A DNA stretch of 64,000 nucleotides from Desulfobacter hydrogenophilus (GTDB lineage Bacteria > Desulfobacterota > Desulfobacteria > Desulfobacterales > Desulfobacteraceae): positions 4,156,501 to 4,220,500 of the forward strand of contig NZ_CP036313.1 of assembly GCF_004319545.1 (NCBI RefSeq). Reading direction: 5' to 3'. Position numbers and translations under genes: made by a program. Below, in pieces: positions 1-64,000 of the stretch (position 1 is the stretch's first letter; each line of letters begins with the position of its first letter). The notes under the pieces are model-generated. The model worked only from the letters and a program-made list of their open reading frames with translations, did not search any database and was not told the origin of the DNA.

Positions 1-1606
1 TGCGAGATTTTAGATGGGTGAAAATTTTCTCAGCTCGGGCAGTTAGGAACTGTTTATAATCATTGGACTCAATACCATGGCCTTTAATATCAATAAAATG
101 AGAATTGAGAGCCGTATTGATTTCGCTGTTTTGAACTTCAAAATCTCCGATATATACTGAAGGTGCTTTAGCTCCAATTTTTCGTTTGTTGAGATGTTCA
201 CTTACCAACGTTATGTTCATCAGGCTGTTACTCTCAAGAGTAGTTTTTCCTTTGAGATATGCTTTTGGGAAAAAGTGGTGATAATTTCTGCTGTTAGCTA
301 CCTTAAGCCAAGAATTATCTAAAATCACTTTGCTATTATCTCGAAAATCTTTCGGTTCCTGATAAGCCAATAAACATATAACAGCCTTGCAATAACTATT
401 GCCTGCACTGAAATTGGTGTCGATAAGAGACTGTGGTGAGTCGAGGAAAATTTTGATATCGCTATATTCAGGACGTACACCCGCAAGAATTTTATCTATA
501 CGCTTGATATCTTGAGCCAGTCGAGATTCTGCAGAGCTTGAATAACGGAAAGAGAGTGACATTCGCCAGAAGAACTCTTCCAGATATTTGCGCTGCCCCG
601 CTTCTGGTCTATCCTGTTTGTAATAGAAAAAATAGGCAAATGGTACTAATAGAGAGTCATAAGGCAATAGATGCGAGACAGGGATTCTGTATGTGGTCCG
701 GAAATAATCGATACTGTCTTTTAAGGCAGAAATAACCTTGCTCCATGTATCAATAATTTCCTGCTTATTCAGGGATAGGATTGTTTTACGTTTACATTCT
801 TTTGTGCGGCTTAAAACAAGTGACAATATACTTAGAACAACGGCACTGGAGATACTTTCGTATTTAATTTTTTTTAACTCTTTAATAAGAGAGCCCCATT
901 TAGATTGCATATCAAACTGCTGTTTTTCGTCATAGGTTTTTGCCGATATAATTTCAAACAAGGTGAGGGTCTGACCACCAGTATTAATACGGGTAAAAAC
1001 TTCAATGGCGGATTCGATATCTTCTTTACGCAACAGTACTGTTGAAAAATCGTAGGTGTCAAAGGCACGTGAATAAGCATGTATCTGTTTGAAGTGCTCT
1101 TTACTAAAACGGTTTTGAATATCGGTCATCCGGTCCATGAAGTTCAACACATCAGATAAGGAAAGGAAATGATCACCGATGGGCTCAGGGGCAATCACCT
1201 GTTCGTCATTCTCTTCGATATCTACATCAAGGTTAACGTAGATATTGTTGTAATCGGTGGTTTTCTTTTCGCCTATTTTTTGGATTTCTGCACCCAGGTA
1301 GGCTGCAAAAAGTGACGTAATGCGTTGCTGTCCATCAAGAACATACTGTACTTTGTTGCCGTCCGGTGTCGGCGGTATATTGAGATTTCCTACATTTTTT
1401 ATGTCATTTATACGTTCATCGGTCTGCCATAAGATAAAGGTTCCGATAGGATAGCCTTTTAGAATGCTGTCGAGCAATTTAGCGGTTTTATCGATACTCC
1501 AAACAAAATCACGTTGAAACTTGGGGATTTTGATAATCCCTTTTTGGATTTCCGAGATAAGGTCAGAATATTTTTTAGAGTCAGGTTTGGGTTGTTCAAA
1601 GTTCAT
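1..1606 (-). CDS. GmrSD-like DUF262/DUF1524 type IV restriction protein, C-terminus outside window
   Basis: An uninterrupted minus-strand frame of 535 codons runs from ATG at 1606 to the window edge, so the C-terminus is missing. The N-terminus reads FQRDFVWSIDKTAKLLDSIL, followed by GYPIGTFILW and LDGQQRITSLFAAYLG near residues 85-100. The DGQQR block is the hallmark of the DUF262 (GmrS/ParB-like) NTPase domain. Near residue 440 YHHFFPKAYL looks like the HNH core of the C-terminal DUF1524 (GmrD) nuclease. Known single-chain GmrSD/BrxU enzymes cut modified phage DNA and often accompany BREX, which lies 4 kb away here. GGGGA precedes the start, and the ATG overlaps the stop of a resolvase stub (ATGA). 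Substrate specificity cannot be read from the sequence. Confidence 0.85.
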   Translation of the reverse strand, partial: MNFEQPKPDSKKYSDLISEIQKGIIKIPKFQRDFVWSIDKTAKLLDSILKGYPIGTFILWQTDERINDIKNVGNLNIPPTPDGNKVQYVLDGQQRITSLFAAYLGAEIQKIGEKKTTDYNNIYVNLDVDIEENDEQVIAPEPIGDHFLSLSDVLNFMDRMTDIQNRFSKEHFKQIHAYSRAFDTYDFSTVLLRKEDIESAIEVFTRINTGGQTLTLFEIISAKTYDEKQQFDMQSKWGSLIKELKKIKYESISSAVVLSILSLVLSRTKECKRKTILSLNKQEIIDTWSKVISALKDSIDYFRTTYRIPVSHLLPYDSLLVPFAYFFYYKQDRPEAGQRKYLEEFFWRMSLSFRYSSSAESRLAQDIKRIDKILAGVRPEYSDIKIFLDSPQSLIDTNFSAGNSYCKAVICLLAYQEPKDFRDNSKVILDNSWLKVANSRNYHHFFPKAYLKGKTTLESNSLMNITLVSEHLNKRKIGAKAPSVYIGDFEVQNSEINTALNSHFIDIKGHGIESNDYKQFLTARAEKIFTHLKSR

Positions 1607-1698
1607 TTATTATTTCCCCGAATTTTTAGGTACCGATAAAGAGTTGATTGTGATATTCCCAACGTCTTGCAAATATCATCGATTGGTATTGTTGGCAC
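1603..1698 (-). pseudogene. C-terminal helix-turn-helix stub of a serine resolvase
   Basis: The minus strand encodes 31 residues reading IPIDDICKTLGISQSTLYRY and then LKIRGNNK before a stop. This is the C-terminal DNA-binding helix-turn-helix of Tn3-type resolvases. An in-frame TAA lies just upstream, and no catalytic domain is attached. The stop overlaps the start of the DUF262 gene (ATGA), which suggests the resolvase and the restriction gene were once an operon. The recognisable coding sequence begins exactly where the inverted repeat at 1693-1720 ends. The resolvase at 23789-24220 lacks this part and has the same orientation. Confidence 0.75.
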
Positions 1699-1880
1699 TG
1701 GTACCCTTTAATGGGTAGCGTATAAAGTTAAAAATACTGGATAACCTCCGTCTTAACGTACAGAAAACAGCCCAAAACAAGTCTATTTCCAACTGCTATG
1801 ATTTACAAGAGATGCTGAACCCCTTCTTCTAAAGGTTGTTGAACGAAGCCGCTCGCGCGGCGGAAAACCCCAAAGTTATG

Positions 1881-1940
1881 TATACTCCTAATTGTGGGAT
1901 CAAACGGAAGATCCCAAATATCTATAATTAAAGGAGTATA
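1881..1940 (+). promoter_or_regulatory. Nested hairpin that would sequester the integrase ribosome-binding site, with internal promoter
   Basis: TATACTCCT (1881-1889) pairs perfectly with AGGAGTATA (1932-1940), which contains the Shine-Dalgarno sequence of the integrase. GGGATC (1896-1901) and GATCCC (1910-1915) form an inner stem. TATACT at 1881-1886, preceded by TG, is a plausible extended -10 box. A transcript starting near 1893 would lack the left arm and be translated, while read-through transcripts from outside would fold and be silenced. IS10 and IS50 are known to use this arrangement; its use here is inferred. Confidence 0.5.
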
Positions 1941-1942
1941 CC

Positions 1943-2847
1943 ATGAACACATCCGAAGTAAATCGTTTTAACGAACTCTATGAGCGCCATTTAAAAACCC
2001 TTAAACTTCAGGGAAAGGCTCAAAAAACCATTGATGCTTATTCCAGGGCCATCCGACGGGTAAGAGATTACTTTGACTGCTGCCCGGACAAACTCGACCC
2101 CGAACAACTTGAAGATTACTTTTCCGATCTGGTTGACTCACATTCATGGAGTACAGTCAAAATTGATCGCCTTGGACTCCAGCATTTCTGGAAATATGTT
2201 TTGAAAAAAGAATGGAATTGGTTGAATATTGTCAAGCCGCCTAAGGTTAAAACCATTCCGGACATTTTGACTCCTGGTGAGGTGGAAAAGCTGATCGGTT
2301 CGACACGCAAACTGCGTTACCGGGTTTTCCTGCTGACAACTTATTCCATGGGCCTGCGTTTGGGAGAGGCATTGTCCCTACAAGTGAGAGATGTTGATGC
2401 AGCACGAAAACTTGTCCATATCCGGAGAGGAAAAGGCCATAAAGACCGGTTAATTCCCCTACCGGACCGCACCCTGATCGGACTGCGGGAACTATGGAAA
2501 AGACATCAGCACCCCAAGCTTCTTTTCCCCAATGCCAAAGGCTCACTGGAAACCATCCAAAAGGCAAAGTCCCATATGGACCGGGGTGGTGTTCAAAATG
2601 CCATGAAGGTTGTCGTTGCCGAATGCGGCATTAAAAAAAAGTCTCCATACACTCTTTACGACACAGTTTTGCCACCCATCTTCTTGAAAATGGCTTAAGC
2701 CTTCGCCACATCCAGGCCCTTCTCGGCCATGCTCGCCCTGAAACAACTGCACGTTACGCACACCTTACTGATGTCACGGAAAAGGACTGCAGGACGACCA
2801 TCAATGATTTAATTAACACCATTCATGTAGATTTCTGGAAGGTGTAA
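1943..2847 (+). CDS. Tyrosine recombinase (integrase) expressed by a -1 frameshift
   Basis: This encodes an XerC/D-like phage integrase, with a SAM-like core-binding domain (residues about 10-95) and a catalytic domain. Box I is visible around [20 protein letters not shown]. The zero frame stops at 2698, before the catalytic HxxR and Tyr. Reading -1 after A_AAA_AAG (2635-2641) gives [20 protein letters not shown], then [19 protein letters not shown] and a stop at 2845-2847. That makes a full-length recombinase of about 301 residues with the expected R, H and Y. The heptamer is a canonical slippery sequence in the correct phase, but a one-base error in the A8 run gives the same picture. SD AAGGAG precedes the ATG. 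The next gene starts two bases after the stop. Confidence 0.8.
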
Positions 2848-2849
2848 TC

Positions 2850-3893
2850 ATGCGACTTTTTAATATCATTGACGAATATTATGATGCATTTCTGACTCGT
2901 TACGGGGATACGGTATTGCCGGAACAGATTAAAGCCTTAAACGCCATACTTAGTTGCCGCACACCAGACGTCGGGCAGATTTATACGGTCTGTCCAGGCT
3001 GCAATCATACACAACAGCATCCACTATCCTGCGGAAACCGTAATTGTCCCCATTGTCAGAACCATGAGACAAGCCAATGGATCGACCGGCAGCAAAATAA
3101 ACAGCTTCCCGTCCAATATTTCATGGTGACTTTTACCTTGCCCTGTCAGTTCAGGGATGTGGCATACCGGAATCAACGGGCAGTTTATTCCCTGATGTTT
3201 TCATGTGTATCCAGCACATTGAAAGACTTTGGGCTTAACCCCCGGCACCTTGGGGCTCAAATCGGTATGACCATGGTTCTTCACACTCATAGCAGAAGGC
3301 TGGATTTCCACCCGCATATCCACGTAGTTGTTCCAGGTGGCGGTGTTGATCCATCCAGGCGGCAATGGAAAAAGAAAAAAGGCAAGTATTTGTTTAACCA
3401 AAAAGCCCTGGCCAAGGTTTTTCGGGCACGTTTTCTGGACGGATTGAACAAAGAACAATTGCCGATTCCCAAAGGTGCCCGTCCCAAATGGGTTGTCGAT
3501 TGTGCCAGGGGCGGAACCGGCATCTCAGCCCTGAAGTACCTGTCCAGATATTTATACCGGGGAGTGATCAGCGAACGTAATATTATTGCCAACCAGGACG
3601 GCCAGGTTACCTTCAGGTATATTGACGGCAAAACCAAGGAGGTGTGTAGTCGAACTCTTAAAGGTGAAGATTTTCTGCACCTGATCCTGCTTCACGTGTT
3701 GCCCCGGGGATTTCGTAGGGCAAGGGATTACGGCTTTCTTCACGGAAATGCCAAAAAACTGCTCTTCCTGGTACAGATGATTCTCCACGTCCGGATTATG
3801 GCAATAGTGCGTCGGCCAAGGCCTGTTTTTAAATGCCCCCATTGCGGGAAGCCTATGAAAATCCTCGGAATAAAACCTACCGGTGCAGGATAG
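2850..3893 (+). CDS. IS91/IS801-family Y2 rolling-circle transposase
   Basis: This 347-residue protein begins with a zinc-binding region (CPGCNHTQQHPLSCGNRNCP plus HCQ, residues about 50-72). The HUH-type histidines follow in HPHIHVVVPGG (residues about 152-162). The catalytic tyrosine region is KYLSRYLYRGVIS (residues about 228-240). A C-terminal CPHCGKPM ends the protein. These are the landmarks of the Y2 transposases that nick and strand-transfer during rolling-circle transposition. Length and ends look complete. It starts two bases after the integrase frame closes, so the two are probably co-translated. Paired integrase and IS91-type transposase genes recur in mobile elements, but the integrase's role in transposition is not established. 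Confidence 0.85.
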   Translation: MRLFNIIDEYYDAFLTRYGDTVLPEQIKALNAILSCRTPDVGQIYTVCPGCNHTQQHPLSCGNRNCPHCQNHETSQWIDRQQNKQLPVQYFMVTFTLPCQFRDVAYRNQRAVYSLMFSCVSSTLKDFGLNPRHLGAQIGMTMVLHTHSRRLDFHPHIHVVVPGGGVDPSRRQWKKKKGKYLFNQKALAKVFRARFLDGLNKEQLPIPKGARPKWVVDCARGGTGISALKYLSRYLYRGVISERNIIANQDGQVTFRYIDGKTKEVCSRTLKGEDFLHLILLHVLPRGFRRARDYGFLHGNAKKLLFLVQMILHVRIMAIVRRPRPVFKCPHCGKPMKILGIKPTGAG

Positions 3894-4076
3894 AATAAAC
3901 AAAAGGTAGAAACCAAATCTCAATTTAACTGGAGGTGAACAACACTATGAAATAATCCGGTTTTTTTAGAAAGCCCTAAAAAGGGCCACGCTATAGGTGC
4001 GTCTTACCTCCGGCGCCCGGAAATCACAATCCTTTCAGATCCTTAATCCTCAAAAAGATATTTTCATATATATGGA

Positions 4077-4102
4077 AAGCCCGGCTCATTTTGGCCGGGC
4101 TT
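4077..4102 (+). terminator. Strong hairpin downstream of the transposase
   Basis: AAGCCCGGC and GCCGGGCTT form a perfect 9-bp stem around TCATTTTG. No T-run follows, so it may be a terminator of weak efficiency or a structural end signal of the IS91-type element. It lies inside the right inverted repeat of the element. Confidence 0.45.
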
Positions 4103-4197
4103 GTTCAACAATCGGATAAGATCGTGGTTCGTTCCTCACACGATCTATCCTTATTCGTTCGGATAAATAGACTACCTATTCAAGGGTACCAGTGCCA

Positions 4198-5442
4198 CTT
4201 CATTCACAGTTGATTCAACAAAGGCAGTAGAAATGATTTCTCCAGGCCCATGCTTAGGACTGCGGATTTAACTATTTCCTAAATTGAGCGTTTGACTTGC
4301 TTGATTACAGGTCTTAAATAAAAACACTTTCGGGTGTTATTAAATCCTCAATCCTTAGGGTTTGCCACCGGTTTGGTATGGTCTCACACTCATAGATTCA
4401 AACAGAAAGTCACTGCAAATAATATGCCGTGTATTTTTCCAGTATCTCCACCAATATGCTGACAGTTTATATTCGAAGCCTGGATAGCATTTTGATCAAT
4501 CATAGAGTAAGGAGACCCCAATGGAAATGGTAAGTTGATGTTACAAAATTTGGCATATCATGTGACAGAAATTGGTTGAATACATCGGAAAGGCCGTTTT
4601 CGTTGATACTTTTATCTCACTGTAATAATTAAAAATAGTTTATTTTGGCGTAAAATCAGTCATAAATTTAGTTTCAAAAAACTTACAATAGAAAACATTG
4701 GCTATAATTTTTATTCCATTGAATGTTTTGGTATTCTGGCTTTTTTTATTTCAATGGGCTTTAATTTACTAATACCTCTTGGACAAGGGCGTTTCCTGAA
4801 AAACAGTTGCCGGATTTTGAATAGTCTCTGTGTCCGAAACTTGCAATAGGGTATTTTGGCACAACGCCCGAAAAGGAGCATTTTGTGATCCAGCCCTCAA
4901 CTGGCGACCTTGATCGACTCTACTTTGGCGCTTTTCATGGCCGTACACCGCCTTAACGCCCAAAGAACGTCAAGCCGATCTCTCATTTTGATGGTGGCCG
5001 TTGCGAACTCACCAAAGCCCAGGATCGGGGGATGCCATCGACATTCAAGAAATTATTTAGGAAATGGTCAAAGGCGCGATCAGTGAAAAATTTGACGCAT
5101 AATCTCCAAAATATACCTTTTCGGGCGTTGTGCCAAAATACCCTTCTTCTTCCCTTGGCCGCCGCTCTACCGCCAGCGGCGCGTTCAGCCTTAATTTCCC
5201 GCTCCATCTGGGAAATAACGCCCATGCTTCATAAACTGTATCTCAGAACAGCGACCCTCCTGTTAGGCCAATTCAGATCGCTATGATTCGAATAATGGCT
5301 CGTAGACTGGCTTTCGAGGGATAAAAGGGGAAATGTTTTTCAGACACGCTCTTATGGCCGAAGAAAAAAACTAAAAGATACCAGATCTTGTGGCCAGACA
5401 AATCCACGGAATTTTCAGTCGTTATTGTATTTTGAAATCCAT
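4198..5442. other. Gene-free, AT-rich remnant region before BREX
   Basis: No convincing gene was found between the mobile element and brxL. Short open frames here have neither ribosome-binding sites nor recognisable domains. A 28-bp inverted repeat (4849-4876 and 5116-5143) is the only clear structure. 5023-5100 reads, with one stop, like the N-terminus of a transposase (DIQEII, then EMVKGAISEKFDA), but this is too short to assign. No clear terminator for the BREX operon was seen. Confidence 0.5.
4849..5143. repeat. Perfect 28-bp inverted repeat bounding a 239-bp spacer
   Basis: 4849-4876 (GGGTATTTTGGCACAACGCC...) is the exact reverse complement of 5116-5143. The match continues imperfectly inwards around an ATTTTG on each side. 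The 295-bp unit contains no gene. It resembles a MITE or two facing ends of a lost IS. No flanking target duplication is visible. Confidence 0.7.
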
Positions 5443-7500
5443 TCAATTGCCAGCCTCAACACCCTCTGATTTTATAAACGTTACCTCGAACGCCTTGCAA
5501 GGCCGAAACTGCTGCAGTCGATTTGTGAAAGTAAAAGCATCATTCATCTCATAATGCTGAAAGATATCGAGACCTCGATCAAGAGATATTTTCCAACCGC
5601 AGTCGGTCACTATGTGGCGGGCATGTATGGTGCCAGTGTCGTCGAATTCCCAGGTGAAATTGATCCCCAAAGCCCTGGCAGACTTTTTCATCTTTTCTAA
5701 GTTTTCCTTCTGCTGTTCACTTTTGAAATCATCTTCCGAAGTCAATAGATGAATGTCCACTTCCTCGTCCGGTGCCTTATGTTTAACTACCGTTTCCAGA
5801 AATTCCATGAAATTACGCATCTGGTAGAATAAACGGATGTACGGATCGGTAACCGTAATCTCAGTCGCACCAATGAGATAGGGGCCTAACAGCGTATCAA
5901 AAGAGATTCCTTTCTGGTTTTCCTGAAACGTGAGATGTTGCTCCTTGAGAACTGTTAAGGGTTGGTGATTAACCGGTTGCACGATGGGTTCTGCCGTATC
6001 GGGTATTATACCATCTTCTTCCACAGCAATGGTTTTGTGGTAGTGGTTGGGATTCTCCTCTTCTTCAAGGGTGGTGACAGGGTTGTTTTTTCCCTCTGCA
6101 TCGATATAGGAAAAACAGACATTGTTGTATGTAGAATCCATTCGCATCAATTGGTCTTTGACACGTTTTCGGCCTTCAATGGCAAACCGTAACAGTTCCT
6201 CTATCTCTTCCTTGGTCGCCCCGTCATGCGGGAAGAGAATTTTCATTAGGCCTGAAAATGTCTTGTTGATACCATCACGATCTCGGGTTGAAATATCGGA
6301 GGAGAGGGTAAAGTGCTTTTTGTATCGGTCCGAGTAATCATAATTGCGCAGCGAACGCAGGATTTCGGCCAGATAGTCCACTACAAACCCGTAACCGCTG
6401 GAAAACATTTCGCCTCGGATGATGTCAACTTCCCAGCCAGGGATATAGAAATGGATGCGGTCGAGGAATGCTGAGTCGTAGAATTTTTCGGGTAGTTCGC
6501 AAAATAGGTCTGAGTGTTTGAGCATGTATGGCACTGTGTGTTGGGTGTTGCCCACAAAGACCATAGATGCCTCAGCACCCAGCGTCTCAACGCCGCGTGA
6601 GAAGGACTTGTTGGCCATGTAGTTCTTCATGATGTCGACCAAAGCCTTGTCCACGCGTTTTTTCTTTCCGGCAAACTCGTCGAAGGCAACACAGTCCCAG
6701 TAGCCGACCAGACCGATTTTTCCAGTAGAGTTATTTACGAACAGCTTTGGAACCGTGACCTCTCCGCCGGAAATCAGAATGCCGTGGGGTGAAAACTCTG
6801 AATAGATGTGTGATTTGCCGGTTCCCTTAGGGCCAAGCTCAATCAGGTTGTAATTGCGCTCACAAAATGGGATCAGGCGGACCAGCTGGGTCAGCTTGCT
6901 GCGTTTGCCGAACATATCTGGGTTGAAGCCGATGCTTTGAACAAGCAGGTCAATCCACTCGTCGGTAGTAAATTGTTTACGTGCCTCTACGTAATCATCA
7001 AAACTGAAATGAGATAGCTGAATCGGCTTGAGCGTCGACATGATCCAGGGGCTGGCGTTCTTTTCTTCGGTGAATTCATATTCGATGTCTGCAATACACC
7101 ACACACCGCTGACCAGCAGCTTGGGGTGGATCTTGACCGTACCCGAATCTACCAGCACCTTCTTGATGCCGAGATTGGAAAACTCCGCCTCGTAGACATC
7201 TGCCTTGTCGTTCAGCGCCACGCTGATCTTGTCGATTACCTTGTAACGCCCCTTCTCTTTGATATTCGAGCGGACCAGCCCCGCTTCGTTGCGATGAACG
7301 TAATGCTTGCGCAGTATCTCTTTGACCGTCTTGATGCCGGTCTGGATACTTGCCTCATCACAGGTGGCGCAATACTGCCCCAGTAGGTATTCCAAAACGT
7401 AGGAGGGAACAATGGCGTTTCCTTTAACCGTCTTGACAAGATCTTTACGGACAACGAGTCCTGGGAAGTGTGTGTTTATTTTCTGGTCAAGTTCGTTCAT
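5443..7500 (-). CDS. brxL: BREX system Lon-like protein BrxL
   Basis: This 685-residue protein is last in the BREX operon, 13 nt after pglZ. It has an AAA+ core with Walker A GPKGTGKS at about residue 225, and FDEFAGKKKRVDKALVDIM and VFVGNTQHTVPYM further on. The C-terminal region (from FDTLLGPYLIGATEI, about residue 540) resembles the MIT_C-like domain seen in many BrxL proteins. The protease region of classical Lon is not evident. BrxL is known as a DNA-binding AAA+ ring needed for phage exclusion but not for host methylation. The length agrees with type 1 BrxL. No frameshift or missing ATPase residue was noticed. Confidence 0.92.
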   Translation of the reverse strand: MNELDQKINTHFPGLVVRKDLVKTVKGNAIVPSYVLEYLLGQYCATCDEASIQTGIKTVKEILRKHYVHRNEAGLVRSNIKEKGRYKVIDKISVALNDKADVYEAEFSNLGIKKVLVDSGTVKIHPKLLVSGVWCIADIEYEFTEEKNASPWIMSTLKPIQLSHFSFDDYVEARKQFTTDEWIDLLVQSIGFNPDMFGKRSKLTQLVRLIPFCERNYNLIELGPKGTGKSHIYSEFSPHGILISGGEVTVPKLFVNNSTGKIGLVGYWDCVAFDEFAGKKKRVDKALVDIMKNYMANKSFSRGVETLGAEASMVFVGNTQHTVPYMLKHSDLFCELPEKFYDSAFLDRIHFYIPGWEVDIIRGEMFSSGYGFVVDYLAEILRSLRNYDYSDRYKKHFTLSSDISTRDRDGINKTFSGLMKILFPHDGATKEEIEELLRFAIEGRKRVKDQLMRMDSTYNNVCFSYIDAEGKNNPVTTLEEEENPNHYHKTIAVEEDGIIPDTAEPIVQPVNHQPLTVLKEQHLTFQENQKGISFDTLLGPYLIGATEITVTDPYIRLFYQMRNFMEFLETVVKHKAPDEEVDIHLLTSEDDFKSEQQKENLEKMKKSARALGINFTWEFDDTGTIHARHIVTDCGWKISLDRGLDIFQHYEMNDAFTFTNRLQQFRPCKAFEVTFIKSEGVEAGN

Positions 7501-7513
7501 TGGTCACCTATCC

Positions 7514-10012
7514 TTAAAAGTCGAAATCGCTGGTAAATGAGCGCCGCATCAAGTACCGGAGCGTCTTGTATTCTTTATAATGTGACGTCCCCGCATGCTT
7601 TTCCTCTAAACGAAGAATGACCTCCTGACCGTTGACGTCGTCGGCCTTACGGGTCAGTACAAAGCGTACCTGTAGTTCTCGTTCCCGGGGATTATCCGAG
7701 TATAGGTCGAAGGTAAGGTCGTGGCTGTCGGAGATCAGGTCACCTGCCTCCGTATAGATACCAGCCCGCAGCACACGCGGCTGGATTTTATCCGTTACTG
7801 GTCCGGCCTGGTACATGGTCACCGCCAATTGCCCGGAGGTAATCACCGAGCTGGCTCCGCGTAGTATATCCACCTCGACGGTGGTCACATCACTTTTGCG
7901 CCTTTTATTAATCTTTAGTACCGGGATCACCACCTCCTGCAACGATGCTCCGCCATGCACAAAGCGAGAGCCTGAACCCTTCAGGCGCAGGCGGTTAATC
8001 GACTTGGGAATCTGCACCTCCACCTCACCAGTAAGGCCAAGTTGCTCGGAGGTGAACTTGTGCAGGCTATGTGCTTCGGCAAGTCCCTTGCCCAGCACGA
8101 AGCGGCGGTCACGAAACAGAATATGATCGCCCTCGGCATCCACTCCGGAAAAGTCACTTTCATCAATAGCTCGGTTTTGGTAGATGAAGCCGTGATCAGC
8201 AGTAACTAAGAAGTTGTATAAATTGGCATTGTTTAGTTTTTTGATTAGACGAATGAGTTCTTGCAGGCTGTCTTCTACTGCTTCGAAAACCCGCTCCTCA
8301 GACTCCCGCTTGTCTCCGGTGGCGTCGATTCGGTTATGGTAGACGTAGATCACGTCATGATCGCGTACCAGCGCCCGGCAGTCGTCTCCCCTCATAGCCA
8401 TCAATTCATCGGCCTTGCAGGCCGTTGCACGAGCCCCCGCGGATTGACCGAGAATCTTGATGCGGTTTGCCGTTCCCTGAGAGCTTTGCCCATCTACCAA
8501 CACACTGCCGGTTTCGTTGTTAGCAATCGCCAGCACCTCATTGGGCAGTAGCGCCGCCATACCGAGCTGAGTGTAGCTGGGCAGCATTGAAAGTGCTGGT
8601 TCCAGTTCAGCACTGTACCGATCTTCCTGGCGGATGAGACTCAGCAGCTCATCTCCGATTTCATAGCGCATGGCATCGGAGATAATCACGCAGATCTTGT
8701 TGTCCTTGCGCAGGAAGGGACGCACCCAGTGCTTAAAAAAGGTCTTCTGTTTGATCACTGGAAAGGCTTCCCATTTGGATGCCTCATCAACAAAAGTCTG
8801 GAAGCGGTCTCCCAGCTTGAGCAGGTAATTGTTGGCGTAGAGATTTTCAATCTGATCAGTGAGGCTGCCTATCAGTGATGCCTGCCCAGACATGCGCACG
8901 TGAAATGTGAACTTGCGGTAGAGTTGATCGAGCCGGTACCAGAATCGGCTGTAGCGTTGAACGCCTTCGGCCAGACTGTCCATGGTGAGTTTAACCTCGG
9001 CCAGGGCATGGGTAAACTGGGCCGCGTAATCGACAGTCTCGTACAAATGGCGGTATTCTTTATACCAATGACTTTGCCGCCGCTGGCGGATCCAGAGCGA
9101 TACATCCGGGCTTGTGACCGTGGACGATGCCACAGCCCGGACCAAATCACTGATGATTTTCTGATCGATCAGGCGAAAATAATCCAGTTCCATCAATTCT
9201 CGGAAATCCCGTTTGGCCAGATCCTGTTCAATGCCAAGAACCTCCGCACACTCTCCAGAGAGAGCTTCAAAACCGCCTTCAAACTGACGACTGTCTTTCC
9301 AACGCTTGAGATACACCAAAGCGTCTCCGGTCAGCTTCACCTGACCGTCAGTGCCCATGGCATAGCATGACTTGAATAGCTCGATTGAAAAATCACGGAT
9401 ACCCGGCTCGCCAGACTTGTAGCCATAGCAGCGAGTCATCTGTTCCCAGAGGAACCCATCGAGGTTGCACCGGCCGACCAAGTTGATCTTTGCATCCCTA
9501 CAGTTAGCCAGTTCCTGTAGCAGGTTTTCCACCACCGCATCCATGCGAGGCTCACTGCCTGTGCATACCGCCAGCATCTTCAGGCGAATCTGTCCTGCGG
9601 TGTCGTCTGAGTTCAGCATTTTTTTGAGGGCATCTTTGCGTTTGACTGCCTGGAAAAACTCTGCATGGGCCTGCACTACATCTGTGAACTCCAGGCCAAG
9701 TGCAAGCTCGGACAGCCAGATGGCTACCTGATCAGTGCGGAACTCGCCGTGGGCCAGTTGTACATCCAGTAGCCAGTTATCCATATCAGGAGGCTGAGGG
9801 CCTTCTCGGTAGAGCAGGAATTTCTGTTCTGGCTGTTCTCGCAAAATCCGGTATTTGATGCCGTACTCGTTGTTGGTGAGTTCCAGCTTCTCGACACAGG
9901 GCAGCGACAACGCCTCAAAGTCGCCACGCAGTTCCTGCTTGGCATCATACCAGAAGATTATCCGGTACCGGTCAAAGAGTTTGGTCAGGGCCTTGGCTAT
10001 ACGGTTGTTCAT
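7514..10012 (-). CDS. pglZ: BREX-1 phosphatase-like protein PglZ
   Basis: This 832-residue protein belongs to the alkaline-phosphatase superfamily. The metal-binding motif VIISDAMRYEIGDELLSL is at about residue 441 and LVTADHGFIYQNRA at about 603, both typical of PglZ domains. The N-terminal half is helical, and the C-terminal part is beta-rich (LRLKGSGSRFVHGGASLQEV). Its start overlaps the end of pglX by 4 nt, so translation is coupled. PglZ is a core BREX protein that associates with PglX and is required for both methylation and defence in studied systems. Its length matches PglZ type A. Confidence 0.93.
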   Translation of the reverse strand: MNNRIAKALTKLFDRYRIIFWYDAKQELRGDFEALSLPCVEKLELTNNEYGIKYRILREQPEQKFLLYREGPQPPDMDNWLLDVQLAHGEFRTDQVAIWLSELALGLEFTDVVQAHAEFFQAVKRKDALKKMLNSDDTAGQIRLKMLAVCTGSEPRMDAVVENLLQELANCRDAKINLVGRCNLDGFLWEQMTRCYGYKSGEPGIRDFSIELFKSCYAMGTDGQVKLTGDALVYLKRWKDSRQFEGGFEALSGECAEVLGIEQDLAKRDFRELMELDYFRLIDQKIISDLVRAVASSTVTSPDVSLWIRQRRQSHWYKEYRHLYETVDYAAQFTHALAEVKLTMDSLAEGVQRYSRFWYRLDQLYRKFTFHVRMSGQASLIGSLTDQIENLYANNYLLKLGDRFQTFVDEASKWEAFPVIKQKTFFKHWVRPFLRKDNKICVIISDAMRYEIGDELLSLIRQEDRYSAELEPALSMLPSYTQLGMAALLPNEVLAIANNETGSVLVDGQSSQGTANRIKILGQSAGARATACKADELMAMRGDDCRALVRDHDVIYVYHNRIDATGDKRESEERVFEAVEDSLQELIRLIKKLNNANLYNFLVTADHGFIYQNRAIDESDFSGVDAEGDHILFRDRRFVLGKGLAEAHSLHKFTSEQLGLTGEVEVQIPKSINRLRLKGSGSRFVHGGASLQEVVIPVLKINKRRKSDVTTVEVDILRGASSVITSGQLAVTMYQAGPVTDKIQPRVLRAGIYTEAGDLISDSHDLTFDLYSDNPRERELQVRFVLTRKADDVNGQEVILRLEEKHAGTSHYKEYKTLRYLMRRSFTSDFDF

Positions 10013-13000
10013 TTGCTAAGTCCGGTTATTTTCTTTAAAGCTTTGCCGAATTTGGGGTAGTTGACCTTTACGCCATCATCAAGGTCGATATCTACCTGCT
10101 CGGTGGCCAACGGGTAGAGCACATCGTGCTCGTATTCCTCCATCTCGGCGATCATTTTGGTTATCTTTTCGATCTCCTTGATGGCTCGGGTCTTCTCAGC
10201 TTGGCTACTGCTTGCACTGATGCTGACAGCCTCCAGATGGTTTTTGTGGGAAGTAAGTTTGGTGCTGAACTCGCGCAGGTAGTCGTTGAGTACCACGCTG
10301 ACCGTATCCGGGCGGTATCGGTGCATGTATATTAGCGCGTTAAAGCTGCCCTTGGGGCTTGAAAACAGCCAGTAAATGGGACGCTTCTTGTAGCGTTTCC
10401 AATGGTCGATGTAAAATTCACTGAGAAAATAATTGCGGATGCTGTAGTTGCGTTTGCCCTTAATATTAAGCGCCTTTTCAACAAACTCTAAGTTTTCCTC
10501 GTAGTGGGCCTCACCAAAGGTCACACGCAGGAACTTGCGGAACCGTTCGGCAATGTCATCAGAGAACCAGTCGCCGTTTAGCAAGGGGATGACGTTGTCG
10601 TCATCAGCCTGAAAACGAGGCTCCGAAATCCTTTCCAAATAATTTTCTATACTCTCGCCTTGGTTTGCCAAAATCAGCCCCGGCTTTTCCAACGCGTAAC
10701 GGCCAAACATACAGCCCACAGCATAGGAGACCAACTCGCGCATAGTGTCGGCCAGTAGCAAAGCTTCAAGTTCTTCCTCGCTTTTGTCTTTACCATAGCG
10801 GTAATGCGGGTTACAGGTTAGGGTGATCTCGTTGAGCGGCACCTCGGGTGTAAGCTCATCCTGTAGGCCGTAAGCATTGATAAAAATAAGGTTGTTTTCT
10901 TCCTCCAACCGCTGCATCTCCAGTGCTATCTTTTGCCAATGGGCGCGTAGCTTCTGATAGGTGGCCTTCAGGGTTGGCTCGTGGTAGTCGGGATTTATGA
11001 GAGGCGGACTGGTGAAGCCCCAGGAGATTTCATAGGAATCCCAATCCCTTTTCGAAATGGCAACCAAACTGAATTGTTCGGTTGATCTTCTCTGCACGGT
11101 TAAGGTCGATGGACATTTATATGGTACGCGAGAAAGATCACCAACTTGAAACGTTGAGGTTGGATTAACGCATTTCATGAATGCTGGCATTAGCTTGCTG
11201 CAGAGGAGCGAAAGGATGACATCAATCCTTCCCTCAAAAGTTGGAATGCCAGAAGATCCCTTTACATCGAATAGAAAGCCTTTTGGAGAATACCGGGCTG
11301 CAAATGAATTAGTGGTTATATCTGACCATGTAATGCATTCTTGGAACATGCGGTCTAAATTCTGAATATATCTCGACCAATGTTTGCCGGCATTTCTTTT
11401 CCTGGCGAACTCTTTAAGCTCAAACCCATTATTTTCCCAATTAAGAATAAATGATTGGTTCCCATACCACTTTCTATATGATCCGCCTTTATTGTATGGG
11501 AACCACCTTTGAGGTAACTCCTTAGCAGATTCAATAGAATCGCATGAAAAATAAATCCCTTGAAATGAAACTTCAAACCATTGACGTAAAAATCTATCAT
11601 TGTCTCCAGTATTAAGACCGACCGCTGGTTTGAAAACATCCTTAATTGCAGGAAGAGCCTGAAAGTTACGTCGGAAATTTTGAGACAACCAATATGCTAT
11701 TGGCGCCCCAGTAATTGAAACAAACTCCTTAGCCGAAGTGGAATAAATTGGCCTACTACCTGCCGCTGCGTCAAAAAGCAGATTCTTTTTCTCGTTTTCT
11801 GATCTTCCATCTTTTAAGTCAATAAATCGACCGTAAAGACTTATATTTACAGCATTATGCAAGATGAAGGCGGTTGTAGAAACAACCTCTCCACTGATGC
11901 TGTCGAATGCATTGGTTCCGAGGTGAGCCATATCTTGAACAGGAGCATTTTCAAGAATCTTTCGCCGTAATTTCTCATGACGAGAAAGGAACATCCAACT
12001 CTGCATCGTGATCATGGCGACCGAGCCGAATTTTTTTGAGAGTTCAAGATTGCGCTCAATAAACATAGCAAATAAATCAGATTTGCTATCCGGGTAGTTA
12101 TCCTTGACCCATGCTGATAATTTTGGATTCATCCCCTTACCTCCCATATACGGCGGATTGGCAATCACCACATGGTATTTTGGGCTGAGGTAATCGGCCT
12201 GCCGCAGGGCTTGCAGTACCTTCTGATGGGTCATGTTGAGGAATAGATGCCCGGAAGTGTTTTTTGATTCCAGAGTCTTGAGAATATTGCTCACATCGTT
12301 GGCCTCCGGGCGAATCAGGGATCCGAAGTTATCGGCCTCTTCGAATTGGCGCAGGGTGGATAATAGTTGTACGGTGAACAGGTCATGTCCCAAAAAATCC
12401 GTGTAGTCTTTAAGCTCACCCTCGTCAAACCGGATATTTTCCAGCACGCAGATGTTCGGCTTGATCCTCTTATTGAAGAACCGGCGCTGTTTTGCCCGGG
12501 CCTTCATAGTCAAGGCAAAGGCAGCCAATTCTCCGGCGCGTTCATCAATCTCAATGCCGTAAAGGTTGTGAGTGAGAATCTTCTCCGGGATTTCTGCAGG
12601 TTCGTAGCCTTCCTCCTCATAGATGGCATATAGCAGTTCAAAGGCGTAGGTGAGCATGTGGCCGGAGCCGCAGGCCGGGTCGCAAATTTTGATATCTTCG
12701 GGTGTTGCAATGCGCAAGAAATCAGTTTCAACCTGCTTATCACCCGCAGGGGGGATGTAGTAATCCATCTGCTTAATCAGCTTGGAGTCGGGGCGATTGA
12801 GCAGCCACAGGCGGCCCAAGGAGTTTTCCATCAGGTAGCGCACAATATAATGAGGAGTGAAGAGCTGGGTGGCGGCGGGAATATTATCTGGAGTAATCTT
12901 TTTATTTTTCTTGAGCCCCGTGAACACATCATCTTTCTTCTCAGAGATGTAGAACTGGTAAAGCCAGCCGATCACCTCCACATCCTTACAGACATCGGTT

Positions 13001-13560
13001 GTCATTGCCTCGCGGGTATACGCCAGGATGGAGTTGCCCAAGAGCAGGTCCTCTGGCATCAGCAATTCGGTGTAGTCATCAATACGCTGAAACAGGAACG
13101 GCATGGCCTTATTCCAGAAGTTGCAGGCAGCAACCACCAGCATGCGGTAGGCCTTGCCCTGAGGATCACGGCTGGGCGATTTGCCGTCGAGAAGGGCAAA
13201 GATCTGCTGCCTGGCTTTCTCCGTCACCATCTCCTCATCGATGTACCCCATCTTAGCCTCGGCGAGGATTTCAGGCTGGAATTGCCCCTCAGCAGGAGAC
13301 ACCACGCCGATGCGGCTATATCGGTTGGTATCCATGAAACGCAGGGCACAAAAACGGTTGAACCAGATATAGGCCACCCGTTCAATGACCTGTTCCTTAC
13401 CGTTGGCGTTGATCGCCTCTTCCAACTTCTTGATGGCCTCCGTGCTTCCACGTTGGGCTGCGCTTTTCTCTGCCTGCACCAGTTTTACCTTAGCAGAGAC
13501 TTGCTCCATAAGGCTGCGCCGGGCGAACTGGGCGAATTTTTTGAGTTTTGCTGTTTTCAT
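10009..13560 (-). CDS. pglX: BREX-1 adenine-specific DNA methyltransferase PglX
   Basis: This 1183-residue protein has a large N6-adenine methyltransferase domain. Motif I is ICDPACGSGHMLTYAFELL (about residues 293-311), and motif IV is VVIANPPYMGGKG (about residues 462-474). The middle and C-terminal parts carry the target-recognition region (for example ISWGFTSPPLINPDYHEP). PglX methylates one strand of a short non-palindromic motif to mark host DNA. The sequence cannot tell which motif. It follows the 179-residue gene by 4 nt and overlaps pglZ by 4 nt. Full-length for the family. No homopolymer tract suggestive of phase variation was noticed. Confidence 0.94.
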   Translation of the reverse strand: MKTAKLKKFAQFARRSLMEQVSAKVKLVQAEKSAAQRGSTEAIKKLEEAINANGKEQVIERVAYIWFNRFCALRFMDTNRYSRIGVVSPAEGQFQPEILAEAKMGYIDEEMVTEKARQQIFALLDGKSPSRDPQGKAYRMLVVAACNFWNKAMPFLFQRIDDYTELLMPEDLLLGNSILAYTREAMTTDVCKDVEVIGWLYQFYISEKKDDVFTGLKKNKKITPDNIPAATQLFTPHYIVRYLMENSLGRLWLLNRPDSKLIKQMDYYIPPAGDKQVETDFLRIATPEDIKICDPACGSGHMLTYAFELLYAIYEEEGYEPAEIPEKILTHNLYGIEIDERAGELAAFALTMKARAKQRRFFNKRIKPNICVLENIRFDEGELKDYTDFLGHDLFTVQLLSTLRQFEEADNFGSLIRPEANDVSNILKTLESKNTSGHLFLNMTHQKVLQALRQADYLSPKYHVVIANPPYMGGKGMNPKLSAWVKDNYPDSKSDLFAMFIERNLELSKKFGSVAMITMQSWMFLSRHEKLRRKILENAPVQDMAHLGTNAFDSISGEVVSTTAFILHNAVNISLYGRFIDLKDGRSENEKKNLLFDAAAGSRPIYSTSAKEFVSITGAPIAYWLSQNFRRNFQALPAIKDVFKPAVGLNTGDNDRFLRQWFEVSFQGIYFSCDSIESAKELPQRWFPYNKGGSYRKWYGNQSFILNWENNGFELKEFARKRNAGKHWSRYIQNLDRMFQECITWSDITTNSFAARYSPKGFLFDVKGSSGIPTFEGRIDVILSLLCSKLMPAFMKCVNPTSTFQVGDLSRVPYKCPSTLTVQRRSTEQFSLVAISKRDWDSYEISWGFTSPPLINPDYHEPTLKATYQKLRAHWQKIALEMQRLEEENNLIFINAYGLQDELTPEVPLNEITLTCNPHYRYGKDKSEEELEALLLADTMRELVSYAVGCMFGRYALEKPGLILANQGESIENYLERISEPRFQADDDNVIPLLNGDWFSDDIAERFRKFLRVTFGEAHYEENLEFVEKALNIKGKRNYSIRNYFLSEFYIDHWKRYKKRPIYWLFSSPKGSFNALIYMHRYRPDTVSVVLNDYLREFSTKLTSHKNHLEAVSISASSSQAEKTRAIKEIEKITKMIAEMEEYEHDVLYPLATEQVDIDLDDGVKVNYPKFGKALKKITGLSK

Positions 13561-13564
13561 CTAT

Positions 13565-14104
13565 TTAGGCTCCTCCGGCTGCAGCATCGGCCAAGCGAGT
13601 GACAGGCCATTTCGGGAAGTTTTCGTTCCATTTGTCCACGTTTACGACCTGACAGCTTTTGGCCAGGGCCAGGACCCAGCGGCGTGATGCTTTACCTACA
13701 GGTAACTCCCGCTTCAAAGATTTCTGCATCCGGCTGTTCAAGGCGTTGTCAAAGGTGAGCAGGCAGACGTAGTGAACAGGCTTTTCCACCTTCTGTTCGG
13801 CGTACCGATAGAGGTAGGAATCCCTGAATTTGTATTTCAGATAGTTCTTCAGCCACTTGAAGCTTTTTTGCCGTAGTTTTCTCTCCTCATCAGTCGCCGC
13901 GCCAAGGACGTCGTAAATAGACGAGTCATAATAATCCTTCATTTCCACGTAAACATAGGCTTCTTCAAACTCGGCAACGATGTCAACGCCTTTCATGGGT
14001 ACACCGTGGAATGAGTGTTTTGAGCTGTCCGTCTCGTCAAAAACGAACGCATCCAGAGCATCCTCAAATCGAAATTCGAAACCATCAGCCTCAACAATCT
14101 TCAT
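13565..14104 (-). CDS. Putative PD-(D/E)XK-type nuclease partner of the embedded ATPase
   Basis: I do not recognise this 179-residue protein as a named family. Residues 39-58 read GVDIVAEFEEAYVYVEMKDY. Asp41 is followed after 12 residues by Glu54-Met-Lys56, the spacing of a PD-(D/E)XK nuclease core. A basic helical region follows (ERKLRQKSFKWLKNYLKYKF), and KPVHYVCLLTFD resembles another core strand. The start overlaps the end of the upstream ATPase gene by 4 nt, and pglX follows after 4 nt, so the gene is built into the BREX operon. I infer an effector or subunit acting with the ATPase. It could instead be a non-catalytic accessory protein. Confidence 0.6.
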   Translation of the reverse strand: MKIVEADGFEFRFEDALDAFVFDETDSSKHSFHGVPMKGVDIVAEFEEAYVYVEMKDYYDSSIYDVLGAATDEERKLRQKSFKWLKNYLKYKFRDSYLYRYAEQKVEKPVHYVCLLTFDNALNSRMQKSLKRELPVGKASRRWVLALAKSCQVVNVDKWNENFPKWPVTRLADAAAGGA

Positions 14105-15276
14105 TTACCGAGGCCTCCCATGTCGTTTTCGATCTCCTGGTTGATGAGAAATCCAAAGGCCTCATCAATTGGATTTGGCGTTATCTCCTGATAGTCCTCG
14201 GTGAAGGCAACTTTGATCTCGGATGTTTCCGGGTCACAGTAAAGGCTATGGAAAAGCACATGGTCATCTTTGCCCTTGTCCATGAGCAAGTCGAACCATT
14301 TGAGCAGGACATAGTCATGGGTTGCCAGAATGATCTGCTGGCCGTTGCGTGCCAGCTCCAGCAGGATACGCACGATTCGCTCCATTAGTTTAGGATTCAT
14401 GTTTGACTCAGGTTCATCCCAGAACAGTGGGCCACTCAAACCGGGGAATACTGTTCCGTTGCTCAAGAGTCGATGCAGAATACCAATCTTTCTGAATCCT
14501 TCTGCTGTCATGCTGCTTGAATACAGATGCCCAGTCGTTGCCATGAACTCAGTAACTATGGAATCTTGGTAAATCTGTGCGGCTTTGGCTTGTGTTCGTT
14601 TGGGCGATGGTTTCTCAACATATTTGCCCTCCTGAAAGCAAAAACCACCATTATCCCACTGATAGCGTCCACCGATTAGGTTAACCAATTGTGGAATAAT
14701 TGTGTTAAGACGTGGATCAAGGTTGATTTTGGCCTCTATATCTTCATGAGGAGATTTCATCAATGCATTTGCCAAGTCCACATATCCGTCATCAAAAATA
14801 AGGTCTACAGTGTTTTGATCATGGTTTTCATCGGTCATTCCTTTCACCAGGGAGAGGACTTCCTTGGTCGGGATAAAGATAGCTTCGGCTTGGTACTGCT
14901 CGAAGTTGACACGATCCTGGATGGCCAGCTTCTTGGAATTGTTGAAAAAGGTCGCGGCAATTTCTTGCCCCTGAACGAACCGAGCCGACAGATAGGCCTT
15001 GTCGGTCGCTCCCTGACGATGCATTTTGCCGAATTTGTCATCCAGTGGCATGAAAAGGCGGCACAGCTTGGCTGTCAGCATCTCTTCGATCTCTTTTTCA
15101 CTGGTATCATGTTTGCTTTTAAACATCGGCGCACCAGCGCAAAGGCTGTAGGCTGCCTTGAGCAGATGGGTTTTTCCCGTGCCATTTTCACCAATGATCA
15201 CATTGATCTTGGGTGAAAAATCCAGTGTAAGGTCTTTGAAAACCGTGAAATTCTTCAGTTCGAGTCGTTCAATCAT
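14101..15276 (-). CDS. AAA/ABC-type ATPase (OLD/RloA/RecF-like) embedded in BREX
   Basis: This 391-residue ATPase starts MIERLELKNFTVFKDLTLDF. Walker A is GENGTGKT at residues 29-36. The C-terminal ABC-type block comprises GPLFWDEPESNMNPKLMERI (Walker B and D-loop) and IILATHDYVLLKWF (His switch). This is the AAA_15/AAA_21 architecture of OLD, RloA, AriA and similar defence ATPases. It overlaps brxC upstream and the 179-residue gene downstream by 4 nt each (ATGA). No Toprim domain is fused, so it is not an OLD nuclease itself, and nuclease activity, if any, would come from the partner. This pair is not part of the six core type 1 BREX genes. Confidence 0.82.
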   Translation of the reverse strand: MIERLELKNFTVFKDLTLDFSPKINVIIGENGTGKTHLLKAAYSLCAGAPMFKSKHDTSEKEIEEMLTAKLCRLFMPLDDKFGKMHRQGATDKAYLSARFVQGQEIAATFFNNSKKLAIQDRVNFEQYQAEAIFIPTKEVLSLVKGMTDENHDQNTVDLIFDDGYVDLANALMKSPHEDIEAKINLDPRLNTIIPQLVNLIGGRYQWDNGGFCFQEGKYVEKPSPKRTQAKAAQIYQDSIVTEFMATTGHLYSSSMTAEGFRKIGILHRLLSNGTVFPGLSGPLFWDEPESNMNPKLMERIVRILLELARNGQQIILATHDYVLLKWFDLLMDKGKDDHVLFHSLYCDPETSEIKVAFTEDYQEITPNPIDEAFGFLINQEIENDMGGLGK

Positions 15277-18200
15277 ATTTGAATCCTTTTGCCTTTTCGA
15301 ATTTCTTCCAGCAGTGCCTCACGCATGGATGCAAGATAGCCATCCACATCAGTCTCGTCTGCCAGCCAGGCTTTCTCGAATGAGACCTTTACTGACCGGC
15401 TTGGCACATACTCGATGCGAGGGTCGGGTTTGGGCGGTGGCGTGGGTGTACTGCCTTTATCTGGAGTGCCGGTTCTGCCGGTTTCAGGTGCAGACTTCGG
15501 CGATGGTGCCGGTTGTGCCCAGCTTGTTATCCGAGAGAGCTGACGCTGATATTCGCCTTCTTCAAACCGGCGCAGAGAGTCCCGAATAACGGCAATCAAC
15601 TTCTGACGCCCAATAGAAGCTTTAAATTCGCTGAAAGGTTGGGTGATCTGCTCCTGCTGCTCTCCGTTTAAAGTAGCGAATTCAACCATGCCACAGAGAC
15701 GGCTTTTGAGGTCATCAACCGTCTCCTCGGCGTTGGCAATCTCGGCCCTAATCTGGGCGTCGACTTTCTCCTGTAGGGTTTCGACTTGAGTCTTGACCTG
15801 CTGCATACAATTGCCTTTAAAGCATTCCGGATCGTTTAGGCTGGCGACTACCTGAGTAGCTTCATCACCCTCGATATAGGCAAAGTTGGGTTCCTGGGTT
15901 TGGACAAATTTCCGGGCGTTATCAAAGATCCTTTTCAAAGGTCCGTTCATGAACTTTCGGGCCGAGTCAATGACGCCTTCTTTCATGTCGAGCAGCGTGT
16001 CTTCCTGACGGGGAAGTTCGGTGAGATACCAGGTATATGGCTTGCCGGAGAGTCCTTTAAGTTTTTCAAGCACCGGTGTCAATGTATTCAGAAACGGATA
16101 CTGGGATGCCTGAGCAGCAAGCGGAGTGAGTTGATGTATGAGTTCCTGGAGTGCTGTTCCGGTTTCCAGGCCGAGCGCCTTTGCCTCGGAGGCAGCGGGC
16201 GGGGCGTCGAAGAAGTCCTCAAAAAATTCCTTGAGGACTCGGACTTGAGACGCGGTAAATTCGACTTGGGGTTCCAGTACGACATTGCCGTGACCATGGG
16301 TGTTGCGCAGGGCTCGTTCCAGGTCTCCCTCTTCCAATAAATTGCCGTCGGTACGGACCTCGACCTTACCACGGACACACAGATGGGCCAGGGTGCAAAG
16401 CACGGCAGCGTAGTACCAGCCGTATGGTTTGCGCTCGAATTTTTCCAGCATGTTTTTCAGTGTGGTGCGCACGCCACCCCGGTTATTGCTCTGGATGAAT
16501 GCCAAAAGTTCCTGTTCGGATTCGGCCAGAGCGGTGGCATTATTGCCAAACAGCCCCTGTTGTGAAGCTTTTAGGCATTTGGCAATGTCGTTTTCATTGT
16601 AGGTGATGCCGCGCAGCATGCGAAGGTTTGGATATGTACGGGAGACGAGCTCGTGGAATCCTCCTAACACACGGGTCTGAGTGTCTTTGGAACCGATTTC
16701 GATGTCGGCACCGGCAACGAACAGTTTGGCTTTGCTGATAAGGCTTTGGATGGTCTTTTGAAGTTCGGTATACCGTTCTTGGTTTTGGAAGCCCTTGTCG
16801 GTTAGAATACGTCTAACCGCCTCCTGTTGGGTGATCGAGATGTTTTGGCGGATGTATTTCTCAGTTCGCTTATACATGAGGATGTCACGAACAAGGCGCT
16901 CATCCGCAGGCATCAGGATCAGGAGCTCATCACGTCCCCAACTTTGCATTTTCAGGGTTACTTCATCATCAGTATGTTCGTTGAACGGACTGATGACATG
17001 GATGGTCAGCTCATACTCCCGTCCGTACAGCCGATCATCAAGCTTTTTAGAGAATGGGTAGTCTTGGCCGTTCTCAGTATATCGAATCTTTCGATGTTTG
17101 ATGACGTGGTCAAAAACAATTTTTTCAAGCTCGGCGGCAACATCTGACGACTCCACCTCTGTATTTTTAATTTCCTCCTCGACGTCTTTTTCCTCATCGG
17201 TGAGGTACTCATACAGCTCGCCATTACGTTGCACATAGGTTTGCTGTTCCAGAAGACTTAAGGCCTCTTCGACGCGCGTTCTCAATGCGGGTAGATCCTG
17301 ATTGAAGCAGTCCAGCATCAGGACGCACAGGTTCCGAATCGTCGGTTTAAACTCTTTGACATATTTGACAAGGAATAGCGATTTCAACAAACGGATCGCA
17401 AAGGGGCCATCGAGATGATTCTCAGCTTGGATTATGGCGCGCTGGATGTTGGATTTTAACGCAGTGCGAATCCCCTCAAACATCAGATCAAAGGTAGCCA
17501 ATTGGCCTATTTCATAGTCTCCTATCTGGACAGCTACCTGTTGAAAGACACCCAACATAGAGCGCTCACCCACTGAGCTGTGTTTGCCCTCGAATGCGTT
17601 ATGATGGGACAGATTTTGAATGGCTGACTGGAAGAGTGCAAACTGATACGGAATAAATGGATAACTGTCAATGAAGTGATCGCTATCCTGAAAATTTCGG
17701 TAAGTTTGAGAGCCGTCGGCAAAGTCAAAAAGGGTTTTAAAATTGTTGGACTGGGCCTGATAAATATCCGTTAGGAGGCCAATGCCATCTTCTGTTTTCA
17801 TAAGCAGGCGCTTCTGGATGACCTCTGATACGTCGGCACTGGTTAACTTCATCCTGTTGGCAAATCGGGCCTGGATTTTGGAGAAATCATTACCTTGCTG
17901 TTTCCCCATCTCGCCCACAACCTTCCCCATGTCTTCCTGGGCGGTCACAATGACCCAGGCGCGGCCTCGACATTTGGTTGCCAAACTTTCGGCAATGGTC
18001 TGAAGGTTGGTCATCAGTTTGACGTTCTCAGCAATGTACTGCCCGACCTCATCAACAAAGAAATTCAACCGGAATCCTTTTTGATTCTCTTGACTCGATT
18101 GCCGTTGGATATAAAAATTTATCTGTTCGGCAAAATCTTCTATGGAGACACGGTATTGGCTCCGGTATTTGTCCAGTATTCCTATGGCCTGCGCCTCACC

Positions 18201-18839
18201 TTCACCCGTTGCCTGTGCATAAGCTTTGGCAATGTTTTTTGCCTCCAGTAAAGCTTGCTCCCTGCCTTTGTGCCATGTCCTGCCGGCAGTTGCTTCGTAG
18301 GCAGATTGGAACTTTTCGTAGAGGCCACGGCTGTCGAGGTCTCGTTCGAACTGGGCAATGTGTCCCTGCTTGCCGTAGTATCCGCACATCTCGTCAAAGA
18401 CTTTGACAAAAACGGCGAGGAGAGCATCGATCTGTGTTTTACTGATGACGTCCGCTTTCTGGTCGATATTGAACAGAATGCTTTTCGATGGAATGGCAAC
18501 TGCCCGCTTGAGATCACCGCGCAGAATCTCGTTGTCACCACATTTAGGTAAAAAGAGATCAAGAGTCCGGTCCCCGTTTATCTGCCGGTTTCCGAGCAAT
18601 AGTGCCAGCATTTTCAAAAGATGAGATTTACCGGACCCAAAGAAGCCGGAAACCCAAACGCCGTTGGCACCTTCGTAATTGTTGTAGGCATCCAGGAAGG
18701 ATTCAAGCCGTTTTTCAATTTCGTTTGTCAGGACGTATTCTTCAATTTCAAGGCGAAGACTTGCTTCGTCATCAGCTTTAATGACCCCTTCAATCGGTCG
18801 ATCAACTGGCTTGTGAAAAATAGTTTTAAGCGTCATCAT
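15273..18839 (-). CDS. brxC: BREX ATPase BrxC
   Basis: This 1188-residue P-loop protein has VWVSGFFGSGKSHLLKMLAL near residues 61-80 (Walker A GSGKS). A second conserved block, LNFFVDEVGQYIAENVKLM, is at about residue 255 (Walker B-like). Long coiled regions and a Pro-rich linker (TPTPPPKPDPRIEYVP) lie near the C-terminus. BrxC (formerly PglY-like) is a core BREX ATPase. Two Met codons open the frame, and the second may be the true start. It lies 11 nt after brxB and overlaps the ATPase gene by 4 nt. Length is as expected for the family. Confidence 0.93.
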   Translation of the reverse strand: MMTLKTIFHKPVDRPIEGVIKADDEASLRLEIEEYVLTNEIEKRLESFLDAYNNYEGANGVWVSGFFGSGKSHLLKMLALLLGNRQINGDRTLDLFLPKCGDNEILRGDLKRAVAIPSKSILFNIDQKADVISKTQIDALLAVFVKVFDEMCGYYGKQGHIAQFERDLDSRGLYEKFQSAYEATAGRTWHKGREQALLEAKNIAKAYAQATGEGEAQAIGILDKYRSQYRVSIEDFAEQINFYIQRQSSQENQKGFRLNFFVDEVGQYIAENVKLMTNLQTIAESLATKCRGRAWVIVTAQEDMGKVVGEMGKQQGNDFSKIQARFANRMKLTSADVSEVIQKRLLMKTEDGIGLLTDIYQAQSNNFKTLFDFADGSQTYRNFQDSDHFIDSYPFIPYQFALFQSAIQNLSHHNAFEGKHSSVGERSMLGVFQQVAVQIGDYEIGQLATFDLMFEGIRTALKSNIQRAIIQAENHLDGPFAIRLLKSLFLVKYVKEFKPTIRNLCVLMLDCFNQDLPALRTRVEEALSLLEQQTYVQRNGELYEYLTDEEKDVEEEIKNTEVESSDVAAELEKIVFDHVIKHRKIRYTENGQDYPFSKKLDDRLYGREYELTIHVISPFNEHTDDEVTLKMQSWGRDELLILMPADERLVRDILMYKRTEKYIRQNISITQQEAVRRILTDKGFQNQERYTELQKTIQSLISKAKLFVAGADIEIGSKDTQTRVLGGFHELVSRTYPNLRMLRGITYNENDIAKCLKASQQGLFGNNATALAESEQELLAFIQSNNRGGVRTTLKNMLEKFERKPYGWYYAAVLCTLAHLCVRGKVEVRTDGNLLEEGDLERALRNTHGHGNVVLEPQVEFTASQVRVLKEFFEDFFDAPPAASEAKALGLETGTALQELIHQLTPLAAQASQYPFLNTLTPVLEKLKGLSGKPYTWYLTELPRQEDTLLDMKEGVIDSARKFMNGPLKRIFDNARKFVQTQEPNFAYIEGDEATQVVASLNDPECFKGNCMQQVKTQVETLQEKVDAQIRAEIANAEETVDDLKSRLCGMVEFATLNGEQQEQITQPFSEFKASIGRQKLIAVIRDSLRRFEEGEYQRQLSRITSWAQPAPSPKSAPETGRTGTPDKGSTPTPPPKPDPRIEYVPSRSVKVSFEKAWLADETDVDGYLASMREALLEEIRKGKRIQI

Positions 18840-18850
18840 ATTTCCCTTGT

Positions 18851-19462
18851 TTATACTTCGCAGTGAAAGATGTCGAATGCCCGATAGTACTTGTCATCAT
18901 GAAGCCTTCCAAAAAGATCGAGAGATGCTCCGGACTCCAGGGAATGGGTGTAATCTCCCGGGAAAAACATGACGGTAGGCTTTTCTTTGGCTGTGCTCTG
19001 CAGATTATTCAGTACATTGTGTGAACGAATGTAGGGGAACACCTCGCCAACCCCAGAAAGGAAAAGAACATCAAAATCCGTGTTTGCCAGCTTGGCGGCT
19101 ATGACCGGAACCAAATGCGTCTCTGGATCCAGCACTCCCTGTAGCAGTTCCTTGAGTTCTCCTTTGGAGACAGACGTCTCAATTTCGAGAATCTGATTCC
19201 AGATATCACGCTCTTTGAGTATTTCTATGGAAAGGTCATAGAGATTGATCTCAAGGATCCGGACACCAGCCTGTTCAAGACGATTGACCAGCTGATGCTG
19301 AAGTCGTTCCATTTCAACGGACTCATCAGACTTGAAAGAACAGATGAAAAACGGCACCTCATTTCCAAGCCCCTGCTTGTTGAGGAAACGTTGACCTGAA
19401 ATCACAGCATAGAGATGCTGAAATCTGTCTTGCATTGACATTATAGCTATATCTGCTGCCAC
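18851..19462 (-). CDS. brxB: BREX protein BrxB (DUF1788)
   Basis: This 203-residue protein carries the DUF1788 landmarks GNEVPFFICSFKSDESVEM and DFDVLFLSGVGEVFPYIRSH, and MFFPGDYTHSLESG near the C-terminus. BrxB is a small core component of type 1 BREX of unknown biochemical role. It is placed between brxA (1-nt overlap) and brxC (11-nt gap), the canonical order. No odd features were noticed. Confidence 0.93.
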   Translation of the reverse strand: MAADIAIMSMQDRFQHLYAVISGQRFLNKQGLGNEVPFFICSFKSDESVEMERLQHQLVNRLEQAGVRILEINLYDLSIEILKERDIWNQILEIETSVSKGELKELLQGVLDPETHLVPVIAAKLANTDFDVLFLSGVGEVFPYIRSHNVLNNLQSTAKEKPTVMFFPGDYTHSLESGASLDLFGRLHDDKYYRAFDIFHCEV

Positions 19463-20073
19463 TAAATCATCCCCTTTAGATCATATTCAAAAACAGGAAA
19501 GTACAAAACATCCCTATTGCTGTCTTGCGTAATTACTTCCAACAGCCTCTCACTTAGCATGGCAGCGTTAATGGTATTGTTGGCCGTTAAGAGGTCCGTC
19601 TCTCGAAGTATTCTGAATAAGATCTGCCGCAATTTACTTCTCGTGGTTGGGCTAATTCCATCCAATTCTGAGTGCAAATCGGACTTTTGGTTGAAAAAAA
19701 CGTCGAAATCCTTATGGGTCAAATCCGTCTTCAGGGTGATGTGGCGCTCTCGAAGCACTTCGACGGCAAAATCAGCAATGAATCTGTACCGCCGGCAAAC
19801 AGCAATCCATAAAATATAGCCTTGCTCTTGATGGTTGCCTTCAACAAAAAATTCAAGCTCACCAGCACTCAGAGTTTTCAGCCGAGAAATGATTTCGCGG
19901 CATACTCGTTTGAGCGTATTCAGAGTTCTGGCCTGCAATAGATTTTCTGCAATAATTTTATCTCGAACTAAATTCCAATCGCCAAGTTCAAGATACAGCA
20001 CTGCCAGCTTCATCGATTCACGGTGAAAGAGACTGCCCGTTGTAAATGACATGCTGTATCTGTTGTTACTCAT
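19462..20073 (-). CDS. brxA: BREX protein BrxA (DUF1819)
   Basis: This 203-residue protein matches DUF1819/BrxA, starting MSNNRYSMSFTTGSLFHRES. The conserved helices are EGNHQEQGYILWIAVCRRYR and FIADFAVEVLRERH. BrxA proteins are known to be small, mostly helical and able to bind DNA. It is the first core gene of the operon. Its start overlaps the preceding HTH gene by 4 nt, and its stop shares one base with the brxB start. Confidence 0.93.
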   Translation of the reverse strand: MSNNRYSMSFTTGSLFHRESMKLAVLYLELGDWNLVRDKIIAENLLQARTLNTLKRVCREIISRLKTLSAGELEFFVEGNHQEQGYILWIAVCRRYRFIADFAVEVLRERHITLKTDLTHKDFDVFFNQKSDLHSELDGISPTTRSKLRQILFRILRETDLLTANNTINAAMLSERLLEVITQDSNRDVLYFPVFEYDLKGMI

Positions 20074-20282
20074 TCTTTATCTATATTCCTTTTTGCATTA
20101 TCTGCAGCGCCGCCAGCCTTCACCCAGTCGTCCACTTCATCCTTTTTTAGCTTCCAGAGGCGGCCCATTCGATGCGCGGGCATTCCATGTTTATCAATCC
20201 ATTTGTACACGGTGTCATTGCTGACCCCGAGGTACTTGCAAATCTCACTTATCGATAACCAGCGGTCTTCCATCTCGGTCAT
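20070..20282 (-). CDS. Excisionase/MerR-like helix-turn-helix protein, first gene of BREX operon
   Basis: This 70-residue protein reads LSISEICKYLGVSNDTVYKW with RLWKLKKDEVDDWV after it. It is an HTH_17 (excisionase family) DNA-binding domain and nothing else. It overlaps brxA by 4 nt and has AAAGGAG 8 nt before its ATG. The usual BREX regulators (WYL-domain BrxR) are absent from the window, so I infer this small protein regulates the operon through the palindrome and repeats just upstream. CTCC and GGAG around the SD could form a short occluding stem. Confidence 0.8.
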   Translation of the reverse strand: MTEMEDRWLSISEICKYLGVSNDTVYKWIDKHGMPAHRMGRLWKLKKDEVDDWVKAGGAADNAKRNIDKE

Positions 20283-20330
20283 TTCTCAAGCTCCTTTTGG
20301 GAGATTGGGTTTAAGCCATAAACTTACCAG

Positions 20331-20408
20331 AGGCAAAGTTAAGAGTCTAATCGGAGATATCCCGATTAAATCACTTGATGATTATACGAGTTGATCACCC
20401 GATGTCAA
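20331..20408 (-). promoter_or_regulatory. BREX operon promoter and candidate operators
   Basis: On the minus strand TTGACA (20408-20403), a 16-bp spacer and TATAAT (20386-20381) make an almost ideal sigma-70 promoter. Transcription would start near 20374. Just inside the transcript lies the palindrome TAATCGG-N7-CCGATTA (20348-20368). Next to it is AGGCAAAGTTAAGA (20331-20344), which recurs exactly at 20498-20511. These positions suit repression by a DNA-binding protein, probably the HTH gene product (inference). Confidence 0.75.
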
Positions 20409-20816
20409 ATGATCTTTACCGATTTAAGCCGACTCTTGTCTAACTTGATGGAACTCAGACACATAATCCGAGTCTCGATCCTATGCCCAAAAATGTCAGG
20501 CAAAGTTAAGATATTTTTGAGAAGAAGCCTATCTACAATCTCAGCGTGCTTTCAACCCATGGAGTTGACTTCTTGCGCAATTAGTGGGCGCAATCAAGAT
20601 TGGATCAAAGAAGACTATTATTAATAGTTATGACCATCCTAAGCCCCGAAAAGTAAAAACGGGCACGCAATATTTAATGTGAATTTGATAAATTTCAAGC
20701 AACTCCTCCACGGTATCTTTGGTTTCAGCCCCAGGTTGGTTAACCACTCCACTATTCTTTCAATATTATCTGATTTGGTGTAACTACTGTTACTAAAGCA
20801 AAAGGACGAAGGAAAA
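20409..20816. other. Intergenic region between BREX and recD2
   Basis: No gene was found. The region holds the second copy of AGGCAAAGTTAAGA (20498-20511). A 17-bp AT-rich near-palindrome at 20614-20630 recurs, reverse-complemented, at 41810-41826. No clear promoter for the recD2 gene was identified. Confidence 0.5.
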
Positions 20817-23294
20817 ATGAGGCCACAAGCTGTTAATCATACCGGTGTTATCAATGAAGTCCTTAAAGGGATTGTAGATAGAGTCACATACCATAATCCT
20901 GATAACGGATGGTCCATTCTCCGGGTAATGCCGTTCAATAATCCCAATGGTCAAGAAACTGTCATTGTCCACCAAACCAAAGTATTCGCCGGTGCCACAA
21001 TGGAATTCCAAGGTTCCTGGACTGTTCATCCGAAGTATGGAAGACAGTTTCAGGCAACCGTTGCAAAAGAAAATAAACCTGCCACAACTGCTGCATTGGA
21101 AAAATATATTGGATCTGGCTTGATCAAAGGTGTAGGACCTAAAACCGCAAAAAAGATTGTCAAACATTTCCACAAAGAAACTCTGGATATTTTTGAAAAG
21201 GACATTGAACGGCTCACTGAGGTTCCTGGAATCGCACATAAAAAACTCGATATGATCAGCGAAGCCTGGACAGAGCATAAGGCGATCCGTGAAGTTATGA
21301 TGTTTCTCCAATCCCACGGTATCAGCACCCTATTCGCCGTTCGAATTTATAAAGAGTATGAGGATGATGCTATCCGGCTAGTCACTGACGATCCTTATCG
21401 ATTAGCCAATGATTTTTATGGAATTGGATTCTTTTCTGCGGATAAAGTTGCTTTAAGTATTGGTCTGGAACCTAACAGTCAGCAGAGAATATTGGCAGGT
21501 ATAAAACATGTCTTGGCTGCCAGCAGGAATTTTGGTCATTGTTACCTGACTGCGTCACAGATTGACAAAGAGGTTAAAGAATTATTGCAGTTGGATCTAT
21601 CTGAAAAACTGATTGATCTGTTGAAGTTTATGGAAAAAGAAAAACTTCTGATGGTACGTGAACTTTTGCAGGATAATGGATTGACTGAACCATGCTACTA
21701 CTCAAAATCTTTATTTTTTGATGAACTTTATGTTTCCAGAAGGATATCCGATATTGGTGATCCTCCCCAAATAAATGAAGACAGGGTTGAGAACTGGATA
21801 TCCAGATACTGTGAAATAAAACAGATTTCACTCAGTCATGAACAAGCGGCGTCCGTTAAAGGAGTTGTTGGTGAAAAGTTCTCTATCCTTACCGGGGGAC
21901 CTGGCTGTGGTAAAACTACCACTACTTTGGTCATCGTTAAACTGATTGAAGCTATGGGATTGAAGGTCTTATTGGCTGCACCCACTGGCAGAGCTGCACA
22001 AAGGATGATGGATGTCATCGGTAAAGAGTCGAAAACCATCCACAGGTTACTTGGATGGCAAGGTGGCAAATTTAAAAAAGACGAAGAGACACCGCTGAAA
22101 ACAGACTTTCTTATCGTGGACGAATGTTCCATGTTGGATATTAATTTAACGGCGTCATTGTTAAAAGCGGTACCGAAAAATGCCCAGGTATTGTTCATAG
22201 GTGATTCTGATCAACTGCCTTCTGTTGGAGCCGGAAATGTTTTGAAAGATATCATTGCTTCTGAATCTGTACCATGTTTCCGGTTAACAAAGATATTCCG
22301 TCAGGCTCAGGAATCGTTGATTATAAAATACGCCCACCAGATTAACAGTGGTGATCTCCCCTGGATAAAGTCTCCTTTCAAGAAACCTGAGATTTGGACG
22401 GACAAGACAGATTGTTTGTTTTTCGATTCAGATGAGGCTACTCAAGAACAAATCAGTTTTATTGCACGGATAAAACGATTCTACGACTTCCAGGCTGAAA
22501 TAGAGAACAAAGAATCAGAAGACCTCTATGAGTTTAGGGTCCAGGAGCCAGTGGTACCATATGAGACAGAAATAACAATCCCTAAAAAATTCCAACACGT
22601 CAACCTGGATCAAGTTTATCAGGCTGAAACAAAAATTGAAGAGTTGGTTTCTGTATTAAAAAAAGTCCATCCCTGGTCATCATTACATTACAGCCTTTCT
22701 GCGTTAGATGTCGTTCGAAATCTTTACCAGGAATGGATTCCCAAATATTATGGAAACTGTGAAATTCAAGTGCTTTCTCCTATGACCAGGGGAAGCCTCG
22801 GTACTATCAGCCTGAATAAAATGATCCAGGAAACATCGAATCCCTATATTGAAGGCAAAAAACAATTGAAGGTTGGAGAAAGAATCTTCAGGATTGGTGA
22901 TAGAGTCATTCACCGGCGTAATAATTATGATCTGGGGGTTTTTAACGGCGACATTGGTGTTATTCAGGATATTGACAACATAGATCTGACCTGTTCTGTT
23001 GCGTTTTACCCTGATCTCCGGCTGGTTCATTATAAACAAAATGATATCATGGAACTCGATTTAGCCTATGCCATTACCATACATAAATCTCAGGGCAGTG
23101 AATTTGAGGTTGTGATTATCCCTATTTTAACGCAGCACTTTAAAATGTTGTTTCGGAATCTTATATATACAGGGATAACCCGGGCAAAAAAACTGGCTGT
23201 ATTTGTGGGGACCCGGCGTGCAATGGCAATGGCCGTTCAAAACCAAGACATAAGTAAAAGACAAACAGCACTGCAAGAACTGTTGATAAATTGA
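20817..23294 (+). CDS. recD2: RecD2-type SF1B 5'-3' DNA helicase
   Basis: This 825-residue protein starts with an OB-like N-terminal region. Helix-hairpin-helix repeats follow (GSGLIKGVGPKTAKKIV at about residue 97). The helicase core has Walker A TGGPGCGKTTTT (about 358), VDECSMLD (about 433), GDSDQLPSVGAG (about 461), AITIHKSQGSEFE (about 751) and YTGITRAKK (about 784). RecD2 enzymes unwind DNA 5'-3' independently of RecBC. It is about 100 residues longer than typical RecD2. The surplus appears to be an acidic insertion between about residues 515 and 620 in the second RecA-like half. GAAGGA precedes the ATG. The neighbours (HU, exonuclease) suggest DNA processing for a mobile element. Confidence 0.9.
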   Translation: MRPQAVNHTGVINEVLKGIVDRVTYHNPDNGWSILRVMPFNNPNGQETVIVHQTKVFAGATMEFQGSWTVHPKYGRQFQATVAKENKPATTAALEKYIGSGLIKGVGPKTAKKIVKHFHKETLDIFEKDIERLTEVPGIAHKKLDMISEAWTEHKAIREVMMFLQSHGISTLFAVRIYKEYEDDAIRLVTDDPYRLANDFYGIGFFSADKVALSIGLEPNSQQRILAGIKHVLAASRNFGHCYLTASQIDKEVKELLQLDLSEKLIDLLKFMEKEKLLMVRELLQDNGLTEPCYYSKSLFFDELYVSRRISDIGDPPQINEDRVENWISRYCEIKQISLSHEQAASVKGVVGEKFSILTGGPGCGKTTTTLVIVKLIEAMGLKVLLAAPTGRAAQRMMDVIGKESKTIHRLLGWQGGKFKKDEETPLKTDFLIVDECSMLDINLTASLLKAVPKNAQVLFIGDSDQLPSVGAGNVLKDIIASESVPCFRLTKIFRQAQESLIIKYAHQINSGDLPWIKSPFKKPEIWTDKTDCLFFDSDEATQEQISFIARIKRFYDFQAEIENKESEDLYEFRVQEPVVPYETEITIPKKFQHVNLDQVYQAETKIEELVSVLKKVHPWSSLHYSLSALDVVRNLYQEWIPKYYGNCEIQVLSPMTRGSLGTISLNKMIQETSNPYIEGKKQLKVGERIFRIGDRVIHRRNNYDLGVFNGDIGVIQDIDNIDLTCSVAFYPDLRLVHYKQNDIMELDLAYAITIHKSQGSEFEVVIIPILTQHFKMLFRNLIYTGITRAKKLAVFVGTRRAMAMAVQNQDISKRQTALQELLIN

Positions 23295-23439
23295 ATAAAC
23301 GGTCTCTATGAAATCGTCCCAGCAAAAGTTGCTCAGCAGATAGTAGACCGTAACCCTGATTCTCTGATAGTGCCCCATAAACCGAATGAAAATTTATAGG
23401 CATCCTGTCAATTTTAACATAAAAGCGGAGAATGAACAT

Positions 23440-23724
23440 TTGAACAAACTGGAACTGATTCAGACTCTCAAAGAAAAATGCAATCTGACTAAATACGAAG
23501 CCAATGAAGTTGTCAGAACCTTCTTCTCTGAGATGAGCAATGCAATGAGCAATGGTGATCGAATCGAAATAAGAGGATTTTGTTCTTTTTTCATCAAAGA
23601 ATATAAGGGATACACCGGTCGGAATCCTAAAACTGGAGAAAAAGCATTTGTACCGCCGAAAAGACTCCCCTTATTCAAATGCGGAAAGGAACTGAAAGAC
23701 CGAGTTGATTACCACTCCAAATAG
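23440..23724 (+). CDS. HU/IHF-family DNA-binding protein
   Basis: This 94-residue protein starts at TTG 23440, preceded by GCGGAG at 9 nt spacing. An upstream ATG at 23386 in the same frame has no ribosome-binding site and would add an 18-residue tail unusual for HU. MNKLELIQTLKEKCNLTKYE is the first helical part. IEIRGFCSFFIKEYKGYTGR with NPKTGE gives the beta-arm with the conserved R-NP-TG signature. HU/IHF proteins bend DNA. It is a divergent copy, and a second, truncated relative lies at 25973-26176. Confidence 0.88.
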   Translation: MNKLELIQTLKEKCNLTKYEANEVVRTFFSEMSNAMSNGDRIEIRGFCSFFIKEYKGYTGRNPKTGEKAFVPPKRLPLFKCGKELKDRVDYHSK

Positions 23725-23788
23725 GAGACCATGGGGTGTAATTGCACAGTTGGGTGTAAATCCCCATAGGATTTTATCAAATGTTAAC

Positions 23789-24220
23789 TTACCCAAGGCT
23801 TTCAGCTAAAATTTCACTTCCCATTTTGATAGCCGTCATTCCGGCTTTTGTACGCTCACTTATCAGGTCACGTTCAAATTCTGCCAGTGCGCCCATGATA
23901 TGAAAGACCAGCTTGCCGCCTGTCGTGGTGGTGTCAATTCCGTCCGTCAGGCTTTGAAACCCTGCCCCCTGCGTTTTGAATCGCTCGATCAGATTACACA
24001 GAAAGCCCAAAGAACGCCCCAGGCGATCCAGTTTCCAGACAATTATAACGTCACCCTTTCCAATCGCTGAAAGCGCTTGAGAAAGGCCGTCCCTCTCCTT
24101 GGCAATACCGCTTATTCCGTCATCGGTATAAATGGTCTCACACCCGGCAGCCGTGAGGGCGTCAATTTGTAAATCAAGATTTTGTTCATCCGTGGAGACA
24201 CGGGCATAGCCTATTTTCAT
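23789..24220 (-). CDS. Serine recombinase (Tn3-type resolvase), truncated before its HTH
   Basis: The N-terminus MKIGYARVSTDEQNLDLQID carries the catalytic serine (Ser9). IVWKLDRLGRSLGFLCNLIE and FERDLISERTKAGMTA are the other family blocks. Resolvases of this kind have about 185-190 residues. This one diverges after AGMTA and stops at 143, so the C-terminal DNA-binding domain is lost and the enzyme should not bind res normally. A matching C-terminal HTH stub lies in the same orientation at 1603-1698. It is probably a gene remnant. Confidence 0.85.
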   Translation of the reverse strand: MKIGYARVSTDEQNLDLQIDALTAAGCETIYTDDGISGIAKERDGLSQALSAIGKGDVIIVWKLDRLGRSLGFLCNLIERFKTQGAGFQSLTDGIDTTTTGGKLVFHIMGALAEFERDLISERTKAGMTAIKMGSEILAESLG

Positions 24221-24454
24221 GCAAATGCTTTTGACATACCCTTTTGGTTATTTCAAGGGACAATTATTTCAAGAGGTTAAACCCCTCCATTTTTTGTGTC
24301 AAAAGGGTTCCCTTTTGGGGCCAAAACAAGGTTTCAGCCCACCCACTCCCTTTTTTTTACAGTGTGGACCAGCGGGGCATTTGAACAGAAACTTCCGATT
24401 TTGGGCTCTGATTATACGTTACTACGAAATAAGCTGGGCTCTCATTATGCATTA
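24221..24454. repeat. Possible res-like repeats upstream of the resolvase
   Basis: CAAAAGGG-TT-CCCTTTTG (24300-24317) is a perfect palindrome, and CCCTTTTGG also occurs at 24238-24246. A 20-bp imperfect direct repeat starting TGGGCTCT lies at 24402-24421 and 24435-24454 (4 mismatches, 33-bp period). GGGGTAACCCC follows at about 24458. Such clustered repeats next to a resolvase gene would suit a resolution site or transposon end, but no family was recognised. 24455-24638 holds no gene. Confidence 0.4.
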
Positions 24455-24638
24455 ATAGGGGTAACCCCATGTACGTGAAGCTTCTATTTAAATGTTTCGG
24501 TATTGCTTTATAAAGGGCAGGGAATGAGGGTGCCACACCATTACAGAAAGATTCATAAATAAGATATATTATTGTATCTTGAATATCATTTTGTTATCCA
24601 TCCGGAGTGGATTTAAAATAAAAATTTGGAGCAACCCC

Positions 24639-25322
24639 TTGTTTATATTCCTTGATACTGAAACAACTGGAACTGCAGAAAAAGACAGGTTATGTCAGCT
24701 TGCGTATAAGACGGAAACCGGCGAGATTGTTAATGAACTATTCAAACCGCCGTTGCCAATTGCAATTGATGCCATGTGTGTTCATCACATTACAAATGAG
24801 ATGGTTGAAGACAAACCAGCGTTTAAGGATAGCCCTGATTGTCAAAAATTAGCTGGTTTATTGAGTGATGGTTCGAATGTTCTTGTTGCACACAATGCCA
24901 AATTTGATGTTGATATGCTTATCAAGGAAGGTATCAATCCTAAAAAGGTTGTCTGTTCTTTAAAGCTCGCCAGGAACCTGGACCCTGAAGGGAAAATACC
25001 CAAGTACAACCTTCAATATTTGAGATATTTCTTGAAAATCAACATTCAGGCAACTGCTCATGATGCTCTGGGTGATATTCTGATTCTTGAAAAATTGTTT
25101 GAGCGATTACTGGCAAGGATGAACAAAGATTTTGGGCCAGAGGCTGTCGAAAATAAAATGATAGAAATTTCGAGTAACCCTGTATTATTGAGCAGGATGT
25201 ATTTCGGAAAACACAAAGGGCAGTTTTTTAGGGACATTCCGAAGGATTATTTGCAATGGTTATCCGGCACAGATTTAGATGAGGATATGCGGTTCACGGT
25301 CGAACATCATCTGATGATGTAA
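24639..25322 (+). CDS. DnaQ-like 3'-5' exonuclease with C-terminal DUF3820/ExoX-like domain
   Basis: TTG at 24639 is chosen as the start because GGAG lies 8 nt upstream and the protein then begins MFIFLDTETTG. The open frame extends to 24579. The DEDDh exonuclease residues are visible in FLDTETTG, LVAHNAKFDVDML and TAHDALGDILI. The C-terminus (LLSRMYFGKHKGQFFRDIPK with DYLQWL) matches the DUF3820/ExoX-C type. Length is about 227 residues. The protein is expected to degrade DNA or RNA ends. It sits with the helicase and HU genes, which fits a DNA-processing module. Confidence 0.85.
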   Translation: MFIFLDTETTGTAEKDRLCQLAYKTETGEIVNELFKPPLPIAIDAMCVHHITNEMVEDKPAFKDSPDCQKLAGLLSDGSNVLVAHNAKFDVDMLIKEGINPKKVVCSLKLARNLDPEGKIPKYNLQYLRYFLKINIQATAHDALGDILILEKLFERLLARMNKDFGPEAVENKMIEISSNPVLLSRMYFGKHKGQFFRDIPKDYLQWLSGTDLDEDMRFTVEHHLMM

Positions 25323-25373
25323 AGTTTGGATATTAGATTTACAGTTCGGTTTCAAACCCAAACGAGGGGGTCT

Positions 25374-25967
25374 ATGCAGTATTCTGATTGGCATTTTACT
25401 GGCGAGATATACGATCATCCAGCCAAGGATATTTCCTGTGATTTGTGTGCCCATGAGCGGCTACGGTATGAGCATATTATTCAGAATACGAAGACTCAGG
25501 AAAAAAAATCTGTCGGGTCAAGCTGCATATTAAAGTTTGCTGAAATCGCTGTTTATGATGAACAGGGCAGGGTGACTACAAACAGTGTTGAACGGGAACA
25601 GGCTTTAAAAAAAGCTTTTCAACGCTTCAAATTTGAGCTTTCATTGGTTCCATTGAGGAAACTTTACCGGGTAATGTTCGAAGCCGATCAGAGAAAACTT
25701 GCAAATATTGTTGAGTTTGTAAAAGAAAAAGGTTCATTCCCACCAAATGATTTAGTCTGGGTTTTTTCTTCAATGAAAGATAGAGGGATTGGGTACAATC
25801 CAGGGTTATATAAGATTTTTTCCAGAGATGTGTCTTCACAAGTTGATTTAAAGATGGCAGTGCAAGAGCCATTGAAATTGGATCGGATATATCACAGCCT
25901 TAGTGCAAGCCAGAAGAAAACTTGCGGGATTTCTGAAAAGCCCGCAGGGTCGGGGGGGGGAGTCTAA
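25374..25967 (+). CDS. Hypothetical protein with Cys pair, C-terminus possibly frameshifted
   Basis: Not assigned to a family. ATG at 25374 follows GAGGGGGTCT; an in-frame TTG at 25326 is the alternative. The N-terminal part reads YSDWHFTGEIYDHPAKDISC, then DLCAHERLRYEHI and SVGSSCILKF. This gives a CxxC plus a later Cys that could bind metal. The last residues (SGGGV) are encoded by a run of nine G bases (25952-25960). A slip in that run would change the C-terminus, so the end is uncertain. It lies 50 nt after the exonuclease and probably shares its transcript. Confidence 0.65.
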   Translation: MQYSDWHFTGEIYDHPAKDISCDLCAHERLRYEHIIQNTKTQEKKSVGSSCILKFAEIAVYDEQGRVTTNSVEREQALKKAFQRFKFELSLVPLRKLYRVMFEADQRKLANIVEFVKEKGSFPPNDLVWVFSSMKDRGIGYNPGLYKIFSRDVSSQVDLKMAVQEPLKLDRIYHSLSASQKKTCGISEKPAGSGGGV

Positions 25968-25972
25968 AACTG

Positions 25973-26176
25973 ATGAGAATTTTCTTTTCTGAGATGACTG
26001 ATGCGTTTGTTCGCGGTGATAGGGTTGAGATCAGAGGGTTTTGTTCATTTCATATGAAGGAATACAAAAGTTACACTGGCAGGAATCCCAAAACCGGAAA
26101 AAAAGTTCAGATACCGCCGAAGAGGTTACCTTTTTTCAAATGTGGGAAGGAACTCAAAGAGAGGGTGGATTATTAA
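25973..26176 (+). pseudogene. Truncated HU-family protein
   Basis: The frame encodes FFSEMTDAFVRGDRVEIRGF and SYTGRNPKTGKKVQIPPKRL, closely similar to residues 30-90 of the HU-like protein at 23440-23724. The first helix pair is missing and replaced by sequence just after a G9 run. Without it the protein cannot make the normal HU dimer body. It is most likely a partial duplication of the neighbouring HU gene. Confidence 0.75.
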
Positions 26177-26203
26177 GCCCACTTTTAGACTTGGATTCAA
26201 AAA

Positions 26204-26443
26204 ATGGTTGCATTGAAAATTCCATATCATGAATTAAGTCCCGAGCCTCTGCACGGAGTTGTGGATGAATTTGTCACCAGGGACGGCACAGATTATGGTG
26301 AAATTGAAGTTTCTTTGGAAACTAAAATTGCTCAGGTGCTCACTCAACTCAGAGAAGGGAAAGCGGTTATTGTCTTTGACCCGGGCACTGAAACCACCAC
26401 AATACTTTCGAGTAATGATCCGGTTTTAAAGGGGATGGATTGA
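26204..26443 (+). CDS. YheU/UPF0270 family protein
   Basis: This 79-residue protein has the conserved core of the small YheU (UPF0270) family: IPYHELSPEPLHGVVDEFVT, then RDGTDYGEIEVSLETKIAQV and LREGKAVIVFDP. Its function is unknown. Length is normal for the family. The gene is 27 nt downstream of the truncated HU gene, with no strong SD visible, so it may depend on upstream translation. Confidence 0.8.
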   Translation: MVALKIPYHELSPEPLHGVVDEFVTRDGTDYGEIEVSLETKIAQVLTQLREGKAVIVFDPGTETTTILSSNDPVLKGMD

Positions 26444-27586
26444 AAAAAGAATTTAGTTTGAAAAAGGGCAGGGGGGTAAAGTATTCCATCGTGTCTTGCC
26501 CTATTGGGCAGATCCAGCTGCAACATTTTTCGAACGTTGGATGGATCTGAAGTTGATAAGTATTGGATAATCACAACAATGCTTTTGCCAGTCCTGCCTT
26601 TTTCAAAATGAAGGACAGTCACCAATGATAGACATATCTGTCGCTTTTTACCCAAAGCAACAACCCGGAAAGACAAGTAATCTCAAAGTGTTGAATATTA
26701 ATAATAGTCCTGGCTTTTAAATGCATATCTGGGGTTAAAATGTTAAAAATCATAGACAATAGTCCGCAGCTCATTATTCTTTCAGGTAACTTACCAGAGA
26801 ATACTGTCGTGCTTTTTTGTTAGTTCCATGCCCTTCAACATTGTTATATCTCATGGACCATCATAACAATTATGATTTAAGTGCGGAAATCTTTTTAGCT
26901 CTGGCTTGTCCAGGTTAGGACTGATCAAGGATCAAGCAATTGTATTCAAGTCAAACTCTGGGGGTCTCCCCAGCAGATCCGGGGCTTACCTATGATAGTT
27001 ATTAAATGTAAAAACCTTTGTAAAAAAATTAACCAGATTCTCCCTGGACAATAATTGTCAAAAATTTGTCATAATTTGTCATAAATCCTTGTGCAAGTGG
27101 GTGTAGGTGTTTCTACCTGCCAAGGAGACAATGATAAATTTATTGTTCTGTTATGATCGAACCTATTTAGATAAAAAGAAACAATACTCAATCGGCTGCA
27201 TAGTTGTAGTGTGTCTTTGAATTCGAAACATATATATGGCATGCTATTTGCTGGAAAATAGTGTCGCTTAAAAAAACAAAATTCAGCTGATTTGGCTGTT
27301 TGCAGTAAAGAGAAGAGTATTAACTGGAATAGAATAGGATATTTGTTATGCAGAATATTATCGATACCAATTGGGACGAAACTATCGCCTTTTAGTATGG
27401 GTGGCGGAGGTTGATCTTAACCCTATTTTCTTTCAGAATGCCTTTTATTTTGCATCAGCCCAACTATCGCAAGCATGGGCATCAACAAGGGGCGTGGTGA
27501 TAGCATCTGGAAAAACTTCCAACATACCAACTATCCTACTTTTTTAGCCTTATTAAATGTGTCTTTAATGCAACAGGGAGGCGTTC
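26444..27586. other. Gene-free region upstream of the two-partner secretion genes
   Basis: No convincing gene in 1.1 kb. Seen: an AT-rich motif at 26696-26709 shared with 20614-20630 and 41810-41826; a hairpin CTGGGG-GTCT-CCCCAG at 26958-26973 without a T-run; and tandem TTTGTCATAA at about 27069-27089. A 15-codon ORF (MQNIIDTNWDETIAF) lies near 27349-27396. A long 5' leader of the tpsB transcript is possible, but no promoter was recognised. Confidence 0.45.
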
Positions 27587-29266
27587 TTGCGATTTTTTAA
27601 TTTTTTTGCCTGTATTTGCCTGATTTTTTCAACAAGTGTTTTTTCATTTGCCGATGTGAAGCTTCCAAGTTCAACAGATCCTGGTCGGATTGAAAAGCAA
27701 CTCCAACCGACTCCTAAACCGAAATCAGAACCCAGACTGTCCTTACCCGTTCCAGCTAAACAGATTCCTCCTGAAAAGGCGGATGAAATTCAATTTGAAC
27801 TTTCCGGCATTACCCTACAGGGCAATACGGTCTATAGCGCCGCAGAACTGTTAGGTTACTGGCAGGATCTACTTGGTAAGAAAGTAACACTGACTCAAGT
27901 CTATGCCGTTGCCGATGCTATTACGGCACATTATCGCAATGCCGGTTATATTCTGACTCAAGCTATTATACCGCCACAACAGATCAACAACGGAATGGTT
28001 CTGATCAAAGTCATTGAAGGCCATGCAAAGGATGTTCTTATTGAAGGGGATGTCAAAGGGAGACAAGGGCTTTTCAATGCCTGGGTAAAAAAAATCAAGG
28101 CATCCAAACCATTAAATAATGCCGTCCTGGAACGGTATACATTGATTGCCGGTGATGTCAATGGTCTTACCGTCAAATCAATTATTCGCCCATCAAGAAC
28201 CACATCAGGAGCTTCCGATGTGGTTCTTGTCATTGAGCATAAGCCCTTAGATGCCGACATCACTTATGACAATCGGGGTACACGAGCCATGGGACCACGT
28301 CAAGTTATGGCTAACTTGGGAGCTAATTCGTTATTTGACTTGCTTGAGCAGACCGACCTGACCGTACTGATGACAGACGACTTTGAGGAATTGCGCTATT
28401 ATGCTCTTCAGCATAGCCAACTGCTGAACTCGGAAGGACTGACCCTTAACCTCTCAGGGAATATCAGTTATTCGGATCTGGGAGATTATCTGGATGATTA
28501 CGATGTTGAAGGCCGTAATAAATCGTTTAATGTCGAACTGGCCTACCCCCTAATTCGGTCCCGCAACAAAAACCTTTCCTGCAAAACGTCCTTGACCGTA
28601 CGCCATTCTCGTACCGACACCATGGATGAGCTCCAGTCTGAAGATCGCCTGAGCATTGTCAAAGTCGGCATTGATTACGACTACACCGACAGATGGCAGG
28701 GCGTCAACATGGTCAATCTGATGTATTACGGCGGACTGGACATGTTCGGCTCACGGGAAACCGGATCGGATCATCTGACACGCGCTGATGGACACAGCCA
28801 ATTTGCCAAAGTAACGTTGGACCTCTACCGCAGACAAATCCTGCCCGCCAACTTCAGTTTATTGATCGCTGGAACGGCACAATGGGCGGATGTTTCTCTG
28901 CTTTCTTCTGAAGAATTCGGCTATGGAGGTACACAATATGGGCGCGCTTACGATTCGTCATCCATTACCGGAGATCGTGGCCTGGCCGGAAAACTGGAGC
29001 TTCAATATATCCGGAGCTTCGGGACTGATCCTTGGAATTATTATCAGCTATATGCGTTCTATGATGTAGGCCGGACGTTTAGCAACTCCCCATTAAAAGA
29101 TGAAAACACCACGGGACAGTCCGTCGGTGGCGGTGTCCGTTTTGCCTGGAGTCATTATCTGTCAGGATCTGTTGAGGTTGCCCAACCTTTGACGGCTCAT
29201 ATCTCTGAATTGAACCGTAGAGATGATTCCCCCCGTGTCTTCTTTAATGTCACTGCTAAATATTGA
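27587..29266 (+). CDS. TpsB outer-membrane transporter (ShlB/FhaC/HecB family)
   Basis: This 559-residue protein starts at TTG 27587, with GGGAGG 6 nt upstream. A signal peptide (FFACICLIFSTSVFSFA) precedes a Pro-rich linker. A POTRA domain (FELSGITLQGNTVYSAAELL, from about residue 68) and a second POTRA region follow. The C-terminal half is a beta-barrel beginning near LDADITYDNRGTRAMG and ending RVFFNVTAKY, with the terminal aromatic residue typical of outer-membrane proteins. TpsB proteins export one partner exoprotein across the outer membrane. The next gene, overlapping by a few nt or directly following, is that partner. Confidence 0.92.
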   Translation: MRFFNFFACICLIFSTSVFSFADVKLPSSTDPGRIEKQLQPTPKPKSEPRLSLPVPAKQIPPEKADEIQFELSGITLQGNTVYSAAELLGYWQDLLGKKVTLTQVYAVADAITAHYRNAGYILTQAIIPPQQINNGMVLIKVIEGHAKDVLIEGDVKGRQGLFNAWVKKIKASKPLNNAVLERYTLIAGDVNGLTVKSIIRPSRTTSGASDVVLVIEHKPLDADITYDNRGTRAMGPRQVMANLGANSLFDLLEQTDLTVLMTDDFEELRYYALQHSQLLNSEGLTLNLSGNISYSDLGDYLDDYDVEGRNKSFNVELAYPLIRSRNKNLSCKTSLTVRHSRTDTMDELQSEDRLSIVKVGIDYDYTDRWQGVNMVNLMYYGGLDMFGSRETGSDHLTRADGHSQFAKVTLDLYRRQILPANFSLLIAGTAQWADVSLLSSEEFGYGGTQYGRAYDSSSITGDRGLAGKLELQYIRSFGTDPWNYYQLYAFYDVGRTFSNSPLKDENTTGQSVGGGVRFAWSHYLSGSVEVAQPLTAHISELNRRDDSPRVFFNVTAKY

Positions 29267-29286
29267 ATCAAATCGGAGGCTGTGTT

Positions 29287-32200
29287 GTGAATAATCTGAT
29301 AAAAAATAAACTGTCCAATTTTACAGTGTTGAATATTACATCTCTGGTTTGCTTCCTGTGTCTGTCCACAACGGTCTGGGCAAACCCTCAAGGGGGCAAG
29401 GTTGTTGACGGTAATGCCACGATCACGACCCCCACGGCAAAACAAACCGTCATCCATCAAAGCAGCGATAAAGCAATTATCAACTGGGATCAGTTCAATA
29501 TCGATTCTGGAGAACATACTAAGTTCGTCCAACCATCTGCCGGATCTGTCACCCTGAACCGGGTTGTCGGCAACGATCCATCCAAAATTCTCGGTCAGTT
29601 ATCCGCAAACGGAAAGCTGGTTCTGGTCAACCCGAACGGCGTCTTCTTTGGTCCTGACTCCAAGGTCGATGTGGCCGCCATGATCGCCACAACCAACGAT
29701 ATTACCAATGACGACTTCATGGCAGGACGGCTAAACTTCACCATCCCTGGTAATCCCGGCGCTCAAATCATCAACCAGGGTACCATGACGATTCAGGAAG
29801 GCGGCCTTGTCGCTCTGGTTGCTCCCTTCGTTCAGAACAACGGACTGATTCAGGCACGTCTAGGCAAGGTGGTACTTGCCTCGGCCAATACATTTACCCT
29901 CGACCTTTACGGTGACGACCTCATCCTGTTTGAAGCGGACAACACAATTACGGAACAGCTTCAGGACGCCTTCGGTAATGCTCTGGACAGCGCCATTGAG
30001 CAGAGTGGGGTTATCGAAGCAGATGGCGGCTATGTGCTGCTGACCACCGACGTTGCTAAAAACGTGGTGGATAATGCCATCAACATGACCGGCATCATCA
30101 AGGCACAGTCGGTGAAAGAACAAGGTGGGACGATTATTCTCAATGCCGGCGAAGGTAGCGCCACGGTTTCCGGTGTATTGGACGCAAGTGGACAGGAACA
30201 AACCATGGGCGGTGAAATCCGCGCCATTGCTGAAGATCAACTCAATGTCACAGATGGCGCCATCATTACCGCCCAAGGCGGCAGTGATGGTGGAGACGGA
30301 GGATTCCTTGCCCTTGCGGCGGGCAATCAATTGACCGTCAACGGTCGATACTCTGTTCTGGCCGGAGCACCGGATGCGGAAAACGGCTGGCTTTACATTG
30401 GCAACAATACGACTGCAACTTCATTAATGCGCAATCCCAATCTGGATGGTGCCGGAGTGCAACCGGATCAAGCCACCGTACTGTTTGAAGACAACCTCGG
30501 ACAGACCGATGACAGCGTGGACTTTTTGACCCGCGCAGATAACGCTATTATGTATCTGACAGCGGCTGATGCGGTAGTCGCCATGCAAACGGGTGATGAT
30601 ACTTTGGGATCTGTCGGGCTTAGCCTGTCCGGGGCCAATGAGGAACTGACAGCCGTTGGTGAAAACCTGCTGCAAAGTTATTCCAACTACTACATCGGCA
30701 ATGATCCGGATCAATGGGTGGAAGGTGCACAACATTTTGGTGCAGTACGATACGAAAATGTCTATGACGGTATCGATCTGATTTATTACGGCAACAAGAA
30801 CGGTGACATCGAGTACGACCTGGTGGTGTCCGAAGGAGCAGATCCATCCAAAATCACCTTGAATTATCAGGGTGCAAGCAGCGTTGTGTTGAATGATATG
30901 GGTGATTTGGTGATTAGCATTGATGGGCAGACGGTTGTTCAGAAAGCGCCTCTCACCTATCAGGTAACGGATGAAGCCAAGGTGATTGTGCCGAGTCGGT
31001 ACAACTTGACGGATAATCATGTTTCCATTCGGCTTGATGAATACGATAATAGCCAAGTGTTGGTTGTTGACCCGGTTTTGAAGTGGAGTTCCTTTCTTGG
31101 GGGGTCGGGAAGTGACAGTTATACAGATATTGCAGTTGATTCTAACTATGATTTGATTGCAACTGGCCATACAACTTCTGTTGGTATGTTTTCTTATTTT
31201 CAAGGAAGTAGTAGCTTAGATACTTCACATAATGGTTCTACTGACGCCTTTATAACAAAATATTCTTCAGATGGAACTGTCTTGTGGGGCAGTTATTATG
31301 GAGGCAGTGGAAGCGATAGCGCCAATGGTATCGCCATCGACAGCAATGGAAATATTGTCATTGTTGGAGAAACGCAGTCCGAGAATCTCCCATTACTCAA
31401 CAGTTTAGATCAGGTTAATAATGGAGGGACAGACCCTTTTGCAGCAAAATTTAATCCCAATGGCGAGATGGTTTATTCGACCTATCTTTCCGGAACTACT
31501 TATTATGATGCAGGGAGGGCTGTTGCCATTGACGATTATGACAATATATTTATTGTTTCCGAAAAGGACTTTTACGGATTCCAGTATCCCAGTAATACAG
31601 ATAAATGTAGTATCATTACAAAATTATCAAATAGCGGAGAACTTTTATGGTCAAGAAGTTTTAGTCTTAGTCAAAGTTACACATATGGCAGCTATGAAAG
31701 TCCATATGATATTGCGATAGACTCTCAAGGGAATCCGATAATTGTTGGAACTGCTTCAGTAAAAAGAGAATACCATTATTATACTCCTTATTATGACTAT
31801 TACCGATATATTTGGGATTCAGATGCTTTTATTGCAAAGTATTCATCTTCTGGGGATTTTGTTTTTTCTACTGCTATTACTGGCTATAAAAAAGATGTTT
31901 TGGGTTTAGGGATAGCTGTTGACAGCCAAGATAATAGTATCATGACAGGATATGCTTTCCCTAATGGAAATTGGGATGTATTAGTTTCAAAAATATCCTC
32001 TTCAGGCGCATTAGTCTGGTCCAAATACTTAGCTGGCAGTGGTGATGACAGGGGCTACGATGTTGCTGTTGATGCTCAGGATTACATCTTTGTAACCGGC
32101 AAAACAGATTCATCTTCTTTTTATGATTTGTACAGTGACGGCACCAGTTACCATGGCGGGACAGATGCATTTCTCGCAGAACTGTCACCTACTGGGGGAC

Positions 32201-35058
32201 TAATTTTTAGATCATATATAGGTGGTGCCGGCGCCGACATTTCCAATAGCGTTGCTACGGATCGTTTGGGAAATATATATATTGCAGGAGAAACAAGTTC
32301 AGCTGATTTTAATACGACTCCGTACGCCGGTGTTGCCTTTGTCAGCAAAGTGGATTTAGTTGCAAATATCCCCGCTGAACTGTCGGGATCATCCGATCTT
32401 ACCTTCTACGAAGGTGATGCTGCCATTTCTTTATTCTCATTAATCTCAATCACAGATGTTGATAGTGATTACCATATCGCAAGTGCAGAAATAAGTATCA
32501 GCTCAGGATTTGAGCCTATAAATGATTTACTGCTATTCAATAATCAAACCGGAATCACCGGTAGTTATGACTCCGCAACGGGAATTCTGACTCTGACTGG
32601 AATTGCCACCATACAAGATTACGAAACCGCCATTCATTCTATTCAGTTCAGCAATAATAGTCAAAATCCATCCTCCACGGAACGTGTCATTACCCTCACT
32701 GTTAATGATATTGAAGAAGATTCGCTGCCATTAAACAGCACTCTATCCGTTACCCCTGTAAATGATGTTCCGATTATTGACAACGCTTCAGATGTGGATT
32801 TCCAGGAAAATGCAACCGGCGTATTTCTTTTTCCTGATTTAAATCTTGATGATGTAGACAATACTGAATTAACCGGTGCGACCCTCAAATTAAGCAGTGG
32901 TTTCTTCGCAACGGAAGATAGCCTTGTATTTATTGATCAAAACAATATCAGCGGAACCTACGATTCGGCCACGGGTATCTTACAATTAAGCGGTACAGCG
33001 AGTTTGGCAGACTATCAGACTGCGATTCGCTCAATTCAATATGTCAACACCAGTGAAGCACCATCATCAAGCCAACGTTCCGCTTCCATTATTCTAACCG
33101 ACGGAGAAGATGCTTCCGGACAACTGCTTAGTACGGTGACGGTTACACCTGTTAACGACGCCCCTGCCTTGGATACGAGTGTTTACGGCGGCAATACACC
33201 AACCGGTGGCGTTCGTACCACAACTGTGGATGTCGCGAGCAATACCGGAGTTTTGGTTACAGATTTAATGGCAGCCGGTGGAACCGGCTTTGTCACGGAT
33301 GTGGACAGCAACAATATCGGCATTGCCGTTACCAATCTTGATGCCCCTGACGGCACCTGGCAATACACGCTGAACAACGGAACTACTTGGCAAAACTTTC
33401 CGAGTGTCTCAGACAGCAGCGCCCTGCTTTTAACTGCCGACCAGCAAACAAAAGTCCGCTATTCCCCAGACAACATGACAGAAGGAACAAGTATCGAGCG
33501 CGCGATTGCCTTTTTTGCCTGGGACCAAAGCTACGGCAACAATGGTGAATCTGGCGTTAATGTTAATGTGCGCGGTGATGATACTGCGTACAGTGTTGAT
33601 TGGGCACGAGGCTATTTAAGCTTATCGAAAGCTGATACCAGTTCCGGTGAAGGCACTGGTGACAATGGGACCACTGATACTATTGGAACAGGAAGCACTG
33701 ATGTTAATCAAATAATAAATAGTTCTGGCGACGAAGGAAGTCGCGATGAGCCCCTAACTCCTGATCCTTATGAACCTTTTGTTTTTGATGGGAGAACGGT
33801 CTCTGGAGACAACTTAATGCAGTTTTCGACTCTTGATCGAATTGAGATTGCTGAAGAATTAGAAGATAGAGCCTACCTGTTGGCCGATGACATTTACTCT
33901 GCTCAAGTGCCAGATGAAATATCATATCAACTTCAGTGGATGGATAGTCTGTTAGCACCAGCATACCTTGGGACTTCAGGAAGTTTCCGCAGTAGCGTCT
34001 CTATGATTGACGGCAAGGTGTTTTTTGCAGATGACACCGAGCCTCTTGTTATTAAAGCTTTTTCTGGCGTGACAGATGATTCGTTAGCCGCATTATACGA
34101 AATGAGGGATGAAGTATTCGAGCAGAATGGTTTAAACATTGGGTTTATTGAAATAGGAGATACCGCAAGTTATAGTCCAATGGATGTGATTGTTGGTCAT
34201 ATGCTGGCAAATAAAGCAGTAAGTGAATATGATCGGGCGGCTACTGCGGCACGTGCTGCTGTTTCAATGGGATTGATCTCAGAAGAACAAAATAATTTTG
34301 GATATGTTGGTTTACTGGACACTTTTGAGCAGCCAAGCTTTGCGAATCAAATGACCGCTATATCAAATTCATTCCAAGATACTTTTGTAGAATTGGGAAA
34401 GGCTGCCTTGCCAGAGGCTGATTTTAAAATCCTCAAATACTCATATGGTTTATCTGAAAACTTTTTTAACAACGCTATTGATACTAAAGACAAATTAATG
34501 GAAGTTGTTGCTGATCCATCATTGCTGAATGGAACGAATACAGTTTTAGCTTATGTAACAACTGTTTCCGACTTGATTAATGATGCAAACATGTTATTAG
34601 AAGGGGTTGGAAATCTTCCTTCTAAGGTAACGGCTAATCTTTCTAAGCTAACTGTTCTGGGGCAAAATATAGACAGTGCTGCTAAAAGGAATGCGGGCTA
34701 TGCCATTCTAGCCAATGAGACATCTCTTACAAACGGCACAAGGGTTTTGGCCTCAATGATGAAAAAGGCAGCACTACACGAACTGATTACGGAGTCTTGT
34801 AATGTGGTAGCCAATATCATAGAAATTTTTGCCGAACTGTCCGGTAGTGAAACGATGAAAATCGCATCGGGTTATTTAAACGCCGCTTCTACAGCGATTG
34901 ATACAGTTGGAGAGTATGATAATCAAGCAATCACTAGCGAACTCCAATACTTACAGCGGCAAACTGCTGCGTACCAACCTGCAATCCCTGATAACGCATT
35001 CAAAGAATATGAGACTTCAAGAACTGTTTTGGATGCTATCACTACTCCCGCCTTGTAG
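29287..35058 (+). CDS. TpsA exoprotein with haemagglutination, SBBP-propeller and cadherin-like regions
   Basis: GTG 29287 is preferred because CGGAGG lies 8 nt upstream; an in-frame ATG at 29263 is the alternative. After the signal peptide (ending TVWANPQGG) comes the TPS secretion domain, with LVLVNPNGVFFGPDSKVDV near residue 120. The beta-helix follows to about residue 400. A DUF7948-like segment (YENVYDGIDLIYYGNKNGDI, about 480) leads into SBBP beta-propeller repeats (GGSGSDSANGIAIDSNGNIV and several more, about 600-1030). Cadherin-like repeats with PVNDVP/PVNDAP follow (1050-1310). The C-terminal 500 residues are predicted helical and unlike the rest. Total about 1923 residues, exported by the adjacent TpsB. 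Adhesion is likely, and a toxic C-terminus is possible. Confidence 0.88.
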   Translation: MNNLIKNKLSNFTVLNITSLVCFLCLSTTVWANPQGGKVVDGNATITTPTAKQTVIHQSSDKAIINWDQFNIDSGEHTKFVQPSAGSVTLNRVVGNDPSKILGQLSANGKLVLVNPNGVFFGPDSKVDVAAMIATTNDITNDDFMAGRLNFTIPGNPGAQIINQGTMTIQEGGLVALVAPFVQNNGLIQARLGKVVLASANTFTLDLYGDDLILFEADNTITEQLQDAFGNALDSAIEQSGVIEADGGYVLLTTDVAKNVVDNAINMTGIIKAQSVKEQGGTIILNAGEGSATVSGVLDASGQEQTMGGEIRAIAEDQLNVTDGAIITAQGGSDGGDGGFLALAAGNQLTVNGRYSVLAGAPDAENGWLYIGNNTTATSLMRNPNLDGAGVQPDQATVLFEDNLGQTDDSVDFLTRADNAIMYLTAADAVVAMQTGDDTLGSVGLSLSGANEELTAVGENLLQSYSNYYIGNDPDQWVEGAQHFGAVRYENVYDGIDLIYYGNKNGDIEYDLVVSEGADPSKITLNYQGASSVVLNDMGDLVISIDGQTVVQKAPLTYQVTDEAKVIVPSRYNLTDNHVSIRLDEYDNSQVLVVDPVLKWSSFLGGSGSDSYTDIAVDSNYDLIATGHTTSVGMFSYFQGSSSLDTSHNGSTDAFITKYSSDGTVLWGSYYGGSGSDSANGIAIDSNGNIVIVGETQSENLPLLNSLDQVNNGGTDPFAAKFNPNGEMVYSTYLSGTTYYDAGRAVAIDDYDNIFIVSEKDFYGFQYPSNTDKCSIITKLSNSGELLWSRSFSLSQSYTYGSYESPYDIAIDSQGNPIIVGTASVKREYHYYTPYYDYYRYIWDSDAFIAKYSSSGDFVFSTAITGYKKDVLGLGIAVDSQDNSIMTGYAFPNGNWDVLVSKISSSGALVWSKYLAGSGDDRGYDVAVDAQDYIFVTGKTDSSSFYDLYSDGTSYHGGTDAFLAELSPTGGLIFRSYIGGAGADISNSVATDRLGNIYIAGETSSADFNTTPYAGVAFVSKVDLVANIPAELSGSSDLTFYEGDAAISLFSLISITDVDSDYHIASAEISISSGFEPINDLLLFNNQTGITGSYDSATGILTLTGIATIQDYETAIHSIQFSNNSQNPSSTERVITLTVNDIEEDSLPLNSTLSVTPVNDVPIIDNASDVDFQENATGVFLFPDLNLDDVDNTELTGATLKLSSGFFATEDSLVFIDQNNISGTYDSATGILQLSGTASLADYQTAIRSIQYVNTSEAPSSSQRSASIILTDGEDASGQLLSTVTVTPVNDAPALDTSVYGGNTPTGGVRTTTVDVASNTGVLVTDLMAAGGTGFVTDVDSNNIGIAVTNLDAPDGTWQYTLNNGTTWQNFPSVSDSSALLLTADQQTKVRYSPDNMTEGTSIERAIAFFAWDQSYGNNGESGVNVNVRGDDTAYSVDWARGYLSLSKADTSSGEGTGDNGTTDTIGTGSTDVNQIINSSGDEGSRDEPLTPDPYEPFVFDGRTVSGDNLMQFSTLDRIEIAEELEDRAYLLADDIYSAQVPDEISYQLQWMDSLLAPAYLGTSGSFRSSVSMIDGKVFFADDTEPLVIKAFSGVTDDSLAALYEMRDEVFEQNGLNIGFIEIGDTASYSPMDVIVGHMLANKAVSEYDRAATAARAAVSMGLISEEQNNFGYVGLLDTFEQPSFANQMTAISNSFQDTFVELGKAALPEADFKILKYSYGLSENFFNNAIDTKDKLMEVVADPSLLNGTNTVLAYVTTVSDLINDANMLLEGVGNLPSKVTANLSKLTVLGQNIDSAAKRNAGYAILANETSLTNGTRVLASMMKKAALHELITESCNVVANIIEIFAELSGSETMKIASGYLNAASTAIDTVGEYDNQAITSELQYLQRQTAAYQPAIPDNAFKEYETSRTVLDAITTPAL

Positions 35059-35223
35059 ATGGAATTCTATGGTTGTCCTGATGCAGTGCACATGGAGCAG
35101 CAGCGAGTAAATAAGGGGACACATGAAGATTCAGACAGAGAAGGGTTTGGACGTCATACCGTGAATGAGATTCTAACAGCCTTAGAACAGCTTAATTCAG
35201 CTTTTGGATACCGTGAATCTTAG
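35059..35223 (+). CDS. Small ORF abutting tpsA, possibly cut by an IS
   Basis: ATG directly follows the tpsA stop and encodes 54 residues (MEFYGCPDAVHMEQQRVNKG ... LNSAFGYRES). There is no separate ribosome-binding site, so translation would need coupling to tpsA. The TAG stop overlaps the TTAGGTT end of the IS5-type remnant, so the ORF may be the start of a longer gene interrupted by the insertion. No family was recognised. A small partner or immunity gene is only a possibility. Confidence 0.35.
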   Translation: MEFYGCPDAVHMEQQRVNKGTHEDSDREGFGRHTVNEILTALEQLNSAFGYRES

Positions 35224-35269
35224 GTTTTGTTGACATTTAAAGGACTGTTCATAATTGCCCTTAGGTAAA

Positions 35270-35288
35270 CCCCCGGCTCTGCCGGGGG
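35270..35288. repeat. Hairpin, likely end structure of the IS200-type fragment
   Basis: CCCCCGGC-TCT-GCCGGGGG, a perfect 8-bp stem, lies upstream of the tnpA fragment. IS200/IS605 elements carry subterminal hairpins recognised by TnpA. A chromosomal REP-like hairpin is the alternative. Confidence 0.5.
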
Positions 35289-35374
35289 ACTCACCAGTGT
35301 TTGACATTTAAGGGAATAAATGAAAGTCCCTCCAATAAACGTGAACCGCTCAAATTCACAAAGGAGAGACTTTC

Positions 35375-35651
35375 ATGAATAACGATTCGAGCTTATCCCA
35401 TAGCCGTTGGGAATGCAAATACCACGTTGTGTGGATTCCCAAATACCGTAGAAAGACTTTGTATGGGGAACTCAGGAAATAATATCTTGGACAAATTTTT
35501 AAAGATTTGGCGCGTAGCAGGGAGTGTGAGATCATAGAAGGCCATATGATGTCAGATCATGTGCATATGTTGATCTCAATTCCTCCGAAATATTCGGTCG
35601 CCCAAGTCGTTGGGTTTATCAAGGGTAAAAGTGCGATCCATATAGCACGGA
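35375..35651 (+). pseudogene. IS200-type Y1 transposase TnpA, broken
   Basis: AAGGAGAG precedes ATG 35375. The frame reads WECKYHVVWIPKYRRKTLYG and hits an in-frame TAA at 35480. It then continues with MMSDHVHMLISIPPKYSVAQ and VVGFIKGKSAIHIAR. The HUH motif (HVH) is present, but the C-terminal helix with the catalytic tyrosine is missing. Homology ends at a 16-bp hairpin (35652-35686). It is inactive. Confidence 0.85.
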
Positions 35652-35686
35652 GTCAAGTACCTCCGGCAGAGCCGGAGGTACTTGAC
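35652..35686. repeat. Perfect 16-bp stem hairpin interrupting tnpA
   Basis: GTCAAGTACCTCCGGC-AGA-GCCGGAGGTACTTGAC is a perfect 16-bp stem with a 3-nt loop. The inner GGC-AGA-GCC mirrors the GGC-TCT-GCC of the hairpin at 35270-35288 in the opposite orientation. It marks the breakpoint of the tnpA gene. Confidence 0.7.
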
Positions 35687-35801
35687 TTATGGGAAACGCA
35701 AATTTTTCGGATTCTGTTTGGCGCAAACTTTGGGTGTTCCTTCAAACCCTAAAAACGATTTACGTCGGAACGGAAGAATCCTGCCGCAAGTTTGTTGATC
35801 A

Positions 35802-36104
35802 CTCATTGAAGGTGTACGAGCTAAATATGCATTGATGGATAGAGCTTATGACGCGGATAAACTGATTGAACAGTTTAAACACCAGGGCATTATTCCTGTC
35901 ATTCCCCCAAAATCAAATCGAAAGGAAATCCGTGAATATGACAGGCACATATATAAAGAACGCAATCTTATTGAATGTTTCATTGGCAAATTGAAACACT
36001 TTCGTCGAATATTTTTTCGGTTTGAAAAGTCGGCAAAAAATTATATGTATTTTGTTCGTTTTGCGACAACTATCCTGACACATAGGGTGATATGCCTTCG
36101 CTAA
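35802..36104 (+). pseudogene. C-terminal fragment of IS5-family DDE transposase
   Basis: The frame reads LIEGVRAKYALMDRAYDADK, then IIPVIPPKSNRKEIREYDRH, ERNLIECFIGKLKHFRRIFF and YMYFVRFATTIL. The second catalytic Asp (MDRAYD) and the final Glu (NLIECFIGKLK) of the DDE core are present. The N-terminal two thirds are absent. The fragment ends at the right inverted repeat of the element. Confidence 0.85.
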
Positions 36105-36195
36105 AATGTCAACAGAACCTAAATAGGTATTAAATCTCAACAGATCCCAATAGCACAAAGGAAAAAATTTTAAAGGACCGGAGGCGGACCGGAGA

Positions 36196-36233
36196 AGCAA
36201 AAAAGGATTTCGGCAAAACTGCTGAAATCCTTT
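36196..36233 (-). terminator. Rho-independent terminator downstream of the tRNA half
   Basis: On the minus strand AAAGGATTTCAGC pairs with GCCGAAATCCTTT (13 bp, one G-T pair) around a 6-nt loop, followed by a run of six T. It directly follows the CCA end of the tRNA fragment, so it is probably the tRNA gene's native terminator. Confidence 0.8.
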
Positions 36234-36241
36234 GGTGTCGA

Positions 36242-36299
36242 TGGTGATCCCACCGGGAATCGAACCCGAACTTCCTGAGTGAGAATCCGTGGCCCTAAG
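36242..36299 (-). tRNA. 3' half of a tRNA, probably tRNA-Leu(UAG); attachment-site scar
   Basis: Read on the minus strand, the sequence gives CTTAGGG (a 7-nt anticodon loop with TAG), then CCACG (3' anticodon stem). A short variable arm follows (TTCT and GGAA pair). Next come the T-arm CGGGTTCGATTCCCG and TGGGATCACCA with an encoded CCA. The 5' half is absent: where CGTGG should precede the loop the sequence is unrelated. Class II structure and the loop suggest tRNA-Leu, though tRNA-Glu-like readings of the TCTCAC stretch are possible. Integrases often cross over in the anticodon loop and leave such a half at one junction. Confidence 0.6.
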
Positions 36300-36602
36300 C
36301 GAGGATTTATACCTATTCGATTTTTTATTTTACAATCAAAAAAACTGTGGGCTACGCCCTGTGCTTCCATATTTTAAAATCATCAAACCGGCGAGCAATA
36401 TTACGTGTATCCCGGGGTTTCCGATTCCTACCAATTCCAAATTTTTAGTAGACCGCAATAATGGTATTTATGTAGCGAGTTTTTTTTGTTGCGTGTTCTA
36501 CCCCGCCCGATCCAGCCGAACCCCGCCGGACCCCGCCATATTTTGAAAAATACTACCCCGCCATCGTCCATCCGATCATAGATCTAAGGAGGTATCAGGT
36601 CT
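36300..36602. other. Leader of the recombinase trio with repeated CCCCGCC
   Basis: No gene was found. CCCCGCC occurs at 36501-36507, 36521-36527, 36531-36537 and 36556-36562, a GC-rich cluster in AT-rich surroundings. AAGGAGG at about 36583-36589 is the ribosome-binding site of the next gene. The repeats may be binding sites for the zinc-ribbon protein or a recombinase (inference). Confidence 0.4.
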
Positions 36603-37142
36603 ATGAAAAAACAAATCCGACAACGCAGGTGTAAAAACTGCCAAAATTTATTCAAACCAGATCCCCGGCATTTGAAGCGGCAAAGATTCTGTGACAAACC
36701 CGAATGTAAAATTGCCAGTAAAAAACACAGCCAGCAAAAATGGCTGAATAAGCCAAATAATCAGGATTATTTCTCAGGTCCGGAGAATGTGGCCCGTGTT
36801 CAGGAGTGGCGCCAAAGTAATCCTGGTTACTGGAAGCGAAAAAAGCTCCCAGAAACCCCATCCTTAACTGAAGATGCGTTACAAGAGATGAAAACCGGCA
36901 AAAGCATTGCTGCTAAAGGATTTTCGATAGATTTAATTCAAATACCGTTACAAAATTTAATATTGGCCAAAACCCTTGTCTTTATTGGGGTTGACACTCT
37001 TCTTAACAAAAGTGCGTTACAAGAGATTATTGATGCCACGGACCTGGAAACGATAGAATTGACGCCAGATATTCTGAAAGAACTGACCAAAAAGAAGAGG
37101 TGTCAACATGGGCAAGTTATTTTCTTCAAAGGAGCTTTATAA
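36603..37142 (+). CDS. Zinc-ribbon/helix protein at the head of the recombinase cluster
   Basis: This 179-residue protein has an N-terminal four-Cys motif (RRCKNCQNLFKP, then QRFCDKPECKIASKKHSQQK). A conserved-looking WRQSNPGYWKRKK lies near residue 75. The basic content suggests DNA binding. AAGGAGG precedes the start. The gene is intact and overlaps the CHC2-type gene by 35 nt. I do not know a named family for it. Its position directly upstream of a CHC2 gene and three recombinases suggests an accessory of that element. Confidence 0.7.
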   Translation: MKKQIRQRRCKNCQNLFKPDPRHLKRQRFCDKPECKIASKKHSQQKWLNKPNNQDYFSGPENVARVQEWRQSNPGYWKRKKLPETPSLTEDALQEMKTGKSIAAKGFSIDLIQIPLQNLILAKTLVFIGVDTLLNKSALQEIIDATDLETIELTPDILKELTKKKRCQHGQVIFFKGAL

Positions 37143-37416
37143 ATTACGAAATTCAATCCCCATTCATGTGTTGATCGAAACACAACTGGGTATTCCTGCC
37201 AAAATCAGTGAAGGGGTATTCCGTTTTCTGTGCCCCTTGTGCAACGAGTTTCAGACCGCAGTGAACCCCAGAACGAACTTGAGCCGGTGCTTTCGATGCG
37301 AAAAGAATTTTAACACCATCGATATGGTAATGATTTGCCGCAACACCGATTTTGTCAGCAGCGTAAAATATCTGCAGACTATTTTAAACCCAAGGGAATC
37401 CGGTCATGGCACCTGA
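37108..37416 (+). CDS. CHC2-type zinc-finger protein
   Basis: This 102-residue protein has FRFLCPLCNEFQTAVNPRTN and LSRCFRCEKNFNTIDMVM. This is the CPxC...CFRC arrangement of the CHC2 zinc finger of DnaG primases, including the IDMVM helix. No primase catalytic domain is fused. It overlaps the upstream gene by 35 nt and the downstream recombinase by 11 nt, so all are translated as a unit. It probably recognises DNA for the recombinases. Confidence 0.8.
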   Translation: MGKLFSSKELYKLRNSIPIHVLIETQLGIPAKISEGVFRFLCPLCNEFQTAVNPRTNLSRCFRCEKNFNTIDMVMICRNTDFVSSVKYLQTILNPRESGHGT

Positions 37417-38290
37417 TCATATCTTGCCAGAAATCTGTCAGCGGTATTTGGACTATTATAGTCATCAAGTCCGTGCTCAGGGAAGTGTTAGAGGAATGCA
37501 ACGGATACTGACAGGTCTGGATATCTATTTACAAAAATCAGGCGTTCCCCTGAATGAGATATCCATCCAGAAGGTTGATCAATTTTTAGCCCTGTACAAT
37601 ACCAATTATTCCATAGGGACCGCTAAGTCGAACCGGTCATATCTGAGGCAGTTTTTGAGATATCTTTATCTGAACCAATATATCAAAAAAGATCTCGCCC
37701 CTTTGATAGTAAGCCCTCCGGAGTTCGGACAATTAAAACCACCCAAATTTTTACACTCCCATGAAGTTCAAAAGCTGTTTGACAGCCTGGATCTATCAAC
37801 AGCAAAAAACCTTCGCACCAATGCCACTATGCACCTGGCGTATTATCTGGGATTGAGACCCCAAGAAATTAGTTCGCTAACCTTGGATGACATCTCATTT
37901 AGACAGAAAGAGATTTTTATCCGTTCAAGAAAAAATTGTAGTCCTGCCCATTTCCCCCTTCCCGACAACATAATCAAAGCTATCACTGCTTATATTGTAG
38001 GCGGGAGGCCTGAAACTCAATCCCGAGTTCTATTTTTACAATTGATACCACCTTATAAACCGGTCAACAGATGCGATATCCCCGATATATAAAAAATGCA
38101 TGACGGAAAACAATCTTGAATCGAGCACATACTGGCTGCGGCATTCATTTGCCCAGAATATGTTGGAGTCCGGCATGTCCATCTATGAAATCAAAGAAAT
38201 GATGGGTCATAAAAGCATCGATTCTACCAAAAATATCTGAGCATTCATATCGGCCTGATGCGGGAGGTTATCCTTGATGAAACGTTTTAA
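37406..38290 (+). pseudogene. Tyrosine recombinase 1 of a trio, frameshifted
   Basis: The first frame (to 38092) carries the core-binding domain and Box I (MHLAYYLGLRPQEISSLTLD). A shift near 38060 leads to YWLRHSFAQNMLESGMSIYE and IKEMMGHKSIDST. A second shift near 38230 leads to KYLSIHIGLMREVILDETF, ending at 38290. All catalytic residues can be found, but in three frames. Two lesions close to short repeats could be decay or assembly errors. It overlaps the next recombinase by 14 nt. Confidence 0.8.
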
Positions 38291-39248
38291 AAGCTTTTTG
38301 GCTGAACAAATGGAGGATTTTATCATATATCGTTTTCAACTGGGGTACTCAAACACCTCAATGATATACTGCCTTAAGATGCTTGATCGATATGTATCTG
38401 AAAAACAAGTGACTTTGGCTTCCTTTGATCCGCTGTTTTTATCCGGTTCAGAGCAGATCTTGATCTTGAACCCCGGTCCATAAATATGATTTTTAGAATG
38501 ATCAAGATATTTTTAATTATCTTTTACGCAAAGATTTGGTCCTTGAGAATTCGTTACAGGAAATCACTGAGCTACAGGAAAATCACGTTATTCCTTTTAT
38601 ATTTTCTCCGGAAGAAACAGACCTTTTCCTCAAAGCTGCAGTCAAGTCGATGCGGATAAGCCAGAGATTCTATGTGTCAGATTTCAGTGCTTATATTGCC
38701 TTTTTGTTGATGGCCCGGTGCGGACTTAGAACATCGGAGACACTCAATTTATTGAAAACCCATTACAGGCCCAAAGAAAGAACAATCTATATTGAAAAGA
38801 CAAAATTTAGAAAAGATCGATTGATCCCTATACCCACAGCTGTAGCCCATGAAATCAACAACCTGCTAAAAGTCCGCCGGTTATTCCCTGATGAGGATGA
38901 CAGTCCTTTTTGCTGGTAAAGGTAAAAGGGAAAAAACTGGTACGTATGTTTATAAATCGCAGATTTAAACAGGCTCTCACAGACATTAATCTTGATCACT
39001 CCCGGAAAATAATCGGTACGACCAACTTCAGCCAGCCTTCACATCATTCCCTGCGGCATTCGTTTGCTGTGAACACGCTGAAAAGGATAAAACAGCAAGG
39101 AAAATCCTGTCAAAATGCCCTGCCTGTACTGGCTGCGTACATGGGGCACAGCAAATACAAATACACAACCTATTATTTAAAGGTACTGGATGCTGAGCAC
39201 CGTCGGCAACTGTTTGATTTTGCGAGATCAAAAAGCGAGGGTACATGA
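38277..39248 (+). pseudogene. Tyrosine recombinase 2 of a trio, frameshifted
   Basis: ATG 38277 opens FLAEQMEDFIIYRFQLGYSN and stops at 38483. Homology resumes in another frame (NSLQEITELQENHVIPFIFS; Box I MARCGLRTSETLNLLKTHYR). It shifts again near 38915 to [39 protein letters not shown] and the end at 39248. At least two lesions are present. The stop overlaps the start of recombinase 3 (ATGA). Box II and the tyrosine region are intact in sequence, though out of frame. Confidence 0.8.
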
Positions 39249-40265
39249 GATTGACAAGTTGCCTGCACCAGTATTTTTATGAATACTTGCCCTCAATAAA
39301 AGGGACGAGCAAACAAAGTGTTCAAGCCTACCGGCAGAGCCTGTCTTTATTCCTGCATTTTTTGGCGAATCATCACTCAATAAAAATCAAGTCATTGAAA
39401 ATAAAACACTTAACGGTGGATGCAGTGCTTGCCTTTCTCCAGCATCTGAAAAAAACCGGAAAAATAGCGTGCAGACTCGAAATCAACGCCTGGCCGCGAT
39501 CAAGTCTTTGGCCAAGATGATCCGCTTCATGCATCCGGACAAAAAACGAATCGCCGAAGGCCTGCTGAACATCCCGCAGAAAAAGCTCAAAAAAAAAGGT
39601 GATGGGATTTTTATATCCTGAAGAAATCATGAAAGTCTTCAGTGCCGTGGATCTGAAAAAGAAAGAAGGCATGAGGGATTTTACCATTCTACATTTGCTT
39701 TATGACTCCGGTGCCCGGGCCAGTGAGATTGCCACCTTAGAATTTGATTATTTTGATCCTGCAAACGAAACCATTGCGGTCCTGGGAAAGGGAAACCGGT
39801 ACCGGTTGATTAATCTATGCTCCAGAACCGCCTCGTTGATCTCGGATTATATCGCCAATCACAGGGTAGATCCCATCCCGTTATTTGCCCATAGGCTGTT
39901 TATCAATCAACGGAAGCGGGAAATGACCCGGCACGGAATTAATAAAATTTGCAGAAAATATTTGACCTTGGCATTGCCGGAAAAAGGCTGAAAGGACTGA
40001 GTCCGGCGCACTGCTTCAGGCATTCGTGTGCGGTCAATATGGTCACATCAGGTGCTCCGGTATCGGATATCAAAAATCGTCTTGGTCATCAAAGTATTGA
40101 ATCAACAATGACCTATCTGCAGCTGGATCTGTCAAAAAAAAACGGGAAATCCAAAATATGCTCATGGAATACATGCAATCGAAAATAACTCATGATAAAA
40201 AAATTGATGAGTTAATCGACTGGGAAAATAACGCTGAAATCCTTGCCTGGCTTGACAGTTTATAA
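39245..40265 (+). pseudogene. Tyrosine recombinase 3 of a trio, frameshifted
   Basis: The gene begins MRLTSCLHQYFYEYLPSIKG. A shift near 39460 leads to RNQRLAAIKSLAKMIRFMHP. Box I (LLYDSGARASEIATLEFDYF) is in a frame starting 39599. A shift near 39985 leads to HCFRHSCAVNMVTSGAPVSD, NRLGHQSIESTMTYLQLDL, and another in an A-rich run near 40140 leads to the end IDELIDWENNAEILAWLDSL at 40265. Three recombinases overlapping head to tail are the signature of RIT (recombinase-in-trio) elements. Confidence 0.8.
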
Positions 40266-41017
40266 ACCACTGAAGCAGCTTTTGCTAGCCTTGGAGGGGT
40301 ATGTAGTAAAACAATAAATTATGTTGCCACTGATTTTTAAAATTTTTAAAATGGGCTTTAACGTGTTGAATTCTAAAACAATATTGATTTGCACAACAGG
40401 TAATAAAAATTTCTATTAAATTTAGTAAGTTAGCCAAACTCGCAACATAATGGTATCATTGAACCCCGAGAACCTTTCCAGGCAAGGCGTTGACTACTTC
40501 AATATTGTGTCACTGGAATTTTGGATATTGATGAAATAGTTTTTGTAAAAATCATCGGCCGACATCGTCCAAACGAAATCTGTTTTTGAGTTCAGGAATG
40601 ATAAAATCGTCTATTTAACGGTGCTTGGTGCCTGATTTATATTATCGTTGAAGTCTAAAATGACCACAATATATCGGCCTAAAATGGGCTTAAATAAAGA
40701 GTTTCGACGATGGAAAAATATTTACAAACCATTCCATCCAAGTTATCAATAATATTGAGCGCTTCTAAACGAGCGTCTCCATATATATATTGATAGGCCC
40801 CGGTGGGATCGGCCTGCCGGGGTCACCTCGCCTCATTTTTTTGTACATCTCTCCCATGACACCTCCATAATCAACTGTTTGGAGATTCAACATACCCCAC
40901 CCCAAAAAGCAAAAATGAAACGCCGTACACTTTAAATGATTTTTGACAGCCAAGGCGGATACCAGGTATAAAACCTAAATTAAAATCTACAGACCATAAT
41001 CAAAGGAGAACCGTCAT
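40266..41017. other. Gene-free region right of the recombinase trio
   Basis: AT-rich, with no supportable gene. CCCCGG ... CCGGGG at about 40798-40822 forms a GC-rich hairpin whose arm contains CCGGTGGGATC. That sequence also occurs in the tRNA 3' half at 36242-36299 in the opposite orientation. The minus-strand ORF at 40765-40953 has no SD and low-complexity composition and is not called. Confidence 0.4.
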
Positions 41018-41746
41018 ATGAGAATCCTTAAAGCCATTCTTTTCCTAAGCCTGATATTATTCCCTGCCTTATCCATAGCTGGCGGCAACACAACAAATGA
41101 CTCTTTCAATAAAGCTAAAAAACGGCTGTTGAATCAGGTTTATTATGATCACCGGGAAACCTTTTATTGTGGGTGCCCATTTACCATGAAAAAAAAGGTG
41201 GGCCTGCAGGCTGATAAATTTTCTCCATCAACAAAATACCGAAAACGGGCAGATAGAATTGAATGGGAGCATGTTGTTCCTGCACAAAGTTTTGGGCAAT
41301 CGTTTCGAGAATGGAGAAATGGTGACCCGGCCTGTGTGGATAAAAAAGGAAAGGCATTTAAAGGGAGAAACTGCGCTCAAAAGGTCAATATGGAATATCG
41401 GTATATGCAGGCAGACATGTATAATCTGGTCCCGGCCATCGGCCAAGTCAATGCGCTGCGGTCAAATTATTCTTATGCAATGATTCCGGGTGAACCCCGA
41501 CGTTTTGGCAACTGTGACATGGAAATAGAAGACCGAAAAGCCGAACCCCGGCCTGAAATCCGGGGAGACATCGCCAGAATTTATTTTTATATGGATGATG
41601 CTTACCCCGGGCGCGGGATTATTTCAAAAAAGAACCGGAAACTGTTTCAGGCTTGGGCCAAGGAAGATCCGATAGACGATTGGGAAAGGGAAAGAGCCAA
41701 ACGGATTGAAGCTGTCCAGGGCACTAAAAATAAATTTGTTCAGTAA
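41018..41746 (+). CDS. Secreted/periplasmic endonuclease I family nuclease
   Basis: This 242-residue protein has a signal peptide (ILKAILFLSLILFPALSIAG). It carries the endonuclease I signature around RIEWEHVVPAQSFGQSFREW, with the catalytic EH pair. YNLVPAIGQVNALRSNYSYA and RGDIARIYFYMDDAYP follow. The family (EndA/Dns/Vvn) is a Mg-dependent nonspecific DNase of the periplasm or medium. Several Cys (CGC, DPAC, NC, FGNC) fit disulfides of the exported enzyme. AAGGAG lies 10 nt before the ATG. It is a single-gene unit closed by the terminator at 41765-41792. Confidence 0.92.
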   Translation: MRILKAILFLSLILFPALSIAGGNTTNDSFNKAKKRLLNQVYYDHRETFYCGCPFTMKKKVGLQADKFSPSTKYRKRADRIEWEHVVPAQSFGQSFREWRNGDPACVDKKGKAFKGRNCAQKVNMEYRYMQADMYNLVPAIGQVNALRSNYSYAMIPGEPRRFGNCDMEIEDRKAEPRPEIRGDIARIYFYMDDAYPGRGIISKKNRKLFQAWAKEDPIDDWERERAKRIEAVQGTKNKFVQ

Positions 41747-41764
41747 GTTTATATTTTTGATGAT

Positions 41765-41800
41765 AGCCCCTGGCAGCGAACCGCCAGGGGCTTGTTTATT
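41765..41800 (+). terminator. Rho-independent terminator of the endonuclease gene
   Basis: AGCCCCTGGC and GCCAGGGGCT form a perfect 10-bp stem around AGCGAACC, followed by TGTTTATT. It lies 18 nt after the stop codon. Confidence 0.85.
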
Positions 41801-42022
41801 AATGGTGATAACTATTAATAATAGTCTGGGGTTTTATGTTCCACATTGAGAACCTTTCGATCTTGATGTAGTCCACAGTAAAAAATCGTAAAAATTGTTT
41901 TCGGGAAAATTGTTGGTAAGATTTAACAATTGAGGGTTGATTATGAGTGGTCCATCTTATGGCGAATCCCGAAGTAAGCCACTCATGAAAAGAATCAATG
42001 TGGATAAAACATCTGAAATGAT

Positions 42023-42058
42023 TTGACATCCCATATTTAGTTGTGTATACAACCAAAT
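42023..42058 (+). promoter_or_regulatory. marR promoter with overlapping GTTGT-N4-ACAAC operator
   Basis: TTGACA (42023-42028), 17 bp, TATACA (42046-42051) form a strong promoter. GTTGT-GTAT-ACAAC (42040-42053) is a perfect-arm palindrome covering the -10 box, ideal for autorepression. Transcription would begin at about 42058, next to the ATG at 42059, so the mRNA may be leaderless. The same operator recurs at 42536-42549. Confidence 0.8.
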
Positions 42059-42505
42059 ATGGAGTTTGATTATGACCATAATAAATCCTTGGGATATTTA
42101 AGCGGGTTGGCCAGTAGAATGTTAAGCAATAGGCTTGCAGCACGATTCCAAGCGGCGGATATAGACATGACAGCTGAACAATGGGGCGCTGTTCTCATTT
42201 TGCTCAACGGTGGAGCCATCACCCAAGGGCAGCTTGGCGAAAAATTATGTCTTGAAAAATCAAGTGTTAGCCGTCTGCTGGAAGGGCTTGAGCGGCGAGA
42301 TTGGATTGTACGAACCAAGAATCCAAAGGACAGCAGGCAAAAATTGGTTACGCCAACGCCCAAGGTTCTGGAAACGGTGGAGCATTGCTCAAGTATTGCC
42401 AGAGCCATTTTAAAAGAAGCGTGTCATGGTATGACAGAAGAGGATCTATTGATCTGCCAGTCCGCCTTGCTACGCATCATATCAAACCTGAATGAAGGGG
42501 CTTAA
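42059..42505 (+). CDS. MarR-family transcriptional regulator
   Basis: This protein has about 148 residues from ATG 42059; an in-frame upstream ATG at 42041 lies inside the -10/operator region and is unlikely to be used. The winged-helix core reads AEQWGAVLILLNGGAITQGQ, LGEKLCLEKSSVSRLLEGLE and RRDWIVRTKNPKDSRQKLVT (the wing). MarR proteins are dimeric repressors released by small ligands, often aromatic or oxidising compounds. Palindromic sites before its own gene and before the next gene show likely targets. No SD is visible, consistent with a leaderless start. Confidence 0.9.
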   Translation: MEFDYDHNKSLGYLSGLASRMLSNRLAARFQAADIDMTAEQWGAVLILLNGGAITQGQLGEKLCLEKSSVSRLLEGLERRDWIVRTKNPKDSRQKLVTPTPKVLETVEHCSSIARAILKEACHGMTEEDLLICQSALLRIISNLNEGA

Positions 42506-42535
42506 CAGACAGTCCCCCCAAAAAATAGCTTAATA

Positions 42536-42549
42536 GTTGTATGCACAAC
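42536..42549 (+). promoter_or_regulatory. Second MarR-type operator, upstream of the DUF169 gene
   Basis: GTTGT-ATGC-ACAAC has the same arms and spacing as the site at 42040-42053, with shared flanking A before and C after. It lies 14 nt upstream of ATG 42564 and just before GGAGG, so bound repressor would block transcription into the gene. Confidence 0.7.
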
Positions 42550-42563
42550 CTGAAGGAGGCAAA

Positions 42564-43409
42564 ATGAATTTTCAATCAATTCTTGAAGAAACAAAAGCAT
42601 TTCTGGATCACTTGGGTTTGGACGAAGAACCTTTTGGCGTGTATTATGATGACACCAAGCCGGAAAAAGCCTTTGGCCCGAAACCTGGCGTTCCTATCTC
42701 CCGCGAAATGGAAGATCAGGGACAGGTAGATATGCAGGATGTATTCAAAACTTTTTCCTGTGTTATCGGTAATATCTGGCTGGCCAGAAAAAAACACGGT
42801 GCCGCCTATATTTCATCGGAAGAGTATGGATGTCCCGGAGGCGTTTTTTATTGCTCCATGATGAAACCCAACCTCAGATTCATTGAGCACTATGTGACCA
42901 CAGGGTTTGAAGGAACTCCCATTCATGGCGAACGGTATCTTCCTTCGCCTGAATCCATGAGAACGTTTCTTAACAAGGTCGATCCCCGAAAGGCACCGGC
43001 AAAATATTGTATCTTCAAGCCGTTGTCTCTATTTTCGGATGGTCAGGAGCCTGAATTTGTCATCTTTTTTGCCCGGCCCGAAGTGTTAAGCGGTCTTTTC
43101 ACCCATACCATGTTTACCACGGGAGATGTGGACAGTGTCGCATCCCCATTCGGTGCAGGATGCACCAATATTATTTCGTGGCCCCTTTTCTACAAAGAAC
43201 AGGGAAAAGAAAAAGCTGTACTCGGCGGTTTTGATCCTTCGGCCAGGAAATACCTGAAAACGGACGAGCTGACTTTTACAGTTCCCCTTTCCTTGTATCA
43301 AAAAATGCTCAAGGCCCTGCCCGATTCCATGTTCAACGTTGGCAACGACTGGAAGGTCGTGCGTAAAAAGGTTGACCGCAGTGCCAAGGTATGGGGAGAA
43401 ATGGATTAG
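42564..43409 (+). CDS. DUF169 domain protein
   Basis: This 281-residue protein starts at ATG 42564 with GGAGG 5 nt upstream. It has the DUF169 features EEPFGVYYDDTKPEKA at the N-terminus, YISSEEYGCPGGVFYCSMMK with conserved Cys at about residue 93, and VASPFGAGCTNIISWPL at about 200. DUF169 proteins are common in anaerobes and have no established reaction; a metal or cofactor role has been suggested by their Cys content. The MarR-type operator lies directly upstream. The convergent AraC gene ends 6 nt downstream. Confidence 0.85.
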   Translation: MNFQSILEETKAFLDHLGLDEEPFGVYYDDTKPEKAFGPKPGVPISREMEDQGQVDMQDVFKTFSCVIGNIWLARKKHGAAYISSEEYGCPGGVFYCSMMKPNLRFIEHYVTTGFEGTPIHGERYLPSPESMRTFLNKVDPRKAPAKYCIFKPLSLFSDGQEPEFVIFFARPEVLSGLFTHTMFTTGDVDSVASPFGAGCTNIISWPLFYKEQGKEKAVLGGFDPSARKYLKTDELTFTVPLSLYQKMLKALPDSMFNVGNDWKVVRKKVDRSAKVWGEMD

Positions 43410-43415
43410 CGTCAA

Positions 43416-44351
43416 CTATGTGGACGCGGTGTCACGCAACCGATTTATGTCCCGTAAGGGTGGAGCGCCGAACAGACGGCTGTATTCCCGGCTGAACTGT
43501 GAGGCGCTTTCATACCCCACCTCGAATGTTGCGGTCATGGCATCCAGATTTTCCGTCAGCATCAGCCGCCGGGCTTCGTTCAAGCGCAGCCGTTTTTGAA
43601 ACTGCAGAGGGGTCATTGAGGTCATCACCTTAAAATGGCTATGAAATGCCGATCTGCTCATGCCGGCACTGGCCGCCAGTTCGTTTACACTAAGGGGGCG
43701 GGTGTAATTATTTTTCAGCCAGGTAATGGCCCGGGAAATCTGATGGCTGTGACTTCCTGATGCGGCGATCTGCTGAAGACGCGGCCCTTGATCCGATGTG
43801 AGCAGGCGAAAAAAGATCTCCCGCTTGATCAACGGTGCAAGGATTTTTATATTTTCTTCTTCATCCAGAAGATCAATGAGGCGTTGGAACGTCTCAAGCA
43901 GGGGCAATGACAGCCGCCCCACGGCCATGCCCTTTTGCGCCTGCCCGGAGCGGCTTACCGGAAGACCGCTGTCCACGGTGAGTTGGGAGATTTCCTTTAA
44001 ATCAATTTCCAATACCAACCCGAGATAAGGTTTTTCGGTGCTCGCCTCAATGATGTTGGCCACAACCGGCAGATCCACGGATGTGATCAAAAAGCGGGTT
44101 GCATCATACACGTAGGCATCCTCTCCCAGTAAGACCCGTTTGCTTCCCTGGGCGATCAGACAGATGCTTGATTCAAGCGTATAACTTGTCGGTTCCGTCG
44201 GGGTCGTCCACCGGCTGAACCTGAGTCCCGGAACTTTAGCATCCGCCTGATTCTCATCCCCCGTCCATCGGGCAATACTCGTTGCCAGTCTTCGGGATGC
44301 GTCGGCCATTTTTTCCGGTATCTCCACCGAATTTATTTTATGGTCATCCAT
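43416..44351 (-). CDS. AraC-family regulator with AraC_N sensor domain
   Basis: This 311-residue protein has an N-terminal ligand-binding domain typical of the AraC_N (PF06719) group (SSICLIAQGSKRVLLGEDAY, VYDATRFLITSVDLPV). The C-terminus has two HTH motifs (LSVNELAASAGMSRSAFHSH; ATFEVGYESASQFSREYSRL). It is oriented away from the CMD gene, with a 440-bp intergenic region that may hold a shared control region. These regulators often control short-chain dehydrogenase, CMD or aldo-keto reductase genes nearby, as may be the case here. Confidence 0.9.
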   Translation of the reverse strand: MDDHKINSVEIPEKMADASRRLATSIARWTGDENQADAKVPGLRFSRWTTPTEPTSYTLESSICLIAQGSKRVLLGEDAYVYDATRFLITSVDLPVVANIIEASTEKPYLGLVLEIDLKEISQLTVDSGLPVSRSGQAQKGMAVGRLSLPLLETFQRLIDLLDEEENIKILAPLIKREIFFRLLTSDQGPRLQQIAASGSHSHQISRAITWLKNNYTRPLSVNELAASAGMSRSAFHSHFKVMTSMTPLQFQKRLRLNEARRLMLTENLDAMTATFEVGYESASQFSREYSRLFGAPPLRDINRLRDTAST

Positions 44352-44792
44352 AGGCCACCTTCCTTGTTCTTGATTTCTTTAAATCCTAACATAGTCGTAT
44401 TTTGCCCACAAATACTTTGTCACAGGCCCTGTATTATCGGGCAATGCGCACCCAATTGGCCTTTCGAAACGTTCGTCTCAATTGTACGGCCTCTCGTTGT
44501 AATTCCTATGATCAGCCGGCCAGTTATCAAGCATAGACACTGAAATACAATAAAGCGTTTTTACGAATTTTCTTCCTTGGATTCAACAACGAGATTATGG
44601 TTTTGGACAAACAGGCAATTATTAGAAACGATCAGGCTATTAGCTCGCCCCCTTGCTGGTGTATCTTTGAACCAGGGTGCGGATCGGGTCATCTCCTTGG
44701 ACACAAAGACCTGCGTAACCTGGAATCAGTTCAAAGCCCGGGAGAGGCAACCTTCGATACCTGAGAGTAATTTTATAAAATTGGAGATAAAC
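44352..44792. other. Divergent control region between the AraC and CMD genes
   Basis: No supportable gene. The frame upstream of the CMD start is open from 44577 but shows no family sequence or SD and is treated as untranslated. An inverted CGAAACGTTCG lies near 44465-44475. No clear promoter boxes were identified. The AraC regulator probably acts here. Confidence 0.4.
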
Positions 44793-45437
44793 ATGACAAC
44801 AACAAAACTCAGCACAAAACAATGTACGATCATACCCATTGCCGCTTTTACCGCCGGCGGGAATCTCGACAAATTAAAAGCAAGCCTGAACGCGGGACTT
44901 GATGCCGGACTGACCGTGAACGAAATCAAGGAAATCCTCGTTCAGATGTATGCCTACGCAGGCTTTCCCAGAAGCTTGAACGGTCTCGGCACGTTTATGG
45001 CTGTCATGGAAGCGCGCAAGGGCAAAGGCATCAAAGACGAAACAGGCAAAGAAGCAGCCCCCCTGCCGACCGACAAAAGCAGCCTTGAATTCGGCACGGA
45101 AAATCAAACCCGGTTGGTCGGCCAACCTGTCACAGGCACTCTGTTCGACTTTGCACCGGCCATTGACCAGTACCTGAAAGCCCATCTTTTCGGGGATATT
45201 TTTCAAAGGGACGTGCTCAACTGGAGCGAACGGGAACTTGCAACCATTGCCGCACTGGCAAACATCAAGGGCGTCAACAGCCAGCTTCAGGCACATTTCG
45301 CCATAAGCCTGAACAACAACATTACCCCGGAGCAGCTTTATGACTTTGTAAGCGTTTTAGACCTGGTTTGCGGCTCTGAGGTGGCTACAAACGCAAAAGA
45401 GAGCCTTGAACAGGTTTTGAATACCAACGGAAAGTAA
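44793..45437 (+). CDS. Carboxymuconolactone decarboxylase (CMD) family protein, two CMD domains
   Basis: ATG 44793 follows GGAG at 7 nt and gives a 214-residue protein beginning MTTTKLSTKQCTIIPIAAFT. Domain one includes LNAGLDAGLTVNEIKEILVQ with MYAYAGFPRSLNG. Domain two includes LNWSERELATIAALANIKGV and NSQLQAHFAISLNNNITPEQ. The CxxH redox pair of AhpD-type members is not seen (YAYAGFPR, GVNSQLQAH), so a peroxidase role is unlikely and a lactone or decarboxylase-like role is open. It is followed by a cupin, a pairing common in AraC-controlled clusters. Confidence 0.88.
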   Translation: MTTTKLSTKQCTIIPIAAFTAGGNLDKLKASLNAGLDAGLTVNEIKEILVQMYAYAGFPRSLNGLGTFMAVMEARKGKGIKDETGKEAAPLPTDKSSLEFGTENQTRLVGQPVTGTLFDFAPAIDQYLKAHLFGDIFQRDVLNWSERELATIAALANIKGVNSQLQAHFAISLNNNITPEQLYDFVSVLDLVCGSEVATNAKESLEQVLNTNGK

Positions 45438-45489
45438 ACGCATAAAAACAAATTTTCTAAATAACACTATATTTTTATCAGGAGGCAAT

Positions 45490-45921
45490 ATGAAAGCATC
45501 AAACGAAAACAATAAAACACAAACCCCTTTTACCGGAGAAAGCATTTTCCCTATAGGAGACAAAAACGAGGCCTATGCCCGCTATTTCACAGGAACCAGT
45601 TATCTTAACATGCTTTCCCTGGAACGTGTTGTCATCGGCAACGTCACCTTTGAGCCGGGCTGCCGCAACTTTTGGCATATTCACCACAAGGGGGGCCAGG
45701 TCCTTCTGGTAACTGCCGGGCGCGGCTGGTACCAGGAGGCGGGAAAACCGGCCAGAGAACTGCGCGCTGGAGATGTGGTCAATATCCCGCCTGAAACCAA
45801 GCACTGGCATGGTGCTGCCAAGGACAGCTGGTTCGCCCACGTGGCCGTGGAAGTCCCGGCGGAAGGCGCCTCCAATGAATGGCTGGAACCGGTTTCAGAC
45901 GAAGAATACGACAAACTGTAA
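45490..45921 (+). CDS. Cupin-domain protein
   Basis: This 143-residue single-domain cupin has GGAGG 6 nt before the ATG. Cupin motif 1 is FWHIHHKGGQVLLVTAGRGW with metal-ligand His, and motif 2 is AGDVVNIPPETKHWHGAAKD. Both motifs have the full set of ligands, so a metal-dependent enzyme is likely. It resembles (R)-mandelonitrile-lyase-type or CMD-associated cupins. It lies 52 nt downstream of the CMD gene in an apparent operon and has a paralogue at 48615-49064. Confidence 0.88.
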   Translation: MKASNENNKTQTPFTGESIFPIGDKNEAYARYFTGTSYLNMLSLERVVIGNVTFEPGCRNFWHIHHKGGQVLLVTAGRGWYQEAGKPARELRAGDVVNIPPETKHWHGAAKDSWFAHVAVEVPAEGASNEWLEPVSDEEYDKL

Positions 45922-46026
45922 CAAGCATTTTAACCATGGAATTCACAGAATTTCATCTTCAGAGCCTTCGGTAAGTTCCGTGGTTTTAATTTTAACATAA
46001 AACCAAAACGATTGAGAGGTGTTAAA

Positions 46027-47070
46027 ATGAAACAGCAAATGCCCCGTTATTTTCATACGCTTATGGCAGTTATTGTCTCTCTTTTATCCGCTGCCGGTAT
46101 TTCGGCTGCAGCAGACGCCGGCTGGGACAAGACCTTTGCCAAAAGCGACAAAGTTATTCACGAAAAAGTGTCCTATCCCAACAGATACGGTTTAACCATA
46201 TCCGCAGACCTGTACCGGCCTGAAAACATGAATCAATCCAGAAAATATGCCGCCATTCTCGTGGGCACCCCCTACGGCGGGGTGAAAGAACAGGGCGCCG
46301 GGATCTACGCCCAGACCATGGCCGAGAGGGGTTTTGTCGCCATGGCCTTTGACGAATCATATAACGGGGAAAGTAGCGGCGAACCCAGACACCTCTCTTC
46401 CCCCGACATTTTTGTTGAAGACTTCAGTGCCGGCGTAGATTTTCTGGGGACAAGACCCTTTGTAGACAGAAAACGGATCGGTGTGATCGGCATCTGCGGC
46501 AGCGGCGCATTTGCATTGACCGCGGCACAGGTGGACCACCGCATCAAGGCGGTTGCCACAGCCAGTATGTACGATATGAGCCGGGTCATCCGCAAGGGCT
46601 GGAAAGATACCATGTCCGATGAGCAGCGCAACAAAACCCTTGACCAGCTTGCTGAACAGCGCTGGAAGGATTTTGAGAACAGCACCCCTCTGCTGCCCCA
46701 GGGATTCCCCGAAAAAGCGGCGGATTCCATCCCCGAAGGGCTGGACCCCATTTCAAGTGAATTCTGGGAATACTACGCCATGCCCCGTGGGCACCATCCC
46801 AGGTCCCATGGCCCCTTCACCCAGACCAGCAACCTGGCGTTTATGAATTTTTCTCTGCTGAATTACATTGACACCATCTCCCCAAGACCGATTCTGTTCA
46901 TCATAGGTGAGAAGGCCCACTCAAGGTATTTCGCCGAGGATGCATATAAGTTGGCTGCCGACCCCAAAGAACTGGTGATTGTTCCCGGTGCAAGACATAT
47001 TGATCTGTACGACAGAACCGACATGATCCCCTTTGATAAACTCACCACCTTTTTTAATAAAAATCTGTAA
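46027..47070 (+). CDS. Exported alpha/beta hydrolase (YcjY/DLH-like)
   Basis: ATG 46027 with GAGAGG upstream gives 347 residues. The signal peptide is FHTLMAVIVSLLSAAGISAA, so the enzyme is probably periplasmic. The alpha/beta hydrolase landmarks are AAILVGTPYGGVKEQGAGIY, VAMAFDESYNGESSGEPRHL, the nucleophile motif GICGSGAF (Ser159), and the C-terminal VIVPGARHIDLYDRTD with the catalytic His. The Ser is in a GxCGSG context as in YcjY-like hydrolases rather than classic GxSxG. The next gene is a close paralogue without the signal peptide, which shows a tandem duplication. Confidence 0.88.
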   Translation: MKQQMPRYFHTLMAVIVSLLSAAGISAAADAGWDKTFAKSDKVIHEKVSYPNRYGLTISADLYRPENMNQSRKYAAILVGTPYGGVKEQGAGIYAQTMAERGFVAMAFDESYNGESSGEPRHLSSPDIFVEDFSAGVDFLGTRPFVDRKRIGVIGICGSGAFALTAAQVDHRIKAVATASMYDMSRVIRKGWKDTMSDEQRNKTLDQLAEQRWKDFENSTPLLPQGFPEKAADSIPEGLDPISSEFWEYYAMPRGHHPRSHGPFTQTSNLAFMNFSLLNYIDTISPRPILFIIGEKAHSRYFAEDAYKLAADPKELVIVPGARHIDLYDRTDMIPFDKLTTFFNKNL

Positions 47071-47122
47071 TGCCGGCGATGTACAAATATGAATATAAAC
47101 GATTTAAAATCAGGAGATTGTT

Positions 47123-48076
47123 ATGTGGGATAAAATTTTTCCAAAAAGCGACAAGGTAATTGTAGAAAGAGTTTCATACCGGAACAGGTTTGGTATCAGC
47201 GTATCTGCCGACCTCTATCTGCCCTGCAATATTGATCTTTCAAAAAAATATCCGGCACTGGTTGTGGGAACCCCCTACGGCGGCGTCAAGGAGCAGGGTG
47301 CAGGACTCTATGCCCAAACCATGGCGGAAAGGGGATTTGTAGCCATTGCATTTGATGAATCCTATAACGGCACCAGCGGCGGTGAACCCCGGCGCACCTC
47401 GTCTCCTGAAATTTTCACTGAAGATTTCAGCGCGGGCGTGGATTTCCTTGGCACCCGGCCCTATGTGGACCGGGACAGAATCGGGGCCATCGGTATCTGC
47501 GGTAGCGGCGGTTTTTCACTCAAGGCCGCCCAGGTGGATCAACGCATTAAAGCTGTTGCAACGGCAAGCATGTATGACATGAGCCGGGTCACCCGCAACG
47601 GCTGGATGGACGGCATGACCGATGATGAACGCCGCCAGGCGCTGGTTGTACTTGGCGAACAGCGTTGGAAAGATTTTGAAAACGGGCTGCCTGAAATTCC
47701 GGCAGGATTCCCAAGCACGCCCCAGCAGACAATTCCCCAAGAGCTGGACCCCATTACAAGTGAGTTTTTTGAATTCTATGCCATGAAACGGGGGCATCAC
47801 CCCAATGCACCGGCCGCCTTTACCTTAACCAGCGGCATGGCCTTTATGAACTTTCCCTTGCTCAACTACATTGAGACAATTTCACCTCGGCCCGTTTTGT
47901 TCATTATCGGAGAAAATGCCCATTCCAGGTATTTTTCCGAGGATACCTACGAGCAGGCAGCAGAACCCAAGGAACTGTATATCGTTCCCGGTGCAAGACA
48001 CATTGATCTGTACGACCGCACCGATATGATTCCCTTTGATAAACTGACAGACTTTTTTACCAAAACGCTGGGATAG
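47123..48076 (+). CDS. Cytoplasmic alpha/beta hydrolase, tandem paralogue
   Basis: This 317-residue protein begins MWDKIFPKSDKVIVERVSYR, collinear with the mature part of the upstream hydrolase (GWDKTFAKSDKV). The same landmarks are VVGTPYGGVKEQGAGLYAQT, GICGSGGF with Ser128, and YIVPGARHIDLYDRTDMIPF. It lacks a signal peptide, so the two copies act on either side of the membrane. The gap to the previous gene is 52 nt, with AGGAG before the ATG. Substrate unknown. Confidence 0.88.
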   Translation: MWDKIFPKSDKVIVERVSYRNRFGISVSADLYLPCNIDLSKKYPALVVGTPYGGVKEQGAGLYAQTMAERGFVAIAFDESYNGTSGGEPRRTSSPEIFTEDFSAGVDFLGTRPYVDRDRIGAIGICGSGGFSLKAAQVDQRIKAVATASMYDMSRVTRNGWMDGMTDDERRQALVVLGEQRWKDFENGLPEIPAGFPSTPQQTIPQELDPITSEFFEFYAMKRGHHPNAPAAFTLTSGMAFMNFPLLNYIETISPRPVLFIIGENAHSRYFSEDTYEQAAEPKELYIVPGARHIDLYDRTDMIPFDKLTDFFTKTLG

Positions 48077-48088
48077 AGGGGAACGGTC

Positions 48089-48448
48089 ATGACACCGATT
48101 ATTTTAACAGCCGCCGGCACAACCATCCCGGCGGGATTAAACGACAGCAAGGCCTCCAGGGAACTGATTGCCCGGTTGCCCTGCACGGTTGAGCTTCACA
48201 GATATGAGCATGACTATTGCGGGGTGATGGATACGCCTCTTCCATACAATAAGGAAGATTTGAAGAACGGCTGGAAAAACGGAGAGATCGCTTTTGCGGT
48301 TGACGGCGGCTATTTTGCCGTCCTTTACAAGGACGAGGAGATATCCTCCGAGTTTGGAAACCTTGTGACGTTAGGCAAGATCAGCACAGACCCGTCAGTC
48401 ATGGAGACGCTCCCTGCCGGGATATCGCTCAAAATTGAATTAAAATAA
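48089..48448 (+). CDS. Cyclophilin-like fold protein (PF18050 type), copy 1
   Basis: This 119-residue protein has TIPAGLNDSKASRELIARLP, then RYEHDYCGVMDTPLPY and VDGGYFAVLYKDEEISSEFG. The pattern LNDSKASRELIARLP matches the Cyclophil_like2 group, small beta-barrels usually found beside cupin, aldo-keto or flavodoxin genes. No reaction is known for the family. It starts 12 nt after the hydrolase stop and is the first of three such proteins in the cluster (the others at 50325 and 50723). Confidence 0.78.
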   Translation: MTPIILTAAGTTIPAGLNDSKASRELIARLPCTVELHRYEHDYCGVMDTPLPYNKEDLKNGWKNGEIAFAVDGGYFAVLYKDEEISSEFGNLVTLGKISTDPSVMETLPAGISLKIELK

Positions 48449-48458
48449 AACAACAGCA

Positions 48459-48605
48459 ATGAAGGGGGAGACGCCCCCCTCCATTGTTCCATTAACCGAG
48501 AATACAAAAAAAGGTGTCATCTCAGTCACAGGCATCTGGGACCCGGGCCTTGTCAAGGGCACTCGGGCCATTGAGCAGGCATATGCCATGGGTAAAAATG
48601 CATAA
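48459..48605 (+). pseudogene. C-terminal remnant of a flavodoxin-like NAD(P)H oxidoreductase
   Basis: A 48-codon frame ends KKGVISVTGIWDPGLVKGTR with AIEQAYAMGKNA. This is typical of the last 30 residues of flavodoxin-fold NAD(P)H-dependent oxidoreductases, whose C-terminus reads GIW...KG...A.E.AYEMGK. The first 130-150 residues are gone and there is no SD. It appears to be the scar of an internal deletion that joined it to the cyclophilin-like gene. Confidence 0.55.
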
Positions 48606-48614
48606 CCCGACAAA

Positions 48615-49064
48615 ATGTATTTTTTGCTGCGATTCCGGAAAAACACCGGCAAACGGCGTGATGCAACAGACGGTCTTTGGGGGGATACCCGGAAAGCCTT
48701 TAAAGGACCACAGGAATTATTTACCGGAGAAGTTCAGTTAGCTTTACTGTTCCCCCCCAATGGGACGGCCCGGTATTCAGGAGCTCAGTGCACATTCCAG
48801 CCCGGCGTAAGAACGGCCTGGCACATTCACCCTGCAGGACAATACATGGTTGTGACTTCAGGTCTCGGACGCACCGGAACCCGGGATGGTAAAATTTTAG
48901 AAATCAAGGCGGGCGACGTAATCTGGTGCCCGCCTGACACCGAACACTGGCATGGCGCCTCTCCGGATGCCCCCATGGCACTCCTGGTCATCTCCGGTGT
49001 ATTTGAGTGCAAAAATGTCATCTATAAAGAAAAAGTCACCAACGAACAATATTTGGGAAAATAA
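48615..49064 (+). CDS. Cupin-domain protein, second copy
   Basis: This protein has about 149 residues. The cupin core is FQPGVRTAWHIHPAGQYMVV and AGDVIWCPPDTEHWHGASPD, both with complete metal-ligand sets; ALLVISGVFECKNVIYKEKV ends the protein. The N-terminus before about residue 25 is unlike cupins (MYFLLRFRKNTGKRRD), and ATG 48615 has no SD. The true start may therefore be further in, or the 5' end was altered by the deletion noted just upstream. It is a paralogue of the cupin at 45490-45921. Confidence 0.8.
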   Translation: MYFLLRFRKNTGKRRDATDGLWGDTRKAFKGPQELFTGEVQLALLFPPNGTARYSGAQCTFQPGVRTAWHIHPAGQYMVVTSGLGRTGTRDGKILEIKAGDVIWCPPDTEHWHGASPDAPMALLVISGVFECKNVIYKEKVTNEQYLGK

Positions 49065-49074
49065 GGAGTGGATT

Positions 49075-49155
49075 ATGAAAACCGCTATTTTGACAGCATT
49101 GGTCTCTGGCCCGATATTGGATTCGAAAGGGAAAAATATTTCGGTGCTGAATTAG
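49075..49155 (+). CDS. 26-codon leader ORF before the MBL lipoprotein
   Basis: ATG 49075 has a good SD (AAGGAG, 7 nt) and encodes MKTAILTALVSGPILDSKGK NISVLN before a TAG three bases from the start of the next gene. The next ATG (49159) lacks its own SD, so re-initiation after this short ORF is likely. It could be a leader peptide or the N-terminal scar of a deleted gene. Confidence 0.45.
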   Translation: MKTAILTALVSGPILDSKGKNISVLN

Positions 49156-49158
49156 AAC

Positions 49159-50328
49159 ATGGGAACACGACCATTGATTTCATTGATATATATTTCGGCA
49201 ATGACGGTCTGCCTGGGACTGGCGGCCTGTGCGGTTGTCAACCAGGAGAGGTTCGGCAAACTTCCCACAGGAGACCGCCTTGGCCGGATTCAACAATCGC
49301 CCCATTACAGGGATGGAAAATTCCGGAATCTGGTTCCAACACCAAAGTTCTCAACAGATGACGGCATGATGTCCGTGATATGGAGCGGGATATTTGACAG
49401 GGCGGAACGGCTGACGCCCGATAGGTCCGTACCAACGGTAAAAACGGACTTGAAAGCGTTGTCGGCACGATCTCCCCAAAAAGATACGGTGGTATGGATG
49501 GGGCACTCCTCCTGGTATATCCAGGCGGCCGGCAAACAAATTTTAATCGACCCCATCTTCAGCAAATCGGCGGCGCCCTTCTCCTTTTTGAATAAGGCAT
49601 TTGACGGCACCAACATATACACTGCCGACGATATGCCCCGGATCGACTGTTTGCTGATTTCCCATGATCACTGGGATCATCTGGACTATCCGACAATTAT
49701 GGCCCTTCGGTCAAAAGTCAAACAGGTGATCTGCCCGCTGGGCATCGGGGCCTATTTCCAACACTGGGGGTATCCCAAAGAAAACATCCGGGAAGGGGAC
49801 TGGCATGACAAGATCACCCTGGGAGGAGACGTTGTTGTTCATGTGCTGCCGGCCCGGCATTATTCGGGCAGACTGTTCAAGGAGAACAAAACACTCTGGG
49901 CGGGATTCGCAGTTGAAACCCATGAACATCGAATTTTCTTCAGTGGAGACAGCGGATACGGATCACATTTTTCACAGATCGGAAAAGCATTTGACGGGTT
50001 TGACCTGGTGATGCTGGATTGCGGACAGTATGATCCCCGCTGGGCCTATATCCACATGACGCCCAAAGAGGCGGTACAGGCTGCCCGGGACCTTGGGGCC
50101 AAAGCGTTCATCCCCGCCCATGTCGGCCGCTTCACCATTGCCAACCATTCATGGGATGAGCCATTTAAGCTGTTGGCAGAAGACAGTGATGACTATCCAT
50201 TCCGGCTTTTGACTCCGAAAATCGGAGGGCCGGTGATCTTGGATGCAGAGCCATCTCAACAATTTTCATGCTGGTGGGAGGCAACCGGCAAATGCCCGGA
50301 GGCCGAACAATCTGAAGGAGACCTATGA
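49159..50328 (+). CDS. MBL-fold lipoprotein (NAPE-PLD/UlaG-like metallo-hydrolase)
   Basis: This 389-residue protein has a lipoprotein signal (SAMTVCLGLAAC, lipidated Cys about 24), so it should be anchored on the periplasmic side of a membrane. The metallo-beta-lactamase motif is LLISHDHWDHLDYP. The partner ligands are VVHVLPARHYSGRLF, FFSGDSGYGSHFSQI and AFIPAHVGRFTIANHSWDEP. The overall order fits the NAPE-PLD/RomA-like branch. The substrate is unknown; a phosphodiester or lactone is conceivable. It overlaps the next gene by 4 nt and follows the 26-codon leader. Confidence 0.88.
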   Translation: MGTRPLISLIYISAMTVCLGLAACAVVNQERFGKLPTGDRLGRIQQSPHYRDGKFRNLVPTPKFSTDDGMMSVIWSGIFDRAERLTPDRSVPTVKTDLKALSARSPQKDTVVWMGHSSWYIQAAGKQILIDPIFSKSAAPFSFLNKAFDGTNIYTADDMPRIDCLLISHDHWDHLDYPTIMALRSKVKQVICPLGIGAYFQHWGYPKENIREGDWHDKITLGGDVVVHVLPARHYSGRLFKENKTLWAGFAVETHEHRIFFSGDSGYGSHFSQIGKAFDGFDLVMLDCGQYDPRWAYIHMTPKEAVQAARDLGAKAFIPAHVGRFTIANHSWDEPFKLLAEDSDDYPFRLLTPKIGGPVILDAEPSQQFSCWWEATGKCPEAEQSEGDL

Positions 50329-50738
50329 ATCGAATTTTAGCTGTTTTGTTTTTAGGTATTAGCATGGCGGCATCCACGACTTGTAGGGCACAAACGCTAC
50401 CCCTGTCGGATATGCAGATAAAAATCACATCCAGGGGGCATACGGCAACATTCCATTTGTATGAAACCACCGGAGCAAAACAATTTTATGACCAGCTGCC
50501 TCTTGAATTGGATTTGACCAATTTTCGCGATGCTCAGTGGATGTTCTATCCGCCCGAAAAATTATCCGTGACTGAGCAGGAAGCTTACCATGAAGGAAAA
50601 AAAGGAGAGTTGAGCTACTATGCCCCATGGGGGGATGTGTTCATGCTCTACAAGGATTATTATGCAGGCGACCAGATGCATCGCCTGGGTATCAATGTAA
50701 CCGGAATTCAGGAGATAAAAAAATGTCAGGCAAGGTAA
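50325..50738 (+). CDS. Exported cyclophilin-like fold protein, copy 2
   Basis: This 137-residue protein has a signal peptide (NRILAVLFLGISMAASTTCR) and the core DMQIKITSRGHTATFHLYET, AKQFYDQLPLELDLTNFRDA and ELSYYAPWGDVFMLYKDYYA. The YYAPWGDV block marks the PF18050 cyclophilin-like group. It overlaps the MBL gene by 4 nt and the following paralogue by 16 nt. Periplasmic location matches the MBL lipoprotein. No known enzymatic role. Confidence 0.8.
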   Translation: MNRILAVLFLGISMAASTTCRAQTLPLSDMQIKITSRGHTATFHLYETTGAKQFYDQLPLELDLTNFRDAQWMFYPPEKLSVTEQEAYHEGKKGELSYYAPWGDVFMLYKDYYAGDQMHRLGINVTGIQEIKKCQAR

Positions 50739-51121
50739 CAATTGAAAAAAACAAAACAAATAAATCCCAGGATCAGGGAGCCATACGCTTAAATGTTACG
50801 GGAAACGGCAAAATAACCGTATTTGAATTGAACGGCAATGCTGCAGCCAAAGATCTATATGCCCAGCTGCCCTTAAGTATCAAAGTGGAAAACTACAGCA
50901 ACAATGAAAAGATTTTCTACCCGCCCCAAAAACTGAATATCAACGCCACGCCCAAGGCCGATGCCAAAGCAGGAACCCTTGCCTATTATGCGCCCTGGGG
51001 AGACGTGGTGATGTTTTACGGAAACTTCGGTTCCGCCCCGGGATTGTACGAACTGGGACATGCCGTATCCGGACAGGAATATATTAAGGATATGTCGGGC
51101 ACCATACAACTTGAGAAATGA
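50723..51121 (+). CDS. Cyclophilin-like fold protein, copy 3
   Basis: ATG 50723 has GGAG 8 nt upstream and gives 132 residues without a signal peptide. Core: IRLNVTGNGKITVFELNGNA, AAKDLYAQLPLSIKVENYSN and LAYYAPWGDVVMFYGNFGSA. It is a close relative of the exported copy that it overlaps by 16 nt. Exported and cytoplasmic copies side by side repeat the pattern of the two hydrolases. It ends the cluster's tightly packed part. Confidence 0.8.
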   Translation: MSGKVTIEKNKTNKSQDQGAIRLNVTGNGKITVFELNGNAAAKDLYAQLPLSIKVENYSNNEKIFYPPQKLNINATPKADAKAGTLAYYAPWGDVVMFYGNFGSAPGLYELGHAVSGQEYIKDMSGTIQLEK

Positions 51122-51418
51122 TCCGTTTCCGGTGGAAAGCATAAAATATCATGTCTGATCAGTCCGTTATCATCTTAAATGATATTCACAATCCTATGCC
51201 GGGGTTGAGGTGCTTAAGGGTATTTGAATCTTGGATGATCAGGCAATGATTGTGTAGGATCAGATGATTGTTTTTGCCTAAGACGGTGCATATTTTTGTG
51301 TCAGTTTTCAGATCACTGGACGTGAATTTCTGAAGAAACGAACAGCAATGATGAGTCATCCTAACTTAATGTATTTAAGAAGGTTCCTGATATAATTTTA
51401 AAGCAACGGAGCAGGATT
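51122..51418. other. Intergenic region before the oxidoreductase gene
   Basis: About 300 bp without a gene. TGATCAGGCAATGATTG and GGATCAGATGATTG near 51235-51275 are loosely repeated. No promoter or terminator was recognised with confidence. Confidence 0.35.
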
Positions 51419-52369
51419 ATGAAAAATATTATCCGTATCGAATTTATCGGCCTTAACCCGGACAGTCACTGTGCATCCATGTCCCATTTCCCGGTCCTCC
51501 GGTCCCTTGGTGACAAATTCACCGTTGTGGGTGTGGCCAACAGCACGAAAGATAGCGCCCGGCGTACCGCAGACGCCCTATGCTTGTCTCATGCCTTTGA
51601 CAATGTCCATGCACTTGTAAACTCACCAGAAATTGATCTTGTGGTTGTGACGGTAAAGGTTCCCCACCATTTGGAACTTGTGACCGCAGCCCTGGAGATC
51701 GAACATCTTGGTAAGCTTATCGCTGACGGATATGTTGGAAAGGTGCTTTCCACCACCATAGTGGACTCCGGCGGGAACTGGGCGGATGAAACCATTGAGG
51801 ATCTTTACTATCTGTTCGACAAAAAGAACGGGGCGACCATGCTGACCATTCCCCTCGCACATACCCTGGCGGCCGTGAAGGATGTGCTTGGAGACTTCGG
51901 TCCGTTGTTCTCACGTTTTGTCAGCCGGTTCGATACGGTAAAGGTTACGGAAACCGGTGAGACCAGGAAAAAAACAGCAGCCGACCAGATCATGATCCAC
52001 GGCACCTTGGAAAGCGGTGCTGCCGTTTCCAGCCACTACCGCGGCGGCGTCTCAAGGGGAACCAATCTCTTATGGGAGATCAACGGAACTAAGGGTGATA
52101 TCCAGGTCACCGGCGAAATAGGGCATGCCCAGATGATCCAATTGACGGTGAAGGGAGCCCGGGAGGTGGAAAAGGAACTGATGCCTCTGATGCCGGCAGC
52201 CTCCCTCTATGAGGGATGGCCCGAATCGGTTACAGTCAGGAATGTGGCACGGATTTATTCTCGTCTGTATGACGATATCTATAATGGTACGCGCACAGCG
52301 CCATCGTTCCAGGATGCCGTGATCCTGCATGAACTGATTGACAGGATTGAACATGCTGCGGTTGCATAA
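51419..52369 (+). CDS. Gfo/Idh/MocA (Gal80-like) oxidoreductase with internal deletion
   Basis: This 316-residue protein has the Rossmann start (IRIEFIGLNPDSHCASMSHF) and VVVTVKVPHHLELVTAALEI as in galactose-1-dehydrogenase/Gal80-like members. At about residue 93 the sequence jumps from TAALE straight to IEHLGKLIADGYVGKVLS. The family normally has about 40-45 residues between these, including the E-K/W-P cofactor/substrate motif. The joint keeps the frame. The C-terminal domain (HYRGGVSRGTNLLWEINGTK) is intact. The enzyme is probably inactive or altered. The MFS gene follows after 80 nt. Confidence 0.82.
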   Translation: MKNIIRIEFIGLNPDSHCASMSHFPVLRSLGDKFTVVGVANSTKDSARRTADALCLSHAFDNVHALVNSPEIDLVVVTVKVPHHLELVTAALEIEHLGKLIADGYVGKVLSTTIVDSGGNWADETIEDLYYLFDKKNGATMLTIPLAHTLAAVKDVLGDFGPLFSRFVSRFDTVKVTETGETRKKTAADQIMIHGTLESGAAVSSHYRGGVSRGTNLLWEINGTKGDIQVTGEIGHAQMIQLTVKGAREVEKELMPLMPAASLYEGWPESVTVRNVARIYSRLYDDIYNGTRTAPSFQDAVILHELIDRIEHAAVA

Positions 52370-52450
52370 TCTGCAAGCTTTAAACAAAATCAAGATTTGC
52401 TTGCCAGAAAGCATAGGCCGGCAAGCAATTAAACAAGAGAGCAACAACAT

Positions 52451-53685
52451 ATGAATCCCGGCAGACAATCGGTCGCCCGAGGCGGTGCGGCTGCATCACC
52501 CCCCCCATTGGATATTTCCCAAAACGGCCTGGGGGTGGCATTCCCCATCATGGCCGCAGTGTTTTTGTTTTTTACAGTGGTTGGTGCTGCCCTGCCGGTG
52601 CTGCCCCTGCAGGTCCACAACATTCTGGGGTTCGGCCCCTTTGTTGTTGGGATTGTGGCCGGATGCCAGTTTGTGGCGGCCCTGGTGTCCCGGCTGTGGG
52701 CCGGGCGTTTGGCCGATTCAAAGGGGGCCAAGTACGCGGTAAGGTTGGGGCTTTGGATATCCATCGCCGGCGGACTGTGCTACATCGCATCCCTTTTCTT
52801 TGTGGATACGTCCAATGTGTCCGTGGGCTTTCTGCTGGTGGGGAGGACCCTGCTGGGCGGCGCCGAAAGCCTTGTCATAACAGGTTCCATATTATGGGCC
52901 ATTCAACTGGTGGACACGCGTCGATCCGCCAAGATGATCGCATGGGTGGGCATGGCCATGTTTGCAGCCCTGGCCGTGGGAGCACCGGCCGGAAGTTTTG
53001 TGTTTGAAACCTGGTCTTTTTCGGGAATAGCTGTGGCATCCTCAATCATACCGTTTGTGGGCCTGCTCATGGTTGCACCGATTCATTGTGCAAAACCTGA
53101 GACGAGCTTGGAACAATCCGGCTTTGGCTCCGTGTTCAGTGCAGTGTTTTGGCCAGGCGTCGGGTTTGCGCTCAGCGGCATCACCTTTGGCTCCGTGACA
53201 ACCTTTTTAACTCTTTTGTTTTCGGTGAATCACTGGAATCACGGCGCATTGGCGTTTGCGGTGTTTGCGTGCATGCTCATCGTGACCCGGATTTTTTTCG
53301 GGCACCTCCCGGATAGATTCGGCGGAGTAACGGTCTCACTTTATTGCCTTGTTTTCCAGGCAGCAGGTCTTATCATGATAGGCACGACCGCCCATGGCCC
53401 GGTGGCCATGGTAGGGGCGGCTGTTGCCGGTGCGGGATTTGCCCTGGTGTTTCCCGGATTGGGCATTGAGGCGCTGAGACGCGCCCCTGTTGAGCACAGG
53501 GGACTTGCTATGGGGTGTTTGCCTTTCTCGATGTCACCCTGGGATTCGGCAGCCCCGGGCTGGGATTTCTGGCCGGAAAATTCGGGCTTGAATCCGTTTT
53601 TTTAGTCAGTGCCGTCGCAGCAAGTCTTGCAATTTTTATTACGATTTATCTTCGTTGCCGGCGGGGCAGCAGGCTGTTGCATTAA
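52451..53685 (+). pseudogene. MFS transporter (YhhS-like), frameshifted near the C-terminus
   Basis: Twelve-segment major facilitator, with FFTVVGAALPVLPLQVHNIL, the RLWAGRLADSKGAKYAVRLG loop motif and LVGRTLLGGAESLVITGS. The frame closes at 53605 after a meaningless tail. Shifting near 53505-53512 restores YGVFAFLDVTLGFGSPGLGF and LAGKFGLESVFLVSAVAASL to a stop at 53685, completing the last two segments. One base appears lost. It could be a real mutation or an assembly error. With the oxidoreductase it would make an uptake/oxidation pair for a small molecule. Confidence 0.8.
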
Positions 53686-53962
53686 ACTTATTTCACTGCT
53701 TCTGATAGAACAATGGTTCAGATAGTTTTTAGCCAATGAAATCAATTGATTTTAGCTACATAGCCATTTATTTGCAGCTCAACCCACAGATTGAGTTGCA
53801 AATAATTATTTGGCATACCTCAAAAGCTTGATTACAGGACTTTCACTTTGATTTTCAACTATGCTTACGACGCGATCTTTCCTGTTCCCACAACCTTTCC
53901 CGACTGAGTGCCGGGACGGAATAACAAACGGGACGCTATTGCAGATTCCTGCAGCGAACTAT

Positions 53963-54150
53963 ACATCCCTATATATATTGGTAATCCGAGAAAATTAAGG
54001 ATTATCTGGGACAGCAAGGATAAATCAGATCTGCGGGATGCAAGAATCCTTGCAATGGTCTGCCGAGTTGAACCCAGGTTGCTATGGCCAATAAAGCATA
54101 GAGACAGACAAGCTTATGCTGATTTAGGGATTATTAAATTCACTTCGGCC
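53963..54150 (+). pseudogene. IS110-family transposase fragment
   Basis: The frame reads IGNPRKLRIIWDSKDKSDLR, DARILAMVCRVEPRLLWPIK and HRDRQAYADLGIIK. This is the N-terminal DEDD-domain stretch of IS110 transposases, including one conserved Asp (KSDLRDA). Both ends are lost. 53686-53962 contains nothing else recognisable. Confidence 0.75.
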
Positions 54151-54182
54151 ATACTCCCGCATATCTTCGGAAAACAAAAACA

Positions 54183-54300
54183 ATGGAGGCGCTGATTCCC
54201 TGGCTTTATTTAAAAGGAGTATCAACCGGCGATTTTTCCGAAGCATTATCTGTCCTGTCTGGACCCGATGCATCCGGGCTACCCTTAAGTACAGGCATAG
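54183..54300 (+). pseudogene. IS256-family (Mutator) transposase fragment
   Basis: MEALIPWLYLKGVSTGDFSE and ALSVLSGPDASGLPLST match the N-terminal third of IS256-type transposases, where the same block precedes the DDE core. About 40 codons remain, fused to the IS110 fragment. Confidence 0.7.
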
Positions 54301-54365
54301 TCCACACAAAATGTAAGAGTAATCAGGCAACTTACCCAAGCAACGCTAAAAAAGGAGGGGTTACC

Positions 54366-54797
54366 ATGTTTGAAATCAGAAAAAGCTATTGCGGGCTTTG
54401 CCATCCGCGCTGATGCACATTGAAGACGGCAAAATCGTTAAAGTAACGGGAGATCCCGGACATCCGGTCACCCGGGGTGTTATCTGCCAAAGAGGACGGC
54501 TGATGCCGGATCATGTCCACCACCCCAAGCGCCTGAACTATCCCTTGAAACGCAAGGGTGAAAAAGGCGGGGCGCAATGGCAGCGGCTGACCTGGGAACA
54601 GGCCCTGGATGAGGTAGCCGAAAAACTGTCCCGGCTCAAAGAGCATTCCGGAAAGTGAAGAAAAACTGCCCGGCCTTTTTAAAGTGTTTGAATCCAGTGC
54701 CAATATGCTGTGCCCGGACTATCCCGAGGTCTGCAGCCCGGAAACCGGAAGCTGGCCCCATTCTGCATTGCTGTGCAGTATTGAAAAGAAAGCGTGA
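54366..54797 (+). pseudogene. Molybdopterin oxidoreductase, collapsed to its two ends
   Basis: AGGAGGGG precedes ATG 54366. The N-terminus reads FEIRKSYCGLCHPR and then, in another frame, MHIEDGKIVKVTGDPGHPVT, GVICQRGRLMPDHVHHPKRL and TWEQALDEVAEKLSRL. These are the N-terminal [4Fe-4S]/MGD-binding part of molybdopterin oxidoreductases. From 54657 the sequence is EEKLPGLFKVFESSANMLCP with ETGSWPHSALLCSIEKKA, the very C-terminus of the same family. Some 500-600 residues between are deleted. The gene is dead. Confidence 0.75.
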
Positions 54798-54809
54798 GTT
54801 GTAAGGGAT

Positions 54810-54850
54810 TCGACAGGCTCTAAGACCAACGGTTGTCGGGTTTTTTTTTA
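54810..54850 (+). terminator. Terminator after the oxidoreductase remnant
   Basis: TCGACA (54810-54815) pairs with TGTCGG (54834-54839) across an 18-nt loop and is followed by nine T. A weak stem but a strong T-run; it probably served the original oxidoreductase gene. Confidence 0.55.
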
Positions 54851-54898
54851 CGCCAATGGATATATATGCGTTTCCATTGGCGCGCCCACCATAAGTTA

Positions 54899-56323
54899 CT
54901 ATTGAGGCTGAAGACGTAGGCCGTCACCTCCGCCTAATACAGTGTAAAGAGTTATCTGATTTGCCATCTTTGCCAATTGAAGTGATATCAGGCTCTGCTG
55001 CTCTGCGTAGAGAAACCTATGCGCATCAAGCACGCTGAGATAACCGTCTATCCCCAGATTGTAGCGTTCATTCGAGAGGCTGTAGGTCTCGGTTGCCGCG
55101 TCAACGATGGATTCCTGTGCCGCCACCTGCCGGTCTATGGTCCCCCGAACGGCAAGTGCGTCGGCTGTCTCCCTGAAGGCTGTCTGGATGGCTTTCTCAT
55201 ATTCGGCCAGGATGATTTTCCGGTCTGCTTTACTGACCCGGAGGGCTGCCCATACACGGGTATCGAAAATCGGCATGGAGATCCCGGGTGCAAAATTCCA
55301 GGTATCTGATCCGGAACCGAACAGCCCGGAGAGTTCATCACTTGCCGTTCCCATAGAAGCTGTCAGGGAAATACGGGGGAAAAAGGCCGCCCGTGCTGCG
55401 CCGATAAACGCATACGCCCCTTTGAGCCGGTGTTCGGCGGCAACAATATCCGGCCGGTTCAAAAGCGTTTGGGAGGACAGGCCGGCGCAGATTCCGTTAA
55501 CAGGCGGTACACTGCTGAGGTCGTTGGGCAACATGGCTTCGGGCACTTGCGTACCGGCCAGAAGGTTTAATGCATTCAGGTCCTGTGCCGCAAGTTGGAT
55601 ATAACGCTGCACATCCCTTCGCGCGGCATCTGCCTGGGTCTGTGCACGGCGCAGGTCAATCCTGGTCGCCAGCCCTGTCTGATAGTTTGCCAGGATAAGA
55701 TTATAAGAATCCCGCTGGTTCTTAAACGTAAACCGGGTCAGATTAAGACGCTCCCTGTCCGCCGCAAATGTCAGATAGGTTCTGGAAACCTCGGATATCA
55801 GTGCGATCTGTGCGCTGCGGCGGGCCTGCGCTGTGGCCATATATTCCTCCAGAGCCTGATCTTTCAGACTCCGTATCCGTCCGAAGAAATCCATCTCCCA
55901 GGAGACAATTCCCAGATCGGCACTATACTGCTCCACCGTCCCGGGTTCCCCCGGATCGATAAGGTCCTTTGACTGGCCTTGTTTGCTCCCGGCGCCGGAG
56001 GCATCAAGCGCAGGAAACAGTTCAGCCCGCCGGACACCGTACTGCGCACGCGCCTTTTCCACATTTAAGGCGGCGATCCTCAGATCACGGTTATTGTCCA
56101 AGGCCGTTTCAATAATCTTTTTGAGCTTCTGGTCGGTAAAAAAGTCTTGCCAGTTCAACTCCTGGGCTGCCGGTATTCCGGATACGGACTGGGTGTCCCC
56201 GTAGGCTTCGCCCTGGGGCCAGGTATCGGAAATTGGTGTCCGGGGCTGTTGGTATTTGGGTGCCAGGGAACAGCCACCCAGGAAAACAAAGACACCTATA
56301 ACAACCAGTATTTTTCTTATCAT
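54899..56323 (-). CDS. OprM/NodT-type outer-membrane efflux lipoprotein
   Basis: ATG 56323 is taken as start because GAGGAGG lies 10 nt upstream and the protein then begins with a lipoprotein signal (VIGVFVFLGGCSLAPKYQQP, lipidated Cys). It has 474 residues, with two outer-membrane efflux repeats (AARRDVQRYIQLAAQDLNAL; AYAFIGAARAAFFPRISLTA). It forms the trimeric exit channel of a tripartite pump. The start follows the stop of the RND gene by one base, so the three pump genes are one operon, in order adaptor, permease, channel. Confidence 0.92.
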   Translation of the reverse strand: MIRKILVVIGVFVFLGGCSLAPKYQQPRTPISDTWPQGEAYGDTQSVSGIPAAQELNWQDFFTDQKLKKIIETALDNNRDLRIAALNVEKARAQYGVRRAELFPALDASGAGSKQGQSKDLIDPGEPGTVEQYSADLGIVSWEMDFFGRIRSLKDQALEEYMATAQARRSAQIALISEVSRTYLTFAADRERLNLTRFTFKNQRDSYNLILANYQTGLATRIDLRRAQTQADAARRDVQRYIQLAAQDLNALNLLAGTQVPEAMLPNDLSSVPPVNGICAGLSSQTLLNRPDIVAAEHRLKGAYAFIGAARAAFFPRISLTASMGTASDELSGLFGSGSDTWNFAPGISMPIFDTRVWAALRVSKADRKIILAEYEKAIQTAFRETADALAVRGTIDRQVAAQESIVDAATETYSLSNERYNLGIDGYLSVLDAHRFLYAEQQSLISLQLAKMANQITLYTVLGGGDGLRLQPQ

Positions 56324-56324
56324 C

Positions 56325-59300
56325 TCAGCGAACCTCCTCGGACGCGTTAGTATCCATATGCTGTTCGGAAACGAGCTCCTTCTCTTTCTTCCCCTTGAAC
56401 AATCGTGATACCAGGACAAAAAAGATGGGAATAAAAATAAGATCAATGAACGTGGCGGAGAGCATGCCGCCGCAAACGGCCGTGCCAATGGCATTCATTG
56501 CACCGGCGCCGGCGCCGGTGCTCATGGCCAGCGGCAGAACGCCGAAGAAGAATGCCAGAGAGGTCATCATGACCGGCCGGAACCGTGTTTGGGCAGCCCC
56601 AAGCGTTGCATCAATGAGGCTTTCTCCGTGTGTCATGCGCTCCTTGATAAATTGAATGATCAGAATGGCGTTTTTTGTCGAAAGGCCAAGCGTGGTTAAA
56701 AACCCGATCTGGAAGTAAACATCATTGTGCAGTCCGCGCATTGATGTCGCCAGTATTGCGCCGAAGACACCCAAAGGCAGCATCAGCAGGTTGACAAAAG
56801 GAATTGTCCAGCTTTCATACAGGGCTGCCACGCAGAGGAAGATTACGAAAACGGAAAAGGCATAAAGGATTGGTCCCTGGGCTGTTGCTATTCTTTCCTG
56901 ATAGGACAGGCCGGTCCAGTCAAAGCCGATTCCCTGGGGCAACTTTGCAGCCAGTTCCTCCATGATGGACATGGCCTTACCGGAACTTCCCCCCGGCGCA
57001 GGGTCGCCCCAGATGTTGATGGATGGAAAAGCATTGTAACGTTCCAGCTTCGGCGATCCAAACATCCACCGACCGGAGGCAAAGGAGGAGAAGGGGACCA
57101 TCTTACCCTGATTGTTACGCACATAAAGTTTCTCCAGGTCCTTGGGCAGCATGCGATAGGGAGCGTCTGCCTGCACAAAGACGCGTTTAACCCGCCCGGC
57201 CTGAATAAAATCATTGACATAGGCACTGCCGAAGGCCGATGAGATCGTGTTGTGGATGGAACTTATAGGAACCCCCATGGCGCCGGCTTTATTCCAGTCC
57301 ACATCAATCCGGTACTCGGGGACATCTTCCATTCCATTGGGCCGGACCCTGGTCAACCTCGGATCCTGTGCCGCCATGCCGAGAAGCTGGTTCCGTGCCT
57401 CCATCAGTTTTTCGTGTCCCAGGCCACCGCGATCCTGCAGGTGAAAATCGAATCCGCTGGCATTGCCCAGTTCTATGACGGGGGGCGGGGAAAACACGAA
57501 TATCCGGGCTTCAATTATCTGTGACAAGGCTCCCATGGCCCTGCCGATAATTGCCTTAACCTTCAAGTCCGGCCGTTCGCGGCGTTCCCAGTCTTTAAGT
57601 TTGACAAATCCCAGGCCCACGTTCTGGGCTTGGCCGGAAAAGCTGACACCAGCCACTGCCATAAAGGACGCTACGCTCTCTGTTTCGTGTGTAAGCCAAT
57701 AATCCTTTATTTTATCCATGACCTTCTGGGTCTGCTCCACGGTTGAACCCGACGGAAGTATGACTTGAACCATCAGAATTCCCTGGTCTTCATCCGGGAG
57801 ATAAGAGCTGGCCATCCGTTGAAACAGGAACCCCACAGCCCCTATGATCAAAATGTAGATTATCAGGTAGCGCAGTGTTTTTGTAAATGACCGGCTGACG
57901 ATGCCTACATAAAAGCGCCTGACCCTGAGAAAACTATTGTCGAACCACCTGAAAAACGGGCGCAGGAAGAAAACCGCATTGTCTGCGGCATGATGACCTT
58001 GGGGTATCGGTTTAAGAAACGAGGCGCAAAGCACCGGGGTCAGGATCAGGGCCACAACCACCGAAAGCAGCATGGATGCGATGATGGTAACGGAAAACTG
58101 GCGATAAAGAACGCCGGTGGAGCCCTGAAAGAAAGCCATGGGGCCAAAAACAGCCGAGAGCACCAGACCGATGCCGATCAGGGCACTGGTGATCTCGTCC
58201 ATGGACTTGGCCGTGGCCTCCCTTGGCGCAAGCCCTTCCTCGGCCATGATCCGTTCCACGTTTTCCACGACCACAATGGCGTCGTCCACCAGCAAGCCGA
58301 TGGACAGCACCATGGCGAACATGGTCATCATGTTGATGGAAAATCCGAAAAGTCCCAGAACCGCAAAGGTTCCCAGTAACACGACCGGCACCGCAATGGT
58401 TGGGATGAGGGTGGCCCGGATATTACCCATGAAAAGATACATGATGATAAAGACCAGAAAGATGGCCTCGAACAAGGTTTTGACCACCTCGTCAATGGCC
58501 ACCACGGTGAAAGGTGTGGTGTCGTAAGGATAGATCACCTTCATGCCGTGGGGAAAATACCGGCCCATCTCCTTGAGTGTTTCCTTAACGGCATTGGCGG
58601 TTTCCAAGGCATTGGCCCCGGCCGCCTGGCGAATGGCCATGGCAGCGGACGCTTTCCCGTTGTATCTGGCCACAACGTCGTAGCGTTCGGTCCCCAGTTC
58701 CGTGTGGCCGATATCCTTGATGCGGACCACCGACCCGTCGGTGTTGGTGCGGATGGGGATGGCGGCGAACTCTTCCGGGGTCTTAAGCAAATGCTGAACG
58801 ACAATGGATATATTCATCCGTTGCCCCTCCCGGGCAGGCGCCCCGCCGAATTGACCGGCGGAAACCTCGACATTGTAGTCCTGAAGTGCCAGGATAACAT
58901 CTTCTATGGTCAATTGATAATTGGTCAGCTTGTCAGGATCGACCCAGACCCGAATGGCATATTGGGAGCCGAAATTTTCAACTTCGCCCACCCCTCGCAC
59001 CCGGGACAGGACTTTTTCCAGATTGGACTGGGCGTAGTCTCGCAGGTCCAGGCCGTCCATGCTGCCGTCCTCGGAGATCAGACCTACGATCATCAAATAG
59101 TTTCGGGTTGACTTGCTGACCTTGACTCCCTGCCGCTGGACCACATCGGGCAGGCTTGCCATGGCCAGCTGCAGCTTATTCTGCACCTTGGACCAGGCAA
59201 GATCCGGATCGGTCCCCGGGGTGAAGGTCAGCTCAATGCGGGATGCGCCGGATGACGAACTGGTGCCGGAGAAATAGATCATATCGCCCAAACCGGTCAT

Positions 59301-59507
59301 TTTCTGCTCAATGATTTGGGTCACGGTATTTTCAACGGTCTCTGCCGAAGCGCCGGGGAAATATGAATCAATGGCGATGGACGGCGGAGCGATAGAAGGG
59401 TTCTGGGATATTGGCAGGTTGTAGATGGCAAGCAGGCCGACGGTCATAATGATGATGGCGATGACCCAGGCAAAGACAGGCCGATCCAGAAAAAATCGAG
59501 ATAACAT
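56325..59507 (-). CDS. RND efflux permease, HAE1 (AcrB/MexB) family
   Basis: This 1060-residue inner-membrane proton antiporter begins MLSRFFLDRPVFAWVIAIII, the classical HAE1 start. SIGLLVDDAIVVVENVERIM holds the proton-relay Asp pair of TM4. FSGTSSSSGASRIELTFTPG, DEDQGILMVQVILPSGSTVE and GASRIELTF-type porter blocks are intact. Full length for the family. Its start overlaps the adaptor's stop by one base. Drug, solvent or organic acid export is likely; specificity cannot be read. Confidence 0.94.
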   Translation of the reverse strand: MLSRFFLDRPVFAWVIAIIIMTVGLLAIYNLPISQNPSIAPPSIAIDSYFPGASAETVENTVTQIIEQKMTGLGDMIYFSGTSSSSGASRIELTFTPGTDPDLAWSKVQNKLQLAMASLPDVVQRQGVKVSKSTRNYLMIVGLISEDGSMDGLDLRDYAQSNLEKVLSRVRGVGEVENFGSQYAIRVWVDPDKLTNYQLTIEDVILALQDYNVEVSAGQFGGAPAREGQRMNISIVVQHLLKTPEEFAAIPIRTNTDGSVVRIKDIGHTELGTERYDVVARYNGKASAAMAIRQAAGANALETANAVKETLKEMGRYFPHGMKVIYPYDTTPFTVVAIDEVVKTLFEAIFLVFIIMYLFMGNIRATLIPTIAVPVVLLGTFAVLGLFGFSINMMTMFAMVLSIGLLVDDAIVVVENVERIMAEEGLAPREATAKSMDEITSALIGIGLVLSAVFGPMAFFQGSTGVLYRQFSVTIIASMLLSVVVALILTPVLCASFLKPIPQGHHAADNAVFFLRPFFRWFDNSFLRVRRFYVGIVSRSFTKTLRYLIIYILIIGAVGFLFQRMASSYLPDEDQGILMVQVILPSGSTVEQTQKVMDKIKDYWLTHETESVASFMAVAGVSFSGQAQNVGLGFVKLKDWERRERPDLKVKAIIGRAMGALSQIIEARIFVFSPPPVIELGNASGFDFHLQDRGGLGHEKLMEARNQLLGMAAQDPRLTRVRPNGMEDVPEYRIDVDWNKAGAMGVPISSIHNTISSAFGSAYVNDFIQAGRVKRVFVQADAPYRMLPKDLEKLYVRNNQGKMVPFSSFASGRWMFGSPKLERYNAFPSINIWGDPAPGGSSGKAMSIMEELAAKLPQGIGFDWTGLSYQERIATAQGPILYAFSVFVIFLCVAALYESWTIPFVNLLMLPLGVFGAILATSMRGLHNDVYFQIGFLTTLGLSTKNAILIIQFIKERMTHGESLIDATLGAAQTRFRPVMMTSLAFFFGVLPLAMSTGAGAGAMNAIGTAVCGGMLSATFIDLIFIPIFFVLVSRLFKGKKEKELVSEQHMDTNASEEVR

Positions 59508-60850
59508 CAGGCACCCCCATCTTCACGCGGTACGGCCGGTGTGCCGGATTCGGCCTCAGGCCCAGATACGGTTTTTGATTCATTAAAAGGGACTGTATTC
59601 ACCGTTGTTCCGGGCCGCAACATCAGCATCCCCTCGACAATCACCCGGTCCCCGGGGGTAAGGCCTGCCGAGACCAGCCATTTGTCGCCGATGGCACGGT
59701 CAAGGGTGATCATACGCAGTACGACCTTGCTTTCAGCATCGACAATCAACGCAAACGGGTTTCCTTTGTGATCGCGGGACACACATTGCTGGGGAATAAG
59801 GATGGCCTGCGGGTTGACACCTTCATTGATAACCGCACGGACAAACATACCCGGCAGCAGGATTCTGTCCGGATTGGGAAACACCATTCTCAAAATAACG
59901 GAGCCGGTTGTCGGGTCTACGGTCACGTCACTGAATTTCAGACTGCCGTCCTGGGTATAATTTGTGTCGTCTTCCAGGATGAGTTTGACCTCTTCCCGGT
60001 CTGTTCCGTCCTGGTGGAGCCGGCCCTCTTTTATCCGTTGCTTCAGGCGCAGTAATTCAGTGGTGGATTGCGGCACATCCACATAAACGGGGTCAAGCTG
60101 TTGAATGGTGGTCATTGCTGCGGATTGATAGGCGGTTACGATGGCACCCTCCGTTACACCTGACCTGCCGATACGACCGGAAATGGGTGCAGTGACGTTG
60201 GTATACCCCAGATTGATGCGGGCTGTTTTTAACTCGGCCCGGGCCTGGGCAATGGTTGCCTGGGCCACGGCCACGGCTTCACGTCTGCTTTCCACCTGCG
60301 CTTCAGCGGCCTTTAATGTGGATTCGGCTGCCTGGGCCTCGGTCACAGCCTCGTCCCGCTGGATCGTTGAGACGGCTTTTTTATCATGGGCAGTTTCATA
60401 CCGGCCTCGATTTGTTTCGGCAAGTTTCAGAGTGGCCCTGAGCCGGGCCACATCGGCAATGCTTGCTTTCAGCGCCGCGCGCGCCTGGTCGGTGCTTTTA
60501 AGCTTGGCGGAAAGATTTGCATCGGCATTGTCAACGGCTGCCTGAAACGGCGCAGTATCAATATGGTAGAGAACCTGACTGGCCTTGACATCGGCACCTT
60601 CCGTAAAAAGGCGCTTTTGCAATAGACCGCTGACTTGGGGCCGGATTTCCGCAATGCGGTAAGCCGAGGTACGGCCGGGCAGTTCAGTGCTAAGCCTGAT
60701 CTCTCTGGGCTGCACGGTCATGACTGACACTCTGGGAACTGACGTGCCGGTGCCGGGAGGGGCTTGCGGCCCGCAGCCCGCCGCCAGGAAAATCAGCAGC
60801 AAAGCCGGTATCATTGCAGTTATAGAGTCCTTTTGATGGATAGGTTGCAT
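59507..60850 (-). CDS. RND periplasmic adaptor (membrane-fusion) lipoprotein
   Basis: This 447-residue protein has a lipobox (LLLIFLAAGCG). The lipoyl half-motif is ELPGRTSAYRIAEIRPQVSG. An alpha-hairpin follows (KLKSTDQARAALKASIADVA to AEAQVESRREAVAVAQATIA), then NLGYTNVTAPISGRIGRSGV and the beta-barrel. This is the AcrA/MexA type. It is the first pump gene. A 26-bp palindrome lies 33 nt upstream of its ATG. Confidence 0.93.
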   Translation of the reverse strand: MQPIHQKDSITAMIPALLLIFLAAGCGPQAPPGTGTSVPRVSVMTVQPREIRLSTELPGRTSAYRIAEIRPQVSGLLQKRLFTEGADVKASQVLYHIDTAPFQAAVDNADANLSAKLKSTDQARAALKASIADVARLRATLKLAETNRGRYETAHDKKAVSTIQRDEAVTEAQAAESTLKAAEAQVESRREAVAVAQATIAQARAELKTARINLGYTNVTAPISGRIGRSGVTEGAIVTAYQSAAMTTIQQLDPVYVDVPQSTTELLRLKQRIKEGRLHQDGTDREEVKLILEDDTNYTQDGSLKFSDVTVDPTTGSVILRMVFPNPDRILLPGMFVRAVINEGVNPQAILIPQQCVSRDHKGNPFALIVDAESKVVLRMITLDRAIGDKWLVSAGLTPGDRVIVEGMLMLRPGTTVNTVPFNESKTVSGPEAESGTPAVPREDGGA

Positions 60851-60882
60851 GTGTATTGTTTCCTTTTACATAATGGAGTTAA

Positions 60883-60908
60883 TTATCTTAAAAATGTTTT
60901 TAAGATAA
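60883..60908. promoter_or_regulatory. Perfect palindrome between the small gene and the adaptor gene
   Basis: TTATCTTAAAAA (60883-60894), two bases, TTTTTAAGATAA (60897-60908): 12-bp arms, perfect. It is placed 33 nt upstream of the adaptor ATG. It could be an operator for a local repressor, or an AT-rich hairpin modulating expression between the two genes. Confidence 0.65.
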
Positions 60909-60919
60909 TAGATTGCTAT

Positions 60920-61279
60920 CTAATAACTATTTTGATTTTTAGGACCGGTTTTAATTAATTCATCAACGGCCTGGTCATCCCGGGCATCGTAGAGTTTCCA
61001 TACCGTATGATTTACGAGACCTACAGTGCGAAGCATTTCTGCCACATAGGTTGCCAGGACTGATTTCCTATGATCCTCTATTGCCGAATTCTGAAAACAT
61101 ACCGCCCAGTCACTTTCCACATGTTCATTTTTGCAAAGGAAAATAGCACGATGGCGGTTTTCATTTCTCTTGGAAAGTTTGGATATCTCTTTCAAAATGT
61201 CATGGACGGCATGAGTATCACTAATACTGTAAACACGAACTATAATCATCTCTGTCTGGCTTTCGGCTGTTTCCTTCAT
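60920..61279 (-). CDS. Small protein heading the efflux operon, possibly ABM-like
   Basis: This 119-residue protein is not firmly assigned. EMIIVRVYSISDTHAVHDIL and IFLCKNEHVESDWAVCFQNS, with a central beta-alpha-beta look, weakly recall antibiotic-biosynthesis-monooxygenase (ABM) domains. HRKSVLATYVAEMLRTVGLV follows. AGGAGA lies 12 nt before the ATG; an inner ATG at residue 11 is possible. It is the first gene downstream of the sigma-54-type promoter, 69 nt before the pump genes, so a role in pump substrate handling is possible. Confidence 0.65.
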   Translation of the reverse strand: MKETAESQTEMIIVRVYSISDTHAVHDILKEISKLSKRNENRHRAIFLCKNEHVESDWAVCFQNSAIEDHRKSVLATYVAEMLRTVGLVNHTVWKLYDARDDQAVDELIKTGPKNQNSY

Positions 61280-61369
61280 TGTTTATGTGTCTCCTGTAAA
61301 AACCGGTGTGCCCTTTTCATAACCCAACCTTTACTGTTAGTTTCTTCAAATCATAACTATACTTGGGCG

Positions 61370-61387
61370 TTGCCAAATTCATACCAA
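61370..61387 (-). promoter_or_regulatory. Putative sigma-54 (-24/-12) promoter of the efflux operon
   Basis: On the minus strand TTGGTATGAATTTGGCAA has GG and GC separated by exactly ten bases, with 13-14 of 17 consensus positions matched (consensus YTGGCACG-N4-TTGCW). Transcription would start about 80 nt before the small gene. The divergent neighbour is a sigma-54 activator, which supports the call. Confidence 0.6.
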
Positions 61388-61428
61388 TATCGTAATACCC
61401 TGATGATCAGTCCTTTTTTAGGCTATGG

Positions 61429-61483
61429 CACCATATAAGGTATAATTTTATGCCATATATGGTGTTTTGTGGTATAAAACACC
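61429..61483. promoter_or_regulatory. Inverted repeats, likely activator-binding sites
   Basis: CACCATATA (61429-61437) and TATATGGTG (61456-61464) are perfect inverse arms. Overlapping this, GGTGTTTT (61461-61468) and AAAACACC (61476-61483) form a second palindrome. They lie 45-100 bp upstream of the -24 box of the pump promoter and directly before the activator gene, as expected for enhancer sites of a bacterial enhancer-binding protein. Confidence 0.65.
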
Positions 61484-61514
61484 GAATATGGGGCTCTTGT
61501 TAAAGGAGGGATTT

Positions 61515-63083
61515 ATGACATCAAAAGAACAGGATTTTTTTTACCAGGCGACCATGCGGATTTGTGGCAACCTCAATCTGGATGCAATGCTGTCCGACTG
61601 TTATGCGTTCATTGAAAAATTCATTCCGACAAACGCTTTAATCATGGCTCTTTATAATCTGGAGGCCAAAATTTCAGATGCCCTCTCAATCGTTGCAGAT
61701 CCGGAATTGGACCTGAACATGAAAACCATGCCGTTGACATCGGAAGCCATCACTCACTTTAAAAATCTTGAAAAAAAAGACCCCATGCATTCCAATTTTA
61801 TTATTAATAATCCCAGGGAAGATCCGGTGGGTAAAATTGGCTGGGAGGCTTTGGGAAAGAAGGAAATATCTTATATATTCTCTCTGCTGAAAGTGGGGGA
61901 AGAAAAAATGGGCTTAGTAGCCTTGGTCGCAAAGGGATATAATAGGTACTCAAGGCATGATCTCGAATTGTTCAGCCTGTTAAGGGGACCGTTTGCGATT
62001 GCCATGGCAAATGCACAGAAACACCAGGAAGTGATTCGCCTGAAAGAGATATTGGCCGATGACAACCGGTATTTAACAAGGCAGATGTCAAAAGCAGTCG
62101 GAGACGAGATGATCGGGAAAGAGTTTGGCCTTCGGGATGTCATGGAGATGGTCAGACAGGTTGCCCCCCTTTCCAGTCAAGTATTGTTGCTTGGGGAAAC
62201 AGGTGTTGGAAAGGAAGTGATTGCCAACACCATTCACCACACGTCTGCAAGATCGAATGGTCCGTTCATTAAGGTCAACTGCGGGGCAATTCCCGAATCC
62301 CTTGTGGACAGCGAATTATTCGGCCATGAAAAAGGGGCGTTTACCGGTGCGGTCAAGCAAAGGCGCGGATGCTTTGAAAGGGCCCACGGCGGAACAATCT
62401 TCCTGGATGAAATCGGTGAGCTTCCCCTTAAAGTCCAGGTCAGGCTTTTGCGGGTCCTCCAGATGCGGGAAATTGAGCGGATTGGGGGAGCCCGTCCGGT
62501 TCCCGTGGATATCCGCATCATTACCGCCACCCACCGGGATTTGCCTGCAATGGTCCGTAAAGGAACATTCAGGGAAGATCTTTGGTTCCGGCTGAATGTA
62601 TTTCCTATTACCATCCCGCCCCTACGGCATAGGAAGATGGATATTCCAGCCTTGATCAATTTTTTTGTACTCCGGAAATCAAAAGAGATGAATCTTCTCG
62701 TAACGAATAAGCTGGAACCGGGGTGTATGGAAAAGCTTCAAAAATACCATTGGCCCGGCAATGTCAGGGAATTGGAAAATATTGTGGAACGGGCATTGAT
62801 CCGAAGTTCGGCCAATCCGGAGGAAAAATATCTGCGCTTTGATGGACCAAACCGCTCTTCCGGTCAAAACGTTGCCGCACCAGCTGTCTCATTGGCCTCC
62901 CCCCCGGTTCTGAAGATGGATGCAGCCATGAAAAATCATATCGAGTCCGTTCTCGATCTGACCAACGGAAAAATCCAGGGGGATCACGGCGCAGCCTCTC
63001 TGTTGGGATTACCCCCCAGCACGCTGCGCAATCGGATGCGTAAGTTAGGCGTAATCTATGGAAAGGCAAGAAAGGGCCGGTAA
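61515..63083 (+). CDS. Sigma-54-dependent transcriptional activator with GAF domain
   Basis: ATG 61515 follows AAAGGAGGG; the open frame upstream is not needed. It encodes 522 residues. The N-terminal GAF-type sensor (about 1-180) includes CYAFIEKFIPTNALIMALYN. The AAA+ domain has Walker A GETGVGKE (227-234), the sigma-54 contact loop GAFTGA (274-279) and GGTIFLDEIGELPLKVQVRL. A Fis-type HTH ends it (GAASLLGLPPSTLRNRMRKL). Such activators hydrolyse ATP to open sigma-54 promoters. The divergent pump operon is the obvious target. Confidence 0.94.
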   Translation: MTSKEQDFFYQATMRICGNLNLDAMLSDCYAFIEKFIPTNALIMALYNLEAKISDALSIVADPELDLNMKTMPLTSEAITHFKNLEKKDPMHSNFIINNPREDPVGKIGWEALGKKEISYIFSLLKVGEEKMGLVALVAKGYNRYSRHDLELFSLLRGPFAIAMANAQKHQEVIRLKEILADDNRYLTRQMSKAVGDEMIGKEFGLRDVMEMVRQVAPLSSQVLLLGETGVGKEVIANTIHHTSARSNGPFIKVNCGAIPESLVDSELFGHEKGAFTGAVKQRRGCFERAHGGTIFLDEIGELPLKVQVRLLRVLQMREIERIGGARPVPVDIRIITATHRDLPAMVRKGTFREDLWFRLNVFPITIPPLRHRKMDIPALINFFVLRKSKEMNLLVTNKLEPGCMEKLQKYHWPGNVRELENIVERALIRSSANPEEKYLRFDGPNRSSGQNVAAPAVSLASPPVLKMDAAMKNHIESVLDLTNGKIQGDHGAASLLGLPPSTLRNRMRKLGVIYGKARKGR

Positions 63084-63503
63084 AAAATCAACTGGTCCCG
63101 ACTTGATTTTATCAATCATGATTCGAAGATTAATAAAATCGCTATAGTGCTTTAATTTTAGTTTCTCAGGCATGCCTTTTGCTGCATTTGCAATAGACTG
63201 TATGCACAAGATATTATTACGACGCTTGTTTCGACCAAGGCCGGGCGCAGTCCAGCACCCACATGACCACGGGATTCTTCCCACCGACGGACAGTCTTTT
63301 TCCATGGCCTCGCTTCCTCTTTGAATCCTATCGTCCTGGTCATCGGGCTATTCCCGGCCTTGGTCATATATAGGGCGTCTGAAACAGGCTTCCTTCTTTT
63401 TCCTGCGGATGTAAAATAAATCCAATCCAATGCAATCCAATCCAATCCAATCCGACCAGAGCCAGCTCCATGGCGAGGCAATACTCTGGCATATAAAAAA
63501 GCA
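63084..63503. repeat. Gene-free region with TCCAA tandem repeat
   Basis: Seven 5-bp units of TCCAA (63421-63455), two of them imperfect, form a small microsatellite. The minus-strand ORFs over this region (repeating LDWI) are artefacts of the repeat and lack SDs. No terminator of the regulator gene was clearly seen. Confidence 0.6.
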
Positions 63504-64000
63504 TTAGTTCTCAAAATAATGGAAAAGTTTTACCTCTAAGCGTTTTATCAATTCCATTTTACCAGCGGGAGCCGTCTCGTCGTAAAGCACTTTAGAGATT
63601 TCTATAAAAGCATTCAATATTTTGGGATCAAATCCCTGTGCCTCTTTGGTCAGAATTTTAATGGCATCCCCATAAGAAAACGCTTGCTTATAGGGGCGCT
63701 GGGAGGTGAGGGCATCAAACACATCCACCACTGCAAAAATTCGGGCTGTCAGTGGTATCTGTTCTCCGGCCGTACCAAAAGGGTATCCACTGCCGTCATA
63801 TCTTTCATGGTGAAACAGGATGACCTCCCTGGCGTCTGCCAGCCAGCGAATATCTTTGACGATCTGCCCTCCCAGTTCCACATGGGTCTGCATCACTTTG
63901 AACTCTTCTTCCGTGAGTTTGCCGTGCTTGAGTAGGATATTATCACTAATCCCGATTTTGCCCACATCATGAAGAAAAGCGCCTTTAACAAGGGTTCGGA
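63504..64000 (-). CDS. HD-GYP domain protein, N-terminus outside window
   Basis: The frame is open to the window edge and ends at 63504. It reads RTLVKGAFLHDVGKIGISDN, VMQTHVELGGQIVKDI, FHHERYDGSGYPFGTAGEQI and VDVFDALTSQRPYKQAF, the HD and HHE..DGxGYP motifs of HD-GYP phosphodiesterases. These hydrolyse cyclic-di-GMP (or cGAMP in some deltaproteobacteria). Any sensor or receiver domain would lie upstream, beyond the window. Confidence 0.92.
   Translation of the reverse strand, partial: RTLVKGAFLHDVGKIGISDNILLKHGKLTEEEFKVMQTHVELGGQIVKDIRWLADAREVILFHHERYDGSGYPFGTAGEQIPLTARIFAVVDVFDALTSQRPYKQAFSYGDAIKILTKEAQGFDPKILNAFIEISKVLYDETAPAGKMELIKRLEVKLFHYFEN

Follow-up and report, generated by a model that had tools for sequence, protein, structure and literature searches.

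The question raised by this locus is what two additional genes, lying between brxC and pglX of a BREX operon, do there, and whether they belong to BREX or are carried by it. The minus strand of the window, by which we mean the whole stretch of 64,000 nt of Desulfobacter hydrogenophilus DNA under analysis, encodes a complete type I BREX operon (5443-20073). As identified by Pfam and PADLOC, its genes follow the type I order: brxA, brxB, brxC, then the genes of an ATPase and of a 179-aa protein, then pglX, pglZ and brxL (Table 1). An HKD nuclease at the C-terminus of BrxL is mentioned for type 1 BREX in the accessible text of PMC12839542. The two extra genes described in an earlier, sequence-only reading are both present, encoding 391 and 179 aa, and their junctions are as it had given them: 4-nt overlaps between brxC and the ATPase gene (15273-15276) and between the ATPase and 179-aa genes (14101-14104), and a 4-nt gap in front of pglX (13561-13564).

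Table 1. Features of the BREX operon and of the embedded gene pair, in window coordinates.
Feature	Position	Strand	Basis
brxA	19462..20073	-	PF08849 9.5e-53
brxB	18851..19462	-	PF08747 4.9e-41
brxC	15273..18839	-	PF25796 7.6e-56; PADLOC BrxC E-value 0, 1928.8 bits
HEC-02A, 391-aa OLD/RecF-like ABC ATPase, without Toprim match	14101..15276	-	Pfam, PADLOC
Walker A GENGTGKT, residues 29-36	15169..15192	-	translation; G29, N31, G34, K35 invariant in 33 rows
Variable segment V1, residues 49-132	14881..15132	-	43% identical to L002
Variable segment V2, residues 151-255	14512..14826	-	25% identity, 37 gap columns vs L005
Walker B / D-loop LFWDEPESNMNP, residues 284-295	14392..14427	-	translation
His-switch THDY, residues 319-322	14311..14322	-	H320 invariant in 33 rows
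C-terminal tail, residues 361-391, predicted separate helix 369-385	14104..14196	-	model; distance correlation
HEC-02B, 179-aa predicted PD-(D/E)XK nuclease	13565..14104	-	PADLOC PDLC04229 1.3e-65; fold; conservation
Putative catalytic motif D41-X12-E54-X-K56	13937..13984	-	conservation in 76 aligned rows
pglX	10009..13560	-	Eco57I MTase 9.4e-25; PADLOC PglX over residues 1-1181
pglZ	7514..10012	-	PF08665 2.5e-68
brxL with C-terminal phospholipase D-like domain	5443..7500	-	PF13337 6.2e-133, PF16565 5.5e-45

The motif which had been read in the 179-aa protein is present. In an alignment made up of 40 of 134 listed proteins and 36 locus rows, D41 is conserved in 75 of the 76 rows, and E54, K56 and E45 in all of them. 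In a structural model of moderate confidence the motif falls on adjacent strands (42-45 and 50-56), and the structure matches are mainly to proteins of restriction-endonuclease fold, which moderately supports that fold for the protein. PDB sequence searches, with the protein or with its alignment, returned chance-level matches only; the protein has no Pfam or NCBIfam match and a single PHROGs match at E 0.64. In a Pfam scan of 19 related proteins, 11 families appeared at E up to 1, every one a weak match and none better than 0.01. Four of the 11, namely Tox-REase-9 (in 3 of the 19 members), UPF0102, SduA_C and DUF6602, are families which we take to have a nuclease fold. On motif conservation and model, the 179-aa protein is very probably a PD-(D/E)XK nuclease, in agreement with the two-component ATPase-nuclease module that had been proposed.

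The larger protein matches the Pfam families AAA_21 and AAA_15, and no Toprim family is found among its 13 Pfam families, as the earlier reading held. The Walker A sequence at residues 29-36, the Walker B/D-loop (DEPESNMNP) and the His-switch region are also found as it described them; W286, D287, E288, P289, E290, N294 and P295 of the Walker B/D-loop are invariant in 33 rows. In the model of the ATPase (pLDDT 82.4) the core ends near residue 360 and is followed by a separate helix of lower confidence, at 369-385. Membership in the OLD family proper was dropped, as no match to a C-terminal Toprim domain was found and the core is followed by one helix.

Both genes match, nearly over their full length and in adjacent position, the A and B models of the PADLOC candidate HEC-02 (PDLC04213, 9.5e-110, residues 1-387 of the ATPase; PDLC04229, residues 1-172 of the nuclease). 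HEC stands for Hma-embedded candidate, a term of the preprint by Payne et al. (2024), known here through papers citing it, one of which reports several HECs, including HEC-06, with antiviral activity; no functional test of HEC-02 came to light in our literature search. Although named after Hma, the pair in the window has BREX as its host operon. A search with one HEC-02B model found the gene in single copy in the window's own genome.

The suggestion that the pair might be undescribed does not hold. Besides the HEC-02 match, the accessible text of PMC12839542 (2026) reports OLD-ABC ATPases with HNH, PD-(D/E)XK or PIN nucleases from 594 taxa, in BREX and related systems, and proposes such pairs as backup or anti-counterdefence effectors. 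The dyads of that account share with the window pair the ATPase class, the nuclease superfamily, the embedding in the BREX core locus and the proposed backup role; in the window, too, genes for an OLD-type ABC ATPase and a PD-(D/E)XK protein are enclosed by the core locus, the arrangement of an OLD-ABC + REase BREX auxiliary. The earlier idea was thus sound but not new: the pair is real, is an already catalogued candidate and had been proposed in general form. That account is a class count and, in the part accessible, does not describe a mosaic sensor or a docking tail. What the sequence comparisons below appear to add is the modular anatomy of the pair, i.e. mosaic ATPase, co-variation of tail and nuclease, and optional presence.

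Three known systems resemble the pair. PARIS also combines an ABC ATPase with a small effector, and in Salmonella lies within a BREX operon, between pglX and pglZ according to the accessible literature. Its effector AriB is described in the consulted part of PMC12409363 as a DUF4435/Toprim tRNase, whereas the 179-aa protein matches neither AriB nor DUF4435 or Toprim. This agrees with the earlier reading, to which it was not obviously the PARIS partner: nothing in Pfam matches it at E 0.1, and in PADLOC only HEC-02B models do. PARIS membership was dropped for lack of an AriB match. The ATPase does match the AriA model PDLC02980 (5e-20), but fits the HEC-02A model far better. In Septu and retrons, the partner PtuB is, by its PADLOC model, a nuclease of HNH type, and the 179-aa protein has no PtuB match; Septu membership was dropped, since the protein matches HEC-02B models only. 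AbiL is likewise a two-gene ATPase module and occupies the same brxC-pglX slot at one locus (L071). It was discarded because the partner differs: at E 0.01 the 179-aa protein has no AbiLii match, and HEC-02B models alone match it. HEC-02 has the anatomy of PARIS and Septu, but with a predicted PD-(D/E)XK nuclease as effector.

To follow the pair across genomes, 57 records were examined, of which 47 pairs were kept by length and adjacency filters, with L021 and the duplicates L059 and L093 left out and L069 and L107 lying outside the 57. The ten dropped records (L018, L022, L032, L034, L062, L063, L065, L100, L105, L106) are truncated, split or at a contig end; those kept include L094, with a 103-nt gap, and L033, with an uncertain start. 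The exact 4-nt overlap of the ATPase and nuclease genes is common to 37 of the 47 pairs. Of 9 comparisons of the nuclease gene, 7 gave a computable dS, and in these dN/dS is 0.05-0.09. Together with the conserved D41, E54 and K56, these data argue against a chance arrangement, and the two genes are probably translationally coupled.

Comparison of the window with two relatives shows how the ATPase varies. Against L002, V1 stands out between two flanking segments which are 85% and 94% identical, while residues 151-255, the V2 region, are 81% identical; V1 DNA is 53-68% identical. Against L005 it is V2 which diverges: the other ATPase segments are 61-94% identical and the nucleases 80-91% by segment, and DNA identity drops to 43-54% only in the bins ending at nt 525-825. 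In both comparisons DNA identity falls at the position of the variable segment and then recovers. Protein and DNA thus indicate that V1 and V2 have been exchanged independently, the nucleotide-binding motifs and the nuclease remaining constant. The ATPase is a mosaic, and its relatives suggest a sensor which can be exchanged and an effector which stays fixed.

The C-terminal tail behaves differently, its variation following the nuclease more closely than the rest of the ATPase. Over the 47 pairs, the rank correlation (rho) of ATPase windows with nuclease distances, computed on raw distances which ignore shared ancestry, is 0.10-0.46 up to residue 340, and rises to 0.55 for residues 321-360, 0.77 for 341-380 and 0.87 for 361-391. 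In the 3' end of the tail sequence lies GGGAGG, resembling a ribosome-binding site for the nuclease gene; leaving out the last 8 residues, which overlap this site, gives a correlation of 0.75. A similar picture emerges when the two main subfamilies of the nuclease are compared, with 20 loci in one and 9 in the other (the reference proteins of the window and of L025 being left out of the counts). Over residues 1-330 the ATPase differs no more between subfamilies than within them (0.77 within and 0.78 between for residues 266-330), whereas residues 361-391 do differ by subfamily (0.76 within, 0.43 between).

Since linkage could produce such a correlation, the gene junctions were compared in a set of 20 loci where the pair immediately follows a recognisable brxC and is immediately followed by pglX, using 120 residues of BrxC and of PglX. 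The tail correlates with the nuclease at 0.86 (0 of 2000 permutations), the end of BrxC with the start of the ATPase at 0.44 (1 of 2000), the ATPase body with the nuclease at 0.36 (59 of 2000) and the end of the nuclease with the start of PglX at 0.27 (120 of 2000). In addition, the tail correlates more strongly with nuclease residues 146-170 (0.86) than with residues 1-31 (0.64), although the latter lie closer to it, which is the opposite of a linkage gradient; this point is weakened by the 47-pair set, where the order is not clear (0.74 vs 0.71). An exchange in this region is seen between L026 and L005. Their ATPase bodies are 76-94% identical by segment up to residue 335, vs 45% in the tail and 27-46% in nuclease residues 1-145. 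At the DNA level, identity is 66-93% over ATPase nt 76-900, falls to 36-59% in the bins whose ends lie at nt 975-1500, and is back at 75-86% where the nuclease gene ends (3') and on into pglX. Judging from these alignments, tail and nuclease core have been exchanged as one block. The tail may act as a docking helix for the nuclease, as this co-variation and the model would suggest; the helical moment of the tail helix in the window protein is not above that of shuffled sequences (fraction 0.60); this fraction is below 0.05 in one of 10 proteins.

The tail also bears on a possible likeness to Rad50/SbcCD, according to which the pair would be a DNA-end or structure-specific nuclease complex acting on phage replication intermediates, with no protein trigger. 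Among the VIA matches of the ATPase model, the alignment covers the tail as far as residue 391 in 12 of the 17 PtuA rows, but stops at 357-375 in every one of the 33 SMC/Rad50 rows. A protein of 391 aa is too short for the long Rad50 coiled-coil arms, and exchange of V1 and V2 would be unexpected in a pure sensor of DNA structure. We regard this explanation as very improbable.

The genomic contexts speak to the relation with BREX. In 26 of 33 collection loci the nearest recognised genes are brxC upstream and pglX downstream, brxC being 1.8-1.9 kb off in five of the 26, with an intervening gene in at least L009 and L019; five others adjoin pglX and two (L018, L024) neither gene. Profile scans of 395 and 389 genomes yielded the pair in 27 other genomes, three of which apparently duplicate collection loci (G357 = L019, G381 = L009, G395 = L025). 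In 12 of the 27 the nearest recognised upstream gene is brxC, in 11 of these with pglX downstream. Three have the pair in another BREX slot, between PglXI and a BrxH-type helicase in a type III-like operon (L064) or between pglX and pglZ (L102, L103), and two beside other methyltransferase systems (L100, L104). In the remaining 10, several of them on short contigs, no recognised BREX gene adjoins the pair; a gene counted as BREX when it resembled a protein of the window, L059 or L064, with PADLOC applied to some neighbours of these 10 loci. The share of contexts is biased towards BREX, because most of the loci underlying profile A1 are BREX loci. The contexts of the pair thus include type I BREX, divergent BREX, a type III-like operon and sites where no BREX gene was recognised nearby; at one locus of the last kind it adjoins a 1005-aa gene matching MADS mad3 and mad8 (L068, 6066-9083, minus strand).

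Conversely, BREX operons exist without the pair. BrxC scores above the PF25796 cut-off in nine of 395 genomes, and the pair is present in four of the nine. A survey of brxC-pglX insertions, as had been recommended, found in this slot the pair, AbiLi/AbiLii (L071, 5849-7782), or nothing, brxC leading directly into pglX at L072, L073 and L074; at L070 a PDC-S13 gene follows brxC before the contig ends. BrxU is a published precedent for an insertion between brxC and pglX, as far as the accessible text goes. In L034 an in-frame deletion has removed most of both genes, and in L032 nuclease residues 14-118 are deleted in frame, the BREX operon persisting in both. These two deletions, near position 10000 in otherwise recognisable BREX operons, apparently occurred between direct repeats of about 5 nt. 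The notion of a BREX-specific core gene was dropped, given that the pair also occurs without recognised BREX neighbours and is absent from other BREX loci. The survey shows the pair to be an optional passenger, and one which strongly favours BREX operons.

The same data bear on whether the nuclease is an integral BREX effector, PglX and BrxC marking non-self DNA and the pair cutting what is marked. The frequent brxC-pglX flanking, the shared operon with its 4-nt overlaps and a moderate correlation of nuclease distances with the PglX N-terminus (0.16-0.55 in the 20-locus set) would fit this scheme. It is unlikely, however, in view of the loci lacking the pair, the natural deletions and the 10 genomes with no recognised BREX gene beside it. 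Moreover, in the same 20 loci neither V1, V2 nor the tail tracks the C-terminus of BrxC in its distances (rho -0.24 to 0.04), and the nuclease hardly does (0.02-0.29), so that the pair is probably independent of contacts with this part of BrxC. The control by BREX suggested in the sequence-only reading is accordingly upheld in part: the common operon, 4-nt junctions and probable translational coupling favour it, but the BrxC distances and the contexts away from BREX do not.

Losses within the pair are informative about a third scheme, a toxin-antitoxin-like addiction or stabilisation of plasmids and other elements, in which the ATPase would neutralise a toxic nuclease with no specific phage trigger. 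Two overlapping genes, with the ATPase first and a tail tracking the nuclease, would suit such a system, as would the losses sparing the ATPase in L022, L032 and L063. Frames of either gene are broken in some MAG loci, and in L062 and L105 a split ATPase frame accompanies a full-length nuclease frame, which speaks against this scheme. In tblastn searches with the window nuclease (E 0.001), 72,556 plasmid records yielded one match and 50,697 phage records none, and the mosaic sensor segments point to changing recognition. We consider addiction quite improbable.

The reading we prefer, and hold to be rather probable, makes the pair a defence module of sensor and effector, optional and self-contained, which resides in the BREX operon and consists of a variable sensor ATPase and a tail-held nuclease. 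In this module the ATPase would be the sensor, V1 and V2 meeting the infection signal, and ATP binding or hydrolysis would switch its state. The nuclease, probably made in step with the ATPase through translational coupling, would be the effector, physically docked on the C-terminal helix. A two-part complex is favoured by the common 4-nt overlap, the correlation of tail and nuclease and the block exchange between L026 and L005, a sensing role of the ATPase by the independent exchange of V1 and V2, and autonomy by the range of contexts together with the BREX loci lacking the pair. The trigger may be a phage product, possibly one disabling BREX; its sensing would release or activate the nuclease, which would cut nucleic acid, presumably DNA rather than RNA, so that the phage would be restricted or the infection aborted. 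HEC-02 would in this way form a second layer backing up BREX.

Such a device would be analogous to PARIS, where, according to the consulted part of PMC12409363, a hexamer of AriA sequesters AriB and sets it free once a phage protein such as Ocr is bound, and to Septu, where a PtuA hexamer is described, in the text available, as carrying two PtuB nucleases and degrading phage DNA. The accessible account of Salmonella PARIS in BREX has it inactive against all phages tested, and its deletion did not lower defence, so that a backup role is conjectural even for PARIS. As to BREX itself, PglZ is reported as a nuclease (PMC11974810), and its inhibition is said, in that of PMC12839542, not to abolish BREX resistance; BREX-embedded effectors may therefore supply layered defence.

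A more far-reaching version, which we put forward tentatively and think somewhat doubtful, regards HEC-02 as a modular immune receptor evolving by cassette exchange, with sensor segments swapped, in pursuit of phage triggers, separately from plug and nuclease, and BREX and other operons as mere vehicles. Sensor and effector repertoires would then evolve separately, given the independent swaps of V1 and V2 and the swap of plug and nuclease as a block, somewhat as proposed for NLR-like receptors, but in a two-gene ABC-ATPase system. The natural chimeras, which combine the same nuclease with a different sensor, or the same ATPase core with a different tail and nuclease, allow direct tests of the signal sensed by the ATPase and of the part by which the nuclease is held.

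Some further observations concern other genes in these operons and in the window. A Septu pair (PtuA/PtuB) lies between pglX and pglZ in L093 (15299-17217), on a contig which by its length is that of L025, so that this BREX operon, with HEC-02 between brxC and pglX, holds two ATPase-nuclease modules. Another genome of the same genus as the window has a HEC-06/Orf5-type gene between pglX and pglZ (L101, 4043-5764), as well as a divergent HEC-02 pair. BREX-operon genes in L069 (6561-8234, 557 aa) and L059 (13269-14807, 512 aa) give modest PADLOC matches to pAgo/SIR2-Ago. Judged from their translations, a transposase-like ORF (2850-3893, plus strand) and a resolvase-like ORF (23789-24220, minus strand) flank the BREX region of the window on either side, which suggests a mobile island. 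Two neighbouring large ORFs (27587-35058, plus strand), likewise judged from translations, resemble a two-partner secretion pair, made up of an outer-membrane transporter-like protein and a filamentous-haemagglutinin-like exoprotein.
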